A DNA stretch of 64,000 nucleotides from NCBI GenBank assembly GCA_963402885.1, contig OY727096.1, forward strand, positions 8,069,501 through 8,133,500. The letters are read 5' to 3'. This document shows, piece by piece, positions 1-64,000 of the stretch. Position 1 is the first letter of the stretch; each line of letters starts with the position of its first letter. A program made the position numbers and the translations under genes. Below the pieces are notes generated by a model. The model was not told the DNA's origin. It searched no databases and saw only the letters and a list, made by a program, of their open reading frames with translations. Origin of the DNA: Antedon bifida. Lineage: Eukaryota; Echinodermata; Crinoidea; Comatulida; Antedonidae.

Positions 1-4
1 GTTA

Positions 5-1648
5 GTGATTCACGTCTTTATTATTCTAGTTTTCAGCTTGTTACTTTTCAGACATAACATTGCAGAAAACAGCACTTACTCTTTCATATCATACACAGAA
101 GTAATTGTGACAATAGTAAAATCAAGTGAAACATACCAGAAGCCACAACATACAGCAATTGAAGAGGATCTTAAAGGTGTTAAATGTGAGCTTTTCATAT
201 CTTTAAATGAGCAACAAGATAAAGGAATACACACATGTCAAGACGATGCGGGTAGGTACCATCTGGCTCCTTTACAAAATGTAGATGCTGAATCTATGCC
301 TTCAAAATGCGTAACAACTTGTGATATACCAAACATCATTGAGGGAGAGGAAGTAACATTTCCTTGTGAGATCATGACTGTGTGTAAAGTCACAATTGGA
401 TGGATTCAAAGAAATAACTACAACATACATCACTACAATGATTTGAAGTTTAATATGACTTTGAAAGGGTTTCATTCTGGAAAAGGCATATTCTTTTACT
501 GTAGTTATTATGCTATTCAACTTGGATATTTCTGCTACACATTCACATTAGAAGTTAGAAAAAAATTAATTGTAAACATTAAACCTTCACATACAACAGC
601 TAAAGACTTTGGCTTCTACTGCTTTGAATGTCAAGCTACCGGTGGATCTGGCAAAAAGGTTTATAACTGGACATTAAATGGTGAATACTTGGCTGATCAA
701 TATAAATGGTGCTTTAAGGGATTGTCAGCTGGTGGTAACATTATACAATGTGTCGTGACTACAGATACTCAGATTATCTCAAATATGGTAGAATTGGATT
801 TAGCAAGTTATACAAAACCAGCAGATGGTACGGGTACAACTAATTTCAGCATCTATTTTATTTTATTCATATTAACTGGCAGTGCCACATTACTTTTTGC
901 CGTATTCATATTCCTTTATTGCATGTATCGCAAGAAAATACATGACGAATATTCTATCAGACTTGATGATATTTCTAAAACTTTCAGAAGGCAAAAAACA
1001 GAACCACAAGAAATATATATTAATAAAGACAAAGAAGCTTCATGTATCAAATCTGAAAATGAAATTTATTACAGTATTAAAGATGACGATCAACCCTCAA
1101 CAAGTAAAGAGAGGGAAGTAATAATATCTCAAGCAGAAAATGAAATGTGTAATTTTAAGAAAAAAGACACAATAGTAAATGATCATGAAAACATATATTA
1201 TAGCATTCACGATGATGATGATGATGATGATGATGATTATCAATCTTTGAAAAGTAGACCGACAGAAACAGTGAGAGTCAACCAAGCAGATGATGAATTT
1301 TATACATCTACAGTAGAACAACTTGAAGATGTATATTATTATAGCATTACATATGATGATGATGATGATCAACCTTCAACAAGTAGACAATCAGTAAGCA
1401 ACAAGCTAGAAAATAATGAACCAAGGAAAAACAGAAAAATGACAAATAAAATCAAACATTTTGGGCAGTTTACAAATTCTAATTGTGGTTATAGCTTTGA
1501 TGTCACCAATGAATCTCAAACAAGTGAAGAAAAGAAAACAATAGATGAATATGATGATACAGTTGACGACTACTTGACAACAATGGAGCTAAACAGCAAA
1601 AAAATATATAGTAACAATGATGACGATTACTTAGAAATTATACCATAA
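5..1648 (+). CDS. Ig-like type I membrane receptor with repeated YYSI/poly-Asp tail (5' end outside window)
   Basis: The frame is open to the left edge and the first codon counted here is GTG, so the true start probably lies before the window. Numbering from base 5, residues 3-20 are hydrophobic (signal-peptide-like). About residues 110-190 and 200-265 look like Ig-type folds: C...W...Y-x-C in the first, and a cysteine, GGSGK, YNWTLNG and a later cysteine in the second. N-glycosylation sequons are present. A membrane span lies at about 281-307, followed by YRKK. The roughly 240-residue cytoplasmic tail carries three Y-Y-S-I motifs (about 354, 398 and 445), each followed by an aspartate run, plus further YxxI-like sites near the C-terminus (YLEII). 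The motifs resemble YxxI/hemITAM or sorting signals but are too far apart for a classical ITAM. Everything from ectodomain to stop lies in one exon. Ligand and family name are not recognised; an immune-receptor role is inferred. Confidence 0.7.
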   Translation: MIHVFIILVFSLLLFRHNIAENSTYSFISYTEVIVTIVKSSETYQKPQHTAIEEDLKGVKCELFISLNEQQDKGIHTCQDDAGRYHLAPLQNVDAESMPSKCVTTCDIPNIIEGEEVTFPCEIMTVCKVTIGWIQRNNYNIHHYNDLKFNMTLKGFHSGKGIFFYCSYYAIQLGYFCYTFTLEVRKKLIVNIKPSHTTAKDFGFYCFECQATGGSGKKVYNWTLNGEYLADQYKWCFKGLSAGGNIIQCVVTTDTQIISNMVELDLASYTKPADGTGTTNFSIYFILFILTGSATLLFAVFIFLYCMYRKKIHDEYSIRLDDISKTFRRQKTEPQEIYINKDKEASCIKSENEIYYSIKDDDQPSTSKEREVIISQAENEMCNFKKKDTIVNDHENIYYSIHDDDDDDDDDYQSLKSRPTETVRVNQADDEFYTSTVEQLEDVYYYSITYDDDDDQPSTSRQSVSNKLENNEPRKNRKMTNKIKHFGQFTNSNCGYSFDVTNESQTSEEKKTIDEYDDTVDDYLTTMELNSKKIYSNNDDDYLEIIP

Positions 1649-1680
1649 GTTTAAAAAAAACAGTGCATGACATGGATTGA

Positions 1681-1686
1681 AATAAA
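1681..1686 (+). terminator. AATAAA polyadenylation signal of the Ig-like receptor
   Basis: A canonical AATAAA lies 33 bases after the stop codon at 1648. It supports 5-1648 being the terminal exon of a transcribed gene. Confidence 0.5.
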
Positions 1687-1689
1687 TTG

Positions 1690-4909
<3,220 letters not shown>

Positions 4910-5139
4910 TATCGCTAGTTGTTTACTGAAGATAAACAAACATCACAATGTTATTTTAATAATAAAAATATCCCACCTCTCAGAAGCGGATCCAGGGAAG
5001 AAGCACTACACCCATTTTTCTTTTTCTTTCATTTTTTTTTGGATATTTAGGCAAATTACAAAGGATAACCATAAGCGAATTCATTAACTATCCTTGTTAA
5101 AGGTGGCAATCCTGACAAACACATAAGATGTAAACATAA

Positions 5140-5275
5140 CAAGTCTTTGGGAGTGGAGTTGTAATTTGTCATTAGAAAAAATCCTGACATATGACAGGAC
5201 TTGAACCTAGGACCCTTGGATTAGTAGCAGAGAATAATAACCACCAAGCCACAACTCCACTCTACTGACAGCCAA
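5140..5275 (-). mobile_element. tRNA-derived SINE-like element
   Basis: On the minus strand there is an A-box-like TGGCTTGGTGGTTA and, about 30 bases on, a B-box-like GGTTCAAGTCC. This is the layout of an RNA polymerase III promoter. A GGAGTGGAGTTGT block near 5151 has its complement in the array to the right. Sequence beyond the boxes does not fold as a usable tRNA. Likely a tRNA-derived SINE. Confidence 0.55.
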
Positions 5276-5501
5276 TAACCACCAAGCCACAACTCCACTC
5301 TACTGACAGCCAATAACCACCAAGCCACAACTCCACTCTACTGACAGCCAATAACCACCAAGCCACAACTCCACTCTACTGACAGCCAATAACCACCAAG
5401 CCACAACTCCACTCTACTGACAGTCAATAACCACCAAGCCACAACTCCACTCTACTGACAGCCAATAACCACCAAGCCACAACTCCACTCTACTGACAGC
5501 C
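5236..5501. repeat. 38-bp minisatellite, 7 copies, made from the SINE head
   Basis: Seven consecutive nearly identical 38-base units (AATAACCACCAAGCCACAAC, then TCCACTCTACTGACAGCC). Each unit carries the complement of the A-box-like motif of the neighbouring SINE, so the array is an in-place tandem amplification of its 5' part. Confidence 0.9.
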
Positions 5502-7796
5502 AAAATGAAATGAGTTTTATTTTTGACAGACTATAACAACAAATAATAAAAACAGCTCAAATAGGTAAATTTTAGCCAATGTACAAGGAAGCACCCTGCC
5601 TTGCAGGCATACAGTAGATGCAGCTCTTTTGAAATCTCCAACGTTTCAGACATTTTGAATCATGATCTGCCCCTCTGACAAAAAAAAAACATTTTAAAAT
5701 GAGTGCAAACAGAGTAACTAACAGCGATGCAATACACATAACATGAATAATTAAATAAAAGAGTGCAACAAGACACATAAATGACAAATGCAGTTAAATT
5801 AAATACTAGATCAGAAAATAATCTAGTATCATTTATAAACTACTACGGTACTGACAGTGGACAACCTGTTTTGCCAATGATGAGTACTAGGATTTGAATC
5901 TATGATTTTGAAATGGCATGACAATGAAGTGCACTGGAAACTACAATTATTTGAAGGAAAAAATGACAAGCAAAATAATAAACATTATCAATCAATCAAT
6001 CAAGCAATCAGATTTATATAGCGCCAGTATCCATAATAATGTTCAAAGGCGCTTGACAAAGTTAAGCAGGAAATGCCTCTGTGTAAAAATGGGTTTTTAG
6101 TCGTGTTTTGACATTTTTTAGGAACACTATTCAATGCCGAGAATCCATTACATTTCATTCACTTTTGTCATGCATGCATGACAAGGGCAACAGAAGTTTA
6201 AGTACAGGATAAAAAAATGATTTTAAAATATTTAAATTATCAATATCAACCATTTGTTTCCCAACACAAAGCTGCAGAAATGGTTAGTTATATTGAAAGT
6301 AGTATAGTAAGAATAGTGAAATATAAGTACAAAATAAGAAATAAAGAACAATGAACAAAACAATTTATAATGCAAATTAGTGAAGATTTCTACCTAAAGA
6401 GGCAACCCACTTTTGCAGGTATCAGTCAACTCTCCCATTATCAGACACCCTTATCATATCTGCTTTTCTAGAAATTCTGGTTGTCCAAATGTGTCAATGT
6501 AAATGGTAGAAAAGAATTTGGGAACAGCAAGGATGGTCTAGTTTCCATGTATTGTACGACTATAAATACTGTACCACAGCAGTTTTTGTTTTGTATAGGT
6601 TAGTTATTGCACAGTACATGTTATGAATGATTTCTAGTTAAACCAGATCACATCCATGGGATCAGTATCAAATACATGATCAGGCCTAACAATATGCAGA
6701 GGGTAAAAACGTACTGTACATTTTACAGTAATAAAAAATAAAAATACTATGCATACCTATTCTAAAAAAAAAACATGAATTTAAATGATAAACAGATACA
6801 GTAATAACGATTAAAATGATACTTTTTTTATAGCATTTTATATTCCTACGAATACCAACCTTTATTAAGGACAACACATTTACAATAACAAAATGTCTAG
6901 AGACAAAAGAATACACAGTAAACTGACTGTAGTAATACAGTACTGTACTTGAACCTCACACTACTGTATATACTGTAAGATAGATAGATAGATATCTGTT
7001 CATGTGGTATACATGTGAATCCCAGTCCTATCATAATTTGTGGACCTAAAGAACAACCATTCTATTTTAGGAAGGGCATAATGTCGAAATTATGTATAAT
7101 TTATAATAATTTACATTTATGATTTTAGTTTGTAATGCAGTAAAAAAAAAGTATCTATGACGGCCAATCAAAATAGTTTGCAAAAGTAACTGCATTAACA
7201 AGTTAAATTAAAATAATAATGTTGACATGGCCCCCTTACTTATGCAGGAATTTTCTAGAATGCCAGTTAGACAAGATATCATTTTGCGAGTAGCGAGATA
7301 TGTTTATATTATTTATTATACTGTATTGTTTCTAAAGATAATGCGATTATGTAACAACCGAGGGGAAACTTTTCCTGCTTGTGTTGCCACCCATTGCTGA
7401 TGTTTGATTCAAATGAAATTATATCCCACAAATTGATAAATTGGTTTGACGTAATTTAATACCATTTAATCAATTTTACTGAGCTAAATTGTTAATAAAA
7501 AGATTCAGACACCTTGCCCAAAAAAAGTATAGAATTGAACATCATGTTAGTTTTCAAGATTTATTATGTCCAATATTATAAAGAATACACAAATAGAAAT
7601 ATAGAATAAGAAAAGAAAAATCATACAAATTTCCATTTACATTTTGAGAAATAGCATTCCAGCACATTAAACAAACATGCACATTGGCAGCCAAATGGTG
7701 ATAAGATCAGATACAAAATTAGCAAGTTATGTAACCTAAGCATTTAACTAGTTAATCAACAATTTACAATATGTATAAAAAATTGCCTGGTAGGGG
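5502..7796. other. Non-coding flank upstream of the NRAMP gene
   Basis: AT-rich, with only short chance open frames. It includes the short repeat at 5990-6060 and a GATA tetranucleotide run near 6980. The 5' untranslated exon of the NRAMP gene implied by the acceptor at 4926 should lie in or beyond this stretch, but I cannot place it. Confidence 0.4.
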
Positions 7797-7882
7797 ACCG
7801 GTCTCACCTGGGATGGGCCCGGTCTCACCTGGTAGGGGCCCGGTCTCACCTGGTAGGGGCCCGGTATTGCCTGGTAGGGTTT
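7797..7882. repeat. 21-bp minisatellite (about 4 copies)
   Basis: Four imperfect copies of a GC-rich unit (CGGTCTCACCTGGTAGGGGCC) stand out against the AT-rich surroundings. No gene function is apparent. Confidence 0.8.
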
Positions 7883-9580
7883 TTATGATATAAAATGATG
7901 ATTGTTCAATTTTCATTTGTCAACGTGTCAACAACAACAAACATCACTTATCATAGAGGGTGGTCTTCAATTTGGAATATACCAAATCCAAAGTTCTTTA
8001 CATTAAAAATGTACAAATATACAAACAACGTACAATTAAATATCACAATAAAATTAAATATAATATTACTGCATGTACAGTACTTGATAACATTTTATAT
8101 CATAACTACACTGGGCGATACCGGGCCCTACTAGGAGTATGGGATCATCTCTTGATCATGCTAGTCGATGTAGACACTGCACTGTGGCTTCTGTGGGTCT
8201 ATTGAGGCTGAATAATAGACTACACTTTTTACATGACATAAAACTTGCCACGCAAAGATTACTAATAACAAGGACAATATAAAGCATAAAGAATGAGAGC
8301 ATGTGTACTGTATGTATGAATGTAAGCTAAATATTTAGAATAGATGTCAAAATGTAAGTAAACAAGCTTTTGATTATGCAAATCATTAGAACGTCGTCAG
8401 ACATCTGCACATGCTCACAAATTTACCGCATTCTACAACAATTTTGTATTATGCGCTGCTCAGTATAACTGTAGTTTTAAAAGTTCTATTTCATGTTTCT
8501 GTTCAATGGTTCTAATTTGGATGTTCAGATTTGGTAAAACTTAGGAATTGTGTGCAATTTAAGAATTTTACACATTGCGAAAAACCCTGTAGTGTACGCC
8601 ATCTACAGTAGTTTTACACCACTTTCAAAATCTGCCTTTATGAATGGTCTAGACTTTGATGAAACAGCAAAGTAATTGAATACAAGTTTAGAATAGTAGG
8701 CGTGACATTATAAAACAAATAATGAATGTTTTGTATTTGTTGAATGAGGAGAATATTTCAATTCAACAATTTCAACGCTGCATCATTTGAAAAAGAAATG
8801 TTTAAACTCATGAAAATATCCTCATTATAATTAAATTTATATTTAATTCCTCCAATATTCAATATTTCTGATACAATTCATGTGCAGATATAGAATCTAG
8901 CAGTAACACAATGAAGAATTTAGTCAATAAATTCAGTTTGTGAATAAGGTTAATTGTGAGCTTTGTATTTTGTAGATGCTGATCACGCTCTGGTGAATTT
9001 TGCGTTCATGCTACAGTACATATAAATAATGGAATGTTCCCTAAATAATAAAACAAAATAACTTGTTTACTTACTACATATTTATGGATGGTGTAGGAAT
9101 GTTAGGGATTTAATTGTTGACGTGTAATTTTTAAAGCGGGAATCAACTTTTCCAAGATTCATCCATAATTCCTAAAAATGGCAAAATCAGCACTGTGGTC
9201 ATGTTACAAGAGTTGTCAAAAACAATATAGATTATCTGATAAAACTCCTAAAAACTAGGAAGCCATTTGCCATTTTCCCCTGATTATACATTACATGGAA
9301 GAATGTTAATGGCTGTAGAATATGTTTGCTAATATTCCTAGTATACTTTCGCACCTGTCTTGTATTTCCACTGAAAATAAATACTTACGATTTTTTAAAC
9401 GCCTTTGGCTTTGTTGTTTTTATATACAATTACAAAGTAACAATTTATAGTTGTAACATTTCATTTTCAAGCGTACTGCACTTTTAACCCAAATCAAATA
9501 AAAAACATTCACCAGCAGCTGCGCGGCTGTTGATGGTGAGCGACTTTGAAGTCTTATGCCCAGTTAGGTGCGAAAATACA
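7883..9580. other. Intergenic AT-rich stretch
   Basis: No exon, RNA gene or clear mobile element is recognised. Short open frames at 7895-8205 overlap in two frames and look accidental. Confidence 0.4.
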
Positions 9581-9584
9581 GTAG

Positions 9585-9765
9585 CGCCGCCTAGGTCTAG
9601 TTAGGCTTTGGCCTAGCGGATAGGCCTTCTTAGTACTATAGGCCCCTAGGCCCTAGTAGTAGTACTGTTCTGTAGGCTAGCCTACTAGCTAGCCTAGGCC
9701 CACTACTAGTACTACTACTAGCTATAGGCTAGGCCTAGGCCTAGCCCTACCTAGCTAGTATATCT
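9585..9765. repeat. CTAG/AGGCCT-rich simple sequence
   Basis: The stretch is built largely from overlapping CTAG, TAGGCC and ACTAGT words. Similar patches lie at 10215-10390, 28020-28260 and 61095-61135. It lies about 750 bases upstream of YAE1. Confidence 0.6.
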
Positions 9766-10497
9766 TAATAATAATATGCCTACAGCTTAGTTAGGGTTAC
9801 AGTAGTTTTATTACTCTATCTCATGAAAATATTATGTTAAAAATCAATGCCATTACCAGTTTAATCCTCAAAACACAATTGAAGACTTAATGCAAGTGTT
9901 CAATCTGTTCTTTTTCACACAACACATGACATGTTCATTCAGAATTATACCATATGAAATAGCGGTAATTTTCTTCTATCAATTATTTTTTATCGTGGCG
10001 GGCCGCAAAGTTTTCAGAATTGTATGTTTACATTTTGTGTATCACACAGTGTCATCGCGATCGAACGACGACGACGTGTGTCCAAATAAAGAAGGCCTAG
10101 GGCCTACTAGAGGCTCGTTCAAGTTTACTGTATTAATAGGTAAATAGAAATAAATCACAGTTTTGTGGAATTCAGATGTTGAAGAAAGGTGGGGGAGACT
10201 TTTACATTTATTTTGTATGATCCGTATGAGGCATAGGCCTACTTAATAGGTATGCCTAGCTAGGCCTACGACGACTAGTTAGGCCTAGGCCAGCATGCTA
10301 TTAAGGCTTAATTAAGGGATCCATCCAGGCTAGAGCCCCCACTAGCTAGGACTACATTAAGTAGCCTAGGCGATGTACAGTAGGTAAGGCTAACTAATCA
10401 GATCATAGTTAGAATGGATTGTTCAAACACAAAAATAATAACATTTTTAAATGTATACATTTTTTTACGGTGTCAGATTGACTTACTTTAATGTAGC

Positions 10498-11902
10498 ATG
10501 GATATTTGGGAGGAAGACTTAGACACGCCTAGCAACTGGGATAAGGTGACAAATGATCGATTTAAGGTTTGTTCTATGAATGAATTTTATGTGAAATTTA
10601 TATGAAATTTATATGTATATAATTAATTATATTTATATTATATACAATTATTCTTTTATAAGTGTTTACAGAAAAAGAATTTTATAGGCACCATAGTCAA
10701 ATCTTGCAATTTCAATTACATTTTGTTTCAGTTTGGGTATGCTGAGGGTGTTGTGAAGGGAGAACAAGAGGCGGTACAAGAGGGGTTTAATGTAGGGTTC
10801 AACCAGGCCTCAATTCATGGTCTTCATCAAGGGTTTCTAAAGGGGATACTGAGGTATTAACTTTACTAATCACTAGGTCATCATGTCATTTTGCTGTAAT
10901 CAATCATGCAATCAATGGAGAATATGTACGTTAATAGTCGGCTTAGAAAGGTTTTACTAGACGCTGGGTTGGTTAAACTAAATAAAGGCTGTTGTACCTT
11001 CATATGGCAGATACTGTAGTTAGGCTAAAATTATGGTGGTACTAAAGATAGAAAATCTAACTAAACTAAAGACCATGAAAGTGGTCACTCAGTTTCATCT
11101 GCAATTAGAGTCAGTATTTTAATTTATCCAGGCCATACAAAGTGGAGAGCTGCAAGAATAATATTTTTTAAAAAAAGCTTGTTCATGTCTATGTAGAGCC
11201 AGGATATTTCAATTAGGGGAGCACTAAAATATAATATTAATAGTCTGTCAAGATATATATAAAAGAGTAGTTCTGAATTTCATTTTAGCTGTCAAAAAGA
11301 GGAGCATTATTAAGCCATGTCTACAATATCAATCTTTATGTGACAAAAAAATGTGATGTGCCCATATATGGACATGATGATGTCATATCACTACCATATG
11401 TGCTTATACCACTACCATACAGTATTTGGGCACACTTTTTTTTGTCAAACTAGTTTGATAGTGTAGACAGAGCTTTATTCCCCTTGCAATCAGTGTTTAT
11501 AAAATGATTGAATTTCTTTTCAATATTCTCCACAGTGCACTGTCAACAAGCGACCAACTATACGGATCCTCACCATTTGAGAGTGATTCAAAAGTAGCAA
11601 TGCTAATTGAAAAGGCTAATCAACATTTAGAACAAATTAAAAAATCAAAAACAAAAGAAAAGACAATAAATAATCAAGATACAGATGAAATAGTTAATCA
11701 GAATAATGAATCATCTATAGATGTATCAGGTGATAATGTATGCAGTTGTTTGAAGAAGGACACTAAGGGAGAAATATGTAGTTGTCTGTTAAAACAAACT
11801 ATTGAAAGAAAAGTGAACACTCAACCCGAAATAGATTTAGCAAAGAGTATACTGGGAGCAATCGGGATTGAAGAATCAGAATTACCAGTGTTTATAAAGT
11901 AG
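10498..11902 (+). CDS. YAE1: YAE1 (Yae1 domain-containing protein), 3 exons
   Basis: Exons 10498-10566, 10732-10853 and 11536-11902 have GT-AG borders and matching phases (0, then 2). They give a 185-residue protein. Exon 1 encodes MDIWEEDLDTPSNWDKVTND. Exon 2 encodes the deca-GX3 type Yae1 domain, in which glycine recurs every fourth residue (GYAEGVVKGEQ, GFNVGFNQ, GLHQGFLKGIL). Exon 3 continues SALSTSDQLYG and carries Cys pairs (CSCLKK, CSCLLK). The family acts with LTO1 as adaptor between the cytosolic Fe-S targeting complex and ABCE1/Rli1, so a cytosolic role in ribosome-recycling factor maturation is expected. The domain spacing and the short acidic C-terminus agree with animal YAE1. Start choice: the upstream ATG is immediately followed by TAG. 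Confidence 0.88.
11310..11477. mobile_element. MITE family M1, copy 1 (YAE1 intron 2)
   Basis: The right end reads GTTTGATAGTGTAGACAGAG followed by CTTTA. The left end is a degenerate complement (TAAGCCATGTCTACAATATC). The interior has repeats of ATATCACTACCATAT. Related copies lie at 17414-17524, 23439-23545 and 47756-47938. Confidence 0.75.
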
Positions 11903-12119
11903 GCCTACTGTACACAAGCAAAGGACAAGTATCTGTGGATATAGATACTCCGTGAGCATATTTTGGATAAGTTTGATAATTCAAGGGTTGTAACTCACCG
12001 CTGTTTCTACTCTACTCTCTGAGCCTCAAATAAGTCTTAGTTTATAAGCACGGTCAAGTTTATCCGTCCTGTAGTTGGTCAGTTACAATCTGTTGGATGT
12101 GTCTGAAATAACATTTTTA

Positions 12120-12125
12120 AATAAA
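12120..12125 (+). terminator. AATAAA polyadenylation signal of YAE1
   Basis: AATAAATAAA lies about 220 bases after the YAE1 stop, within an AT-rich 3' flank. Confidence 0.5.
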
Positions 12126-12227
12126 TAAAAAAATAATATGTATATTCTGCATTCATGTTTTGTTTAATGATTTAGTTCTAGACAACACGTTCTAATAATC
12201 GTTTTGATAAACGATTAATAATTTTGT

Positions 12228-12352
12228 TTGGTTCCCACTTGGACGCAACACAAATAATTTGACCAATCACAAGCGACAGTTTGGATGATCCACGGATCGT
12301 GATTGGCCAGATTACTTTTGGTGCACTTGCATTGCGTACAAGTGGGAACCAA
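12228..12352. mobile_element. MITE with about 19-bp terminal inverted repeats
   Basis: The left end GGTTCCCACTTGGACGCAA and the right end TTGCGTACAAGTGGGAACC are inverted copies with one mismatch, enclosing about 85 bases. The interior (TTGACCAATCACAAGCGACA) recurs in degraded form at 26250-26275. No coding capacity, so non-autonomous. Confidence 0.75.
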
Positions 12353-12379
12353 GAGTCCACAAGACTTGCTTACGAAAAC

Positions 12380-14740
12380 TCTCGCCTTTCTGTCTCAACG
12401 TATCACGTTAGTACTACATTGGCAAATGAATAATTGTAATATTCTTCTTGCTTGTGTTTTCAAACATGCTGAGCCCATATAATAACTCAAAAATGTATTG
12501 TAGATGGAGAAGAATTCTATATATCTAAGCTTAGAGTTTGCGAATTTTCTTTTTCTGTTTGTACTTTTTTTTATATGGATGAAATATTTCGTAAATAAAA
12601 GAAATTAAAAATAGGGAAATTAGCTTTGCAAACAAGCTGTTTTACAGTACCGCTATCTATCAAATGGTACCTTCAGCCTCAACAGAGTTTCATCTTAATA
12701 GAGGTGTCTTTGAATATGGGGTTTACCATAGTGGTAAACATATATTTCTCCTCGTTCATTTCCTCAGAGTAGAGGTGTCCCAAAAGAGGCTGCAATTAAT
12801 TTCCATAAATGCATATTGTAGTAGGCCTATATATAAGTGGGCCTAATAGTAATACGATTATAGGAATACCATTATATTATAAACTACAGTATTAATTATA
12901 GTTAGTTCCAGTAAAATTTTCGACGATTTCTCCCAATATAATTATAACTTACCTTAAAAAATATCAGTACAATGTACGGTCTATATTCTTAGCGCTGATA
13001 ATCCATAGACAATCCTTTAAAAATCAACAACATCGCAACATTTTACACAGGGGTGCTCGACAGTTGTGGGTTTAATACAATAATTGGTTGATACACACGC
13101 ATGAGCAGGTTCCATGACTCCACATTTTTAATTCATCTCCCGGGATTCCGGAAATCCTGTATGTTACTTAATTCTTTAAGTATAATATAATAATTGCTCC
13201 GATTCAACAACGATTGTTAACGTCTTCTTTTCAAACTCGAAAACCATGAAACTTGCAAGACATCAAAATACTAATATTTGTTAGCGCTTCTTTAGGCCTA
13301 AACAGTAATAATAAACATAGGAAGCAGTAAAAAGATCTAAGAATACGGACAAAAGTAATTGTATACTACTTACCAATGCCTTTGTAAACAGCGGTATTGT
13401 ACGGTATTGAACAAGAAATACTGTACAAACGTACGAGATAGTCTGTGAAGAATGCAAGTTTTAGGATACTAGGGGTTTAGTACTGTTATTCCAATTTTTC
13501 ACAATATCATTGAGATTGGATGGATTCCGTAGAGCGCCTGCTGACTGAAATTATAACCCTTTCATTCCTCGTTATAATTAATAAACACAGACATAGTTCC
13601 ATATAGTACAGTATACATGTGCATCTACAGCAAGTTGGTGGTAGGTAGGGTATTTCCCGCTGGCCATCTACCGGAACTGTAACTTGATAGTCGCGTAGGC
13701 TATATGCCTACTTATTTGTTACTTTCTTTGCTAACCGTCTTAATTATTGATTACTGTCGTTGACTCGTTTCAATTGACATACATGCATTGCCTTTGTGTA
13801 ACTTGGCTACCTCGTTGTAGATTTTATCATTTTAAAAAATATTTCTTCACTCAAATTCAAACGTAGATCCATAAAAGTATTAATAAATAATATTACTTTA
13901 TGTACACGTAATTTCGATGTATATTTAAACTTTCTTGCTTTATTCAATAATTAAACCACAATAATTATGCTGATTAGTTCGAATGCCATTGCATCGTGAC
14001 AGCTGGTTTTTATTATCATTATACGTATATTCATTTACATAAATCAGTTCATAAGTATAACCTCGAACAGAGTTCGCATCTCATGGCGTTAGGCCTATAG
14101 AAAAACCAAACGTTTAATTAATTAGAATTATCACAATACATTATATCCATGCATCCAACAACAAAAACACGGCATGATCTGGTCTGAGAAAAACAATGAA
14201 ATTCGAATTATTTTCTCAGTCATGCTTTAGTATTTTAACTATGAATTGTTTTGTTACACATGATTAAATATACATTTCTAGGTTACTGGCTTTTTGTTTA
14301 GTTTAATGAAGTATCTATTTTGACGATTAAGGCCTTATTTATAATTTGCTTCGTACAAAGCCACTACGTATGTCCAGAGTGTCACTAGTGGATTGTCTAT
14401 TGACACGTTTCTACGTTTTAGTAAGTTTAACATTTCAAATTACACAATTCTCACAAAAAAGTTTATAGAAAAACGATTATTGGAAAATGTTCACTGTATA
14501 GGCCTACAGTTTTGTATTTTTGTGTCATCAATGTCACGTTTATATACAATTTGTTGCAACAGATTGGCCTACAATCATGCTGCATTAGAGGACTATTACA
14601 TTTCGTTATATTATTCTTCCCTTCTTTCATCCCCATACAAATATCGTAATTCCTTGTTTTTGTAAACCATCTTTCTGCGTATTACTTGTCTTTGTTTAGA
14701 AACATCTAGTAAATCAGACAGGCCTCTTTAAGACATCGTC
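12380..14740. other. Intergenic stretch between YAE1 and the M6PR-like gene
   Basis: No exons or RNA genes recognised. A short open frame at 14393-14665 shows no family resemblance. The segment near 12660-12800 contains phrases like those at 46075-46210 (TTAATA-GAGGTGTC), suggesting a short dispersed element. Confidence 0.4.
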
Positions 14741-14746
14741 TTTATT
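14741..14746 (-). terminator. AATAAA polyadenylation signal of the intact M6PR-like gene
   Basis: TTTATT on the plus strand gives AATAAA on the minus strand, 20 bases past the stop codon at 14766-14768. This supports the assignment of the last exon. Confidence 0.55.
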
Positions 14747-14765
14747 TGTACATTCCAATCAACGT

Positions 14766-17700
14766 CTAATCCATCGTTTCATAACCTCCCTTCTTGAATA
14801 TACTTACAAAATATACAGTGCCATCCTGTAGAATAATATCGATAAGTTATTTAAAACTGCCTAGATCTCGTTTTTGTTCAATGAGCCTTCCAATTACGTT
14901 TTACTTACTTTCCCATAATATTTAGAAAACAATGTTTTTGTTTCTAGGCCTACTACAAAATAGAACTAGATGTTTGTCCTACCCGCAAAACAACGTGTTG
15001 TCAATGTACTGAGTATTGGATAGGGTTATTATTCAGATTTTTGTAAAAAACAATAAATTCTCTTTACCTTAACTTTTACTGGGAAATCTTTCCAAAACTC
15101 TACATTTGGGAACGCTTCTTTGCCTTTTGCTCCTTTGAAAACATTGAAAGCGATTCCTGCAGCCACATACACAACAACCAATACAGAAAATCTTGAAATA
15201 GGAGTGAAAATAAGGGTTAAAGACCAATGTGCGAGACCTTCAGTTCTCTTTATTTAATCATCTAATTCTTTTTTAATCTAATAATTATAATCAAGAAATA
15301 TAAACAAAAGTCTGTCAACAATCAAACACCAACAGACACCGCTTCTAATTACTGTACTCAACCTCTGTCAACAATCAAACAAACACCAGTAGACACCGCT
15401 TCTACTTACTGTACCTAACCTCTGTCAACAATCAAACACCAACAGACACCGCTCCTAATTACTGTACCTAACCTCTGTCAACAATCAAACACCAGTAGAC
15501 ACCGCTTCCAATTACTGTACTCAACCTCTGTCAACAATCAAACACCAACAGACACCGCTCCTAATTACCTAATTACTGTACTCAACCTCTGTCAACAATC
15601 AAACACCAGTAGACACCGCTTCTAATTACTGTACTCAACCTCTGTCAACAATCAAACATCAGTAGACACCGCTTCTAATTACTGTACTCAACCTCTGTCA
15701 ACAATCAAACACCAGTAGACACCGCTTCTAATTACTGTACTCAACCTCTTTCAACAATCAAACACCAGTAGACACCTCTTCTAATTACTGTACTCAACCT
15801 CTGTCAACAATCAAACACCAGTAGACACCGCTCCTAATTACTGTACTCAACCTCTGTCAACAATCAAACACCAGTAGATACCGCTTCTAATTACTGTACT
15901 CAACCTCTGTCAACAATCAAACACCAGTAGATACCGCTTCTAATTACTGTACTCAACCTCTGTCAACAATCAAACACCAGTAGATACCGCTTCTAATTAC
16001 TGTACTCAACCTCTGTCAACAATCAAACACCAGTAGACACCGCTTCTAATTACTGTACTCAACCTCTTTCAACAATCAAACACCAGTAGATACCGCTTCT
16101 AATTACTGTACTCAACCTCTGTCAACAATCAAACACCAGTAGACACCGCTTCTAATTACTGTACTCAACCTCTGTCAACAATCAAACACCAGTAGACACC
16201 GCTTCTACTTACTGTACTCAACCTCTGTCAACAATCAAACACCAACAGACACCGCTCCTAATTAACCTCTGTCAACAATCAAACACCAGTAGATACCGCT
16301 TCTACTTACTGTACTCAACCTCTGTCAACAATCAAACACCAGTAGATACCGCTTCTAATTAATGTACTCAACCTCTGTCAACAATCAAACACCAGTAGAC
16401 ACCGCTTCTAATTACTGTACTCAACCTCTGTCAACAATCAAACACCAGTAGACACCGCTTCTAATTACTGTACTCAACCTCTTTCAACAACCAGAACCCA
16501 CCTCCTATTCTTATCTACCAAACCAAACACAGGAAACCAAAGCTTCTACTTATTACAATATCTGCCAACAAACATTAGTATCAGCTCCAACAGCATCACC
16601 ACTTCAATAATCACCATTTCAAATCACCGACGACCGGGCATCAGTCCAGACAAGCAACATCCACCACCAACAACAATAATTGCAACACTCTTCTCAAGTC
16701 ACCAACGTGTTATATCAACCACACATCAGGCAAATGAAGACATCCAACACGCATGTACGTTTAAAAAAAAGATACTTACATAATGCACATAATAGATCCG
16801 GTACTAAGGCCAGAGTCGCCACCCCCAGTGCACCCATTAGGACAGGCACACTTAGAGGTCATTCTAAGGACCTGTAAAGCAACAGGAAAGTATGTATAAA
16901 TCTGTCATTATTCAAAGTTGGTTTGTATTCAGTACCTGTAAGTGAAGGCTTGTAATAAAATAGTGGGGAAATTTTTTTTAATTAAAAAAGATTGATGTTG
17001 CCCTGGGCTACTTTTATTTCAACTACTGTTGTACTCTCTAAGCACTTTGTAAATTTTAGGGAGAAAAAAATATTTACATATTGGTTTCCAAGATTTGGAC
17101 TTTCTCCGTCTACAACTAAGGTCGGTTTTTCTGTTGTTCCACACGTAAGCACGACTGTAGTTGTACTGTAAAAAAAAAGTGTCATTATACTGTAATATTT
17201 CATAAATTTAAAACGCACATTGTTATAGCATGGATCTAGCTCCACGGTTATACGAACTAAGCGAGGATGTTAATCAGGACTGGTATACACCATTGTTTTT
17301 CCAGTGTGAGGCACAAACCATGAATAATGCACAAACATAATTTTCTTTCATTGTGATTTTTTTTCTGAAAGTAAAAGTACGTCCTCACAATCCACGTTTA
17401 CATTAGTCTGACTTAAAAGTGTGATGTACCTAAATATGGTATTGATAAGCTCAAATATGGTAGCCTATATGGGCATATCACATTTTTTGGTCACATAAAG
17501 TTTGATAGTGTAGACAGAGCTTTATTTCCGTCCAAACCCCAGTGATGAAGGACCAAAATGAATGAAGGTTTAAGAAGTAGATGAATAATTGCGTTTAGGA
17601 GGGTTCCATAATCGAAACTTGTCATGACTCTTAGTTTTCAAAGTAGACCTTAAATATATCAAATAAATAAAAGAAATGCTGGATATATTTGAGAATGAAC

Positions 17701-19796
17701 GTACCACTCGGGAGCAGGGTGATTCGTTACGACGTAATAAAGTCTTAGTATCAATTTAATTTGATTATTTCAGTCGGATTGGATCAGAGGGATTCAGAGA
17801 GCATGAAAGCAGAACTTACCGTGTTGTGGAATCTTGTACGGCCTCATACGTTACACAAATCTTGCTCAGATCGTCATCACACTTTCCCCATTTTGCACTT
17901 TTTTGAGTGCCGACATTATAAGTTTCTGAGGGAGCTTTTTTTTGACACACCTACAAGTAAGAACATAAAGGTTTCATTATTAAAAACACTTTTAATTATG
18001 TAATTATTTGTCTTATGGTCACTTTAAAAACCTGATTTAAAAAAAATACAGTACTTATATTATTTCTCGTTTTGTTTAAATAAAACAGTAACAACAAAAA
18101 GGCACTATGAGAGTGCATAGCATTTATCATTATTATTAATATTATGGTTGACGTCGGTCGCTAACGACAATGTCAATTATTCTTACATTTATCTGAATGG
18201 AGAGTGCAACTAAAGCCAAGACTGTTTAAAGCAGATTGGTTGGTCCTATATTATTGATCAACTGCTTTTCTCGTCTCTCTGTGCTGACCTTGTCCAGAGG
18301 AAGGCAAGGGCCAATACGACTGAGGCATATACTAGATACAGGAGCTGTCAAATAGTTACCAGCTCCATATATTCAGCACCAGATATTGCCAGATGGTCTC
18401 CTATCCAAGTTCAAATCGGGTGCCAACCGGGCCCAACGTTGGTCGAGAACCTAAGCCTTAACAGTAGACTATAATGTTCCTACATATAAATCTCCCCTGA
18501 AAATATATATTATGGTGTCTGTATCCATAGGCCTACTGACAATTAAAATAACGTATGTATTACCGCAGAATCTACACAGGTAACATCAGTAAATGGGTAA
18601 CACGGGTTGTATGAATAGAGAAAATCGTCTGGATATTTGATTGGGCTGTATGATTGGAACCTGAAAAATTTAAAACAAAAATATACATTTATTCAGAAAT
18701 AATAACAAAGATATCAAATAATTTGTAAGAAAGGAAGGGAAAAAATTACAATGTGCCAATTCTAGGATTTGATAAGGGAATTTCAACAATATTTTATAAG
18801 GGTGGTCCATCCAGCATCAGCTGATCATTAGGGACCCTCAAACAAACAGTAAATACAAAATAAACTATAAAAACACAAAATTAACAAAGATATAAAAAAT
18901 AAATATATATATATAAATATACAGAAAGCCAACAATGAAAGAAGGAAAAAAAGAAATAAAATCAGAGAGAGAGAAACAGGTGTTTTTCAAAAGAGATTTA
19001 AAGGAGGAGAAATTGTAAGAGTTACGAATGCTTAAAGGTAGAGAATTAAAGAAAGAAGGAGCATTGAAACTAAAAGGAAGTTTAAAGATTTCAAGGTAAG
19101 GACGAGGAATCTATAATATAGATCTTTAATTTGGGAAGAATTTAAATTTGTGTATAATTATTATTAAAATATTATTAATATGGTTATGCATCAACTAACC
19201 GACCAACCTAACCATATGTTGCAAAATAAAGTAGGCCTAAATTATAGAAGATTGAATTCATTAAAATACAGACCAAGCTTTTATTTATTTTTATTTCAAC
19301 AATATTTTATGAGGGTGGTCCATCCAGCATCAGCTGATCATTAGGGACCCTCAAACAATACAAACAGTAAATACAAAATAAACTATAAAAACACAAAATT
19401 AGCAAAGATATAAAAAATAAATATACAGTATGCCAACAATGAAAGAAGGATAAAAAGAAATAAAATCAGAGAGAGAGAAACAGGTGTTTTTTCAAAAGAG
19501 ATTTAAAGGAGGAGAAATTGTAAGAGTTACATAAGAGCTTGTGCACATTTACAATAACTGAATGTATCAGGGTTACCTCAATCAGAGGCTCAACATTCTG
19601 TAACAGGTTACGACAGGGCTAGACATTGGCCTACTTACTGTATTCCGTTTGTTAGTCCAATTGGCGCTAAATTTATCAACCCCTCATTCATCTGACATTC
19701 ACATGCTAAATTATCAGTATTTTGGCAAAACAGAACTTGAGCATCAGTGCCGAAATTAAATAGCAGTAAAGGTAAAAACAGTTGGAAATTATACAT
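14766..19796 (-). CDS. M6PR-like: Cation-dependent mannose-6-phosphate receptor-like protein A, 7 exons
   Basis: Exons: 19796-19639, 18660-18564, 17950-17820, 17165-17078, 16871-16780, 15191-15068, 14825-14766. All have GT-AG borders with matching phases; 249 residues against about 277 for the vertebrate protein. Order: signal peptide (MYNFQLFLPLLLFNFG), a P-type lectin-like lumenal domain with DDFLYSYNPC, VCQ, WGKC and the RTTTVVLTCG core, a CACPNGC segment, a membrane span (SVLVVVYVAAGIAFNVF) and a cytosolic tail GAKGKEAFPNVEFWKDFP. The AKG-x-E-x-FP-x-x-x-FW block matches the tail of animal CD-MPR. The last exon adds DGTVYFVSIF and ends in YETMD, a YxxM sorting-type motif. Expected role: carrying lysosomal hydrolases from Golgi to endosomes. 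Whether it binds mannose-6-phosphate cannot be told from the sequence. The start is fixed by an in-frame TAG four codons upstream. Confidence 0.85.
15311..16490. repeat. 53-bp minisatellite, about 22 copies, in intron 5 of M6PR-like A
   Basis: The tandem unit contains CTCTGTCAACAATCAAACAC, CAGTAGACACCGCTTCTAAT and TACTGTACTCAAC. Units differ by a few bases, and two are shortened or extended (near 15560 and 16260). The array makes up most of the 1.6 kb intron between exons 5 and 6. Confidence 0.93.
17414..17524. mobile_element. MITE family M1, copy 2 (M6PR-like A intron 3)
   Basis: Ends in GTTTGATAGTGTAGACAGAG then CTTTAT, like the copies in other introns. The left terminal repeat is truncated. 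Confidence 0.65.
18285..18475 (-). mobile_element. 5S rRNA-derived SINE-like repeat
   Basis: On the minus strand GGGCCCGG...ACTTGGATAGGAGACCATCT then CTGGTGCTG follows the 3' half of 5S rRNA, including the internal control region (ACTTGGATGGGAGACC in true 5S). Divergence and the missing 5' half exclude a functional 5S gene. A 5S-headed SINE or 5S pseudogene is the likely origin. Confidence 0.55.
18780..19110 (-). mobile_element. LINE remnant: reverse-transcriptase C-terminus and 3' UTR, copy 1
   Basis: Read on the minus strand, 19110-18970 gives a run containing FNSLPLSIRNSYNFSSFKSL, the usual C-terminal pattern of CR1/Jockey-like reverse transcriptases. It is followed by a T-rich 3' region. 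A second copy lies at 19285-19535. Confidence 0.6.
19285..19535 (-). mobile_element. LINE remnant, copy 2 of the same 3' end
   Basis: Nearly identical to 18780-19030, sharing GGGTGGTCCATCCAGCATCA and GAGAAACAGGTGTTTTT, but cut off earlier in the coding part. Both copies are in intron 1 of the M6PR-like A gene. Confidence 0.65.
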
Positions 19797-20179
19797 TTTC
19801 AAATTCTATAGTAGGACGTATAATACCCGTTGAATATGATAATACACCACGTGATGTTCGAAAACCTTTGGCCGGCCCGTACTTTCTTGTTTATTCTAAC
19901 TTGTATAAATATTCCAATAGTCCAAATGTTCATTATGTTTGGGTTGTTGTAAATCATATTTGAATTCTTTGCAGTAACCTTGATAATAAATAATATAGTA
20001 ATCAAAGGGTTTGGGGGTTGTTTGTTGAAGTTTTATATCCCAACTTAGCCCTATAGTACCGAATTGTTAGGCTTTTGTTGGCAGGTTTTTCTATTTTGAG
20101 CGGTGTGGAGAAATTGTGTTTGGGCTACTAGACTTTAAATATTGTTATTCATGAATATTTCGATATTGTATTTGCTTGA

Positions 20180-20335
20180 TATAGGCATATAATAAGTTAT
20201 CATTTCAAACAAATCCAGGGATTATTTTCTGGGTGAAGTAGACGGTACATAATTGGTTTGATTATAATATGTTATAATTTTAAACGGATCCGGGGAGTAT
20301 TTTCTGGGTTAAGTAGACGGTACATAATCAACAAA
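20180..20335. repeat. Two-copy tandem duplication (about 85 bp unit)
   Basis: TATTTTCTGGGTGAAGTAGA followed by CGGTACATAAT occurs twice, about 82 bases apart, with diverged surroundings. It lies upstream (5') of M6PR-like A. Confidence 0.7.
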
Positions 20336-20459
20336 AAGATTATTTTGTTTGTTGTTTTAGGCCAATGGAGGAAACGGAAGTTTTGGAGAGCAATGAACTT
20401 GCAGCAAAACATACATAATTTAGTTGTAGTTTATCGATGGAAGATGTATTGTCCCCCCT

Positions 20460-21279
20460 AAAACATGAACAATTAAGATTAATCACATCACACTTTGAAT
20501 AGGTCATTTTGAATATACAGTTTTAATAAGGTTAATCACTTCTCTAGAAAAAAACGAACAAAAAGTAATGTTTTTTCTCTTATAAAATTACAAAATAAAT
20601 GGTTAAATTCAATCAAAACCTCATTATTACAGTTTTTTCAGGTATATCCAATTTTGGTCAATTATGTGACTTTGAAATAGCATACTCAACAACAAAATGG
20701 TTAAAGAATACATCTTTAAATCATTTATGTTATGAATTTCTGTATGATTCGGGTTAAAGACGTGTAACAACATTTATTTGTTGAAAGGGTTTCTTTTTTC
20801 CAATAGTCCTACGCTAAAGGAGAATTAGTCTATGCGTATTCATACAATTAATTCCAATAATATTCGCCTAGTAGAAAACGAAGGTTTAATACTTACATGC
20901 GTAAGTATTGTGATGGCACTAGTTGCCCTCCGTTATGCATGACTAACTAAATAGAATGACGTAATATACACGGGCATAGCTAACGAAGGAAGTTTGGTAC
21001 TCGGGTTTCATTGTGGATACGGGATACCAGTGTTATTATGCGATGTGTTGTAAATAAAGTACGAATGAATTTAGTATTATATTGTCGTTATTTTGTACGT
21101 CTGATACTAAGTAACTCTAACTGTAAACAATACAAAGTAAACCTAAATGGCTAACACTATATTATACTACTATTATTTATTTAAGTTTCCACAAAATGTA
21201 TGTGTTTTTACACATCTTCTAAATCCTCCTTTTGTGACACTTTTGTGACAATTCATCATTGTATAAACAACGCCTCTGT
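20460..21279. other. Spacer between the two M6PR-like genes
   Basis: AT-rich, no exons seen. TTTATT at 21176-21181 would be an AATAAA signal for the minus-strand gene to its right. Confidence 0.4.
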
Positions 21280-24227
21280 TTACAGAATTCCAGTACCATC
21301 CTGTCGATAAAAAATATGTTTAGTAAGATGCATGATATCAAGTGAAGAAACTAAATAGTAAAACATGGTTGAGTCCAAATTTCAGTTTCATGACTAAATA
21401 TAATGATACTGAAGCTACATTATTCACACTATTCCGTTCTGTGTCACGTCACGGGAGATGATTGCATTATACAAGCGTATGGAGTGTGAATCTATCTTAA
21501 GCGTGAAGAATTAGTCGAGGCTGTATTTATGTATTTTACTTTAAAAAGAATACGCCTATGTATTGTTTTGGAGTTATGGAGTATGTTCTTGCATATGAGT
21601 CTCAGAACAAAAACAATGTCTATCTATTTATGACAAATAATAAATGAATAATACATAATATAAATAACAATAATCATATGAACATAAATTAACCAAAGTA
21701 TTAATGCTCTGATTTAATATTTATTCTATAGAAAGAAGAGTTTTCTTTACCTTTACTAGCAATTCTTTCGCTTTGTCAGTTACTGAGTGGTCTTCGTTTG
21801 AAAATAAGAAAAGCGATCACAACAACTGTACAGGAATCCTATGTGAAAATGTATGAAAATATATTTGGTAATTAACTTGTTTGTGTGCGCGCGCGCGTAA
21901 ACATCACCATCACCTTCCTTGCCTGCATCTGTGAATCACCACTTCCATACTAATACCTGAAGACTGGACATCTCCAACTAGAAACCACTATTCCAAATCA
22001 CAACCCCCTAACCAATCAACTAATGCTATATAATCAACCTCTGTACACTTCCAACAACTTCACAAAACTACCAACTAGGCCCTACTTCAATCACTACCAA
22101 CGAGTATCACTCTGTAAAAAAGCAACATCAAAAGGCAACACTTGCCAACCGCTGTGCAAGTCATCAGATCAATTATTCCAACATCTTACGACATCAAGCA
22201 ATGAATTCAAACAGCTGTAAAACAACATAATAAATAAATCGCTTCGCCATTACCACATCTTTGCGTATGTAAAAACATTAATAAAATACTTACAAAATGC
22301 ACAGAATAAGTATGATACTGGGGTCCGAGTCTTCGTCGTCACTGTCAAAATAATCGTTGTCACTGCCAACACTATGGTTGTCACTGCTAGAACCGTAGTT
22401 GTCACTGCCAACACCGTCGTCGTCACTGCTAAAACCATAGTTGCCACTACCAAAATCGTCGTTGTCACTGTCAACACCGTCGTTGTTACTGCCAAAACCA
22501 TCGTTGTTACTACCAAAACCGTCGTTTTCACTGCCAACACCGTCATTGTCACTGTCAACACCACTGGTACAACCATTAATACACGCACACTTAGAAGTCA
22601 TTCTCAGGACCTGTAAAATAAAATGCCGTGCTCGTATATTCAATCAATACAAAGTAAGCCTATTTTCACTTTTCATTTTATGATTGCCGGAGTTTTTCCA
22701 AAGATTATGAAAGGTTGTAGAGAGTAGTAAGAGAGGAAGAGTGACCATGCAGACCGTGATCCCTGGCCATAAATTCTCCTCCATTTTTTTCGACTTTTGT
22801 TAAACTCAACAAACGGTGATTTGACATTGTCACGTACCCATCCTCCCACTTTTGTTGGAATTCAATTTCACTATGCATGGCATTTGGACTTTCTCAGCAT
22901 TTTCTAGGCTGTTTATAAATATACAGCAACATTAATAGCAAGGCAGCAAAGGCAACAACAATAACAACAACAATAATAATAATAACAATGCATGATTTTT
23001 TTACACCAAGTACGGTACACAAATTATACATACAAGTATCAAATAATAAATACGTACATAGTGGTTGAGATCCTTTTCCCCGTCTACAATTAAAGTCGGC
23101 TTTGTTGTGTTCCCGCAGGTAAGTACGACTGTTGTTGTACTGTAGATAAAATGGATAAAACAGAATATAATTACTAATTATTATTTCGTAATAGAATAAA
23201 CATTTAAAACGCATGTTAAAATGAGGCGAGGAATATTGTCGAGCTTACCGAACTAATAAATCTTGCATGGCAGTATATGTTATGCAATTGTTGCTTGGAT
23301 TGTCTTCACACTTGGCCCATCTTGCACTACTTTGAGTTCCAGTGTTATATGTCGTTTCTAGGTCTATATCTGACCATGGAGAATATGACCTACCTATTTG
23401 ACATACCTATTATAAAGTTAGATAAGCTCACTTTTATTAAAAAGTACATGTCATATTACTACCATAATTGGGCATATCACTACCATATTTGGGAATATGA
23501 CACTTTTTTTTTTCAAACTAGTTTGATAGTGTAGACAGAGCTTTACACTGTCTACGACACAAATCATACCAATAACTATACGTATGTCGTTCTAATAACA
23601 AAGTTTTATCGTATGTTATTCAGAAAAAAAAGTTATATTACCGCAGAGTTTAAACAATTTTTGTAATTGAAAACGTGACACGGGTTGTATGAGTAGAGAA
23701 AATCGTCTGAATACACTGCTGGCGAGTACGTTTGGAACCTGACAAAAATAATATATTTGTATTTATACATTTGAAATAGCATGTAGAGATTCGTGATGGA
23801 GATGCAATATCAAAAGATGATTTTACAAGGAAGAGAGTTACTTACAAACAATAGCAAATCCTACTTAAGAAAGTAGAAAATACAAACGGATATTTACTTT
23901 GGAAATGGGTATGGGTGTATGATAAACTTTATTTTTAAAAAGACCACTTATTTCTTTCAACAGCATGCAGAGAAACTTTAACAGCACTTGACATGTAGTC
24001 TTACAGTAACGGTTATCTAACAATGCCTATGGTTACATTAGCCCTAGCGATTGGTTCACTTACTGTATTCCGTCTTTTAGTCCAATGCTCGTTAAATCTA
24101 TCAATCCATCTCTTGTTTTACATTGACATGCTAAGTTTTCGGTATTTGTGCATAGCTGAGCAGCAGTACCAAAATTAATTAGTAAAAGTAGAAATACTTG
24201 GTGGAAAACATACATTTTCAAATTCAT
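21280..24227 (-). CDS. M6PR-like: Mannose-6-phosphate receptor-like protein B, repeat-expanded stalk, broken 3' part
   Basis: Exons: 24227-24064, 23738-23642, 23406-23249, 23139-23058, 22610-22294, 21838-21751, 21300-21280. Borders and phases mirror paralogue A. The lumenal part is intact: signal peptide (MYVFHQVFLLLLINFG), DDFLYSYNPC, VCQ, ARWAKC and RTTTVVLTCG. Exon 5 is 225 bases longer than in A because of an in-frame 21-bp minisatellite encoding Asp/Ser/Gly/Asn heptads. Exon 6 keeps the homologous VVV-x-AF-x-x-FK sequence but a one-base loss puts it out of frame, so reading stops at a TGA (21819-21817) after CILIPVQLL. Exon 7 keeps DGT, then a stop. The predicted 279-residue product (275 from the inner ATG at 24215) ends in its hydrophobic segment with no cytosolic tail. 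It could be a decaying gene, or a GPI-type or secreted variant. Confidence 0.75.
22335..22565 (-). repeat. In-frame 21-bp coding minisatellite (11 units)
   Basis: Eleven consecutive 21-base units in exon 5 of M6PR-like B encode degenerate heptads of the type GxGSDND / GFGSNND. Paralogue A has only GGGDSGLSTGS at this place, so the array arose after duplication. The 21-base period keeps the frame. Confidence 0.9.
23439..23545. mobile_element. MITE family M1, copy 3 (M6PR-like B intron 2)
   Basis: Ends in CTAGTTTGATAGTGTAGACA then GAGCTTTA, with interior CATATCACTACCATATTTGG. It lies 33 bases from the start of exon 3 (23406) on its acceptor side. Confidence 0.7.
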
Positions 24228-24449
24228 GGTAGAGCGTATACGTATACGTATCAGAATAATAAACCACATGAATATCTGTGTTCGTATTTTCTTGTTTATT
24301 GTCTTGTGTAAATATCCAAGGTCCATTTTAGATTTTTTTGAATGTTGTTTTTTTTTCTATAATCTCATAAAATAAATAATTAAAATCAAAGAGTCGTCAT
24401 AAAGATTTAGACACTGATAGCCGCATTATCATTCTTTTCAGTAATTTGC

Positions 24450-24915
24450 CTTTTGAATAAAAGGAGAGTGTGATTTGTTTCTTTGTTTATTTTTGTGGAT
24501 GGGGAGGTTGTAGGTATGGCGGGGGGAATTAGTTTTGTTCCTATTAGGTTAAGCCAGGAACAATAGATGGCGTGCATATATCCTGAATATTCACTCAGAT
24601 CATGACGTCATACTTGCAAAAAAACACTGTCTGATGCACGTTCGCAGTGCAGATCGGCGTTACTGTATGCCTACTCTATTTCTCTCGGTGTTGTTGTTAA
24701 CGAATAAAAGGAGAGTGTGATTTTATTTCTTTGTTTATTTCTGGATGGGGAGGTTGTAGGTATGGCGGGGCGCGCGGGGCGCATTATTTTTGTTCCTATT
24801 AGGTTAAGACAGGAACTATAGAGGGCGTGCATATATCATGAATATTCATGATGCATGCCTCAGATCATGACGTCATACTTTCAAAACACACTGATCGGCG
24901 TTACTACACTTTTTC
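24450..24915. repeat. Two-copy tandem duplication (about 250 bp unit)
   Basis: GAATAAAAGGAGAGTGTGAT, GGATGGGGAGGTTGTAGGTA, GTTCCTATTAGGTTAAG and CAGATCATGACGTCATACTT recur in the same order at about 24455-24690 and 24700-24910. It lies directly upstream of M6PR-like B and contains TGACGTCA (a full CRE) in both copies, so it may include its promoter. Confidence 0.8.
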
Positions 24916-24949
24916 TCTCGATGTTGTTGTTAAAGACACCTGCATTTTA

Positions 24950-25620
24950 AAGTTTTACTTGTTTACTTGTAATCCCTCATAGCCGTATGAATAGAGGGAA
25001 ATTGAGGCACTTGAGACAGACTCCATACCATTTATAATTTTGAAAACTTGAATCAAGTCAGCTCTATGGCGTCTATAAATTAAAGTTGGTAAATCTAATG
25101 CCCTCTAACGTTCCTTATATGAAATTTTACGTTTGCTGAACTTTCTCAAGCAAATCTTGATCTCTCTTAAGTATAGGATTTACAACTGTATTACAATATT
25201 CAAGAATAGGACGAATCATAGCTTTATATATTATATATTTTAAGAAAACCTATCCTCTTTAGAGATTTAAATGCTCGATTTATCATCCCTAATTTCCGAT
25301 TTGCACTTTTACAAACGTCAGCAACATGTAAACCAAAATGCAAACTAGGGTAAAAAATAACTCCCAGGCAATCTAATTAAATTAACAGAATCATTTCTTT
25401 TTCTTGTAAAATTTTCCCATTTACTAATAGTACATGTGTTACGCTTTCTCTTTTCTTTAACGTATTTCTTCCAAGCTTTATTTTTTTGATTTTATAGATT
25501 TTTCAATCGCTTTTGTCATCCAAATAGGTTTAACATTTTGAGCTCCCATTTTTCTCATTGGAATACATTCTGAATAATATATATACATATATTTATATAT
25601 AACTTTAAAACATTAAGGTC
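24950..25620 (-). mobile_element. LINE remnant, internally deleted (linker plus RT C-terminus)
   Basis: On the minus strand 25570-25430 reads PMRKMGAQNVKPIWMTKAIE then SIKSKK (the linker before reverse transcriptase). After a deletion, 25340-25010 contains HVADVCKSANRKLGMINRAF, LDLPTLIYRRHRADLIQVFK and IINGME, the standard end of CR1/Jockey-like RT domains. Several stops and frameshifts; a dead copy. Confidence 0.75.
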
Positions 25621-25699
25621 ATTTCTGGTCTTAAATGTGCGTTCTATTAAGGTTAATTATGATTTTAAAAAAAAGAAGACACTGATATCTGTCTAATAA

Positions 25700-26215
25700 T
25701 AATCTAATAATTAGTGTCTAAATGATCATGCTCCAAAAAATGATTGCTTCTACTCATATTGTATACGTAGTCAGAGTAATAATACACTTCTTGAACCATC
25801 ATGGAAAAATACACATGGTAAAAGAACTTTTGTGTATCGATCAATCAAATTATGGAACAAACTTTCAAATCAGATACAAAAACAAACTAATGTATGACAC
25901 TTTCAAGTTTTAAAAATTCAATCCAACATATTACTGATTAAGTATGAAGTATCTTTTACCTTTTAGGCCTAAATTTGTTTTTACCTTTTAGGCCTAAATT
26001 TGTTGCCTTTTAAATCCTTATTTATACTGTATGTTTTGTAGATAGTTACCTTAATGTAAATGTGTGTGTATTAATTTAAATTAGTGTGTTAGTTGTTATT
26101 GAATTATTTGTATTATATTGTTAATTTCAGATTCTACTGAACCACTTTGGAAGTCAATGCTTTAGCACTGAAAGTGTCATTCAGTATAAAGACAGAATAA
26201 ATAAATAAATAAAAC
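25700..26215 (+). mobile_element. LINE remnant: RT C-terminus and 3' UTR with AATAAA-type tail
   Basis: Plus-strand reading gives TRSQSNNTLLEPSWKNTHGK then RTFVYRSIKLWNKLSN, the typical RT end (R-S...P...G-R-F-Y-x-x-x-x-LWN-x-L). It is followed by about 280 non-coding bases and a terminal (AATA)n tail at about 26194-26214. Frame breaks show it is inactive. Confidence 0.7.
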
Positions 26216-26219
26216 GCAA

Positions 26220-26335
26220 CGACGGGGGCACAACGCAAACGTGTTGACCAATCAAAAGCGACATTTCGGATGGTCTATCATTATTTGTCAAACTACTTGC
26301 GGATCGTTTACGTCCTTGCATGCGTTGCAAAAGGT
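26220..26335. mobile_element. Degraded copy of the 12228-12352 MITE
   Basis: Contains TTGACCAATCAAAAGCGACA then TTTCGGATGGTC, matching the interior of the MITE at 12228-12352 with substitutions. The ends retain GCGTTGC/GCAACG words. It lies about 600 bases upstream of the GPCR start codon. Confidence 0.5.
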
Positions 26336-26928
26336 TATCATTATGTTTGCTTCGAGGAGGCTAATGAGTATTGCTGCCTTATTGCTAAATATAACTTAGC
26401 TTGAAATAATGAGTTTCAGATTGATCATATCCTTATAATAATAACGACCAATATTTATTATTTCTTCGGATAATTATTAAGATTACATTCATCGTTTCTT
26501 TATCTTCAAACGTTGTTTTCTTCCGTTCCTTATTGATTTCCTTCACATTCTAATAGATCACATCCGCTATGCAGGTGTTTAGAAATCAGCGTTTTAAAGC
26601 TGTTAAGTTACAAGTTACCGATGCGGACACTGTTCTTTCGGTATACAACGTCGAAGATAAAGAACGGAGATTATTTTCCACCATCGGCGTTAGTTACCGA
26701 ATAGGAGATTGTTTTCTATCTGCAATCGGGACCGAGTTATACCAGCAATTGAAGTGATCGCTCTACAGCTTTTACAGTAGGATCTTCTGTAACCAGCATT
26801 AACGTTACCGATGGGTTTGTTTAGACAATACCGACGTTGCTGAAGCTAACGTTGTTTTTCAGCATCGAGGAAAATTATTCATTTTTACCTACAGCAGCGA
26901 CCTGTGAGTAGTACGATCTATTTAAAGG

Positions 26929-29900
26929 ATGACGTTAGGTCTGAAACAAATTGTTATCGCACTTTCTGTATTTTGGTTCGGATACTCTCAACTTGAAGAA
27001 GGTAAGAAAAAATAATAACATTAATTTCCATCATTTTACTATGAAATGAAATAACATATTCTTAAGTACGCCTATTATCTACAATACATCACAAGCCTAT
27101 TGAAATATTTATTTTTTATTTATACTGGGCGAACTCTTCAGTCAAAGAGAGCACAGTTGTGATCATTGGTTGTGATGTAGGCCTACTAGTACACCGGAAC
27201 CCCCTACACGTCTAGAAAGATGTACTCGGTTCTTTAAAGTGCATGTCCTAGATGTGTACACTGGACCTACGGTCTTTAGTCCTCCTTAAGGCTGGTTTCC
27301 TGTCGACGTAAGAACATCACTTTTGTTGCGACTACGTCGATTTGTCGTAAGAAATGCGGATTTTACAGGAAACCGATTACGATCGAAAATTTATAAAATC
27401 GACGCAACGTAAGAAAAATGGTAACGACAAACGATTTTACAGGAAACCGATGACCTAACAATTGTTGCGTTACGACGTTGTCTTCCGATTTTACAGGAAA
27501 CCGGGATTTTTTATCTTACGCTTGAATGAACGCACTTGCGTCACGTTTCTTACGTCTCTTACGAAAGTTGACTTGAAGTCAACTTTCGCAAGAGACGTAA
27601 GCGCAATCGTAACAAGCAACCAATGAGCGAAAAGAGTTATGACGTAATGTGTATGTCCTTATAGTGAAATAAAGCCGGACAATAACATTTGTATGTATTT
27701 ACTACTATAATTTTAGCCTAATCATGTTCTAATCAGGGAGTTTACAACTCATATCAAAATATAATACTCTTATTTATGGACGTGCAATAAACAATCAGCA
27801 TCGGTAGAAACGTCGCGAAAATGAACATTTGCAACAAGATAAGATATAGAAAGCCCCTTTGTAAGCAATATGATATTATTATGTAACTTTAACAAAAAAT
27901 TATTTGCTTGATTTTGTATAATTTATATTGTTTTGTTAAATTTATTCTTATTATAGGCCTGTAAATAATGGGTATCTTACTGCAGTAGTACTATCTCATG
28001 CTCGATTAGATATGCTTATAGGCCAATAGGCCAATGCCTAGTCTAGGGGCTAGGTAGGTCTAATAATAATAGGAATCTCGAAATGATTTGCCTTTTTTTT
28101 AATTTTGAAAACTATTTAAGGCTAGGCCTAGAGGGCCAGAATAATTAATTCATGTTGATTTATACAAATAATACATAGGCCTACTAGCCTAGGCTAGGGG
28201 CCTAGGCTAGTTTGATTATTTGGTCAAATCAATTCCTATTAGTACAGTATTAAGCCTAGCTTATCTACTGAAAATAACATGTTGGTGTGCTGCACTGACA
28301 CTGCTGCTGAGTAGCTACAGGTACAATAACATCAACATTTTGCGCGAAAAATGATAAAACCCGCTCTAAAAAGAAACACCAATCATAGATGTTGTTTCAA
28401 ATGCGTCATAAATCCGACCGACGTAAGAAAAAAATTTCAACTTTCGTAACAACACTAAAATCGACGTAAGCATACGACGTGTGTTTCACAGCCAAAATTT
28501 CAACTTTCGGGAGCAGCATAACTACAGATGTTTCTCTGCGGCCCGACACGATCTTGACTTAGGTCAACGACGTCAAGTTTTTCTCAACTTTCGTAAGAGA
28601 CGTAAGAAACGTATGAAACGCAAGAATCGTTGCAAAATTCGACTTCTTACGTCGACAGGAAACCAGCCTTTATCCGAAAATCGTCATACCACCATGGAGC
28701 GAGTGATCCCGAACACGAACCCTTGCCGATGTTATGGCTACGTAATTACGGTTCTAACACATCTCTATTTTTTAAAATGAATACGGATTCTTTTAGGAGG
28801 GCACATAATAACACATAAGTAAGGGGTACTTAAGTAAGGGGTACTTTGTTAAATAAGAGAGAGGGAGTTGGGGTTCCGATAATCGGTAATGATAAATGTT
28901 GTGCTCTGGTGATAAATTGCAAGACTATTGACACAATTAATAATTCTTATTTTCAGAGGAACGCGAGTGCCCAACCTTTTGGTTAACTAACGGAAACTTT
29001 TGCTATTTTATTCATCCAAATAGCAGCATTACTTTAGACTCTGACCTCGCAAGTTGGGACGATGCACGTTCGATTTGTAGATCGCAGCACTCTTCTAGAC
29101 TGATTTATTTTGACAGCGAGGAAGAACGATTGTAAGTTTTTGTAGCACCAACGCTTGTTTCAATGCCATTTTATTATCTAAAAAAATACCAAATTTCGAT
29201 TTCCTTACCCGAAATGTTGCTGAGTAGACCTTCCAGAATAACACCAAACAAATGCCATTTAGTTTTTAAAAATGGGTCAAATTGTGTCATTTGAAATTTA
29301 CTGATTATATCAGAATTTGCATCACATTGTAGGCCTAATCCTGTTAATACTAATATGTAATTCGATAGCTGGGTTGCAAAATTGGCGAGTCGGGGTTCCC
29401 CGTAATTCCCACAAGTCTCATGAGTTTTCCATTAAACGTCTAGATTCATCAATGAACAAATAGATCCCCCGTTTGCCAATGGTTACTTATGGATTGGGCT
29501 ACGCCAGTATACACCAACCGGGCCATATTTATGGGAGAATGATGTGACGTTGGCAGACGAAGATGCACAGTGGGAAGCTGGGCAGCCTGACAAGCGTGAC
29601 GGTAAGTTGTTACTTATATATTCCAGAAATATTTGCCGAGTTACAAAGGTATACAATACAACAAAGACGGATCCGGAGGGCTTGGGATGCATGTGCGCCA
29701 CTGTACTTGCTAATTCCCACAGGCTTAGTCTGCATACCCGGGGAGGTTGAGGTTGTTTCATGAGCTCAGTTATTGCTATCTTTGGTTAGTATGAACAAGG
29801 CAATCTAACAACAAGATGCTGTTATTCGGAGATCAAAGGGTTTATCTGTGGCTGCGACACAATAAGCTCCACGCCCCAATGTACTGTACAGTACAGTTGG

Positions 29901-32900
29901 TATATGTCGAAGCCAGACTTAAGATCAAAGTTCTGTTACGAGTTCCTATGTTGACCAGCTTAAAATGAATAACTAAGCATGAACCGGCGTTATATGTAGC
30001 TATAACAAAGAAAATTACATCGTCTAATCTAATATTTTGGTCTTAGTATAATTTTGTGAGATGTGGTAGGCCTACAGTATGCCACGTAAGGGACAGGATT
30101 AGACCTTTACATCGTTAATGAGGCTTAGTTATTTTTTTAAACTTAACTCTACCACAACAACGTTTCTGTCGATTATTTATTCTATTTATAATAATAATTT
30201 ATTTTATACTTGTATAATTGGTTTGACTAGATGCTAACAGTAATCACGTGTGTAACGTCACCATGGTGACAGTTCCGATGTTACGTTTCAATTTCCTTTA
30301 TGGCAGGTGATGAATTCTGTATAGATGTGTTGACTGGTGACACCAAGGCTACGGGTATATGGAGAGACAGGACATGCGCAGAGAGAAAGGGCTTTATTTG
30401 TAAATTTGAATTAGGTACAAATAATGGTGATTACCCTGATCATGCGCAGTAGCAATACGCGTGGTTTTCCAATTTATAATGACAAAATAATTTTGGCACA
30501 AAACGTTTATATTATACGTAGGCCTAGGACACCTGTTGGAAATCAGTGGCAAATACACAAACATGCAATTGTTTTCCCAAATACACCTTCTGTTAAATAG
30601 ACGGTGTAGTTAGGAGACCCATCCCCACCCCATACACAAAACAACTTGCCTCTAATAATCCGCCACTGATCGGGCCACCGACACTATAGGCCTACATCAA
30701 CATGGTAAACTGTTTTTATATTTGAATTAGTGTTTATGCAATTTATTTTAATTAACTCTGTGTTTCACAAATACTCGTCAATAGAATAGTGAAATCACAC
30801 TTAACTAACAATGCAATAGGCCTAATTATTAACATCACATAATCAGTGATACACACACATCAGCGTCTTTACGCATGCGTCAAATTGTATGTCTCTTTTT
30901 GTATATGTACAACATTTGTATTTGTTATCACATTTTGTTACTGTCTATGCTTAAATTGTATTTTTATATTTGTGAAGAAATGTTGTATTACTGAATTCAT
31001 CACCTTAACGAAACCCATGGCATTCATTCTAATTTATCGTTAGGAGTTGAAGTTATATTTCCGGAGGAACCGTCCGTGTCCTCCTCCTCAATCCCTGTGA
31101 CGTCATCATTTGATGCACTGATTACATACACATCTTTAGAGGCTTACAGCACTGTTGGTGAAACAGACACAACGCTGTTAACAGGTTTGAAATAGCAGAC
31201 CAGATTTTTTTTGGCAAAGCTATATAAATAAAACAATAAATAAACGGTATTCATTCGTAATCCGGGATGCATGCACAATCAATTGCGTTCTCCATTTGTA
31301 TAGCTTTCGCAAATCAAAAGAAATGCCAAGTATTTTAAGAAGCGAAATACAATTTAGAACTCACTTTTTAAAACCTTAGTTGTGGTTAATGTATTCATAA
31401 TAATTATGTATTGTAACGTTCATTACTAACATTATTGTATCACTGACGTCACTAACTTACTGCACTAACTCGTTCTTTAAAAGCCCCTTTCTGACAGAGG
31501 TAAATATCGGTATTTTCTAGACCTATTCGAAAATATCCGTCTGTATGAGAGGGGCATCACGTTGTTTGGAGAAACTATGAGATACAGTACCAGGGAAGAG
31601 TAAAAATTGTAATTTCACCCTTCCCTGGAGATACAAACATTTTTTTTATTTAGTTCATGTGTTTATTTTACCATTGCTTTAGAAACAGTAATAAACAATC
31701 ATACAACCGAACTTCTGACATCATCACTTCATGACGTCATACCTTCGTCAGATGTCATATCTTCGTCAGATGTCATATCTTCGTCAGATGTCATATCTTC
31801 GTCAGATGTCGTATCTTCGTCAGATGTCGTATCTTCGTCAGATGTCGTATCTTCGTCAGATGTAATATCTTCGTCAGATGTAATATCTTCGTCACAATTA
31901 ACGATTAAACTTTCATCTACAAACTTATTTGAACTGCAAACTTCGTATGTTTCAAGTTCTGCTACAAGTTCATCGCTAGCCGAACGTTTCGTTTCATCAA
32001 GTTTTATGGAATTAAGCCCATCGCCATCACCTGAGCTATCGAATATGATTCTGACATCTTCGATACTAAAAATTACATCATCAACTATTGACATCATCCC
32101 TGCTGAAGTGATGACATCATCAACGTTTTTGGTTTCTTCTTCTCAACTGTTTACGTCATCACCACAATACGTCAGCATATCTACTGTCACTACATCGTCA
32201 GTTTCCATTGTCAGTACACCATCTGTGTCTACTTACTGGCCTCCTCTACAAACAGTACTACAACATCCATCATTAAATGAGTCTAAAGGTAGGTTGAAGG
32301 GGATATTGAAAAAGTGCATTGATGAAGAGAGAATACGGGGCGCAAATAGCAGCACAGAAGTACATTTAGGGAGAATATGGGCCGTTTATAGCAGCACAGA
32401 TGTATAGATTTTGGAACATGGGGAGCCAATAGTAGCACACAAGTAGATTTTGATAAAAGGAATATGGGTGATGATGAAGGGAAAATAATATGGAGCGAAA
32501 ACTATTAAATTCTCTAAAATCTAAATCTTATACTGAACTCTATATTTTTTGTTTTATATATTTACGACAGAATGGTGCACACAAGAGGTGTTTAATGGCA
32601 TAACTTGGTATCCTACTTTACCTGGAGTTGTCGTTTCAATGCTGTGTCCCAATTCCACAGGTATGGCAAGTTGTGATATGTAAAAGCAAGGCCTAATATT
32701 TAGGTAGTAATCTAATATTTTATTATTATTAAAATCGCATATAACAGAGATCGTATCTCGTGGTCTCTCCAGAAAACTTCAAAACAACACTGCCATAAAA
32801 GAAAATTAAGAATTGAGGCTCTTGATATAAAAAGGCATGGGACTACAAGCAAATCGCTTTGTTTCCTTGTTATAGCTTGTTTGCATTTCTCAGCATTCAA

Positions 32901-35900
32901 ATCTAAAAGTTTGAATCAGATGTGCAGTTCAAATATATTTAAGTTATAGGCAAATTTAAAAAAAACTGCTTTCACTCAAAAAATATCTCTTGGTGTCAAA
33001 ACTAACACTCGTCACCCAAGAGGAATTGTTTACAGAGTAATATTTATATATTTCTAACATTTTTGTTTTTAGACTACCGATTTATGACTCGTTCTTGCGT
33101 TGCAGTTGAATCAACTGCAATTTGGATAGTCTCAAACTTTACAAGTTGTGAACCAAGCGTCATAACGGTAAAATTTATATATTTATCTTTATAAAATTCT
33201 TAAAAGTAAAAAATCTTGACATTATAATTATAATAATTGCTAATTCCATTTTTTGTTTACAGTGCATAGTCCAAACTTTAAATGGAATACTTTAGTAGTC
33301 TATCAAGTTTATTAATATGGGTTTACAGTAAATAATTATTAAAATCGTTGCATTGCAATATTGGAATCGTCACCCACATTTTGTTCCTATTCTCGGTTAC
33401 ATAAAAGCACATTACTGTCCTTTAGATACAACACGAAGCTATTGGTTTGTATATACATGAACATGTACAGTATTTTGGAAAATGTAGACACTTATCTAAA
33501 AATATATATATTTTTTCTATTTTTTTTATTTATTTTTTCTATTTTTTTTTCTATTTGTTTTTTTTTTTTATTTTATTTTTTTCTATTTATTTATTTTTTT
33601 ATTTATTTATTTTTTTTTATAGTTGTTTCATTGCAGGACCATATTGAAAAACAGAAATTTTGTGAATTTTCTGAATTATGTTATCCCGCCTAAATATGTT
33701 TTAAATAAAAAAAATAAAAAAATATATCCAGTCATAAATATTTAAATGTGTCCATAGGTTGATGCGCCATCTTGGCTTATCCTTTCAACGTACATCTGTG
33801 CAAGTATCACCGTATTTCTTCTACTTATTGCCGTTCTTGTACTAGTATCTTTAAGGTAATAACAATAACTCTTTTATGCATTACGTCATTCTGATAATTA
33901 ATCACGCATTTTGGTTTTCAGGTGTTTCTAAAAAACTTAAACAAAGACTTCAAACCACTCAAAATAAAGTTGCTAGGTTTATTTTAAATAAATATAATCA
34001 AGCACATATTGGTAAAGACGAATTGAACCAAATCGGTCAATTATATTTAGAGGATGAATTTGCCAACTCAAACTTAATCATGTTCATAAAATTTTTATGG
34101 AAAATCAGTACCTTATTTGACTGAAAAATTTAAAAGAGTTTCATCTAACCACCATTAAATGACTAGAAGTAGTGTCAATGGTTTTTCAGTTCATAAATCG
34201 GATATTCAAATATCTAAAACGTTTTATTATACAGGCATAAAGGCATGGAATAACCTACCTTATTCCATTCAGCAAATAGGAAAAATTTAATTTTAAGAAA
34301 AATGTTAAATCAAATTTCTGTTCAACCAAATAGCTATAAGTCAATCATAGTCTTTTAATTTAACTTTTATTATATTATTGTTTTTGTTATAATTAGGTGT
34401 TTAATGCTTACTTTGTAATTTTTATATTTTTTATTTAAATTATAAAAGCATCCCAATGGAAATAAGCTAATACGCTTTTTGGGCTATCCTGGAAAATCTT
34501 TTATAAATGTATTATTTGTAATGTATGTATTTTTTATGATGATTTTCAAATTCAAATCAAAACATAACGGATTTTAGCTAGCGCCATCACAGCTCGGACA
34601 TGAATATACAGTATACCATTTCGGGACGTATGATAAAATATTTTTGAAACTACCGTTTTATCTATAAATGGATTACGAAAACATTAATTCTCAGATATTT
34701 TGACACTTCAACAATGGTTGTGCGATGTTGTTTAGCACTTTCTATGATAGCAAGTGTGATCCTATTTGTTGTTACATTTGAAACAAGAAATCATTTTGTA
34801 AGTACAGTAGTTAATTACTACATCGTTAGCATAGCTGTCAGTTACACCCATCTGAACAAACGTCACCCCCACACAACAGCTACAATCACTGCCACCACAC
34901 AGGTTCAAGTCACTCCTCGACCATTGTTCTGGTGGTAGAATAAGTCTTCTCGGACAAGCACTTAAAACTGGAGGTCCAGTGTACACATCTGGCTCGTGTG
35001 CACTTTAACGAAGCCAGTACTTCTTTCGGAAGAGTAGGGGTTACCTCGGTCTATTGGTCCCTTCAGCCTCTGTCGTTGTGGACAGCAGACGACCGAGCAC
35101 CGTTTGGTGGAAGCACTCGACAAGGGACCCATAGGGGAGTATAAAGTTGTGGTATGTGTTGTCCACACATGTGCGCAATTCAGCCCAGTAGGCAGGTCAC
35201 AGGTTATTCTCCCATTTACATTACATTTACATAACCCCTATCAACACTCCCACTATCACAACACACACCATTGGTACCTTCATCCCACCCAAGTAATATT
35301 TCTAATTTAATTGTTAGACGATTTGCCGTCTGGCTGTTGTTGGCTTCCACTACTGGGTTATAGCTCAGTTTCTTTGGTTGTTTTTGGAATCAGTACGATT
35401 GTATATTGGAGCAACGTCACGCAAGAACGCTGTTCGCACATGGGTCTATCACATCACTGGATGGGGTAAGACCAAATTAAACATATTTTTCATATAGATA
35501 AATATATGATGGTTTCAGTTGGTGTATATAAATGTTTGCCTTCTATTCCGTTTTGATTAATGTTAACATTCAGCCAATGAAAACAATTGTTTGTTCAGAG
35601 AGCTTCAGATATAAAATGTAGGCTATTTCTGAGTAAAATGTAAACCCTTTTAACAACATTTGTAATAAAACCATTTTACGTTCCAACAGTTGCGAAGCAG
35701 AACATCTTGAAATAGAAATGTTAATCCTTGAACTAACCATTACAAACACTATAGTGCGGAATTATAACTTTCTTATGATCCATAATTAAGCATAGTGATA
35801 TTTTAATTACTAACTAAAAAAAAGAATATAAGTGTATTTAGTTATTTTACATCCTAGTTTCATTTGCGATGTGATAGCGGACAACAAATCTAGGCTACAT

Positions 35901-38900
35901 GAACTCTCTTTAAACTTTGCGATCACATAGGCCTCCCACAGAATTTTAGTAACAGTTACTGTTTTGAATACGTGCTTAACTTAATATTTCTTTTTATTAG
36001 TGTTGCCGTTCGTGTTTGTATTTATATGTGCTGTGATATATTTTGAAGAATACGATGAATTATTACAGTAAGTTAAATAATTTAGAAAGTAGGATTAATA
36101 AGGAGCTTTGCTTCTCATAGCTTGCATGTCATATGTGTTTAGCGCATGTTAAACAAATATAAGCGTTGCTTTTCGATTTGACGTACTGTTATATAACTTT
36201 ATTCACAATCTCAGATTAAAAGTATACATAAATAATTATAGTTTTCTGAATATGAAATACAAAGTACATAAAAAAGTATTTAAAGTTGTGAATGGGGTTA
36301 GGCCTAAGCTGTAAGCAAAAACTTTAGATTCTGGAAATATAACTGTTAGGCCTATATTCAATCATGAGTAACACTTTCATCCGATTATTATTATTCACCT
36401 GTCACTAAATAGAGCCTAACTGACCATCGCAAGTCATTTATAAACGAGCCTGGCTGTATTGGATACAGATATTGTATATTTTTATAGTGATATCTGCAGA
36501 ATTGGGAATAGGCCTACTCTGCGGATTTGTTTAGCGACAATAATAATTGCTTACATTACCATTTTATGGCAGGCGTACGCGTGTGGCCTTCATTTTAGAG
36601 ATGCCCGTGTTTTAGCCCTGAATAATAAAGGAAGCTAATTACTAGTATGCATATATTTTTAAAGGTGTTTTAGAAAATGGTACATATTTCTGTGTTTCCT
36701 GATACCAATCGTTGTGATTACAATCGTGAGTATGACGTGATTTCTGGGGAAAATATATCTTTAAGCTTAACTTAATTTAAAAAATACCAAATTGCTTATA
36801 ACCTCTTGAAAATTAATATTATTTTGCATGGCGAGAGACTCGAAAGTCACACACAGTTTCCAAAGACTGTTGTAGAGAATACAACATTCATTCGTTGGAT
36901 ACATTCAGAACACTATCTTTCCGAAGCACAATGGCGTACAACAAACTTTCAACCTGACTTTACTTCATCGTTATGTATTATAAAGATGTATTTGTATTGT
37001 ATTTTATAGGTGCTTCTTCTCTTCTTGTTGTTTTCTACGGCCCAAGAAGCTGCATTTTTAAATCGTTCGTATAGCCGATCAGATATCAATAAACCAAACT
37101 ACAAAAGATGTATAGGGTAAGGTCAGCTAATATTATTGTTTACTTCCAGTGATATCTAATAAATAATCTACAAATAAAACTACACTGCAAAATAGTGTCA
37201 TCTTAAACATGTATGTTGTACTAAATACATTCTAAACATGTAGTCTGTATTCAACTCAACACATCAGTGACGTGTTGATTGTTAAACATGTGGAGCAATA
37301 TAAAGACACGTTTAGGTTTTAAACGCGTTTAATTTGCAATGTGTGGAGCTTTTTTTCGCCACAGTTAAATCATATGCACGCAACGCTAAACACGTACCTA
37401 AACATGTTGACTGCTAAACGAATGGAGGAAAACAACATGTAGCTAAGCACGTTTAGGTTTTAAACACGCTAAACACGTAAACTACGTGTTTAAAAGATAA
37501 ATGTGTGGAAAAAGTGGGTACAAAATAGATGTTTAAGATCTAAACACTATTTTTACAGTTGACTAATTGTTGAAGAGGGCATTTTTAGTTAGGGAAGAGT
37601 TCTTTCCTGATCTTTCTCTGGCAAACAAAGCTACAGTTTTATTTATTGCTTTTGGTTTTTGTATCATTTAAGGAAAGAGCTACGAGGAACTATGCTTTTG
37701 TTTGTTTTACTAACTTCTTGTTGGATTACGTCAGTTGTTTCAATTAGACTTGAGAGTAAACGGTTACAGCAAGTATTTGCGATTCTAATGCTTCTTGAGG
37801 TAAAATCACACAATAATTGTAGGCCTACAATGTTCGGCTGGTCTTTCGATTCTCTATACTGCTGACGTATTTCATCATATGAAATGTTATGTCCAGTATC
37901 ATTAATTCTATAATACAATGTTACAGTGCGTATCACATGACACGTGTACTAGATTAGACTTCTGGCCTATGATGCATGCGTCACATGTGATTCATTATGA
38001 TACTGTATTAAAGGACTTGACCGGGCTAATTATAGATACAGTAGAGAGAATTTAATGTTTACGATAATGAAATATAAAATATAGCACTTTCATTTTGGTA
38101 ATAATAAAAGTAATTTTACGATACACTATAAGCATTGCAATGGAGATACATCGTATGCCCAATGCTTTATTTTGGACTTGATAACAGAATGTAAATAATG
38201 ATGTATTATTTATTAATTAATAATAATTATGAATACAAAATCGTTTTATTTTATTAGGGAATAGCATTTGTTTTAATATATATTGTGTTCAACGAAGCAG
38301 TGAGGGAGGCTTTACGGCCTCAGGCAAACCAGCCCACAGTAATTGAAATGAAGGTACAGTAAATATTCTAGTTATCCAGTATATCATGAAGGTCAGGCTA
38401 GGGTTGGGTGGGGAAGAATCTTAGTACCCACGCCCCAGCCCGCAACTCTATTAGTGCATAGTGGTTCTCAACGATACTACACTCGCTATCTTAATGCAAT
38501 AAGTAAATGATACAGAGGCTATAATATATTCAAATACCAATGGTAGGACCAAATACAGAAAAATGATAAAATACCGTTCTGTTTATTAAACATAGAGTAA
38601 TATATAGTGTTCTCATCTAGAATATAAATTGACGTAAATAATAGTACAGTAATAGTAACTTACCGGCAGGAATCCATGTATGTATGTACGTATTTAAGGA
38701 CGCCATTACTAAAATCCATCCGTTTAAATGCAATTACGTAATACAGTGTAGTACGTAATACAGTGTAGTACCTTTACATACAAGTACGCCGGGCACATTC
38801 CATTAAAATGTTAAGCCTGTAGTGTCATGATTTACAGGTCCATAATACCGCCTAAAAGTGTAATCGAAAATAGCTTTTCTTCTGTAGCATAGAAATGTCC

Positions 38901-41900
38901 CGAATCTACATTCAATCCTGAAAAGTCTCGTCACTCTCATCTCAAACGCGTAGTAGAGCATGGAAGAATATGGATCTCATTCCTAGGTGGCGGCGTATGA
39001 CGTCAGAGCCCGGAATGTACGTTTCACCGGCTGTAATACAAAATCTGATGACCAATCAAAAAAAATAAATAAATCTTAAATTAAATTCCTAAAAATATTA
39101 ATCTTCTTGGCTATTTATCATCGAAGCATAGTGATCTTTTATTTTTATATCCATCAATGTTTGAATTTTACATAATCTCTTTCTAATTTTATTTCCAACA
39201 TTAAAAACTATAAATAATTTTCATTTCTTTTAGTGTGAATCACGGACCAATCGTCTTGGCACAAATCACTTTCTACCTATTACTACCATGACGTCAGCTC
39301 AGAGGCGTGGTCCAACGGCTTCATCTATGGGACGTCGACTTAGTCATAGCGATACTTTTCGGTCCGCAACATTCTGTTCACACAACAAAATCGGGGTAAA
39401 TTTATTCATAAAAAATTGTGTATATTATCATAGAGATATTATATAATATCTCTATGATATTATCAAACAAACTACATTCATCTTGATGGTTTAAAATTTA
39501 TAAACTTTTATATACGCAGCTAAACTTCCGTAGAAATTCCTTCGGTTCATCCACTATATGCACAGGTGACTCTTCAAACACGTCGACCGGCGTAACGACA
39601 TGTGATGATACCGCTGATAGCGCATGCTATCGACGCGGAGGAAGCATGCGCTCACGACGGACCAACAGTGGCAACTTCACGAGGTCAGAGAAAGTAGGCA
39701 AGCTACGAGGTGAGCGAAGTAAAGTTCATCCCCGTAAACAGAAGTCACGCAACACAGTGTTAGAACACAAGGTGAGTGTATCTTATCACATTTCCTTATA
39801 TTTTGGTAACAATTTTGCAAAAATTTAAAAAAAATTTTAAGTAAGCATGCATACATTATTGGGAGGATCTAAGAAGTTTTGCAAATGTTTCAGATTTTGC
39901 AACATGTTCGAGTTGAAGAAACGTCATCACATAGAAAAAGAAATAGCAGACGAAATAAAAAGAGATGTCAAATTTCGAGTGACACCAGTTCTTCGAGTTT
40001 TACCAACAGCTCGACTCAGAGTACACGAACGGTGTCTACTAACCTAAAGGTGGGTCAGAATGATTTCGAAAGCCCAATTTTCAAGTAAAACGAAAACTGC
40101 TGTAGAATTATATAAATGCTCTACGCGATCGGATTTTTGTGTAAAGTAAATTGGAATCTTGGACTATTTGCAGGTGCCTACGCGGAGGGTCCTAAAAATA
40201 TAGTTCTTGACGATCAAATGTCCTTACAATTTTCAAGCTAAATCATAAATAGTATAATTTACAGTATTATGATATTATAAAATTTACGTAACGAGTAAAA
40301 TTCGGTAGTAAAGTAAATTCTAGAATGTTTACTCAACGGTATAGAAGGTTGATACATACTCTCGGTACTGATTTTAACCACATTGTAACCCTGTTTACTA
40401 AACAGTTAGATAATTAGTTATTTACGATAACGAATTTAGGTTAAATAAGGTGTTTTTTTTCAAATGTGGTTGGTGACGCTGAAACAAACCCGCACACAAT
40501 AATACGAGGATGTTCGTATCGCTCCGTTTACAATAATTGTTTTTAACTAGATGGTACGTGAGCGAAGGATGATGGTTCTCGAATACACAGTAATTTCAGC
40601 GTAAAAAAACTGGCGATTTCAAAATGTACGTATAACCGCAGGACTATAATACATTGTCGTTTAGGCCTACAGAAACGAATAATTAGACACGATGATTTAT
40701 GTATAGTGATAGTCAACTAAAATTAGCACCCTGGGAATTACTTCCGAAAGAGAAACTTTTCACAAAATGAGTCAAATTTTTTATTTGGACTCATTTAAAC
40801 AAACCCAATTTGTATTTTGTAGGCCCCTATATAACATTAGGGTTGATCAGGGATGGAGAAGAGGATGGGTAGAAGGAGGAACAATTTTTTAATATATTTT
40901 TAACTACTCAGTAACGAAATATTTTTTCATGTTTTATAGGTCTATAAATAATATACCACTAATTACAGTAAAATATTTGCGATTTAATACTTTGTTAAAA
41001 CAGTCACTGTTATAGTCGATTGAAATAGTAAAGTACAAGTAACGATACACCACTACGACGTTTATATTTTAGTAATTATTAATTAATACAAACGTTTAGA
41101 AGCAACTGTCTGTAATAAAGTTTATTTGTATACGGTATGTGTTTATAATCTAACAATAGGCCATCCCAAACTCAGTTGCTTTAATGTTTAAATGTTAATT
41201 CATGTAAAAAATATATTTAAAAAATCACGTGCGTCGGCCGGGAATCGAACCCGGGACAATTGCTTGGAAGGCAACTATGTTAACCACTACACCACCGACG
41301 CCACATAATGTGGAAGTAGAAAAGCTAATATTCATACTTGTTTGAACACGTGGCAGAAGCGAGCGTACCATCAGCGTGCCCACAGATTCTCGAATACCCA
41401 GTAATTTCAGCGTAAAAAAACTGGCGATTTCAAATGTACGTACTGCAGGACTATAATACATTGTCGTTTAGGCCTACAGAAACGAATAATTAGACACGAT
41501 GATTTATGTAGTCAACTAAAATTAGCACCCTGGGAATTACTTCCGAAAGAGAAACTTTTCACAAAATGAGTCCAAATTTTTTATTTGGACTCATTTAAAC
41601 AAACCCAAATTGTATTTTGTAGGCATATAAAGAGGATGGGTACAAGGAGGAACAATTTTTAAATATATTTTTATCTACTCAGTAACGAAATATTTTTCAT
41701 GTTTTATAGGCCTATAAATAATATACCACTAAATACAGTAAAATATTTGCGATTTAATACTTTGTTAAAACAGTCACTGTCATAGTCGATTAAAATAGTA
41801 AAGTAGGCCTACATGTAACGATACATCACTACGACGTTTATATTTTGTTGTAATTATTAATTAATACAAACGTTTAGAAGCAACTGTCTGTAATAAAGTT

Positions 41901-44012
41901 TATTTGTATATTACAGTATGTGTTTATAATCTAACAATAGGCCTTCCCAAACTCAGTTGCTTTAGGCCTAATGTTTAAATGTTGATTCATGTAAAAAATA
42001 TATTTAAAAAATCAGGTGCGTCGGCCGGGAATCGAACCCGGGACAATTGCTTGGAAGGCAACTATGTTAACCACTACACCACCGACGCCGCATAATGTGG
42101 AAGTAGAAAAGCTAATATTCATACTTGTTTGAACACGTGGCAGTTTTCTTGTGACGTGTTATTCAAGACGTCCCTGTAAGGTTTGTCACCAAAGGGAATT
42201 GTAAGGCTAAGCTTTGTTCGTTTATATAATAAACTTCCTGTTAATTACTTTATTTTGTTGTAGTATTTTATATAATCAATTACAAAAAAAAGTAAATTGA
42301 TAAAATAAATTAAACCAACTTCTTTATATACCATCGAGTAAAAATTCTAGTAACGCGCAATTTACCGAATTTTGCCCTTACGTAAAAGTATATATAGATT
42401 AAATCGTGCATGTTTTTGATTGTCTATCTATTTTAACCTTATATGTTAGAGATAGGTGGACAGAGAGAAACATAAAATAAAGCACATTTTCCTTTTGATG
42501 AGTTACTGTATTGCAAAGTGTAGGCCTAAGATACCTTTTTTTCTTCAGACCTTCTAGTACTCGGTACAACACAAGGGTAATGTGTTCGATCGAAGTTTAA
42601 ATTTCATAGGCCTAATTGCTTTAAAAAGTTCGAATTTCATTCGCAATATTTTATCAATTTACTAATATTTTTATGTAATTGATTATATCCTATAAAATAC
42701 TACAACAAAATAAACTAATTAACATGAAGTATATTTGATAAACGAACAAATAATTATTACAACGGCCTTCAATTCCCTTTGGTGACAAACTTTACAGGGA
42801 CGTCTTGAATAACACGTCACAAGAAAACTGCCACGTGTTCAAACAAGTATGAATATTAGCTTTTTTGTTTCATATTTATGTGGCGTCGGTGGTGTAGTGG
42901 TTAACATAGTTGCCTTCCAAGCAATTGTCCCGGGTTCGATTCCCGGCCGACGCACGTGTTTTTTTTTTTATATATTTTTTACATGAATCAACATTAATAC
43001 ATTTTTACAGTTGTCAAAGTATTGCAATACTATATCTTATGGTTTTAAGTTTATTATCCAAGGGCCTAAAAATGTATCTACTACTCGTGTTAAACCAAAT
43101 AATTTAGAATGTTCCATTCATCGCAAATCAATAAATTTGTATAAACGTATATTAAATCTATCGAATAGTATTTTTTTATTACTTTATATACCATCAAGTA
43201 AAAATTCCAGAAGTAACGCGCAATTTACCGAATTTTGCCCTTACGTAAATTTATATATAGATTGATGTATATCGGTACACAACTCGATTAGAACATCGTA
43301 ATGGTAAACTATTGATAACATTATTTATAAAAAATATTATTTTACTTTGTAAAACATAGGTTTTTTTAATTTACTGTGACGGCTTTTATTATGACGTAAT
43401 CAAATTTATTGTTTTTAGACGAAGGTCAATCGATTCAGTACCGCTAAGGTGTCGCCCTCATTTGATGACAGTACAGCTGACTCAACTGACCAAAAGCGAC
43501 ATGTAAACAGGTGTTTGTCCTGGTCAAAAGCTGCAGTCAGCAACACAGATTCTCCTCTGCCTGTACAACGAAGTCTTCGAAGTGAAAGTGACTTAGCTCA
43601 ATGTGAACGCATGTCTAAGGCACCATATCAAGCTAAGCTAAATCAAGGCGACAGTGTTCTCCCTGAGTGTGAACGCATATCAATTAAACCACCATTCATC
43701 ACTAAAGGAGGCGATAGTGGATCTTCAAAGTGTGAAAGCTTACCAATCAAACCGGGTCTTCAGACTTTAAATCGACACGGCAGCGGTGTTTCTCAGTGTG
43801 AACGCACATTATGTAAACCTCCAATTCATACTATGCGAGGTGAGATTGGATCCCAATGTCAACGAATATCAGTTAAAGACAACATCAAACCAACACCACA
43901 TAGTATGCAAGGCGTGTTACATTCAACAAGCAATAGCAGTAGCAGCAATCATCCACCGTCAACTGGCTCTACCATTCGGATCTCTATGACACAGGAGACT
44001 AACTCAAATTAA
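26929..44012 (+). CDS. C-type lectin / hormone-receptor-domain / seven-transmembrane receptor, 20 exons
   Basis: Exons: 26929-27001, 28957-29131, 29444-29601, 30307-30414, 31044-31184, 31683-32288, 32571-32660, 33073-33167, 33758-33855, 34695-34797, 35318-35465, 36001-36067, 36665-36725, 37010-37116, 37673-37799, 38258-38353, 39234-39395, 39520-39771, 39894-40049, 43419-44012. All are GT-AG with matching phase; 1138 residues. Order: signal peptide (1-20); C-type lectin domain (27-172; six Cys, WIGL, QPD galactose-type motif, WRD instead of WND); Ser/Thr-rich mucin-like stalk (173-420) with 9 hexapeptide repeats; hormone-receptor domain (421-482: WC, W, CP, C, W, SC); seven helices (483-751) with the TM3/ECL2 cysteines and GWVLP of family B receptors; 387-residue Ser/Arg-rich cytosolic tail. 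No GAIN/GPS precedes TM1, so it is closer in plan to secretin than to adhesion receptors. A surface receptor is certain by architecture; ligand and G protein unknown. Confidence 0.9.
27180..27282. repeat. Dispersed repeat, copy 2 (GPCR intron 1)
   Basis: CCCCTACACGTCTAGAAAGA, GTACTCGGTTCTTTAAAGTG and TGTACACTGGACC match the blocks at 2640-2760 and 34970-35060 (inverted). Confidence 0.55.
27289..28669. mobile_element. Non-autonomous PIF/Harbinger-like transposon, 1.38 kb
   Basis: The ends AAGGCTGGTTTCCTGTCGAC plus GTAAGAA (27288-27314) and their exact complement (28644-28670) form a perfect 27-bp inverted pair. TTA flanks both sides (27286-27288 and 28670-28672). A 3-bp TWA target duplication is typical of PIF/Harbinger. 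No transposase frame is seen. The interior holds nested inverted copies of ACGTAAGA and TTTACAGGAAACC, including a hairpin at about 27557-27600. It fills most of intron 1 of the GPCR. Confidence 0.85.
29800..29960 (+). mobile_element. MITE family M2, copy 1 (GPCR intron 3)
   Basis: AAGGCAATCTAACAACAAGA, GAGATCAAAGGGTTTATCTG and TGGCTGCGACAC are shared, in inverse orientation, with 57955-58158 inside another gene. Confidence 0.7.
31736..31897 (+). repeat. 18-bp coding repeat, 9 units, in the receptor stalk
   Basis: Nine 18-base units (GTCATATCTTCGTCAGAT and variants with GTCGTA or GTAATA) in exon 6 encode tandem SSDVIS hexapeptides. These are likely O-glycosylation sites in the stalk. The variants are clustered (ATA, then GTA, then AAT), showing stepwise local duplication. 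Confidence 0.95.
33500..33625 (+). repeat. T-rich simple sequence in GPCR intron 8
   Basis: About 120 bases almost entirely of T with A and C interruptions (TATTTT, CTATTTTTTT). No gene content. Confidence 0.8.
33905..34560 (+). mobile_element. LINE remnant in GPCR intron 9 (RT C-terminus and 3' UTR)
   Basis: Reads GVSKKLKQRLQTTQNKVARF ... HIGKDELNQIGQLYLEDE, then after a frameshift GIKAWNNLPYSIQQIGKN. This is the end of a CR1/Jockey-like reverse transcriptase. The 3' part continues to about 34560. It is inserted in the same orientation as the host gene. Confidence 0.75.
34930..35195 (-). repeat. Dispersed repeat, copy 3, inverted (GPCR intron 10)
   Basis: The complement of GGTCCAGTGTACACATCTGG, CTTTAACGAAGCCAGTACTT and CGGAAGAGTAGGGG matches the blocks at 2640-2760. 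The copy extends further, and short open frames on both strands here are accidental. Confidence 0.55.
37190..37515. other. Cluster of TAAACA(C/T)GT words in GPCR intron 14
   Basis: The octamer-like word AAACACGT or AAACATGT, or its complement, occurs about a dozen times within 320 bases, on both strands and without a fixed period. TAAACA is the forkhead core and ACGT/CATG an E-box-like core. It may be a decayed repeat or a regulatory cluster. Confidence 0.4.
39426..39459. repeat. Perfect 34-bp palindrome in GPCR intron 17
   Basis: TATCATAGAGATATTAT followed by its exact complement; no spacer. Confidence 0.9.
41230..41301 (-). tRNA. tRNA-Gly (anticodon UCC), copy 1
   Basis: 72 nt including the discriminator A. 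The acceptor stem GCGTCGG/CCGACGC pairs fully. A box TGGTGTAGTGG, anticodon stem GTTGC/GCAAT with loop CTTCCAA (anticodon TCC), T arm CCGGGTTCGATTCCCGG. All conserved positions are present, so it is probably functional. Confidence 0.95.
42017..42088 (-). tRNA. tRNA-Gly (anticodon UCC), copy 2
   Basis: Same 72-nt sequence as copy 1, within the second segmental duplicate. Acceptor, D, anticodon and T arms are intact. Confidence 0.95.
42883..42954 (+). tRNA. tRNA-Gly (anticodon UCC), copy 3, opposite strand
   Basis: Same 72-nt sequence on the plus strand, at the far arm of a large inverted repeat whose other arm holds copy 2. A T-run follows at 42959-42969, a natural RNA polymerase III terminator. 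Confidence 0.95.
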
Positions 44013-44134
44013 CTTTGTTATGTAATAATAATGTATACCGGTATATAATGTATTATTATACATTAATAGAGGTCTACATTTTATATCAGGAATTGTTTTA
44101 AATTGTGTTGAATACGAGATAAATCTTTTTTTGC

Positions 44135-44140
44135 AATAAA
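44135..44140 (+). terminator. AATAAA polyadenylation signal of the GPCR gene
   Basis: AATAAA lies 123 bases after the TAA stop at 44010-44012, in a short AT-rich 3' UTR. Confidence 0.5.
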
Positions 44141-45119
44141 GATGTATGGCCTACTTTCATACTGTATGGAGAATAAACAATTGTATAGAATAATTAATAT
44201 GAAAACTCCCTTTTTGAAACGTAGAAGCTTTTCACAATTTCGTACTCTTATATTTTTTTCCCGCAATGTTATTTTGTAAGTAAAATGTTTATTAAATCTG
44301 TACACAGTGTATCTAGTATTATTTCGACTTTTTTTTTGTGAAGTATATTTCACTGTATTTTTAAAGACTATTACTTATTTACATTACTACTCACTTTCTT
44401 GTCACCTAAATTCTTACAACACTGAATTTTATCACTTAAAGTTGTTTTACTTTTGATAAATATGCGCGTTGTGGAAAAAGTTAATCAACTAATATTAGGT
44501 GATTGGTTTTTTTGTTTAATTCAGTGGTTAGTATGCCCCTAAAAGAGGGTTCATCCAACTCCATTGGCCAAGTATTAGTTATGAATATTCACTATTCTGC
44601 CTAGGTACGTGATGACGTAATGTTTACATTGTAGTGTGGACTTTAAACCTTGCATGGCGTGAAGATTTGTTTTTCTGTAGCCAATTACTTAGAGGCCAAT
44701 TCCCCGTATTTATTACACTACCACCGATGTTCGATAAAAGGTTTGTATGTACTTAATAATTTATCGCGTACAACGTGTACATTTTGTTAAGTTCATAGGA
44801 CAGATGATGCAGCTAGCTGAAGTATTATTTTTTAGGCCTGCGAGCCATGTGACTTAGTTGGTAGTAGAAGGACTGGCGGGGTTACTGTAGTACACCTGTG
44901 ACAAATTTCATTATATTATTAGGTCGTTTCGTTCCTTTTGTCTACTTTTATATTTTACCCTCGTGAACTAAGCCACCTGTAGGCTATCTCACTATTAATT
45001 ATGTCGTTTCGTGCCTTAATACTCTAGATAGTAAGCTTATAATGCAGTATTACTATTACAATATAGCGTTCTATTATTTTTAGTAAAAAGTAATGTGAAT
45101 TTGATTTTTTTTTTCAGAA

Positions 45120-48100
45120 ATGATTTTGTACATTTTTATTGGTGTATGTTTACTAATTTGGTTAGTTGAGTTTCTTTTCCGTATACCAAAAATATCCAAT
45201 TTAAGCAACAAGTATGTGCTTATAACAGGGTGCGACTCTGGGTTTGGTAACGAGCTGGCAATACAATTAGATGGGAAGGGGATACAGGTGATTGCATCGT
45301 GTCTGACAGAGAAGGCAAGAAATGAGCTGGGATCCTCACTATCGCAACGTTCATCAGCGATATTAATGAATGTTGCAGATCACGGCAGTGTTCAGGAGGC
45401 ACTGAATAAAGTACGAGAGATCATTCCAAAGTCAGAAGGCAAGTTTAAATTAAAAATAAAAAATAAAATAAAGAAAAGCAATAAATTATAATTCAAGATG
45501 TAGGCCTTTGTCCCCCTGAAAAAATAATTCTTAATTTTGTTGTTGTTGAATATGCCATTTTCGTGTCACCTAATAATTATCCACTTGACCATAAATTGGA
45601 TCGAAAAACATTAATTGTTTCCGGGTTTTTTTTTACGGAAGTGATTAACATAACTACAAAATGATCTATTCAAAAGTATGATTTTATTAATCTTTATTTT
45701 TCCTGTTTTTGAAGGGGCAATACACCTTTAAAGAATACAAATATACCTTAATGCTAATTGTGTTTAAAACAACCCGACGGTCCTTCTTATAACCTCTGAA
45801 ACCGAACGCGATGAGTAGATTCTCCCATTAAGGAGAGACCTTCTGTATCGAACACTTAATAAGGGTATCCATATTCAGCGGGCACTAACCAAAAACCAAA
45901 TTTTTCCAAAAACCAAATGAACTTACGAAATTTTGAAGAAATGTTAAATCAAAGAAAGTATCATAATTTTTATGATTTCAATTTTTGTATTAATAACGAT
46001 ATAAATGAATATGATTATTTGGTCTTTTTTGTTGTTTTTGAAAAACAAATATTGTCCCCTAATGTAGGGTTGAATCAACCATTTGGCACACTCAAACCCT
46101 TAATAAGGGTGTCCCTGATATGAGTAAGGGTTAACTGTAGTGTTTTAAAATATTCTTTTGCCCCTCTCACGTGAAAGTGTCCCCTTAATATAGGGGTGTC
46201 CCCATAGGAAACTGTAAACCACTGGTGGTCGCAACAAAGTCCGGTTAATTTCATGTTCAAGAATTTGTTTAATCTGGATTTTGGAAAGAGCATGCGAGTG
46301 TCAGATTTTGAAAATGAAGTTCTGTTACTACAATATTATGAATTGAAACAGTCATAAACTAATTACTGTAGTTACGTTTTGCATAATAAACTCATACACA
46401 TATGCCTATATTATGAAAAGTATAATCAGTTTAAACAACAAACGAATATGCTGAACTATATTTCAGGTTTGTGGGGGCTTGTAAACAATGCAGGAATCGG
46501 TGGATATGGTGGAGCTATGGAGTGGTGGAGTAGGGACGAATACAAAAGGGTCCTCGATGTAAACTTATTTGGCTTGATTGACGTAACAAAGGTTTTTACC
46601 CCCATGTTGAAGCAAGGAAGAGGCAGAATAGTGAATGTAGCAAGTGTCTGTGGCAGGGTTGTTATACCAGAGGCCGGATACTGTATTTCTAAATTTGGTG
46701 TTGAGTGTTTTTCCGATGAAATAAGGTTTGTTCACAAAAAAAGGTGGTAGTCTTAAAGGTCAGCTCCGGGCAAATATGAGAAGGCGTTGAAAAAAATAAC
46801 AGAAGAGAAGTAATTGCTAGAGGAATTGAAAAAAATTAATAATACAAAATAATTAGATAATTTTTATACTTTCATTTAACAGGCTACCACTATTCACTAT
46901 GCATCTGTATACACAATTCCATAAAGATATATTATAATAACTACCCATTATATATAGGTCAAGGTGGCCTACTTACTTGAACTTATCATAAAGGCCAGTT
47001 TACACAGAAGAGCGGTAATGGTAATCTATGTTATTTCTTGTGACCATCTACACAAAATGCGGAGTGGACGGGCGGTTTCCGCTCAAGATAAATACAGATT
47101 CTACGTTGGGTACGCTACGCTCGTCTGTGTAAATTGCCCTTACGTCTCCATTTTGTTACGTAAAGCCACTTCGAATCAGCTACAGGATAGCTAGTGCAAA
47201 ATGGTTTTCCTTTTACGAATATTATAAGCTGAATATCCGTACAACCATCTAGACTAGTACTTTCTATATCAATATTTTACTATAATCTATTGTTTTATTA
47301 TTTATTTCTAAAGAGTGCTAATACACTTTTTTTTCAAGGGTACAGCTGAAAGCATTTGGAATATCGGTTTGCATAATTGAACCAGGCTTTTTTAGAACGT
47401 CTCTCACAGATGGCTTTTTTGCTCCAGTGAGGGCTAAGTGGGCCGAGCTAAGTCCAGAAACTAGACAAGAATTTGGTGGCCAGGAAGCTCTAGAAAGTAG
47501 TAAGTTTCAAACGTTTTCAATGGGACCGCATTCAAGAACCACAAAAGTCTAAATTGTCATTGGTCTGTTTAATTTTTTGTAGGCCTATATTGAAATATGA
47601 TGGGGGATAAGGGGAATAGGCGGGGTTGTAAGTGTGCCTTTCTATTTAAAATCACGCACTATGTCGCATCGCTAGCAAACTTTAAAAAAGCATAATGCGA
47701 GTATACGAAAAATGTTATACTGCCACCAAACTAGCATAGTCATGGTTGCATGTTTAAAGCTCTGTCTACACTATAAAACTTTATGTTACCAAAAAATGTG
47801 ATGTGCCCATAATGGACATGGTGATGTCATATCATTACCATATTTGGGCATATCATTACCATATTTGGGCATATCACTACTATATTTGGGCAAATCATAC
47901 TTTTTACGAACTAGTTTGATAGTGTAGGCAGAGCTTTAGAACAAAGAATGGGTTAATGACCAAGATTTGAAATGGATTGCGATAGAGATTAGGCCTATAT
48001 AGTATTTATTACAAACGACAGATCAAATAAAACCCGTGTAGATAACTAACTGCATATTCCAACTAGACATGCTCTATCTTTATCTATTTTTTTTTTCAGG

Positions 48101-48293
48101 AATTGCAAGAGTAAGCAAATCTTTTGATACGTTACCTTCCAGGGACACGGGTAAAGTTGTGAATGCTATGGAACATGCGTTGACGGCAAAATACCCAAAG
48201 AAACGCTACAGCGTTGGTTATGACGCAAAGTTATATTTTATACCATTGAGCTATATGCCATCAGTGGTTACAGATTTCTTATTTCGGTTATGA
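45120..48293 (+). CDS. SDR9C-type retinol/hydroxysteroid dehydrogenase, copy 1
   Basis: Exons 45120-45438, 46467-46725, 47339-47499, 48100-48293; phases match; 310 residues. The N-terminal hydrophobic anchor (ILYIFIGVCLLIWLVEFLF) is followed by the NAD(P)-binding TGCDSGFG motif, typical of the RDH/HSD17B6/BDH1 branch. Then come NNAG, the catalytic Ser in NVASVCGR, Y-x-x-x-K as YCISK, and IEPGFF. The C-terminal exon holds YPKKRYSVGYDAK. This family oxidises or reduces retinoids and steroids at the ER membrane. The first intron begins GCAAGT (GC-AG type) in both copies. An acceptor two bases before the ATG shows a 5' untranslated exon. Copy 1 lacks two residues after EPGFF relative to copy 2. 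Substrate not determinable. Confidence 0.9.
45439..46466. other. Intron 1 of SDR copy 1, with repeat debris
   Basis: Contains words of a dispersed element (CCCTTAATAAGGGTGTCCC type, 46090-46210; also near 45830). GGGGCAATACACCTTTAAAG near 45715 resembles the end of the foldback element at 48355. Confidence 0.4.
47756..47938. mobile_element. MITE family M1, copy 4, complete (SDR copy 1 intron 3)
   Basis: Left end AAAGCTCTGTCTACACTATA and right end TAGTGTAGGCAGAGCTTTA are inverted copies (about 26 bp including AAACT). The interior has three GGGCATATCA-CTACCATATTT-like units. It is absent from the matching intron of SDR copy 2, so it inserted after the duplication or was lost there. Confidence 0.88.
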
Positions 48294-48354
48294 AAAACAA
48301 AGAATTGTAGGCCTATGAGTGAAGTGATAAAAGGATTTTGATGATTTTGTTTAA

Positions 48355-49217
48355 AGATGTCCCTTGAAACACAAAAAATGAAGGTCAAAATAATTTGAAT
48401 TTAAATTTGCCATATCAAAGTAATATTAAAGTTATTCACTTTAAGTCAAAAAGTCGAGCCAAAAACAACAGGTTTACGTAATTAACAGGTACATTAATTT
48501 GATTACATTTCGTCTGGAAAATCGTCACGAGCGAAAGTAAACAAAGATTTCAAACCACGAGTATGCAATATGCATGATGCTAATTAGGATTGTTTACAAC
48601 TCGTCACGGTTGAGAAGGTGTTTTCACACAGATCGCGAGGAAGTTTTATGATTATGCATACAGAGTAGCCAAATAAGCGCGTTGCATTATGAGATGTGTT
48701 TTGATCGAAAACTTTGACTGGAAGTCAAAGTTATTTTTTGAACAACAAAACGTCTGTATTTCAGTTAAATGATTTTTTTCGACTAATTTTTGGTGAAAGT
48801 TAATAACTATTTTGATACTTCAAAATGACCCACTTTTTTAGAAATCTTTTTATTTTTTTGGAATTAGTCAAAGGGACAATACATCTTTAAAGTATAATAT
48901 TAATACCGTAATAATTACGTTAATATAAAAAAAAACATTTAACTGAAATAAAGACGTTTTTTGTTCACCGGAACAGGTGTGAAAGACCCTTAATGCATAC
49001 TCGTGGTTTGAAATCTTCGTTTGCTTTCGCTCGCGACGTTTTTATTTTCCAGACGAAAATGTAATCAAACTAATTTACCTGTTAATTACGTAAACTTGTT
49101 GTTTTTGGCTCGAAATTTCTACTTAAAGTGAATAACTTTAATATTATTTTGATATGGCCAATTTAAATTTAGAATATTTTGACCTTCATTTTTTCTGTTT
49201 CAAGAGACAATACATCT
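48355..49217. mobile_element. Foldback element flanked by TTAA
   Basis: Two arms of about 220-250 bases (from 48355 and back from 49217) are complementary over AAAAAATGAAGGTCAAAATA, GTTATTCACTTTAAG, CAAACCACGAGTATGCA and other blocks. TTAA stands at both edges (48351-48354 and 49218-49221). SDR copy 2 has an uninterrupted GTTTAAAGTA at the matching position (53053-53062), which is the empty site. A TTAA target fits piggyBac-type elements. No transposase; a second end-like sequence lies at 48870-48895. Confidence 0.82.
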
Positions 49218-50288
49218 TTAAAATCAAAATTATTTAGAACTGATAATATACATAATGTTTATGTCTCTTAAATTGTGTTGAATATACGAGGTAAATCTTT
49301 TTTTTCCAATAAAGATATATGGCCTACTTTCATACTGTATGGATAATAAACAATTTTATATAATTAATATAAAAACTCCCTTTTCGAAACGTAGAAGCTT
49401 TTTGCAATTTCGTACTCTTATATTTTTCCCGCAATGTTATTTCGTAAGTAAAATGTTTATTAAATCTGTACACAGTGTATCTAGTATTATTTCGACTTTA
49501 TTTTTGTGAAGTATATTATTTCACTGTATTTTTAAAGACTATTACTTTACATTCTACCTCACTTTCTTATCACTTAAATTCCTACAACACTGCCTTTTAT
49601 CACTTAAAGTTGTTTTACTTTAAACTTTTGAAAAATGTGCTCGTTGTGAAAAAAGTTAATCAACTAATATTAGGTGATTGGTTTTTTGTTTAATTCAGTG
49701 GTTAGTATGCAAAAAATAGGGTTTATCCAACTCCATTGGCTTAGTACTGGTTATGAATATTCACCATTCTGCCTAGGTACGCTGTGACGTAATGTTTACA
49801 TTGTCGTAAGTGTGGACTTTAAACCTTGCATGGCGTGAAGATTTGTTTTTCTGTAGCCTTTAGAGGCCAATTCCCATTAATTATTACATGTTCGATAAAA
49901 GGTTTGTATGTACTTAATAATACATCGCACGACAACATGTGTATATTTTGTTCATAGGACAGATGATGTAGCTAGCCGAAGTATTAATTTTTAGGCCTAG
50001 GCCTGTGACTTGGTAGTAGGAGGACTGGCGGGGTTAGTCCACCTGTGGCATATCTCACTATATTATTAAGTCGTTTCGTTCCTTTTTCCTACTTTAGTAT
50101 TTTACCCTCTTTGACCTATTATTCCAAATAACCGGGACTAAACCATATATAGTATATTTCGCTATCACTTATGTCGTTTCGTGCCTTAATAAACTCTATA
50201 TAGTAAGCATAGGCCTATATATATACAGTATTACAGTAATAATATTTTTTTTATAAAATAATGTCATTTTAATATTTATTTTTCAGAA

Positions 50289-52703
50289 ATGATTCTTTAT
50301 ATTTTTATTGGTGTATGTTTACTAATTTGGTTAGTTGAGTTTCTTTTCCGTATACCAAAAATATCAAACTTAAGCAACAAGTATGTGCTTATAACAGGGT
50401 GCGACTCTGGGTTTGGTAACGAGCTGGCAATACAATTAGATGGGAAGGGGATACACGTGATCGCATCGTGTCTGACCGAGAAGGCAAGAAATGAGCTGGG
50501 ATCATCACTATCGCAACGGTCATCAGCGATATTAATGAATGTTGCAGATCATGGCAGTGTCCAGGAGGCACTGAATAAAGTACGAGAGATCATTCCAAAG
50601 TCAGAAGGCAAGTTTGAATTAAATAAAGAAAAGCAGTAGGCCTAAATTATAATTAAAGAATGTAAATTGACTACAATTCTAATGGTTTAAATAGTGTTGA
50701 AAACAACCCGTCGATCCTTTTGTAACCTCGGACGCGAATACAGAGTAGAACCCCTATTTAGGGGATACTTTCTGGATTGTCCCCTTAATAGGGTACCTCT
50801 ATTCAGGAGACGATTGAGAAGAGCATGTGATGTGAGTGATTTAATTTTTAAAATGAACTTAATAAAAATATGAATTGAAATATTCATAAACTAATTACTT
50901 TATTTACATTTTCCATAATAAACTCATACACAGATACTACAAAAAAGTATAATCAGTTTAAACAATATTATGCTGAACTATATTTCAGGTTTGTGGGGGC
51001 TTGTAAACAATGCAGGAATCGGTGGATATGGTGGAGCTATGGAGTGGTGGAGTAGGGACGAATACAAAAGGGTCCTCGATGTAAACTTATTTGGCTTGAT
51101 TGACGTAACAAAGGTTTTTACCCCTATGTTGAAACAGGGAAGAGGCAGAATAGTGAATGTAGCAAGTATCTGCGGCAGGGTTGTTATACCAGAGGCCGGA
51201 TACTGTATTTCTAAATTTGGTGTTGAGTGTTTTTCCGATGAAATAAGGTTTGTTAACAAAAAAAAAAAAGGTGGTAGTCTTAAAGGTCAGCTCCGGGCAA
51301 AGATGAATAGGCATTGAAAAAAATAACAGAAGAGACTAATTGCTAGAGGAAAATAAAAAATAAAAAATGATTAGTTTTAAAAGATATAAAAACTACCCCT
51401 TTATACATGATGGATCAAGTAGGCCTACTTGGACATACCATAAAGGCCAATTTACACAGAAAGAGTGGTAAAGGTATAGGTAATAAAATATAGAATCTAG
51501 GTTATTTATTGTGACCATACACAAAACCCTAAAATAAAACCCGCTTAGGATAGATACGGTACAGATTCTATGTGGGACAAGCTATGTGGTTTTCCACTTA
51601 GGCCTACTGTAACCGCTCGTCTGTGTAAATTTGCCTTAAAGTCTCTATTTCTTAGTACATAACGCCGCTTCGAATCAGCTAAAGGATAGTTATGACAAAA
51701 TTGTTTTCTTTTACGAATAGCCGTACCAAGGCTAGTACTTCCTATATCAATATACTTCCTACTATCTATTTGTTATTATTTAAGTTATTAATGAGTGCTA
51801 ATACACCTTTTTTCAAGGGTACAGCTGAAAGCATTTGGAATATCAGTTTGCATAATTGAACCAGGCTTTTTCAAGACGGCTATCGTAGATGATGGTAAAG
51901 TTTTTGCTCCAGTGAGGGCTAAGTGGGCCGAGCTAAGTCCAGAAACTAGACACGAATTTGGTGGCCAGGAAGCTTTCGAAAGTAGTAAGTTCCAAACTTT
52001 ATCAAGTAAAAACATTCTTAAATTCCCGTTGGTCTGTTATAGTACGCACTATTAAACGATCGTTTAATAGTACTTTTTTTCGTGTACGAAAAAAAATCTG
52101 TTGATTCAAATAACAGGAATCTATATTTATTGTATATTGAAATATGATGGGTGTTAGAGGCGGGATTTTAAGTGATGTTCCCTTTTAAAACACGGAGATG
52201 TCGTATCGCTAACGAAAATGGTTATACCGCCACCTATGTATACCTAGAAAGTAGTGGATCGAAGATTGAATCCACGAGTCATGTTTTAGAACATAATGGG
52301 TTAAATAACCGAGATTTGTGGGTGAAATGCGATAAAGACTAAGAGGAGAAAAAAAAAGAGAAAAAAAGGCGCGTTTTCAGAGCAGCCTTAAAATAAGCGG
52401 ATATAGAAACGAAAACCATAATGCTTTGTTGACGGATGAGCGACAAATCAAATCCGTACTTCTGAATATGCTAATTATTAATAGACATTCTCTATTTTTG
52501 TTTCAGGAATTGCAAAAGTAAGCAAATCTTTGGATTCGTTAGCTTCCAGGAACACGGGTAAAGTTGTGAATGCTATGGAACATGCGTTGACGGCAAAATA
52601 CCCAAAGAAACGCTACAGCGTTGGTTATGACGCAAAGTTATATTTTATACCATTGAGCTATATGCCATCAGTGGTTACAGATTTCTTATTTCGGGACGAT
52701 TAG
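50289..52703 (+). CDS. SDR9C-type retinol/hydroxysteroid dehydrogenase, copy 2
   Basis: Exons 50289-50607, 50989-51247, 51818-51984, 52507-52703; same phases as copy 1; 313 residues. It keeps the membrane anchor, TGCDSGFG, NNAG, NVASICGR, YCISK and IEPGFF, so it should be active. Differences are mostly conservative, for example the VDDGK segment after EPGFFKTAI. Intron 1 again starts GCAAGT. The last codons are altered: copy 1 ends FLFRL, while here a repetitive insertion starts just after the CGG codon, giving FLFRDD and a TAG supplied by the insertion. AATAAA at 53031-53036 is the likely polyadenylation signal. Role as for copy 1. Confidence 0.9.
52048..52071. repeat. Perfect 24-bp palindrome
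   Basis: ACTATTAAACGA followed by its exact complement, in intron 3 of SDR copy 2; not present in copy 1. Confidence 0.85.
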
Positions 52704-52999
52704 CGGGACGATTCGGCCCTGGGACGATTCGGCCCGGGACGATTCGGTCCGGGACGATTCGGCCCTGAGACGATTCGGCACACTTAAATGTATCGGCTTT
52801 AATATGCATTTTATAAGCATAAAATAAGCTTTTTTTCCCTCTGTTGGCCGCTTGGCGTATGCACGAAATAAATTGAATATAATATTACGTATTTTTAGTA
52901 ATTTATTTTATATTTATATCAACATTGTTGGTCTAAAGTGAGACGTTTCGGCCCACAAACTGGGATGTTTCGGCCCAAAAGTGGGCCGAATCGTCCCGG
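52694..52999. mobile_element. Insertion with GGGACGATTCGGCCC repeats at its ends
   Basis: The left side has five tandem GGGACGATTCGGCCC-like units. The right end carries the inverse (GGGCCGAATCGTCCCGG), with further GTTTCGGCCC copies inside. The whole block is missing from SDR copy 1, where CGG runs straight into TTATGAAAAAC. It interrupts the last codons of SDR copy 2. The exact target duplication is unclear. Confidence 0.78.
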
Positions 53000-53150
53000 A
53001 TTCTTCGAAAAACAGGCCAATGAGTGAAACAATAAAAGGATTTGAATGATATTGTTTAAAGTACTATAATAACGTAATAATTAGGTTAGGTTAGTATATT
53101 ATATATAGGTTATTTAGGCCTAGAACTGATAATACATAATGTTTAAACAT

Positions 53151-55124
53151 TTTAATTTATTATACATGTTTACAATTAATGAACTACTGTATATCTCAAT
53201 ACTAATCGAAACCAGAGGAAAAGGTTTTCACTATTTTATCTGTCTGTCTTTTGCAAATATATTCATTAAAGAAAACAGTTTGAAATATTTCATCAGTAGA
53301 TGGCTTAGTATCTCTCGTGTGTTGTTAAAATACCGGTAGACCTAGCTATCGTAAATCGAATTTTGTCTTAAATGCTGTGTGTTGTACGCATATATATATA
53401 TATATATGCTCTTATAATATGACGTTATCCAAATTCCTTCACTTGCACTGATGAAGGGATAGTGTTGCCCGAAAGCTCTGCTAACTTTTCTGGCTGTTTT
53501 ACTTATCGTTTTGATTTAAAGTTCTTACATGCATGCCTCTTACAACAACAAAAAATATAAAATAACGTACAAAATAATGATTCAAAATAACAAAAGTCAC
53601 TTATTTCTGTTGTACGCATAGTACATGTAATTGAAGGTAGGCTTTATCCTGTAATCTAATTCACTCAACAAACATTGTGCGACCGATTCCGTTGAATGGC
53701 GGCCATACACGATGGATAGACCTACCCATACAGTCACTGAATTAGCTTCCATCATGTTGACCTTGAAAGGCCTAGCTTTCAATTGTTTATTTAGTTATTT
53801 TCTAATAGGTTGTAAAATCATTACCTTAAAAGTCATCCACTACGTCCTTGTTTTCTTCCGCATGTCGATAAACACAAAACACATCATAATCGTATACGAT
53901 ATCAATTTGTCTTTAAATGGGCGGTAGTTTTGAATGCACTCATCCAAATGTGAGAGTTCAAACGATCATCTTTACGGGGTCATAGGTCTGTACAATAAGG
54001 AGCTTTTGATTTGCTGCGACGAGGGCAGTTCAATCGATGTGTCGTAGTAGGAACCATTAAGCCTGCAGTATGTCGAGATAGGCGGATCACCACATTATGC
54101 GCAAAATGGATTAGCATGCCGTACTTTGGTGGTCGTTGGTCGTGGCAAATCGAAATACATGACCACCTCCTATATCCAAAAGTGTGCTTTAACTTTGTAG
54201 TTTAGGCCTACTGATATTAAAGCAGAGAAAGTTGATATTACAATTTCCATTTGTTTCGAGTTAAACTCGGTACGCTTAAAACTCATGCAACAACTTAAAT
54301 AAAACCAATAACCAAACAATTATCGGATAATAATATAAACTTTATTTTATTTTCACATTATTACAATATGTACATTTTTTTTCAAATTTTACATTACCGG
54401 TAGGCCTATTTTATGTAATTGCTTTAAATCGCATGTGACGTCACTACAATGCGTATGGGCGTACCATATTTTGTATAGGCCTATCTCATTTATTGTATAT
54501 TTAAGCATTATATACTGAGTGCTTTATAGATTCGTATACAAGCAACATATAGCACGTAGAAGGAGAATGTCATTACTGTGCCTAGGCCTAAATACGTTTG
54601 AATTTGTACTTTCATGTTCATTAATATCCTGAGCGTGAGACAAGCAATCAATATGTTTGAAATCTGTACACGAATTGGCTATACAAAATCATTTAGTAGA
54701 CGAAGAAGCACACCATGTCGTGCCTACGTATTTGTGATATGCACTAACTTCGGTTGTGTGACGTGGGCGACTATTCTCGCCGATTGAAGAAAACGCGTTA
54801 TTTCTTAAATTATGCGTTACCACAAAACGCATACCGGTAAGTAGCGGATATTATAAACGCATAACATTAATGAGCACTTGGCAGTGTCATTATAGCTGTC
54901 ATAATATTACATGCATCACAAAATGAGTTGGAAGTAGTCTGCTACAGTTAAGTCTTTGCCGACTTTGTGCAAGTCGAAAAATCTCGTGTATCGAATTTTA
55001 GAAAGTTCAGATTTTTCTCTATACAGTACCGTAGTGAAGAAAATATAAATAAACGTATATTCTGAATATGAAACAAAGACTGCTTGTGGATAGAGTGCTT
55101 TTCATTTGCGAGTGTGTGTGTGCG
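53151..55124. other. Intergenic stretch between SDR copy 2 and the clan-CD-like gene
   Basis: Holds an AT microsatellite at 53391-53407 and the hammerhead-like motif at 53448. Small open frames at 53597-54205 have no recognised content. On the minus strand AATAAA occurs near 54343, possibly the far polyadenylation signal of the next gene. Confidence 0.4.
53448..53483 (+). ncRNA. Hammerhead-ribozyme-like core (CTGATGA ... GAAA)
   Basis: CTGATGA is followed by a potential stem II (GGG ... CCC), GAAA, a small stem III (AGC-TCT-GCT) and an A at the cleavage position. Stem I does not pair convincingly, so this is at best a decayed copy, of the sort found at the ends of Penelope-like retroelements. 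Confidence 0.3.
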
Positions 55125-58100
55125 CTAGCCGTATGGCCTGTATCTGCACCCCGTAAAAGTCGAGCGGATTTCCTTGTTCGACATGAATGGTAAGAGATAG
55201 CACGGGTGACCTCCGAATACAGTTGAGTTGGCTGCGTTTGCCGATCCTTCCATCATCCTAGGATTCGAGTTTGTGAATGAATCCGAGTAGATCTAGAATA
55301 TAAAACACAAATTTTAGTAAGCCTACAATTTCTTTTCATGAAAAGCTTAGAAAAAATGCTTATGACAAAAAAATCGACCGTTTCTGGGAGGACGGTGACA
55401 TATCGATATAAAAACATAGAAATGACGTTAATAATGACTAACACGATAATTCCAATAACACGATGATTATGATGATATTAATGATAATGACGATATTATT
55501 ATGAATGGGATAAAATAATAATGACGATAAGAAATAACCATTACGGTACATAATGACGATAACAAAAGTAATGTAACATGTACGGTAGGGCCTACCTCAT
55601 ACACCTCATCTACACATTGCTGCGTGTGGTTGCTGTATGACCATGCATTGGTCAGGTCACTTCTCCATGAATATTCCGTTTTATTTCCACTTGTGAACAC
55701 AACTACATTTTCGTGAGTTTTCGATTTTCTTACTTCTTCGGCGAAAATACCCGAATAACTTTGATCCACAATCAGATAGACATGCGAGGCTTTACAGTCC
55801 GATATGTCCTCCAATATCTCCCTTACGCTTATCATTTCACTGGCTGCCATCTTAAAAAACAAAACAAACAAAAATGTAATTAATATTTTGAATGTTTACA
55901 TCATACGCTCGGATTTATACGAATGTTTACGTCACACGCTGGGATTTATACGAATGTTTACGTCACAGGTTCGGATTTATACGAATGATTACGTCACACG
56001 TTCGGATTTGTGCGAATGATTAGTGATTACGTCATACGCTCGGATTACGAACGTTTACGTCATATGCTAAAATGTATACGAATGTTTACGTCACACGCTT
56101 AAATTACGAATGTTTACGTCATACGTTCGGATTTATACGAATGGTTACGTCATGCGCTCGGATTTACCGTACCTGTCCATTTTCATCAATGTCCCATAAC
56201 AGACTTCTTCCATCCGGTAGAGCTGGACTATTCAAGTACAATATGAGTGTATCCACATTACAACCTGAGCTACAAAGACCGCTCAAATGGTTGCGAATCG
56301 CATTCTTCTGCGTCGCTGGGTAACGGTTGTCAACGTGCTGATTGCTCTGTTCATACACTGAAAATAAAATTTAAAATCTGTCATCGTGTTGTATCGGCAC
56401 ATACAATATATAAATAATTAAGTGAGAACTATAAAAATAAATTTGGAAAACGATGTAAAAATGGAATTATGTTGACATGTGCTGCTATTGGACAGACTAC
56501 TATAATGGTAACAATTGGATCGCGGAATTTGTTGCCACAAAGGAAGTTTCCATTCAATGAATTGACACTAGGACAGTGATTAGCCTATGCCTACTCTCAA
56601 TTATATTACATGGCCCATTCCCGTCATGGCAGACGATAACATCAGATCCAAGATCTAACTGTGTCTGTGCAGTCTCTCTCCTCATCCTCTTTTTTCTTCT
56701 CTTCTTGATACAAGGACGTACTGAAATAATAATTTGCGATATACTACAAAGACTTCCCTTCCCCTCATTTCTGAATTGTTTCAGATTGTTATCAATGGCC
56801 TTTGTATTGTTTTTTGGTAAAGACGAAATGTGAACAGTTATTTGTTTACAACTTAACACGATCGTCAGACTGGGCTTTTTACCAAGCCTTTGCAGGTTCT
56901 GAATCCCACTACTGCTAGCTTTGGTCCTACATTGCTGAAAAGTGGGCCTACGTATAAAAACGAAAAACCTACGCTCAATATCTGTATTGTCAGCAAAGAA
57001 CATCTTGATATTGTGTTTCTTGAAGCCTTGCTCCCGTAACATTGAATACATATTTTTAATGTTTTCTGAATGTCGTTTAATACTAGTCTGCCTGTTCCAG
57101 CCGCCAGATATCATCACGCCATAATCGCATGTTTCGTGTAATTTACATCGACGTCCAAACTAGACAGAACAATAAAAACATAAAACAATTATTAAATATT
57201 GACCGCGGTATCTTGACAAAATTACACGTTGTCAGATTTCGTACATAGTTCCGCAAATTCGGTAACAGAACGCACGCACATAACCATGTTTTCCACTAGG
57301 CAAATTTATTCGCGCGAATCGAAAGCGTTGACTAATGCGCATGCGTAATTAATATTTTCATCTTTTTGTGGTGACTTGAGGAAAATGCACAACCAATCAG
57401 AACTCATGTCGATTCGCGCGAATATCATTTAACCACCTCACCTCATTCGACCAATAGCACTGACAGGCCTACTACTTACATTTGTTCGTTGATTTTGGCA
57501 CCGTTTCGTGTTAGTTTCCAATTCACAGTTTCTCGTGAAATTGCTAAGCCCTGTTCTGTAGTTCGGACACTTCGCATATAATGGAGAATCAATGCATTTT
57601 AACTGCTGTTCATGTGACTAAAAATACCAACAAAAAAAAAACTGATTAACATTGGCTGTATGAGTAAGGGTGGATTTAATGTGGTTCGGACCAATCCTTA
57701 ATTAAAAATACAATGAAACTAATTGAACATTGGGTTAAGTTCAGCAATTTGTCTCATTCTATATTTTAACTATCCTGGTCCGCAACTGGGTTCGTTTGGA
57801 CCCAGTAGAAGTTGTTTCCTTCAGTGTTGCAGACATATTTATTACTGTAATATAGCCTTGAGAACATATTTATATATACCGCTGATTCCGTATATGCATA
57901 TCCTAAGCCATCGAGTATTCTTCCAAATAGGCCCTATTATATTTTATATAAACAAAGCAATCTAACAACAGGACACGTTCGCCTTTTGCCAAGATAGGAA
58001 CTCGTAACGGTCCTTTGATCTTATGTCTGGCTGCGTACCAATAGTACTGTACATAGTACGCGCGGTGTCTGTGAAGGCGTAGAGTGGAACTGATCGTGTC

Positions 58101-61100
58101 GCAGCCACAGATAAACTCTTTGATCTCCGGAGCTCCGCATCCTGTTAGATTGCCTTGATATAAATAGGCACAATACACTTACGCTGTCACCCTCTCTGTA
58201 TACTAGTGGCAACATGTTGATTTCACAGTGTCGTTTAGATGACGTCTTTAATCGGTTTTTACATCTGCTCTTGACTGCTACTTGTAAACATTCCCTTCCT
58301 AAAAAAAAGATAAGATTAGCTTTTTAATATATTTACATTTTAACATTAATATCCAAATATGACACATGAATACTGATCTACAATGGCCCATCACGTGTAA
58401 TATTAAGAATATCTGCTGAACGTGTTAAATCTAAAAATGTGTTACGTCAATATATGAACATTTATAGCGACACATTTAATTCACAGCAAGTCCGGAAGAT
58501 ATGTTCTTAATACACCTTTTACGTGGTATACTTATTAGTACAGTGTGCACATGCATTTACACTAGAGCGTCACTAGGCCTACTTAACTGGACGACGTTCC
58601 CGCGCAAAAACGCAGAAGTCGATCGTGTTTCCTTTTTTCCACACTCACTTCATGACATGCATTTCATTCGTTGATAGGCCTATCTTTTAAAATATCTAAT
58701 TGAAGTGAACATTCTTTCCGGTGAACATTCTTTCCATGGCGGTTCGTGGCAAAAGAAAGGAGAAAAGAATTCCTATAATTGGTACTTTAAATACCTTTTG
58801 ACGTAAGCGCTGGGGAATGTTATTTCGTTCACCCTTCACAGGTAAACTCGGCTCGTCATTTATTTGTCACGAACGCTTTTGTGGCGGGGAACAATGGCTG
58901 ATTTATAAAGTTGTTATTCGAGAAGACATATATTCTTAAGATCGAAGGTGAAGAGAAAAACATAAAGGAACTACAGTAGGCCTACACAACGAATGTTTTG
59001 AAGAATTTCTCTCATTGAAATGGGATAACTTTGAAATCGCGTTTACATAAGCCCAGAAATTGGTGGAGGAAGAAAACGAATCGGGCATAGTAGTGTTAAC
59101 GAATAGAGGTGAATAGATTAATAGCTTGTACCTTCAATAACGTAATGTAATTTTCTTGGTCACCACACAACGTACGTATTTTAATAATAAATCACAAGAT
59201 CTATTTATATTTAGGCTACGTCATAACTATGTATTGAACCAATTGTGAGAAATATAGGCCTAAGTTTTTTTTAATTTGCTACAATGAAAATTATGAGTAT
59301 AGACCTAATGAAAACCAACGGCAACCAACATTGTGTAAAGTTTACGGACTTGTGGCGAATTCAGAGTTATAGACCTGAATCCTCACTCCTAAGGCCAGCA
59401 ATGTCGTAACGTGTAGGCCTATATAGAATAGGCCTACCGCTAAACAAAACGGAAATACGATGATAATTTGAATTTGGAATGAAAAATGTTGTTGACGAGT
59501 CGAATGAATGAATGAAAAAATATTCCTTCCGGATTCTCAAGAACAGATTTATGTGGATTAAGAAAGATCATTTTCAATCGAGCAATTTGTAAACAAACTC
59601 GCGCGTGTATTGATCAGACGATAAAAACAAAAATACCATTAATCTAGGTTTTACATCAATAGCTTACGACATTCATCGGATTACAAATAAATGCTCAACA
59701 AAAGCGCTTTTGTTCGAAATGTGTGACAAATACTCGTTCGGCGTAAATAATAGGCGCGATGGGTGCTTTGCGTAGGTGTTTTGAGTGACCTGTCTTGAAG
59801 GGAAATGAAGGTGTTATTGCCTCTGTCTCGTTTAATAGACCTCTTTTGAATAGGCATCAGCCCATCTATGCAAGTCCGCCGCCAAAGTAAAGCGGGTTAC
59901 TATTCATCTTGTTCTTAGAAGTAGCCGACAGGAAAAGTCATTGAAATTATAGGAAATGTAACAATTCGTCGGATTGATTACAACCAAGTCGCGCCAGCGT
60001 GTGAATACTTTGGCCCTACGCACGAGATCAATTATACTGCTTTATATAAAAATACTCAAGAAAATAAGATATGCAGCCAAGTCCTCCGCAGAAGGCCTTG
60101 TCCGTTGGCGGCTTGCCTTTGATCTTGCCGGTACGGGTGGAGATTTAATTCGGCTGACGAGTCAGACAGGTACTCACGTCTGACAAGATAGCTAACGGTT
60201 GCTATGATTACTGCTTCGTACTTCAATTCGTTGATGGAATGCAATCAGAACGATAGAAGTGCAATGACAATTTTGCTGTAAATTCTATAGTAACGGCTTA
60301 GGAAATTTTCAAATACCTAATATTGTTTTGCATTCCATTGACTTTACAATGAAATTGAATTATAAAGCAACAACTTGCATTTAATAACAGTACACGTTGC
60401 AACTGTCACGTAGTATTTTTTTTGTCATAGGATTTTTAAGAGACAGTAATTCAGTTTAATGATCTTCCCAAAGAAATTAAAATGGCACCTTCAAAAAAAA
60501 ATTTTTTCTTTTAAACTTAAACAAATTCTACTCCATAAATAACTTATAATAATAAATGAACATATTTATTCTGGTTTTTCTGTGCTTCCATAGTATTTTA
60601 TCATTATTAACTTGTCGTTGTCTTGCGTTACTGTACTTGTTTATTTGTCTTGTTTTGTTTCTGTTTGTTCAAACTTCAATATGATTACAACTTCTTAACT
60701 GGCTACCCGTCACAAGTTTTTTTGGAGGGAGTCCTCCAAATGTTATTACTTTCTGGGTTTTTTGCCTCTTAATTATTTATATTTAAATTGTTATTTTGTT
60801 TACTTTGAAAGATAAGAAATAGATGTTATTATGAATGAATGAATGAATGAAAGTTAATCTCCTTATGTTTTTTTTTTAATTTTCAACAATTCGCCGAATT
60901 TTTCACAAATTTAAAGACCCCTTCCCTGCAATTTTGGACGTTTTTTGGAAAATAATACATATATATCACTTTAAAAACATTAAACCATGTCATTTCTTGT
61001 CTTAAATGTACGTTTTATGGTAAATTATGATAAAAAGTGAGAAACAATGCACTACCTAAGTAGCTTGCGGCGATCGACCTCTCGTGGACGGTCTTAGGCC

Positions 61101-63946
61101 TAGCCTAGCTAGGCTTAGTTTTGTAGGCCTAGCTGGTAAACATCGGTAACGTACGAACATCGTACGCGAGCTATATACCTAGCCTGATGTTGTATAGTTG
61201 CTGCATTAATTGTCTTTCTATTTTTGCCAGACTCCGTTGATACAAATTGGGGAAAACCCGGTATTTTCGCTGAAAAGTTAGGAGTCTTCCATTTGTTTTG
61301 GCCTCACGATCGATCGAAAAGTGGGCGAATTACAGGTGAAAAACAAAAATATCAATCCGCGCGCAATGCATTTTGGGATTTATAGCGGGCCGCTATAATT
61401 ATTAGAATCGACTTATTTTTCACATTTTTAACCGTTTAAAGACGAAAAAAGTTATCGCAATAGGACCATATAGTATTATTTTTACATTAAATATAGTTTG
61501 TGATCTTAAATTAGATCTAAAAAACGTAGGGAATGGGGCTTTAAAACCAATACAAGGTTTAGTTTTCGATGTCTCGCAGAGTACAAATAAATGTATACAT
61601 ACTTGCAATTAGCTTAACCACTAACCATATTTTAAAGTTTAAACATTAACGTTTCCCCCAAGATAGATGGGTGTTGAGTTCACTCAAGACCATGAACATG
61701 TAGCCACTCCACAAAGTGGTTTTATTGTAGTGATGCATAGCCAGAGTAATAATAAAAACTGAATTGTGATTGGCATTTGGTTTACGTTTGGGTCTTGGTT
61801 CAAATCTTATCGTTGCCCTCATCAGAACACACCTTGTGGTTATGACATGCACGATTCCATTTGCAACGCGTGGAAATGAATTAAGCCAACTCACTTTAAA
61901 TAAAATTATTATAGGAATGTAGAAAACAATAGGACGCGAACATTGATAAGAAGAATAGGGGGAGCGGGGGGGGGGGGGGGAGTGATATGTAACTCGTAAT
62001 GTATACGGTAGCATAGACACACATCTTCCGAACATATTAGGATTTAAAGTGGTCGAAAATGGAAACGTACATTGCATAACACAACGTATACGGCGTATAA
62101 CAACGTGTAAAATAATAGTACTTACAGTCGTAAGCTTTCCTCATAAAAATAGTAGCTTTCTCATAAACGAGTAAACAATAAACAGTACTCATAAAACAAC
62201 CATAAAAGTATACAAGTTAAGTGGCTGACATTGGTAATTCAATAATTCTTAATCTCTTTATGAAGCGAGCAAGTACAAATTACTACCAATTGCCGACCTT
62301 CCGATCATGTAATAAATCATAGCAGACGTGCTTCTGGATCAAGTTCAACACCTGTGAAATTCTCAGGTGTGTACTGCGTCAGATAGCTTGTTACACACAA
62401 TTGCCAAAAGCGTCACACGAATAACGCTGTAACGCTTGTTGACACGAAACGCGTAGGCCTACTACGGTACCTGATGTAGTGCCAAATGCAGACTTTCCCC
62501 CAAGTATGTATTTATTTCGAGGTGTTTCTGAAATACCTGGAAATGCAAGCTCAAGTAGTATACGTATGAAACGCCATATGTGCCAAATATTTATCTTTTT
62601 ACTAATATTAAGTCATAACTCCGTCTGGAACCCAGACTATGCCAAATGATGTTCTATCCTACTCTGATAGCGTTGCGCAAACGCTACTCTTTTAACTTTA
62701 TATACTGCGTTATATAACTATAATTGCACGAGAGTAGTACATGTTTCATAAGTAGACTATACATGCCAGCAATCCTAAACATACGGTACAATAGGCCTAC
62801 ATGTTTAAGTGTCTGTTTATGTTTATAATGCGATGTAATTACGTTTTTATATCCTCATGATTGGTGTTACCTATAAAACACGTTCAATGAATGAGGAGCC
62901 CAATCACTGAGTAAATTTATTTAGTATTTATTATACAACTTCATAATATTTACTGTAGGCCTACTCAACCAACCTAATTATATACGTCTTAGCTCTGCGT
63001 ATCTAACAACGCTAGTACGTTTATACTTTTGGGTAACATTTAATACTCCCAACTTTGAACTTTTTAATCGAAGAACATGGGTTATCGTACAAAGGATAAC
63101 ACAATGGTTATTTTTATGATTGAACACCTGTCGGGACCATGTGGAACCCTTGTTAGTAATTATTGTAGGGCTATGGTGGTTTATTTAATGTACAATGCTT
63201 TGTGGGCAATATACCGAGTAAATGGTAGTGTTCCTTGCCTCGTCAGACACATGATCCGCTCATGGCTTAGCTATTTGACATTAAGTTGGTTCCTATCCAC
63301 CAATAGCAACAACTCACATTAAACCAACTTACTCGGGTAAATAACTAAACACGAATGAGCCCATATCTATTAAATAAAAAAATTGAATCTAAAAAAAATG
63401 GAGTTAACCTAAACGTGACCCAAAAAAGGAAAGCAAACACGTGTGTTGGGCATGTAAACATACCTCTTACTTACCCATTGATTTCTCAAGCTTGCCTCTG
63501 CACGATTCGGATTTCCTATCCACATAAAAAACAATAACAAGATGTCCAAAGTTAGCCTCTGGGAAAGGGTCAATTACAATGACCGCCTCATGTGACCCAC
63601 TCCGCCTTAAAGAACTGTCCGGCAAGACTGTGTTAAATTTTCTGTTGGCTCTCGAACCTGATCTCGTATGAGCCGCTATATAGATATTTATGGAGTCTCT
63701 ACTAGTTTTTGTTAGCGCCCAACAGGAGGATTTTGTAATAAATTGGCTATTTTGGGTACAGTCTAACTGGTAAATAAAATCAACGGCTTGTGACACCAAA
63801 TATTCGTGCGTATTCCTTGAAGCTTGGGGAACAAGTTCATTCGACGACTTATCATCTTCCAGAACAACACACAACGCAATGGTTGATAATCCAAGAAACC
63901 GGAGTAAAATAAACAATATGCTAATAAATATCGTAAAATATGCCAT
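55125..63946 (-). CDS. Secreted protein with caspase/legumain-like (clan CD) fold, catalytic residues apparently lost, 8 exons
   Basis: Exons: 63946-63475, 58298-58183, 57617-57480, 57159-56973, 56720-56595, 56357-56173, 55850-55596, 55292-55125. Every border is GT-AG and all phases agree; 548 residues. Order: signal peptide (1-27), N-terminal domain ending VIDPFPEANFGHLVIVFYVD, Cys-rich middle (160-250), then a fold like peptidase C13: YGVMISGGWNRQ with MLREQGF and IKMFFADN, strand TLILYLNSPALPDG, strand HVYLIVDQSYSG, and NVVVFTSGNKTEYSW. In active relatives the second strand ends in HG and the third in (D/E)xC. Here the matching places read NSPA (about 389) and DQS (Ser about 439), so no Cys/His dyad. 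Probably a secreted non-enzymatic relative. I cannot name the family. The 5.2 kb first intron is joined on phase alone. Confidence 0.75.
55889..56166. repeat. About 30-bp minisatellite with a TTACGTCA site in nearly every unit
   Basis: Nine imperfect units (GAATGTTTACGTCACACGCT then CGGATTTATAC), eight with TTACGTCA, a CRE/ATF-like octamer. Located in intron 6 of the clan-CD-like gene. Some units are shortened at the GATTTATAC part. Confidence 0.9.
57307..57424. mobile_element. Short MITE with 16-bp TATTCGCGCGAATCGA ends
   Basis: TATTCGCGCGAATCGA at 57307-57322 and its exact complement at 57409-57424 enclose 86 bases. The ends are themselves nearly palindromic. It lies in intron 3 of the clan-CD-like gene. 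Confidence 0.8.
57955..58158 (-). mobile_element. MITE family M2, copy 2 (clan-CD-like gene intron 2)
   Basis: GCAATCTAACAACAGGACAC at the left and CATCCTGTTAGATTGCCTT at the right are inverted ends. The interior shares AGATAAACTCTTTGATCTCC with the inverse of 29835-29860. A chance open frame crosses it. Confidence 0.75.
58299..63474. other. Long first intron of the clan-CD-like gene
   Basis: Contains the LINE remnant at 60440-60855, a CTAG/AGGCCT-rich patch at 61095-61135 and a run of about 14 G at 61966-61980. No convincing additional exon is seen on either strand; short open frames at 59974-60244, 61646-62077 and 63077-63322 lack recognisable content. Confidence 0.5.
60440..60855 (+). mobile_element. 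LINE remnant with (GAAT)n tail
   Basis: Begins with FNDLPKEIKMAPSKK-like coding (RT C-terminus) and breaks into stops. It runs through a T-rich 3' UTR with a GGAGGGAGTCCTCC hairpin at 60724-60737 and ends in (GAAT)4 at 60834-60851. Confidence 0.65.
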
Positions 63947-64000
63947 AATGAAGAGTATTTTTAGTAAGTTTTGTAAGAAATTTTCTTTCGTCGTATCAAG

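Follow-up and report, generated by a model that had tools for sequence, protein, structure and literature searches.

Twenty exons on the forward strand of Antedon bifida DNA (positions 26929-44012 of the window, i.e., of the whole 64-kb stretch analyzed here) probably form one crinoid gene for a surface receptor. The encoded protein would consist of a signal peptide, a C-type lectin domain (CTLD) as head, a Ser/Thr-rich, mucin-like stalk of ~250 residues, a four-cysteine HRM-like segment set on TM1, a seven-helix (7TM) domain of adhesion type and a Ser/Thr-rich cytoplasmic tail of 387 residues. The exons and the domains are real, and from them we infer a single transcript, with exons 1-20 in a single protein.

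Relatives of the receptor part were found in two other crinoids. Of 3427 candidates in a search with residues 421-748, four reached E <= 0.001. The first, P0001 of Antedon mediterranea, shares 721 of 771 aligned residues with the window and covers the last 58 of the 202 residues of exon 6 as well as exons 7-20; the second, P0002 of Anneissia japonica, is identical to the window receptor in 335 of 557 aligned residues. The remaining matches share less with the window receptor: one, from Elysia crispata, combines pentraxin, HRM, GAIN and 7tm_2 (25% identity), and the other, a JGI protein, has GPS plus 7tm_2 (24% identity). Within the limited sensitivity of this search, the receptor thus appears to be a crinoid gene (Antedon, Anneissia). 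For the lectin part, one protein among 41 candidates (P0005, from Anneissia) was retrieved at E <= 0.001, and its alignment with exons 1-4 has 132 identical residues out of 172 (76%). The public models are partial: P0001 begins within the stalk, P0002 within the HRM, and P0005 comprises the lectin alone. Note that P0001 contains a 91-residue insert in ECL1 (188-278), which we rejected as a true part of the receptor; it is a dispersed repeat that is missing from P0002, matches positions 34880-35151 of the window only with a frame break, and has further copies at 27201-27283 (-) and in locus L023.

The first-pass annotation had joined the twenty exons by their matching phases, and the rebuilt model agrees with it: all introns are of the GT-AG type (19/19), the phases fit and the frame contains no internal stop. 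Two points of the model had to be settled. The donor of exon 4 can be placed at 30414 (protein of 1138 aa) or at 30426 (1142 aa). Donor 30414 scores 5/9 and is the weakest among the 19 donors of the first model; donor 30426 (ATG|GTGATT) scores 7/9 by an equal hand count and leaves the phase unchanged, and it is preferred on the basis of the GDY that the window has in common with P0005. Exon 13 starts at 36665, which gives the tail of 387 residues. A start at 36674 (1135 aa) was rejected, as the ECL2 cysteine would be lost and both QCFRKW of P0001 and RCFKRW of P0002 place the start at 36665; the Pfam scan of the receptor was run on this 1135-aa draft. The exons are as follows:

26929..27001 (+), exon 1: start codon and signal peptide (MTLGLKQIVIALSVFWFGYSQ), phase-1 donor; Anneissia lectin P0005 starts alike
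28957..29131 (+), exon 2: initial third of the CTLD
29444..29601 (+), exon 3: CTLD with the QPD motif
30307..30426 (+), exon 4: end of the CTLD, WRD replacing WND; donor 30426 preferred, alternative 30414
31044..31184 (+), exon 5: Ser/Thr-rich stalk; no relative in support
31683..32288 (+), exon 6: mucin-like stalk with 18-base repeats (SSDVIS); final 58 residues supported by P0001
32571..32660 (+), exon 7: first half of the HRM-like segment; under the Pfam cut-off
33073..33167 (+), exon 8: second half of the HRM-like segment and linker to TM1
33758..33855 (+), exon 9: TM1
34695..34797 (+), exon 10: TM2
35318..35465 (+), exon 11: TM3 including its Cys, into TM4
36001..36067 (+), exon 12: TM4; GWVLP crosses exons 11-12
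36665..36725 (+), exon 13: ECL2 Cys (LLQCFRKW) and TM5
37010..37116 (+), exon 14: end of TM5, ICL3
37673..37799 (+), exon 15: TM6 (LLTSCWI)
38258..38353 (+), exon 16: TM7 (FNEAVRE)
39234..39395 (+), exon 17: cytoplasmic tail
39520..39771 (+), exon 18: cytoplasmic tail with the conserved block LNFRRNS.GSST.CTGDSSNTST
39894..40049 (+), exon 19: cytoplasmic tail
43419..44012 (+), exon 20: end of the tail (STIRISM) and stop codon

Judged by sequence, exons 2-4 make up one full CTLD that belongs to the CTLD family. Pfam Lectin_C matches residues 56-169 (E 1.5e-15), and a comparison with the PDB gave 115 sequences at E <= 0.001, the best 60 of which are led by mannose-receptor-like proteins and selectins. 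The QPD motif, from which a galactose-type lectin had been proposed, is indeed there, and the calcium site is altered. Calcium site 2 of C-type lectin domains comprises EPN or QPD together with WND. In the alignment with E-selectin, the positions EPN, E and ND of its calcium site correspond to QPD, E and RD in the window lectin, i.e., QPD and the following Glu are present and WND has become WRD. The same exchange of Asn for Arg is found in P0005, and the Arg is thus kept between two crinoid families; three other CTLDs of the same genome have WND, WDD and WND at the aligned position. Because the Asn is replaced by Arg in both crinoids, it is uncertain whether sugar is bound in the usual way. 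Calcium-dependent sugar binding by the window lectin therefore seems doubtful, and so does the glycan-sensing function that was suggested at first; a protein ligand is possible. For the immune or gamete-related role that had been considered, evidence was found neither in favor nor against. A piece resembling a CTLD end (LTTRCCYSEIKGFIC), perhaps a decayed exon copy, lies in intron 3 (29790-29870). It was considered as an alternative exon; it has no Pfam match and, by eye, runs into an immediate stop in the phase of exon 3.

The CTLD and the stalk stand in phase upstream of the 7TM domain in the gene model, and it is rather likely that lectin and receptor are parts of one protein; the fusion is likely, yet unproven. 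The proposal of a single gene holds as far as the common strand, the continuous phase and the upstream signal peptide are concerned, and is at odds with the annotation of Anneissia, where the two parts are split: P0005 is a separate protein of 179 aa that ends just past the CTLD. According to the first-pass annotation, transcripts that separate the lectin exons from the 7TM exons would speak against the join; in Anneissia, such a separation is found in predicted proteins, not in transcripts. P0005 and P0002 are both located on contigs of 881986 bases, so that lectin and receptor apparently lie on one scaffold there, a point in favor of the join. Among public proteins in the ranges searched, none spans both parts: with the full-length query and proteins of 0.55-1.75 times its length, 0 of 116 candidates matched the lectin region at E <= 0.001. 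The connector between lectin and receptor (all of exon 5 plus 144 residues at the start of exon 6) has no support from relatives.

The Anneissia annotation also suggests a rather unlikely alternative with two neighboring genes, one for a secreted single-CTLD lectin (exons 1-4) and the other for a mucin-HRM-7TM receptor whose own first exon was missed. Read-through would then terminate the lectin gene near 30450 or, if exon 5 is part of it, near 31195. Such an arrangement fits the complete CTLD in exons 2-4 and the weakness of donor 30414. The open reading frame that continues past exon 5 stops at 31195, and AATAAA occurs shortly downstream of this stop (31227, 31235 and 31239), which is a possible end of a secreted lectin. 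Between 29431 and 31227, however, neither AATAAA nor ATTAAA occurs, so none is found soon after the read-through stop of exon 4. Moreover, the end of the one gene and the promoter of the other would have to fit into 0.6 kb (gap between exons 4 and 5) or 1.3 kb (between exons 4 and 6).

In a strict test for signal peptides, applied to both strands of the window, exon 1 is the only exon to pass. A relaxed test of positions 20000-32570 (+) was passed by three exons (20599, 26270 and 26929), two of which (20599 and 26270) lie upstream of exon 1 and could be counted in favor of two genes; none lies between exon 1 and the HRM, which argues against them. Note that the relaxed test is unspecific, as the minus strand of this 12.6-kb region gave 16 passes. 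Exon 6 is open for ~107 codons ahead of its first ATG, and therefore some upstream exon must splice to it, in favor of the fusion; the probability of such a stretch by chance is ~3e-4 from base composition, a value that is overstated because the open stretch is partly a tandem repeat.

The end of P0005 bears on the same point. This protein ends with ELGDYLIANR, and read-through of exon 4 in the window would end with ELGTNNGDYPDHAQ; only GDY is common to both (ELGTNNG-DYPDHAQ in the window versus ELG-DYLIANR in P0005). The GDY looks like the product of a conserved donor, G|GTGATT, that was left unspliced, and the tail of P0005 accordingly looks like intron read-through, which speaks against a separate lectin gene.

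Several products from one locus can be considered as a possible, tentatively held explanation. The locus would yield a soluble lectin through alternative ends, and a membrane form in which exons 2-4 are either retained, with the lectin, or skipped; in the latter case, signal peptide, stalk, HRM and 7TM would remain without a lectin. If some membrane form keeps the lectin, this explanation overlaps with the one preferred here. Both ends are in phase 1 for exon 5, for exon 6 and for exons 2-4 taken together, and skipping therefore preserves the frame. The weak donor of exon 4, the short read-through stops past exons 4 and 5 and the existence of P0005 as a lectin-only model are consistent with it as well; on the other hand, short read-through open reading frames are expected by chance at 34% GC (0.07 stops per codon). 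A secreted lectin made from the same promoter and ending past exon 4 or exon 5 can coexist with the fusion that we prefer.

A hormone-receptor domain had been placed directly before TM1. Its position was recovered in three crinoid models (the window, P0001 and P0002), in which the HRM-like segment adjoins TM1, with 18, 18 and 19 residues, respectively, between the final HRM cysteine and the TM1 core. Its identity as a domain is less certain: the Pfam HRM match at 421-476 (E 0.013) reaches 16.3 bits and lies under the cut-off of 26.2, and a PDB search with the segment alone gave 6 matches, none of them an HRM. Between residues 421 and 490 there are four cysteines (427, 450, 463 and 480; numbering of the 1142-aa protein). 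The ectodomains of class B1 (secretin) receptors contain six cysteines that form three disulfides, a number that the window protein does not reach, and the HRM of adhesion receptors contains four. In choanoflagellate and filasterean adhesion GPCRs, HRM and 7TM are ~280-330 residues apart, a spacing termed comparable to that in metazoans in the consulted part of PMC12716839.

The absence of GAIN and GPS, which the first-pass annotation had noticed, is well supported. The Pfam scan detected neither in the window model, nor in P0001 or P0002, and the GPS pattern was found on neither strand of the 64-kb window (six sites were present in 15 other loci scanned). A GAIN exon hidden in intron 8 (33167-33758) was considered and rejected: five open reading frames of this intron gave no Pfam match to GAIN or GPS. 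Thus, the arrangement of adhesion GPCRs, GAIN with GPS before TM1, was not found in this gene. The spacing between HRM and TM1 would fit the layout of secretin receptors; the HRM itself is under the cut-off in Pfam and unfolded in an AlphaFold2 model. This model, made for P0001 with P0002-P0004, is a poor one (mean pLDDT 42.4, helix blocks ~53-84).

The seven helices are less ambiguous. Pfam 7tm_2 matches residues 492-718 of the 1135-aa draft with E 9.6e-16, and a hydropathy plot shows eight segments over the threshold, two of which overlap at TM1, leaving seven helices. GWVLP and the TM3 cysteine, along with QPD, are present in the model; with exon 13 starting at 36665, the ECL2 cysteine and the 387-residue tail complete the set of features that had been claimed. 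When residues 421-748 were compared with the PDB, 38 entries appeared at E <= 1, the first 12 being the adhesion receptors E5, L3, G4, D1 and L2, with PAC1 next in order. As far as these best matches go, the 7TM domain seems closest to adhesion receptors, and for this reason a GAIN-less receptor of adhesion type is the preferred reading, rather than a secretin receptor bearing a lectin. The reverse interpretation, a peptide-hormone receptor similar to class B1 that binds a peptide with the HRM before TM1 and has the lectin as decoration, is improbable in our view. It could refer to the spacing of HRM and TM1, which is as in secretin receptors, and to Foldseek, where a mixture of B1 and adhesion receptors, B1 first, heads the best 50 of 220 matches to the weak AlphaFold2 model, none of them at E <= 0.001. 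Against it stand the preference of the sequence for adhesion receptors, the four cysteines instead of the six of B1 ectodomains, and LLTSCW in TM6, which carries the adhesion-type Trp and not the B1 pattern. The Pfam scan, read up to E 5, gave no match to a Methuselah ectodomain.

The last intron of the receptor gene contains three tRNA genes, and a short-chain dehydrogenase gene (adh_short) in two copies lies just downstream of the receptor:

41229-41301 (-): tRNA-Gly(TCC)
42015-42088 (-): tRNA-Gly(TCC)
42883-42955 (+): tRNA-Gly(TCC)
45105-46750: short-chain dehydrogenase, first copy
50262-51317: short-chain dehydrogenase, second copy

The tRNA genes are part of a block present in two copies, 40576-41356 and 41387-42143 (90% identity), whose tRNA end is found inverted at 42828-43003.

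For the preferred receptor, in which CTLD, stalk, HRM-like segment and 7TM domain form one chain, we infer every signaling step. Without GAIN, it would have neither self-cleavage nor a tethered agonist. Probably, the lectin head would bind a surface ligand, sugar or protein, with the stalk keeping it away from the membrane. In the simplest route, pull or clustering would then be relayed along the stalk to the HRM-like segment and extracellular loops, and the tail would recruit arrestin or scaffolds. The tail blocks that Antedon shares with Anneissia (LNFRRNS.GSST.CTGDSSNTST, KSRNTVLEHKILQHVR and STIRISM) are Ser/Thr-rich and would fit phosphorylation and arrestin binding. We tentatively propose that a crinoid lineage of adhesion-type receptors lost GAIN together with self-cleavage and the tethered agonist, and that a secretin-like HRM-7TM unit was rebuilt under a CTLD on a mucin stalk, being activated by clustering or by direct coupling of the ectodomain; in addition, the lectin alone may be released from this locus and serve as a soluble partner or decoy. 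This gene bears on the signaling of adhesion GPCRs without a tethered agonist and on the origin of secretin receptors from adhesion receptors. A natural receptor that has an adhesion-type 7TM domain with an HRM-like segment on TM1 and is without GAIN would represent a living intermediate layout and a testbed for GAIN-free activation. If the lectin is truly joined, its CTLD, in which the calcium site is altered, and the switch would be separable for study.

Several known systems share parts of this architecture. In the open-licence PubMed Central literature, as far as the texts consulted extend, a CTLD-HRM-7TM receptor without GAIN was not found. Secretin (class B1) receptors have the HRM directly before TM1 and no GAIN, which is similar to the layout of the window gene; the latter differs in its long lectin and mucin head, its four cysteines and its 7TM domain, which is nearest to adhesion receptors. 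Polycystin-1 carries a C-type lectin domain. It is an atypical GPCR with eleven helices and has GAIN, according to the sections of PMC9672506 and PMC11458180 consulted. ADGRA1 (GPR123) is, in the available part of PMC8024368, the sole adhesion receptor described as lacking GAIN, and it has a long C-terminal region as well; in contrast to the window gene, it is without a conserved N-terminal domain (same part of PMC8024368). Methuselah and Methuselah-like receptors combine 7tm_2 with repeated changes of the ectodomain (excerpt of PMC4768249), and the window gene gave no match to a Methuselah ectodomain. Latrophilin/Cirl (ADGRL) comes near to it with a lectin-type head, the rhamnose-binding RBL domain, and HormR on an adhesion 7TM domain; its lectin belongs to another family and GAIN is present (both from the portion of PMC13197933 consulted).

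The closest precedent is provided by amphioxus adhesion GPCRs, in which a C-type lectin domain is placed N-terminally on a family B 7TM domain as in the window gene; in the consulted text of Nordstrom et al. 2008 (PMC2246102), lectin C-type domains were considered amphioxus-only among GPCRs. Many of the amphioxus receptors possess GPS according to the same text, whereas in the window gene neither GPS nor GAIN was found and an HRM-like segment is set on TM1. A lectin head on an adhesion GPCR is therefore a known layout and not a new class, as the first-pass annotation had suggested; two loci elsewhere in the A. bifida genome (315.6 Mb, 27 contigs) lead to the same view. The locus C9:15070517-15075986 (-) (L009) encodes within 5.5 kb a CTLD (3.3e-12), a Thr-rich exon of phase 1, GPS (5.7e-18) and 7tm_2 (7.7e-11 and 1.4e-9), and it resembles an adhesion GPCR that has GPS and a C-type lectin head, of the kind otherwise seen reported only from amphioxus. 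Upstream of its lectin, the relaxed test detected no signal-peptide exon. The second, C7:4765165-4776192 (-) (L012-L013), comprises two CTLDs (1.7e-9 and 1e-9), GPS (3.2e-17) and 7tm_2 (1.3e-14 and 7e-13); many other 7tm_2 matches are found nearby, at C7:4.64-4.77 Mb. The presumed GAIN exons of both loci gave no match to any GAIN family of Pfam. The C7 locus and one case on C16 may be neighbors rather than one gene. Counting pairs of CTLD and 7tm_2 exons at most 10 kb apart, we found at least 3 (2 loci) with the CTLD upstream on the same strand, 2 (1 locus) with the CTLD downstream and 1 on opposite strands, based on 150 positions of 158 and of 157 matches, respectively, with the window gene not among the matches listed; these numbers are too few for a claim of enrichment. 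The C9 and C7 loci have the domains in the same order and on one strand as in the window gene, including, at C9, the phase-matched Thr-rich exon, and differ from it in keeping a strong GPS. The 7TM domains of the other CTLD loci match that of the window only piecewise (~20-38% identity) and do not appear to be its close paralogues; the similarity searches also covered the flanking loci L006 and L007, and L014-L022, which were scanned by pattern as well. Because of the distance between the 7TM domains, lectin heads may go back to several gains, or may be old.
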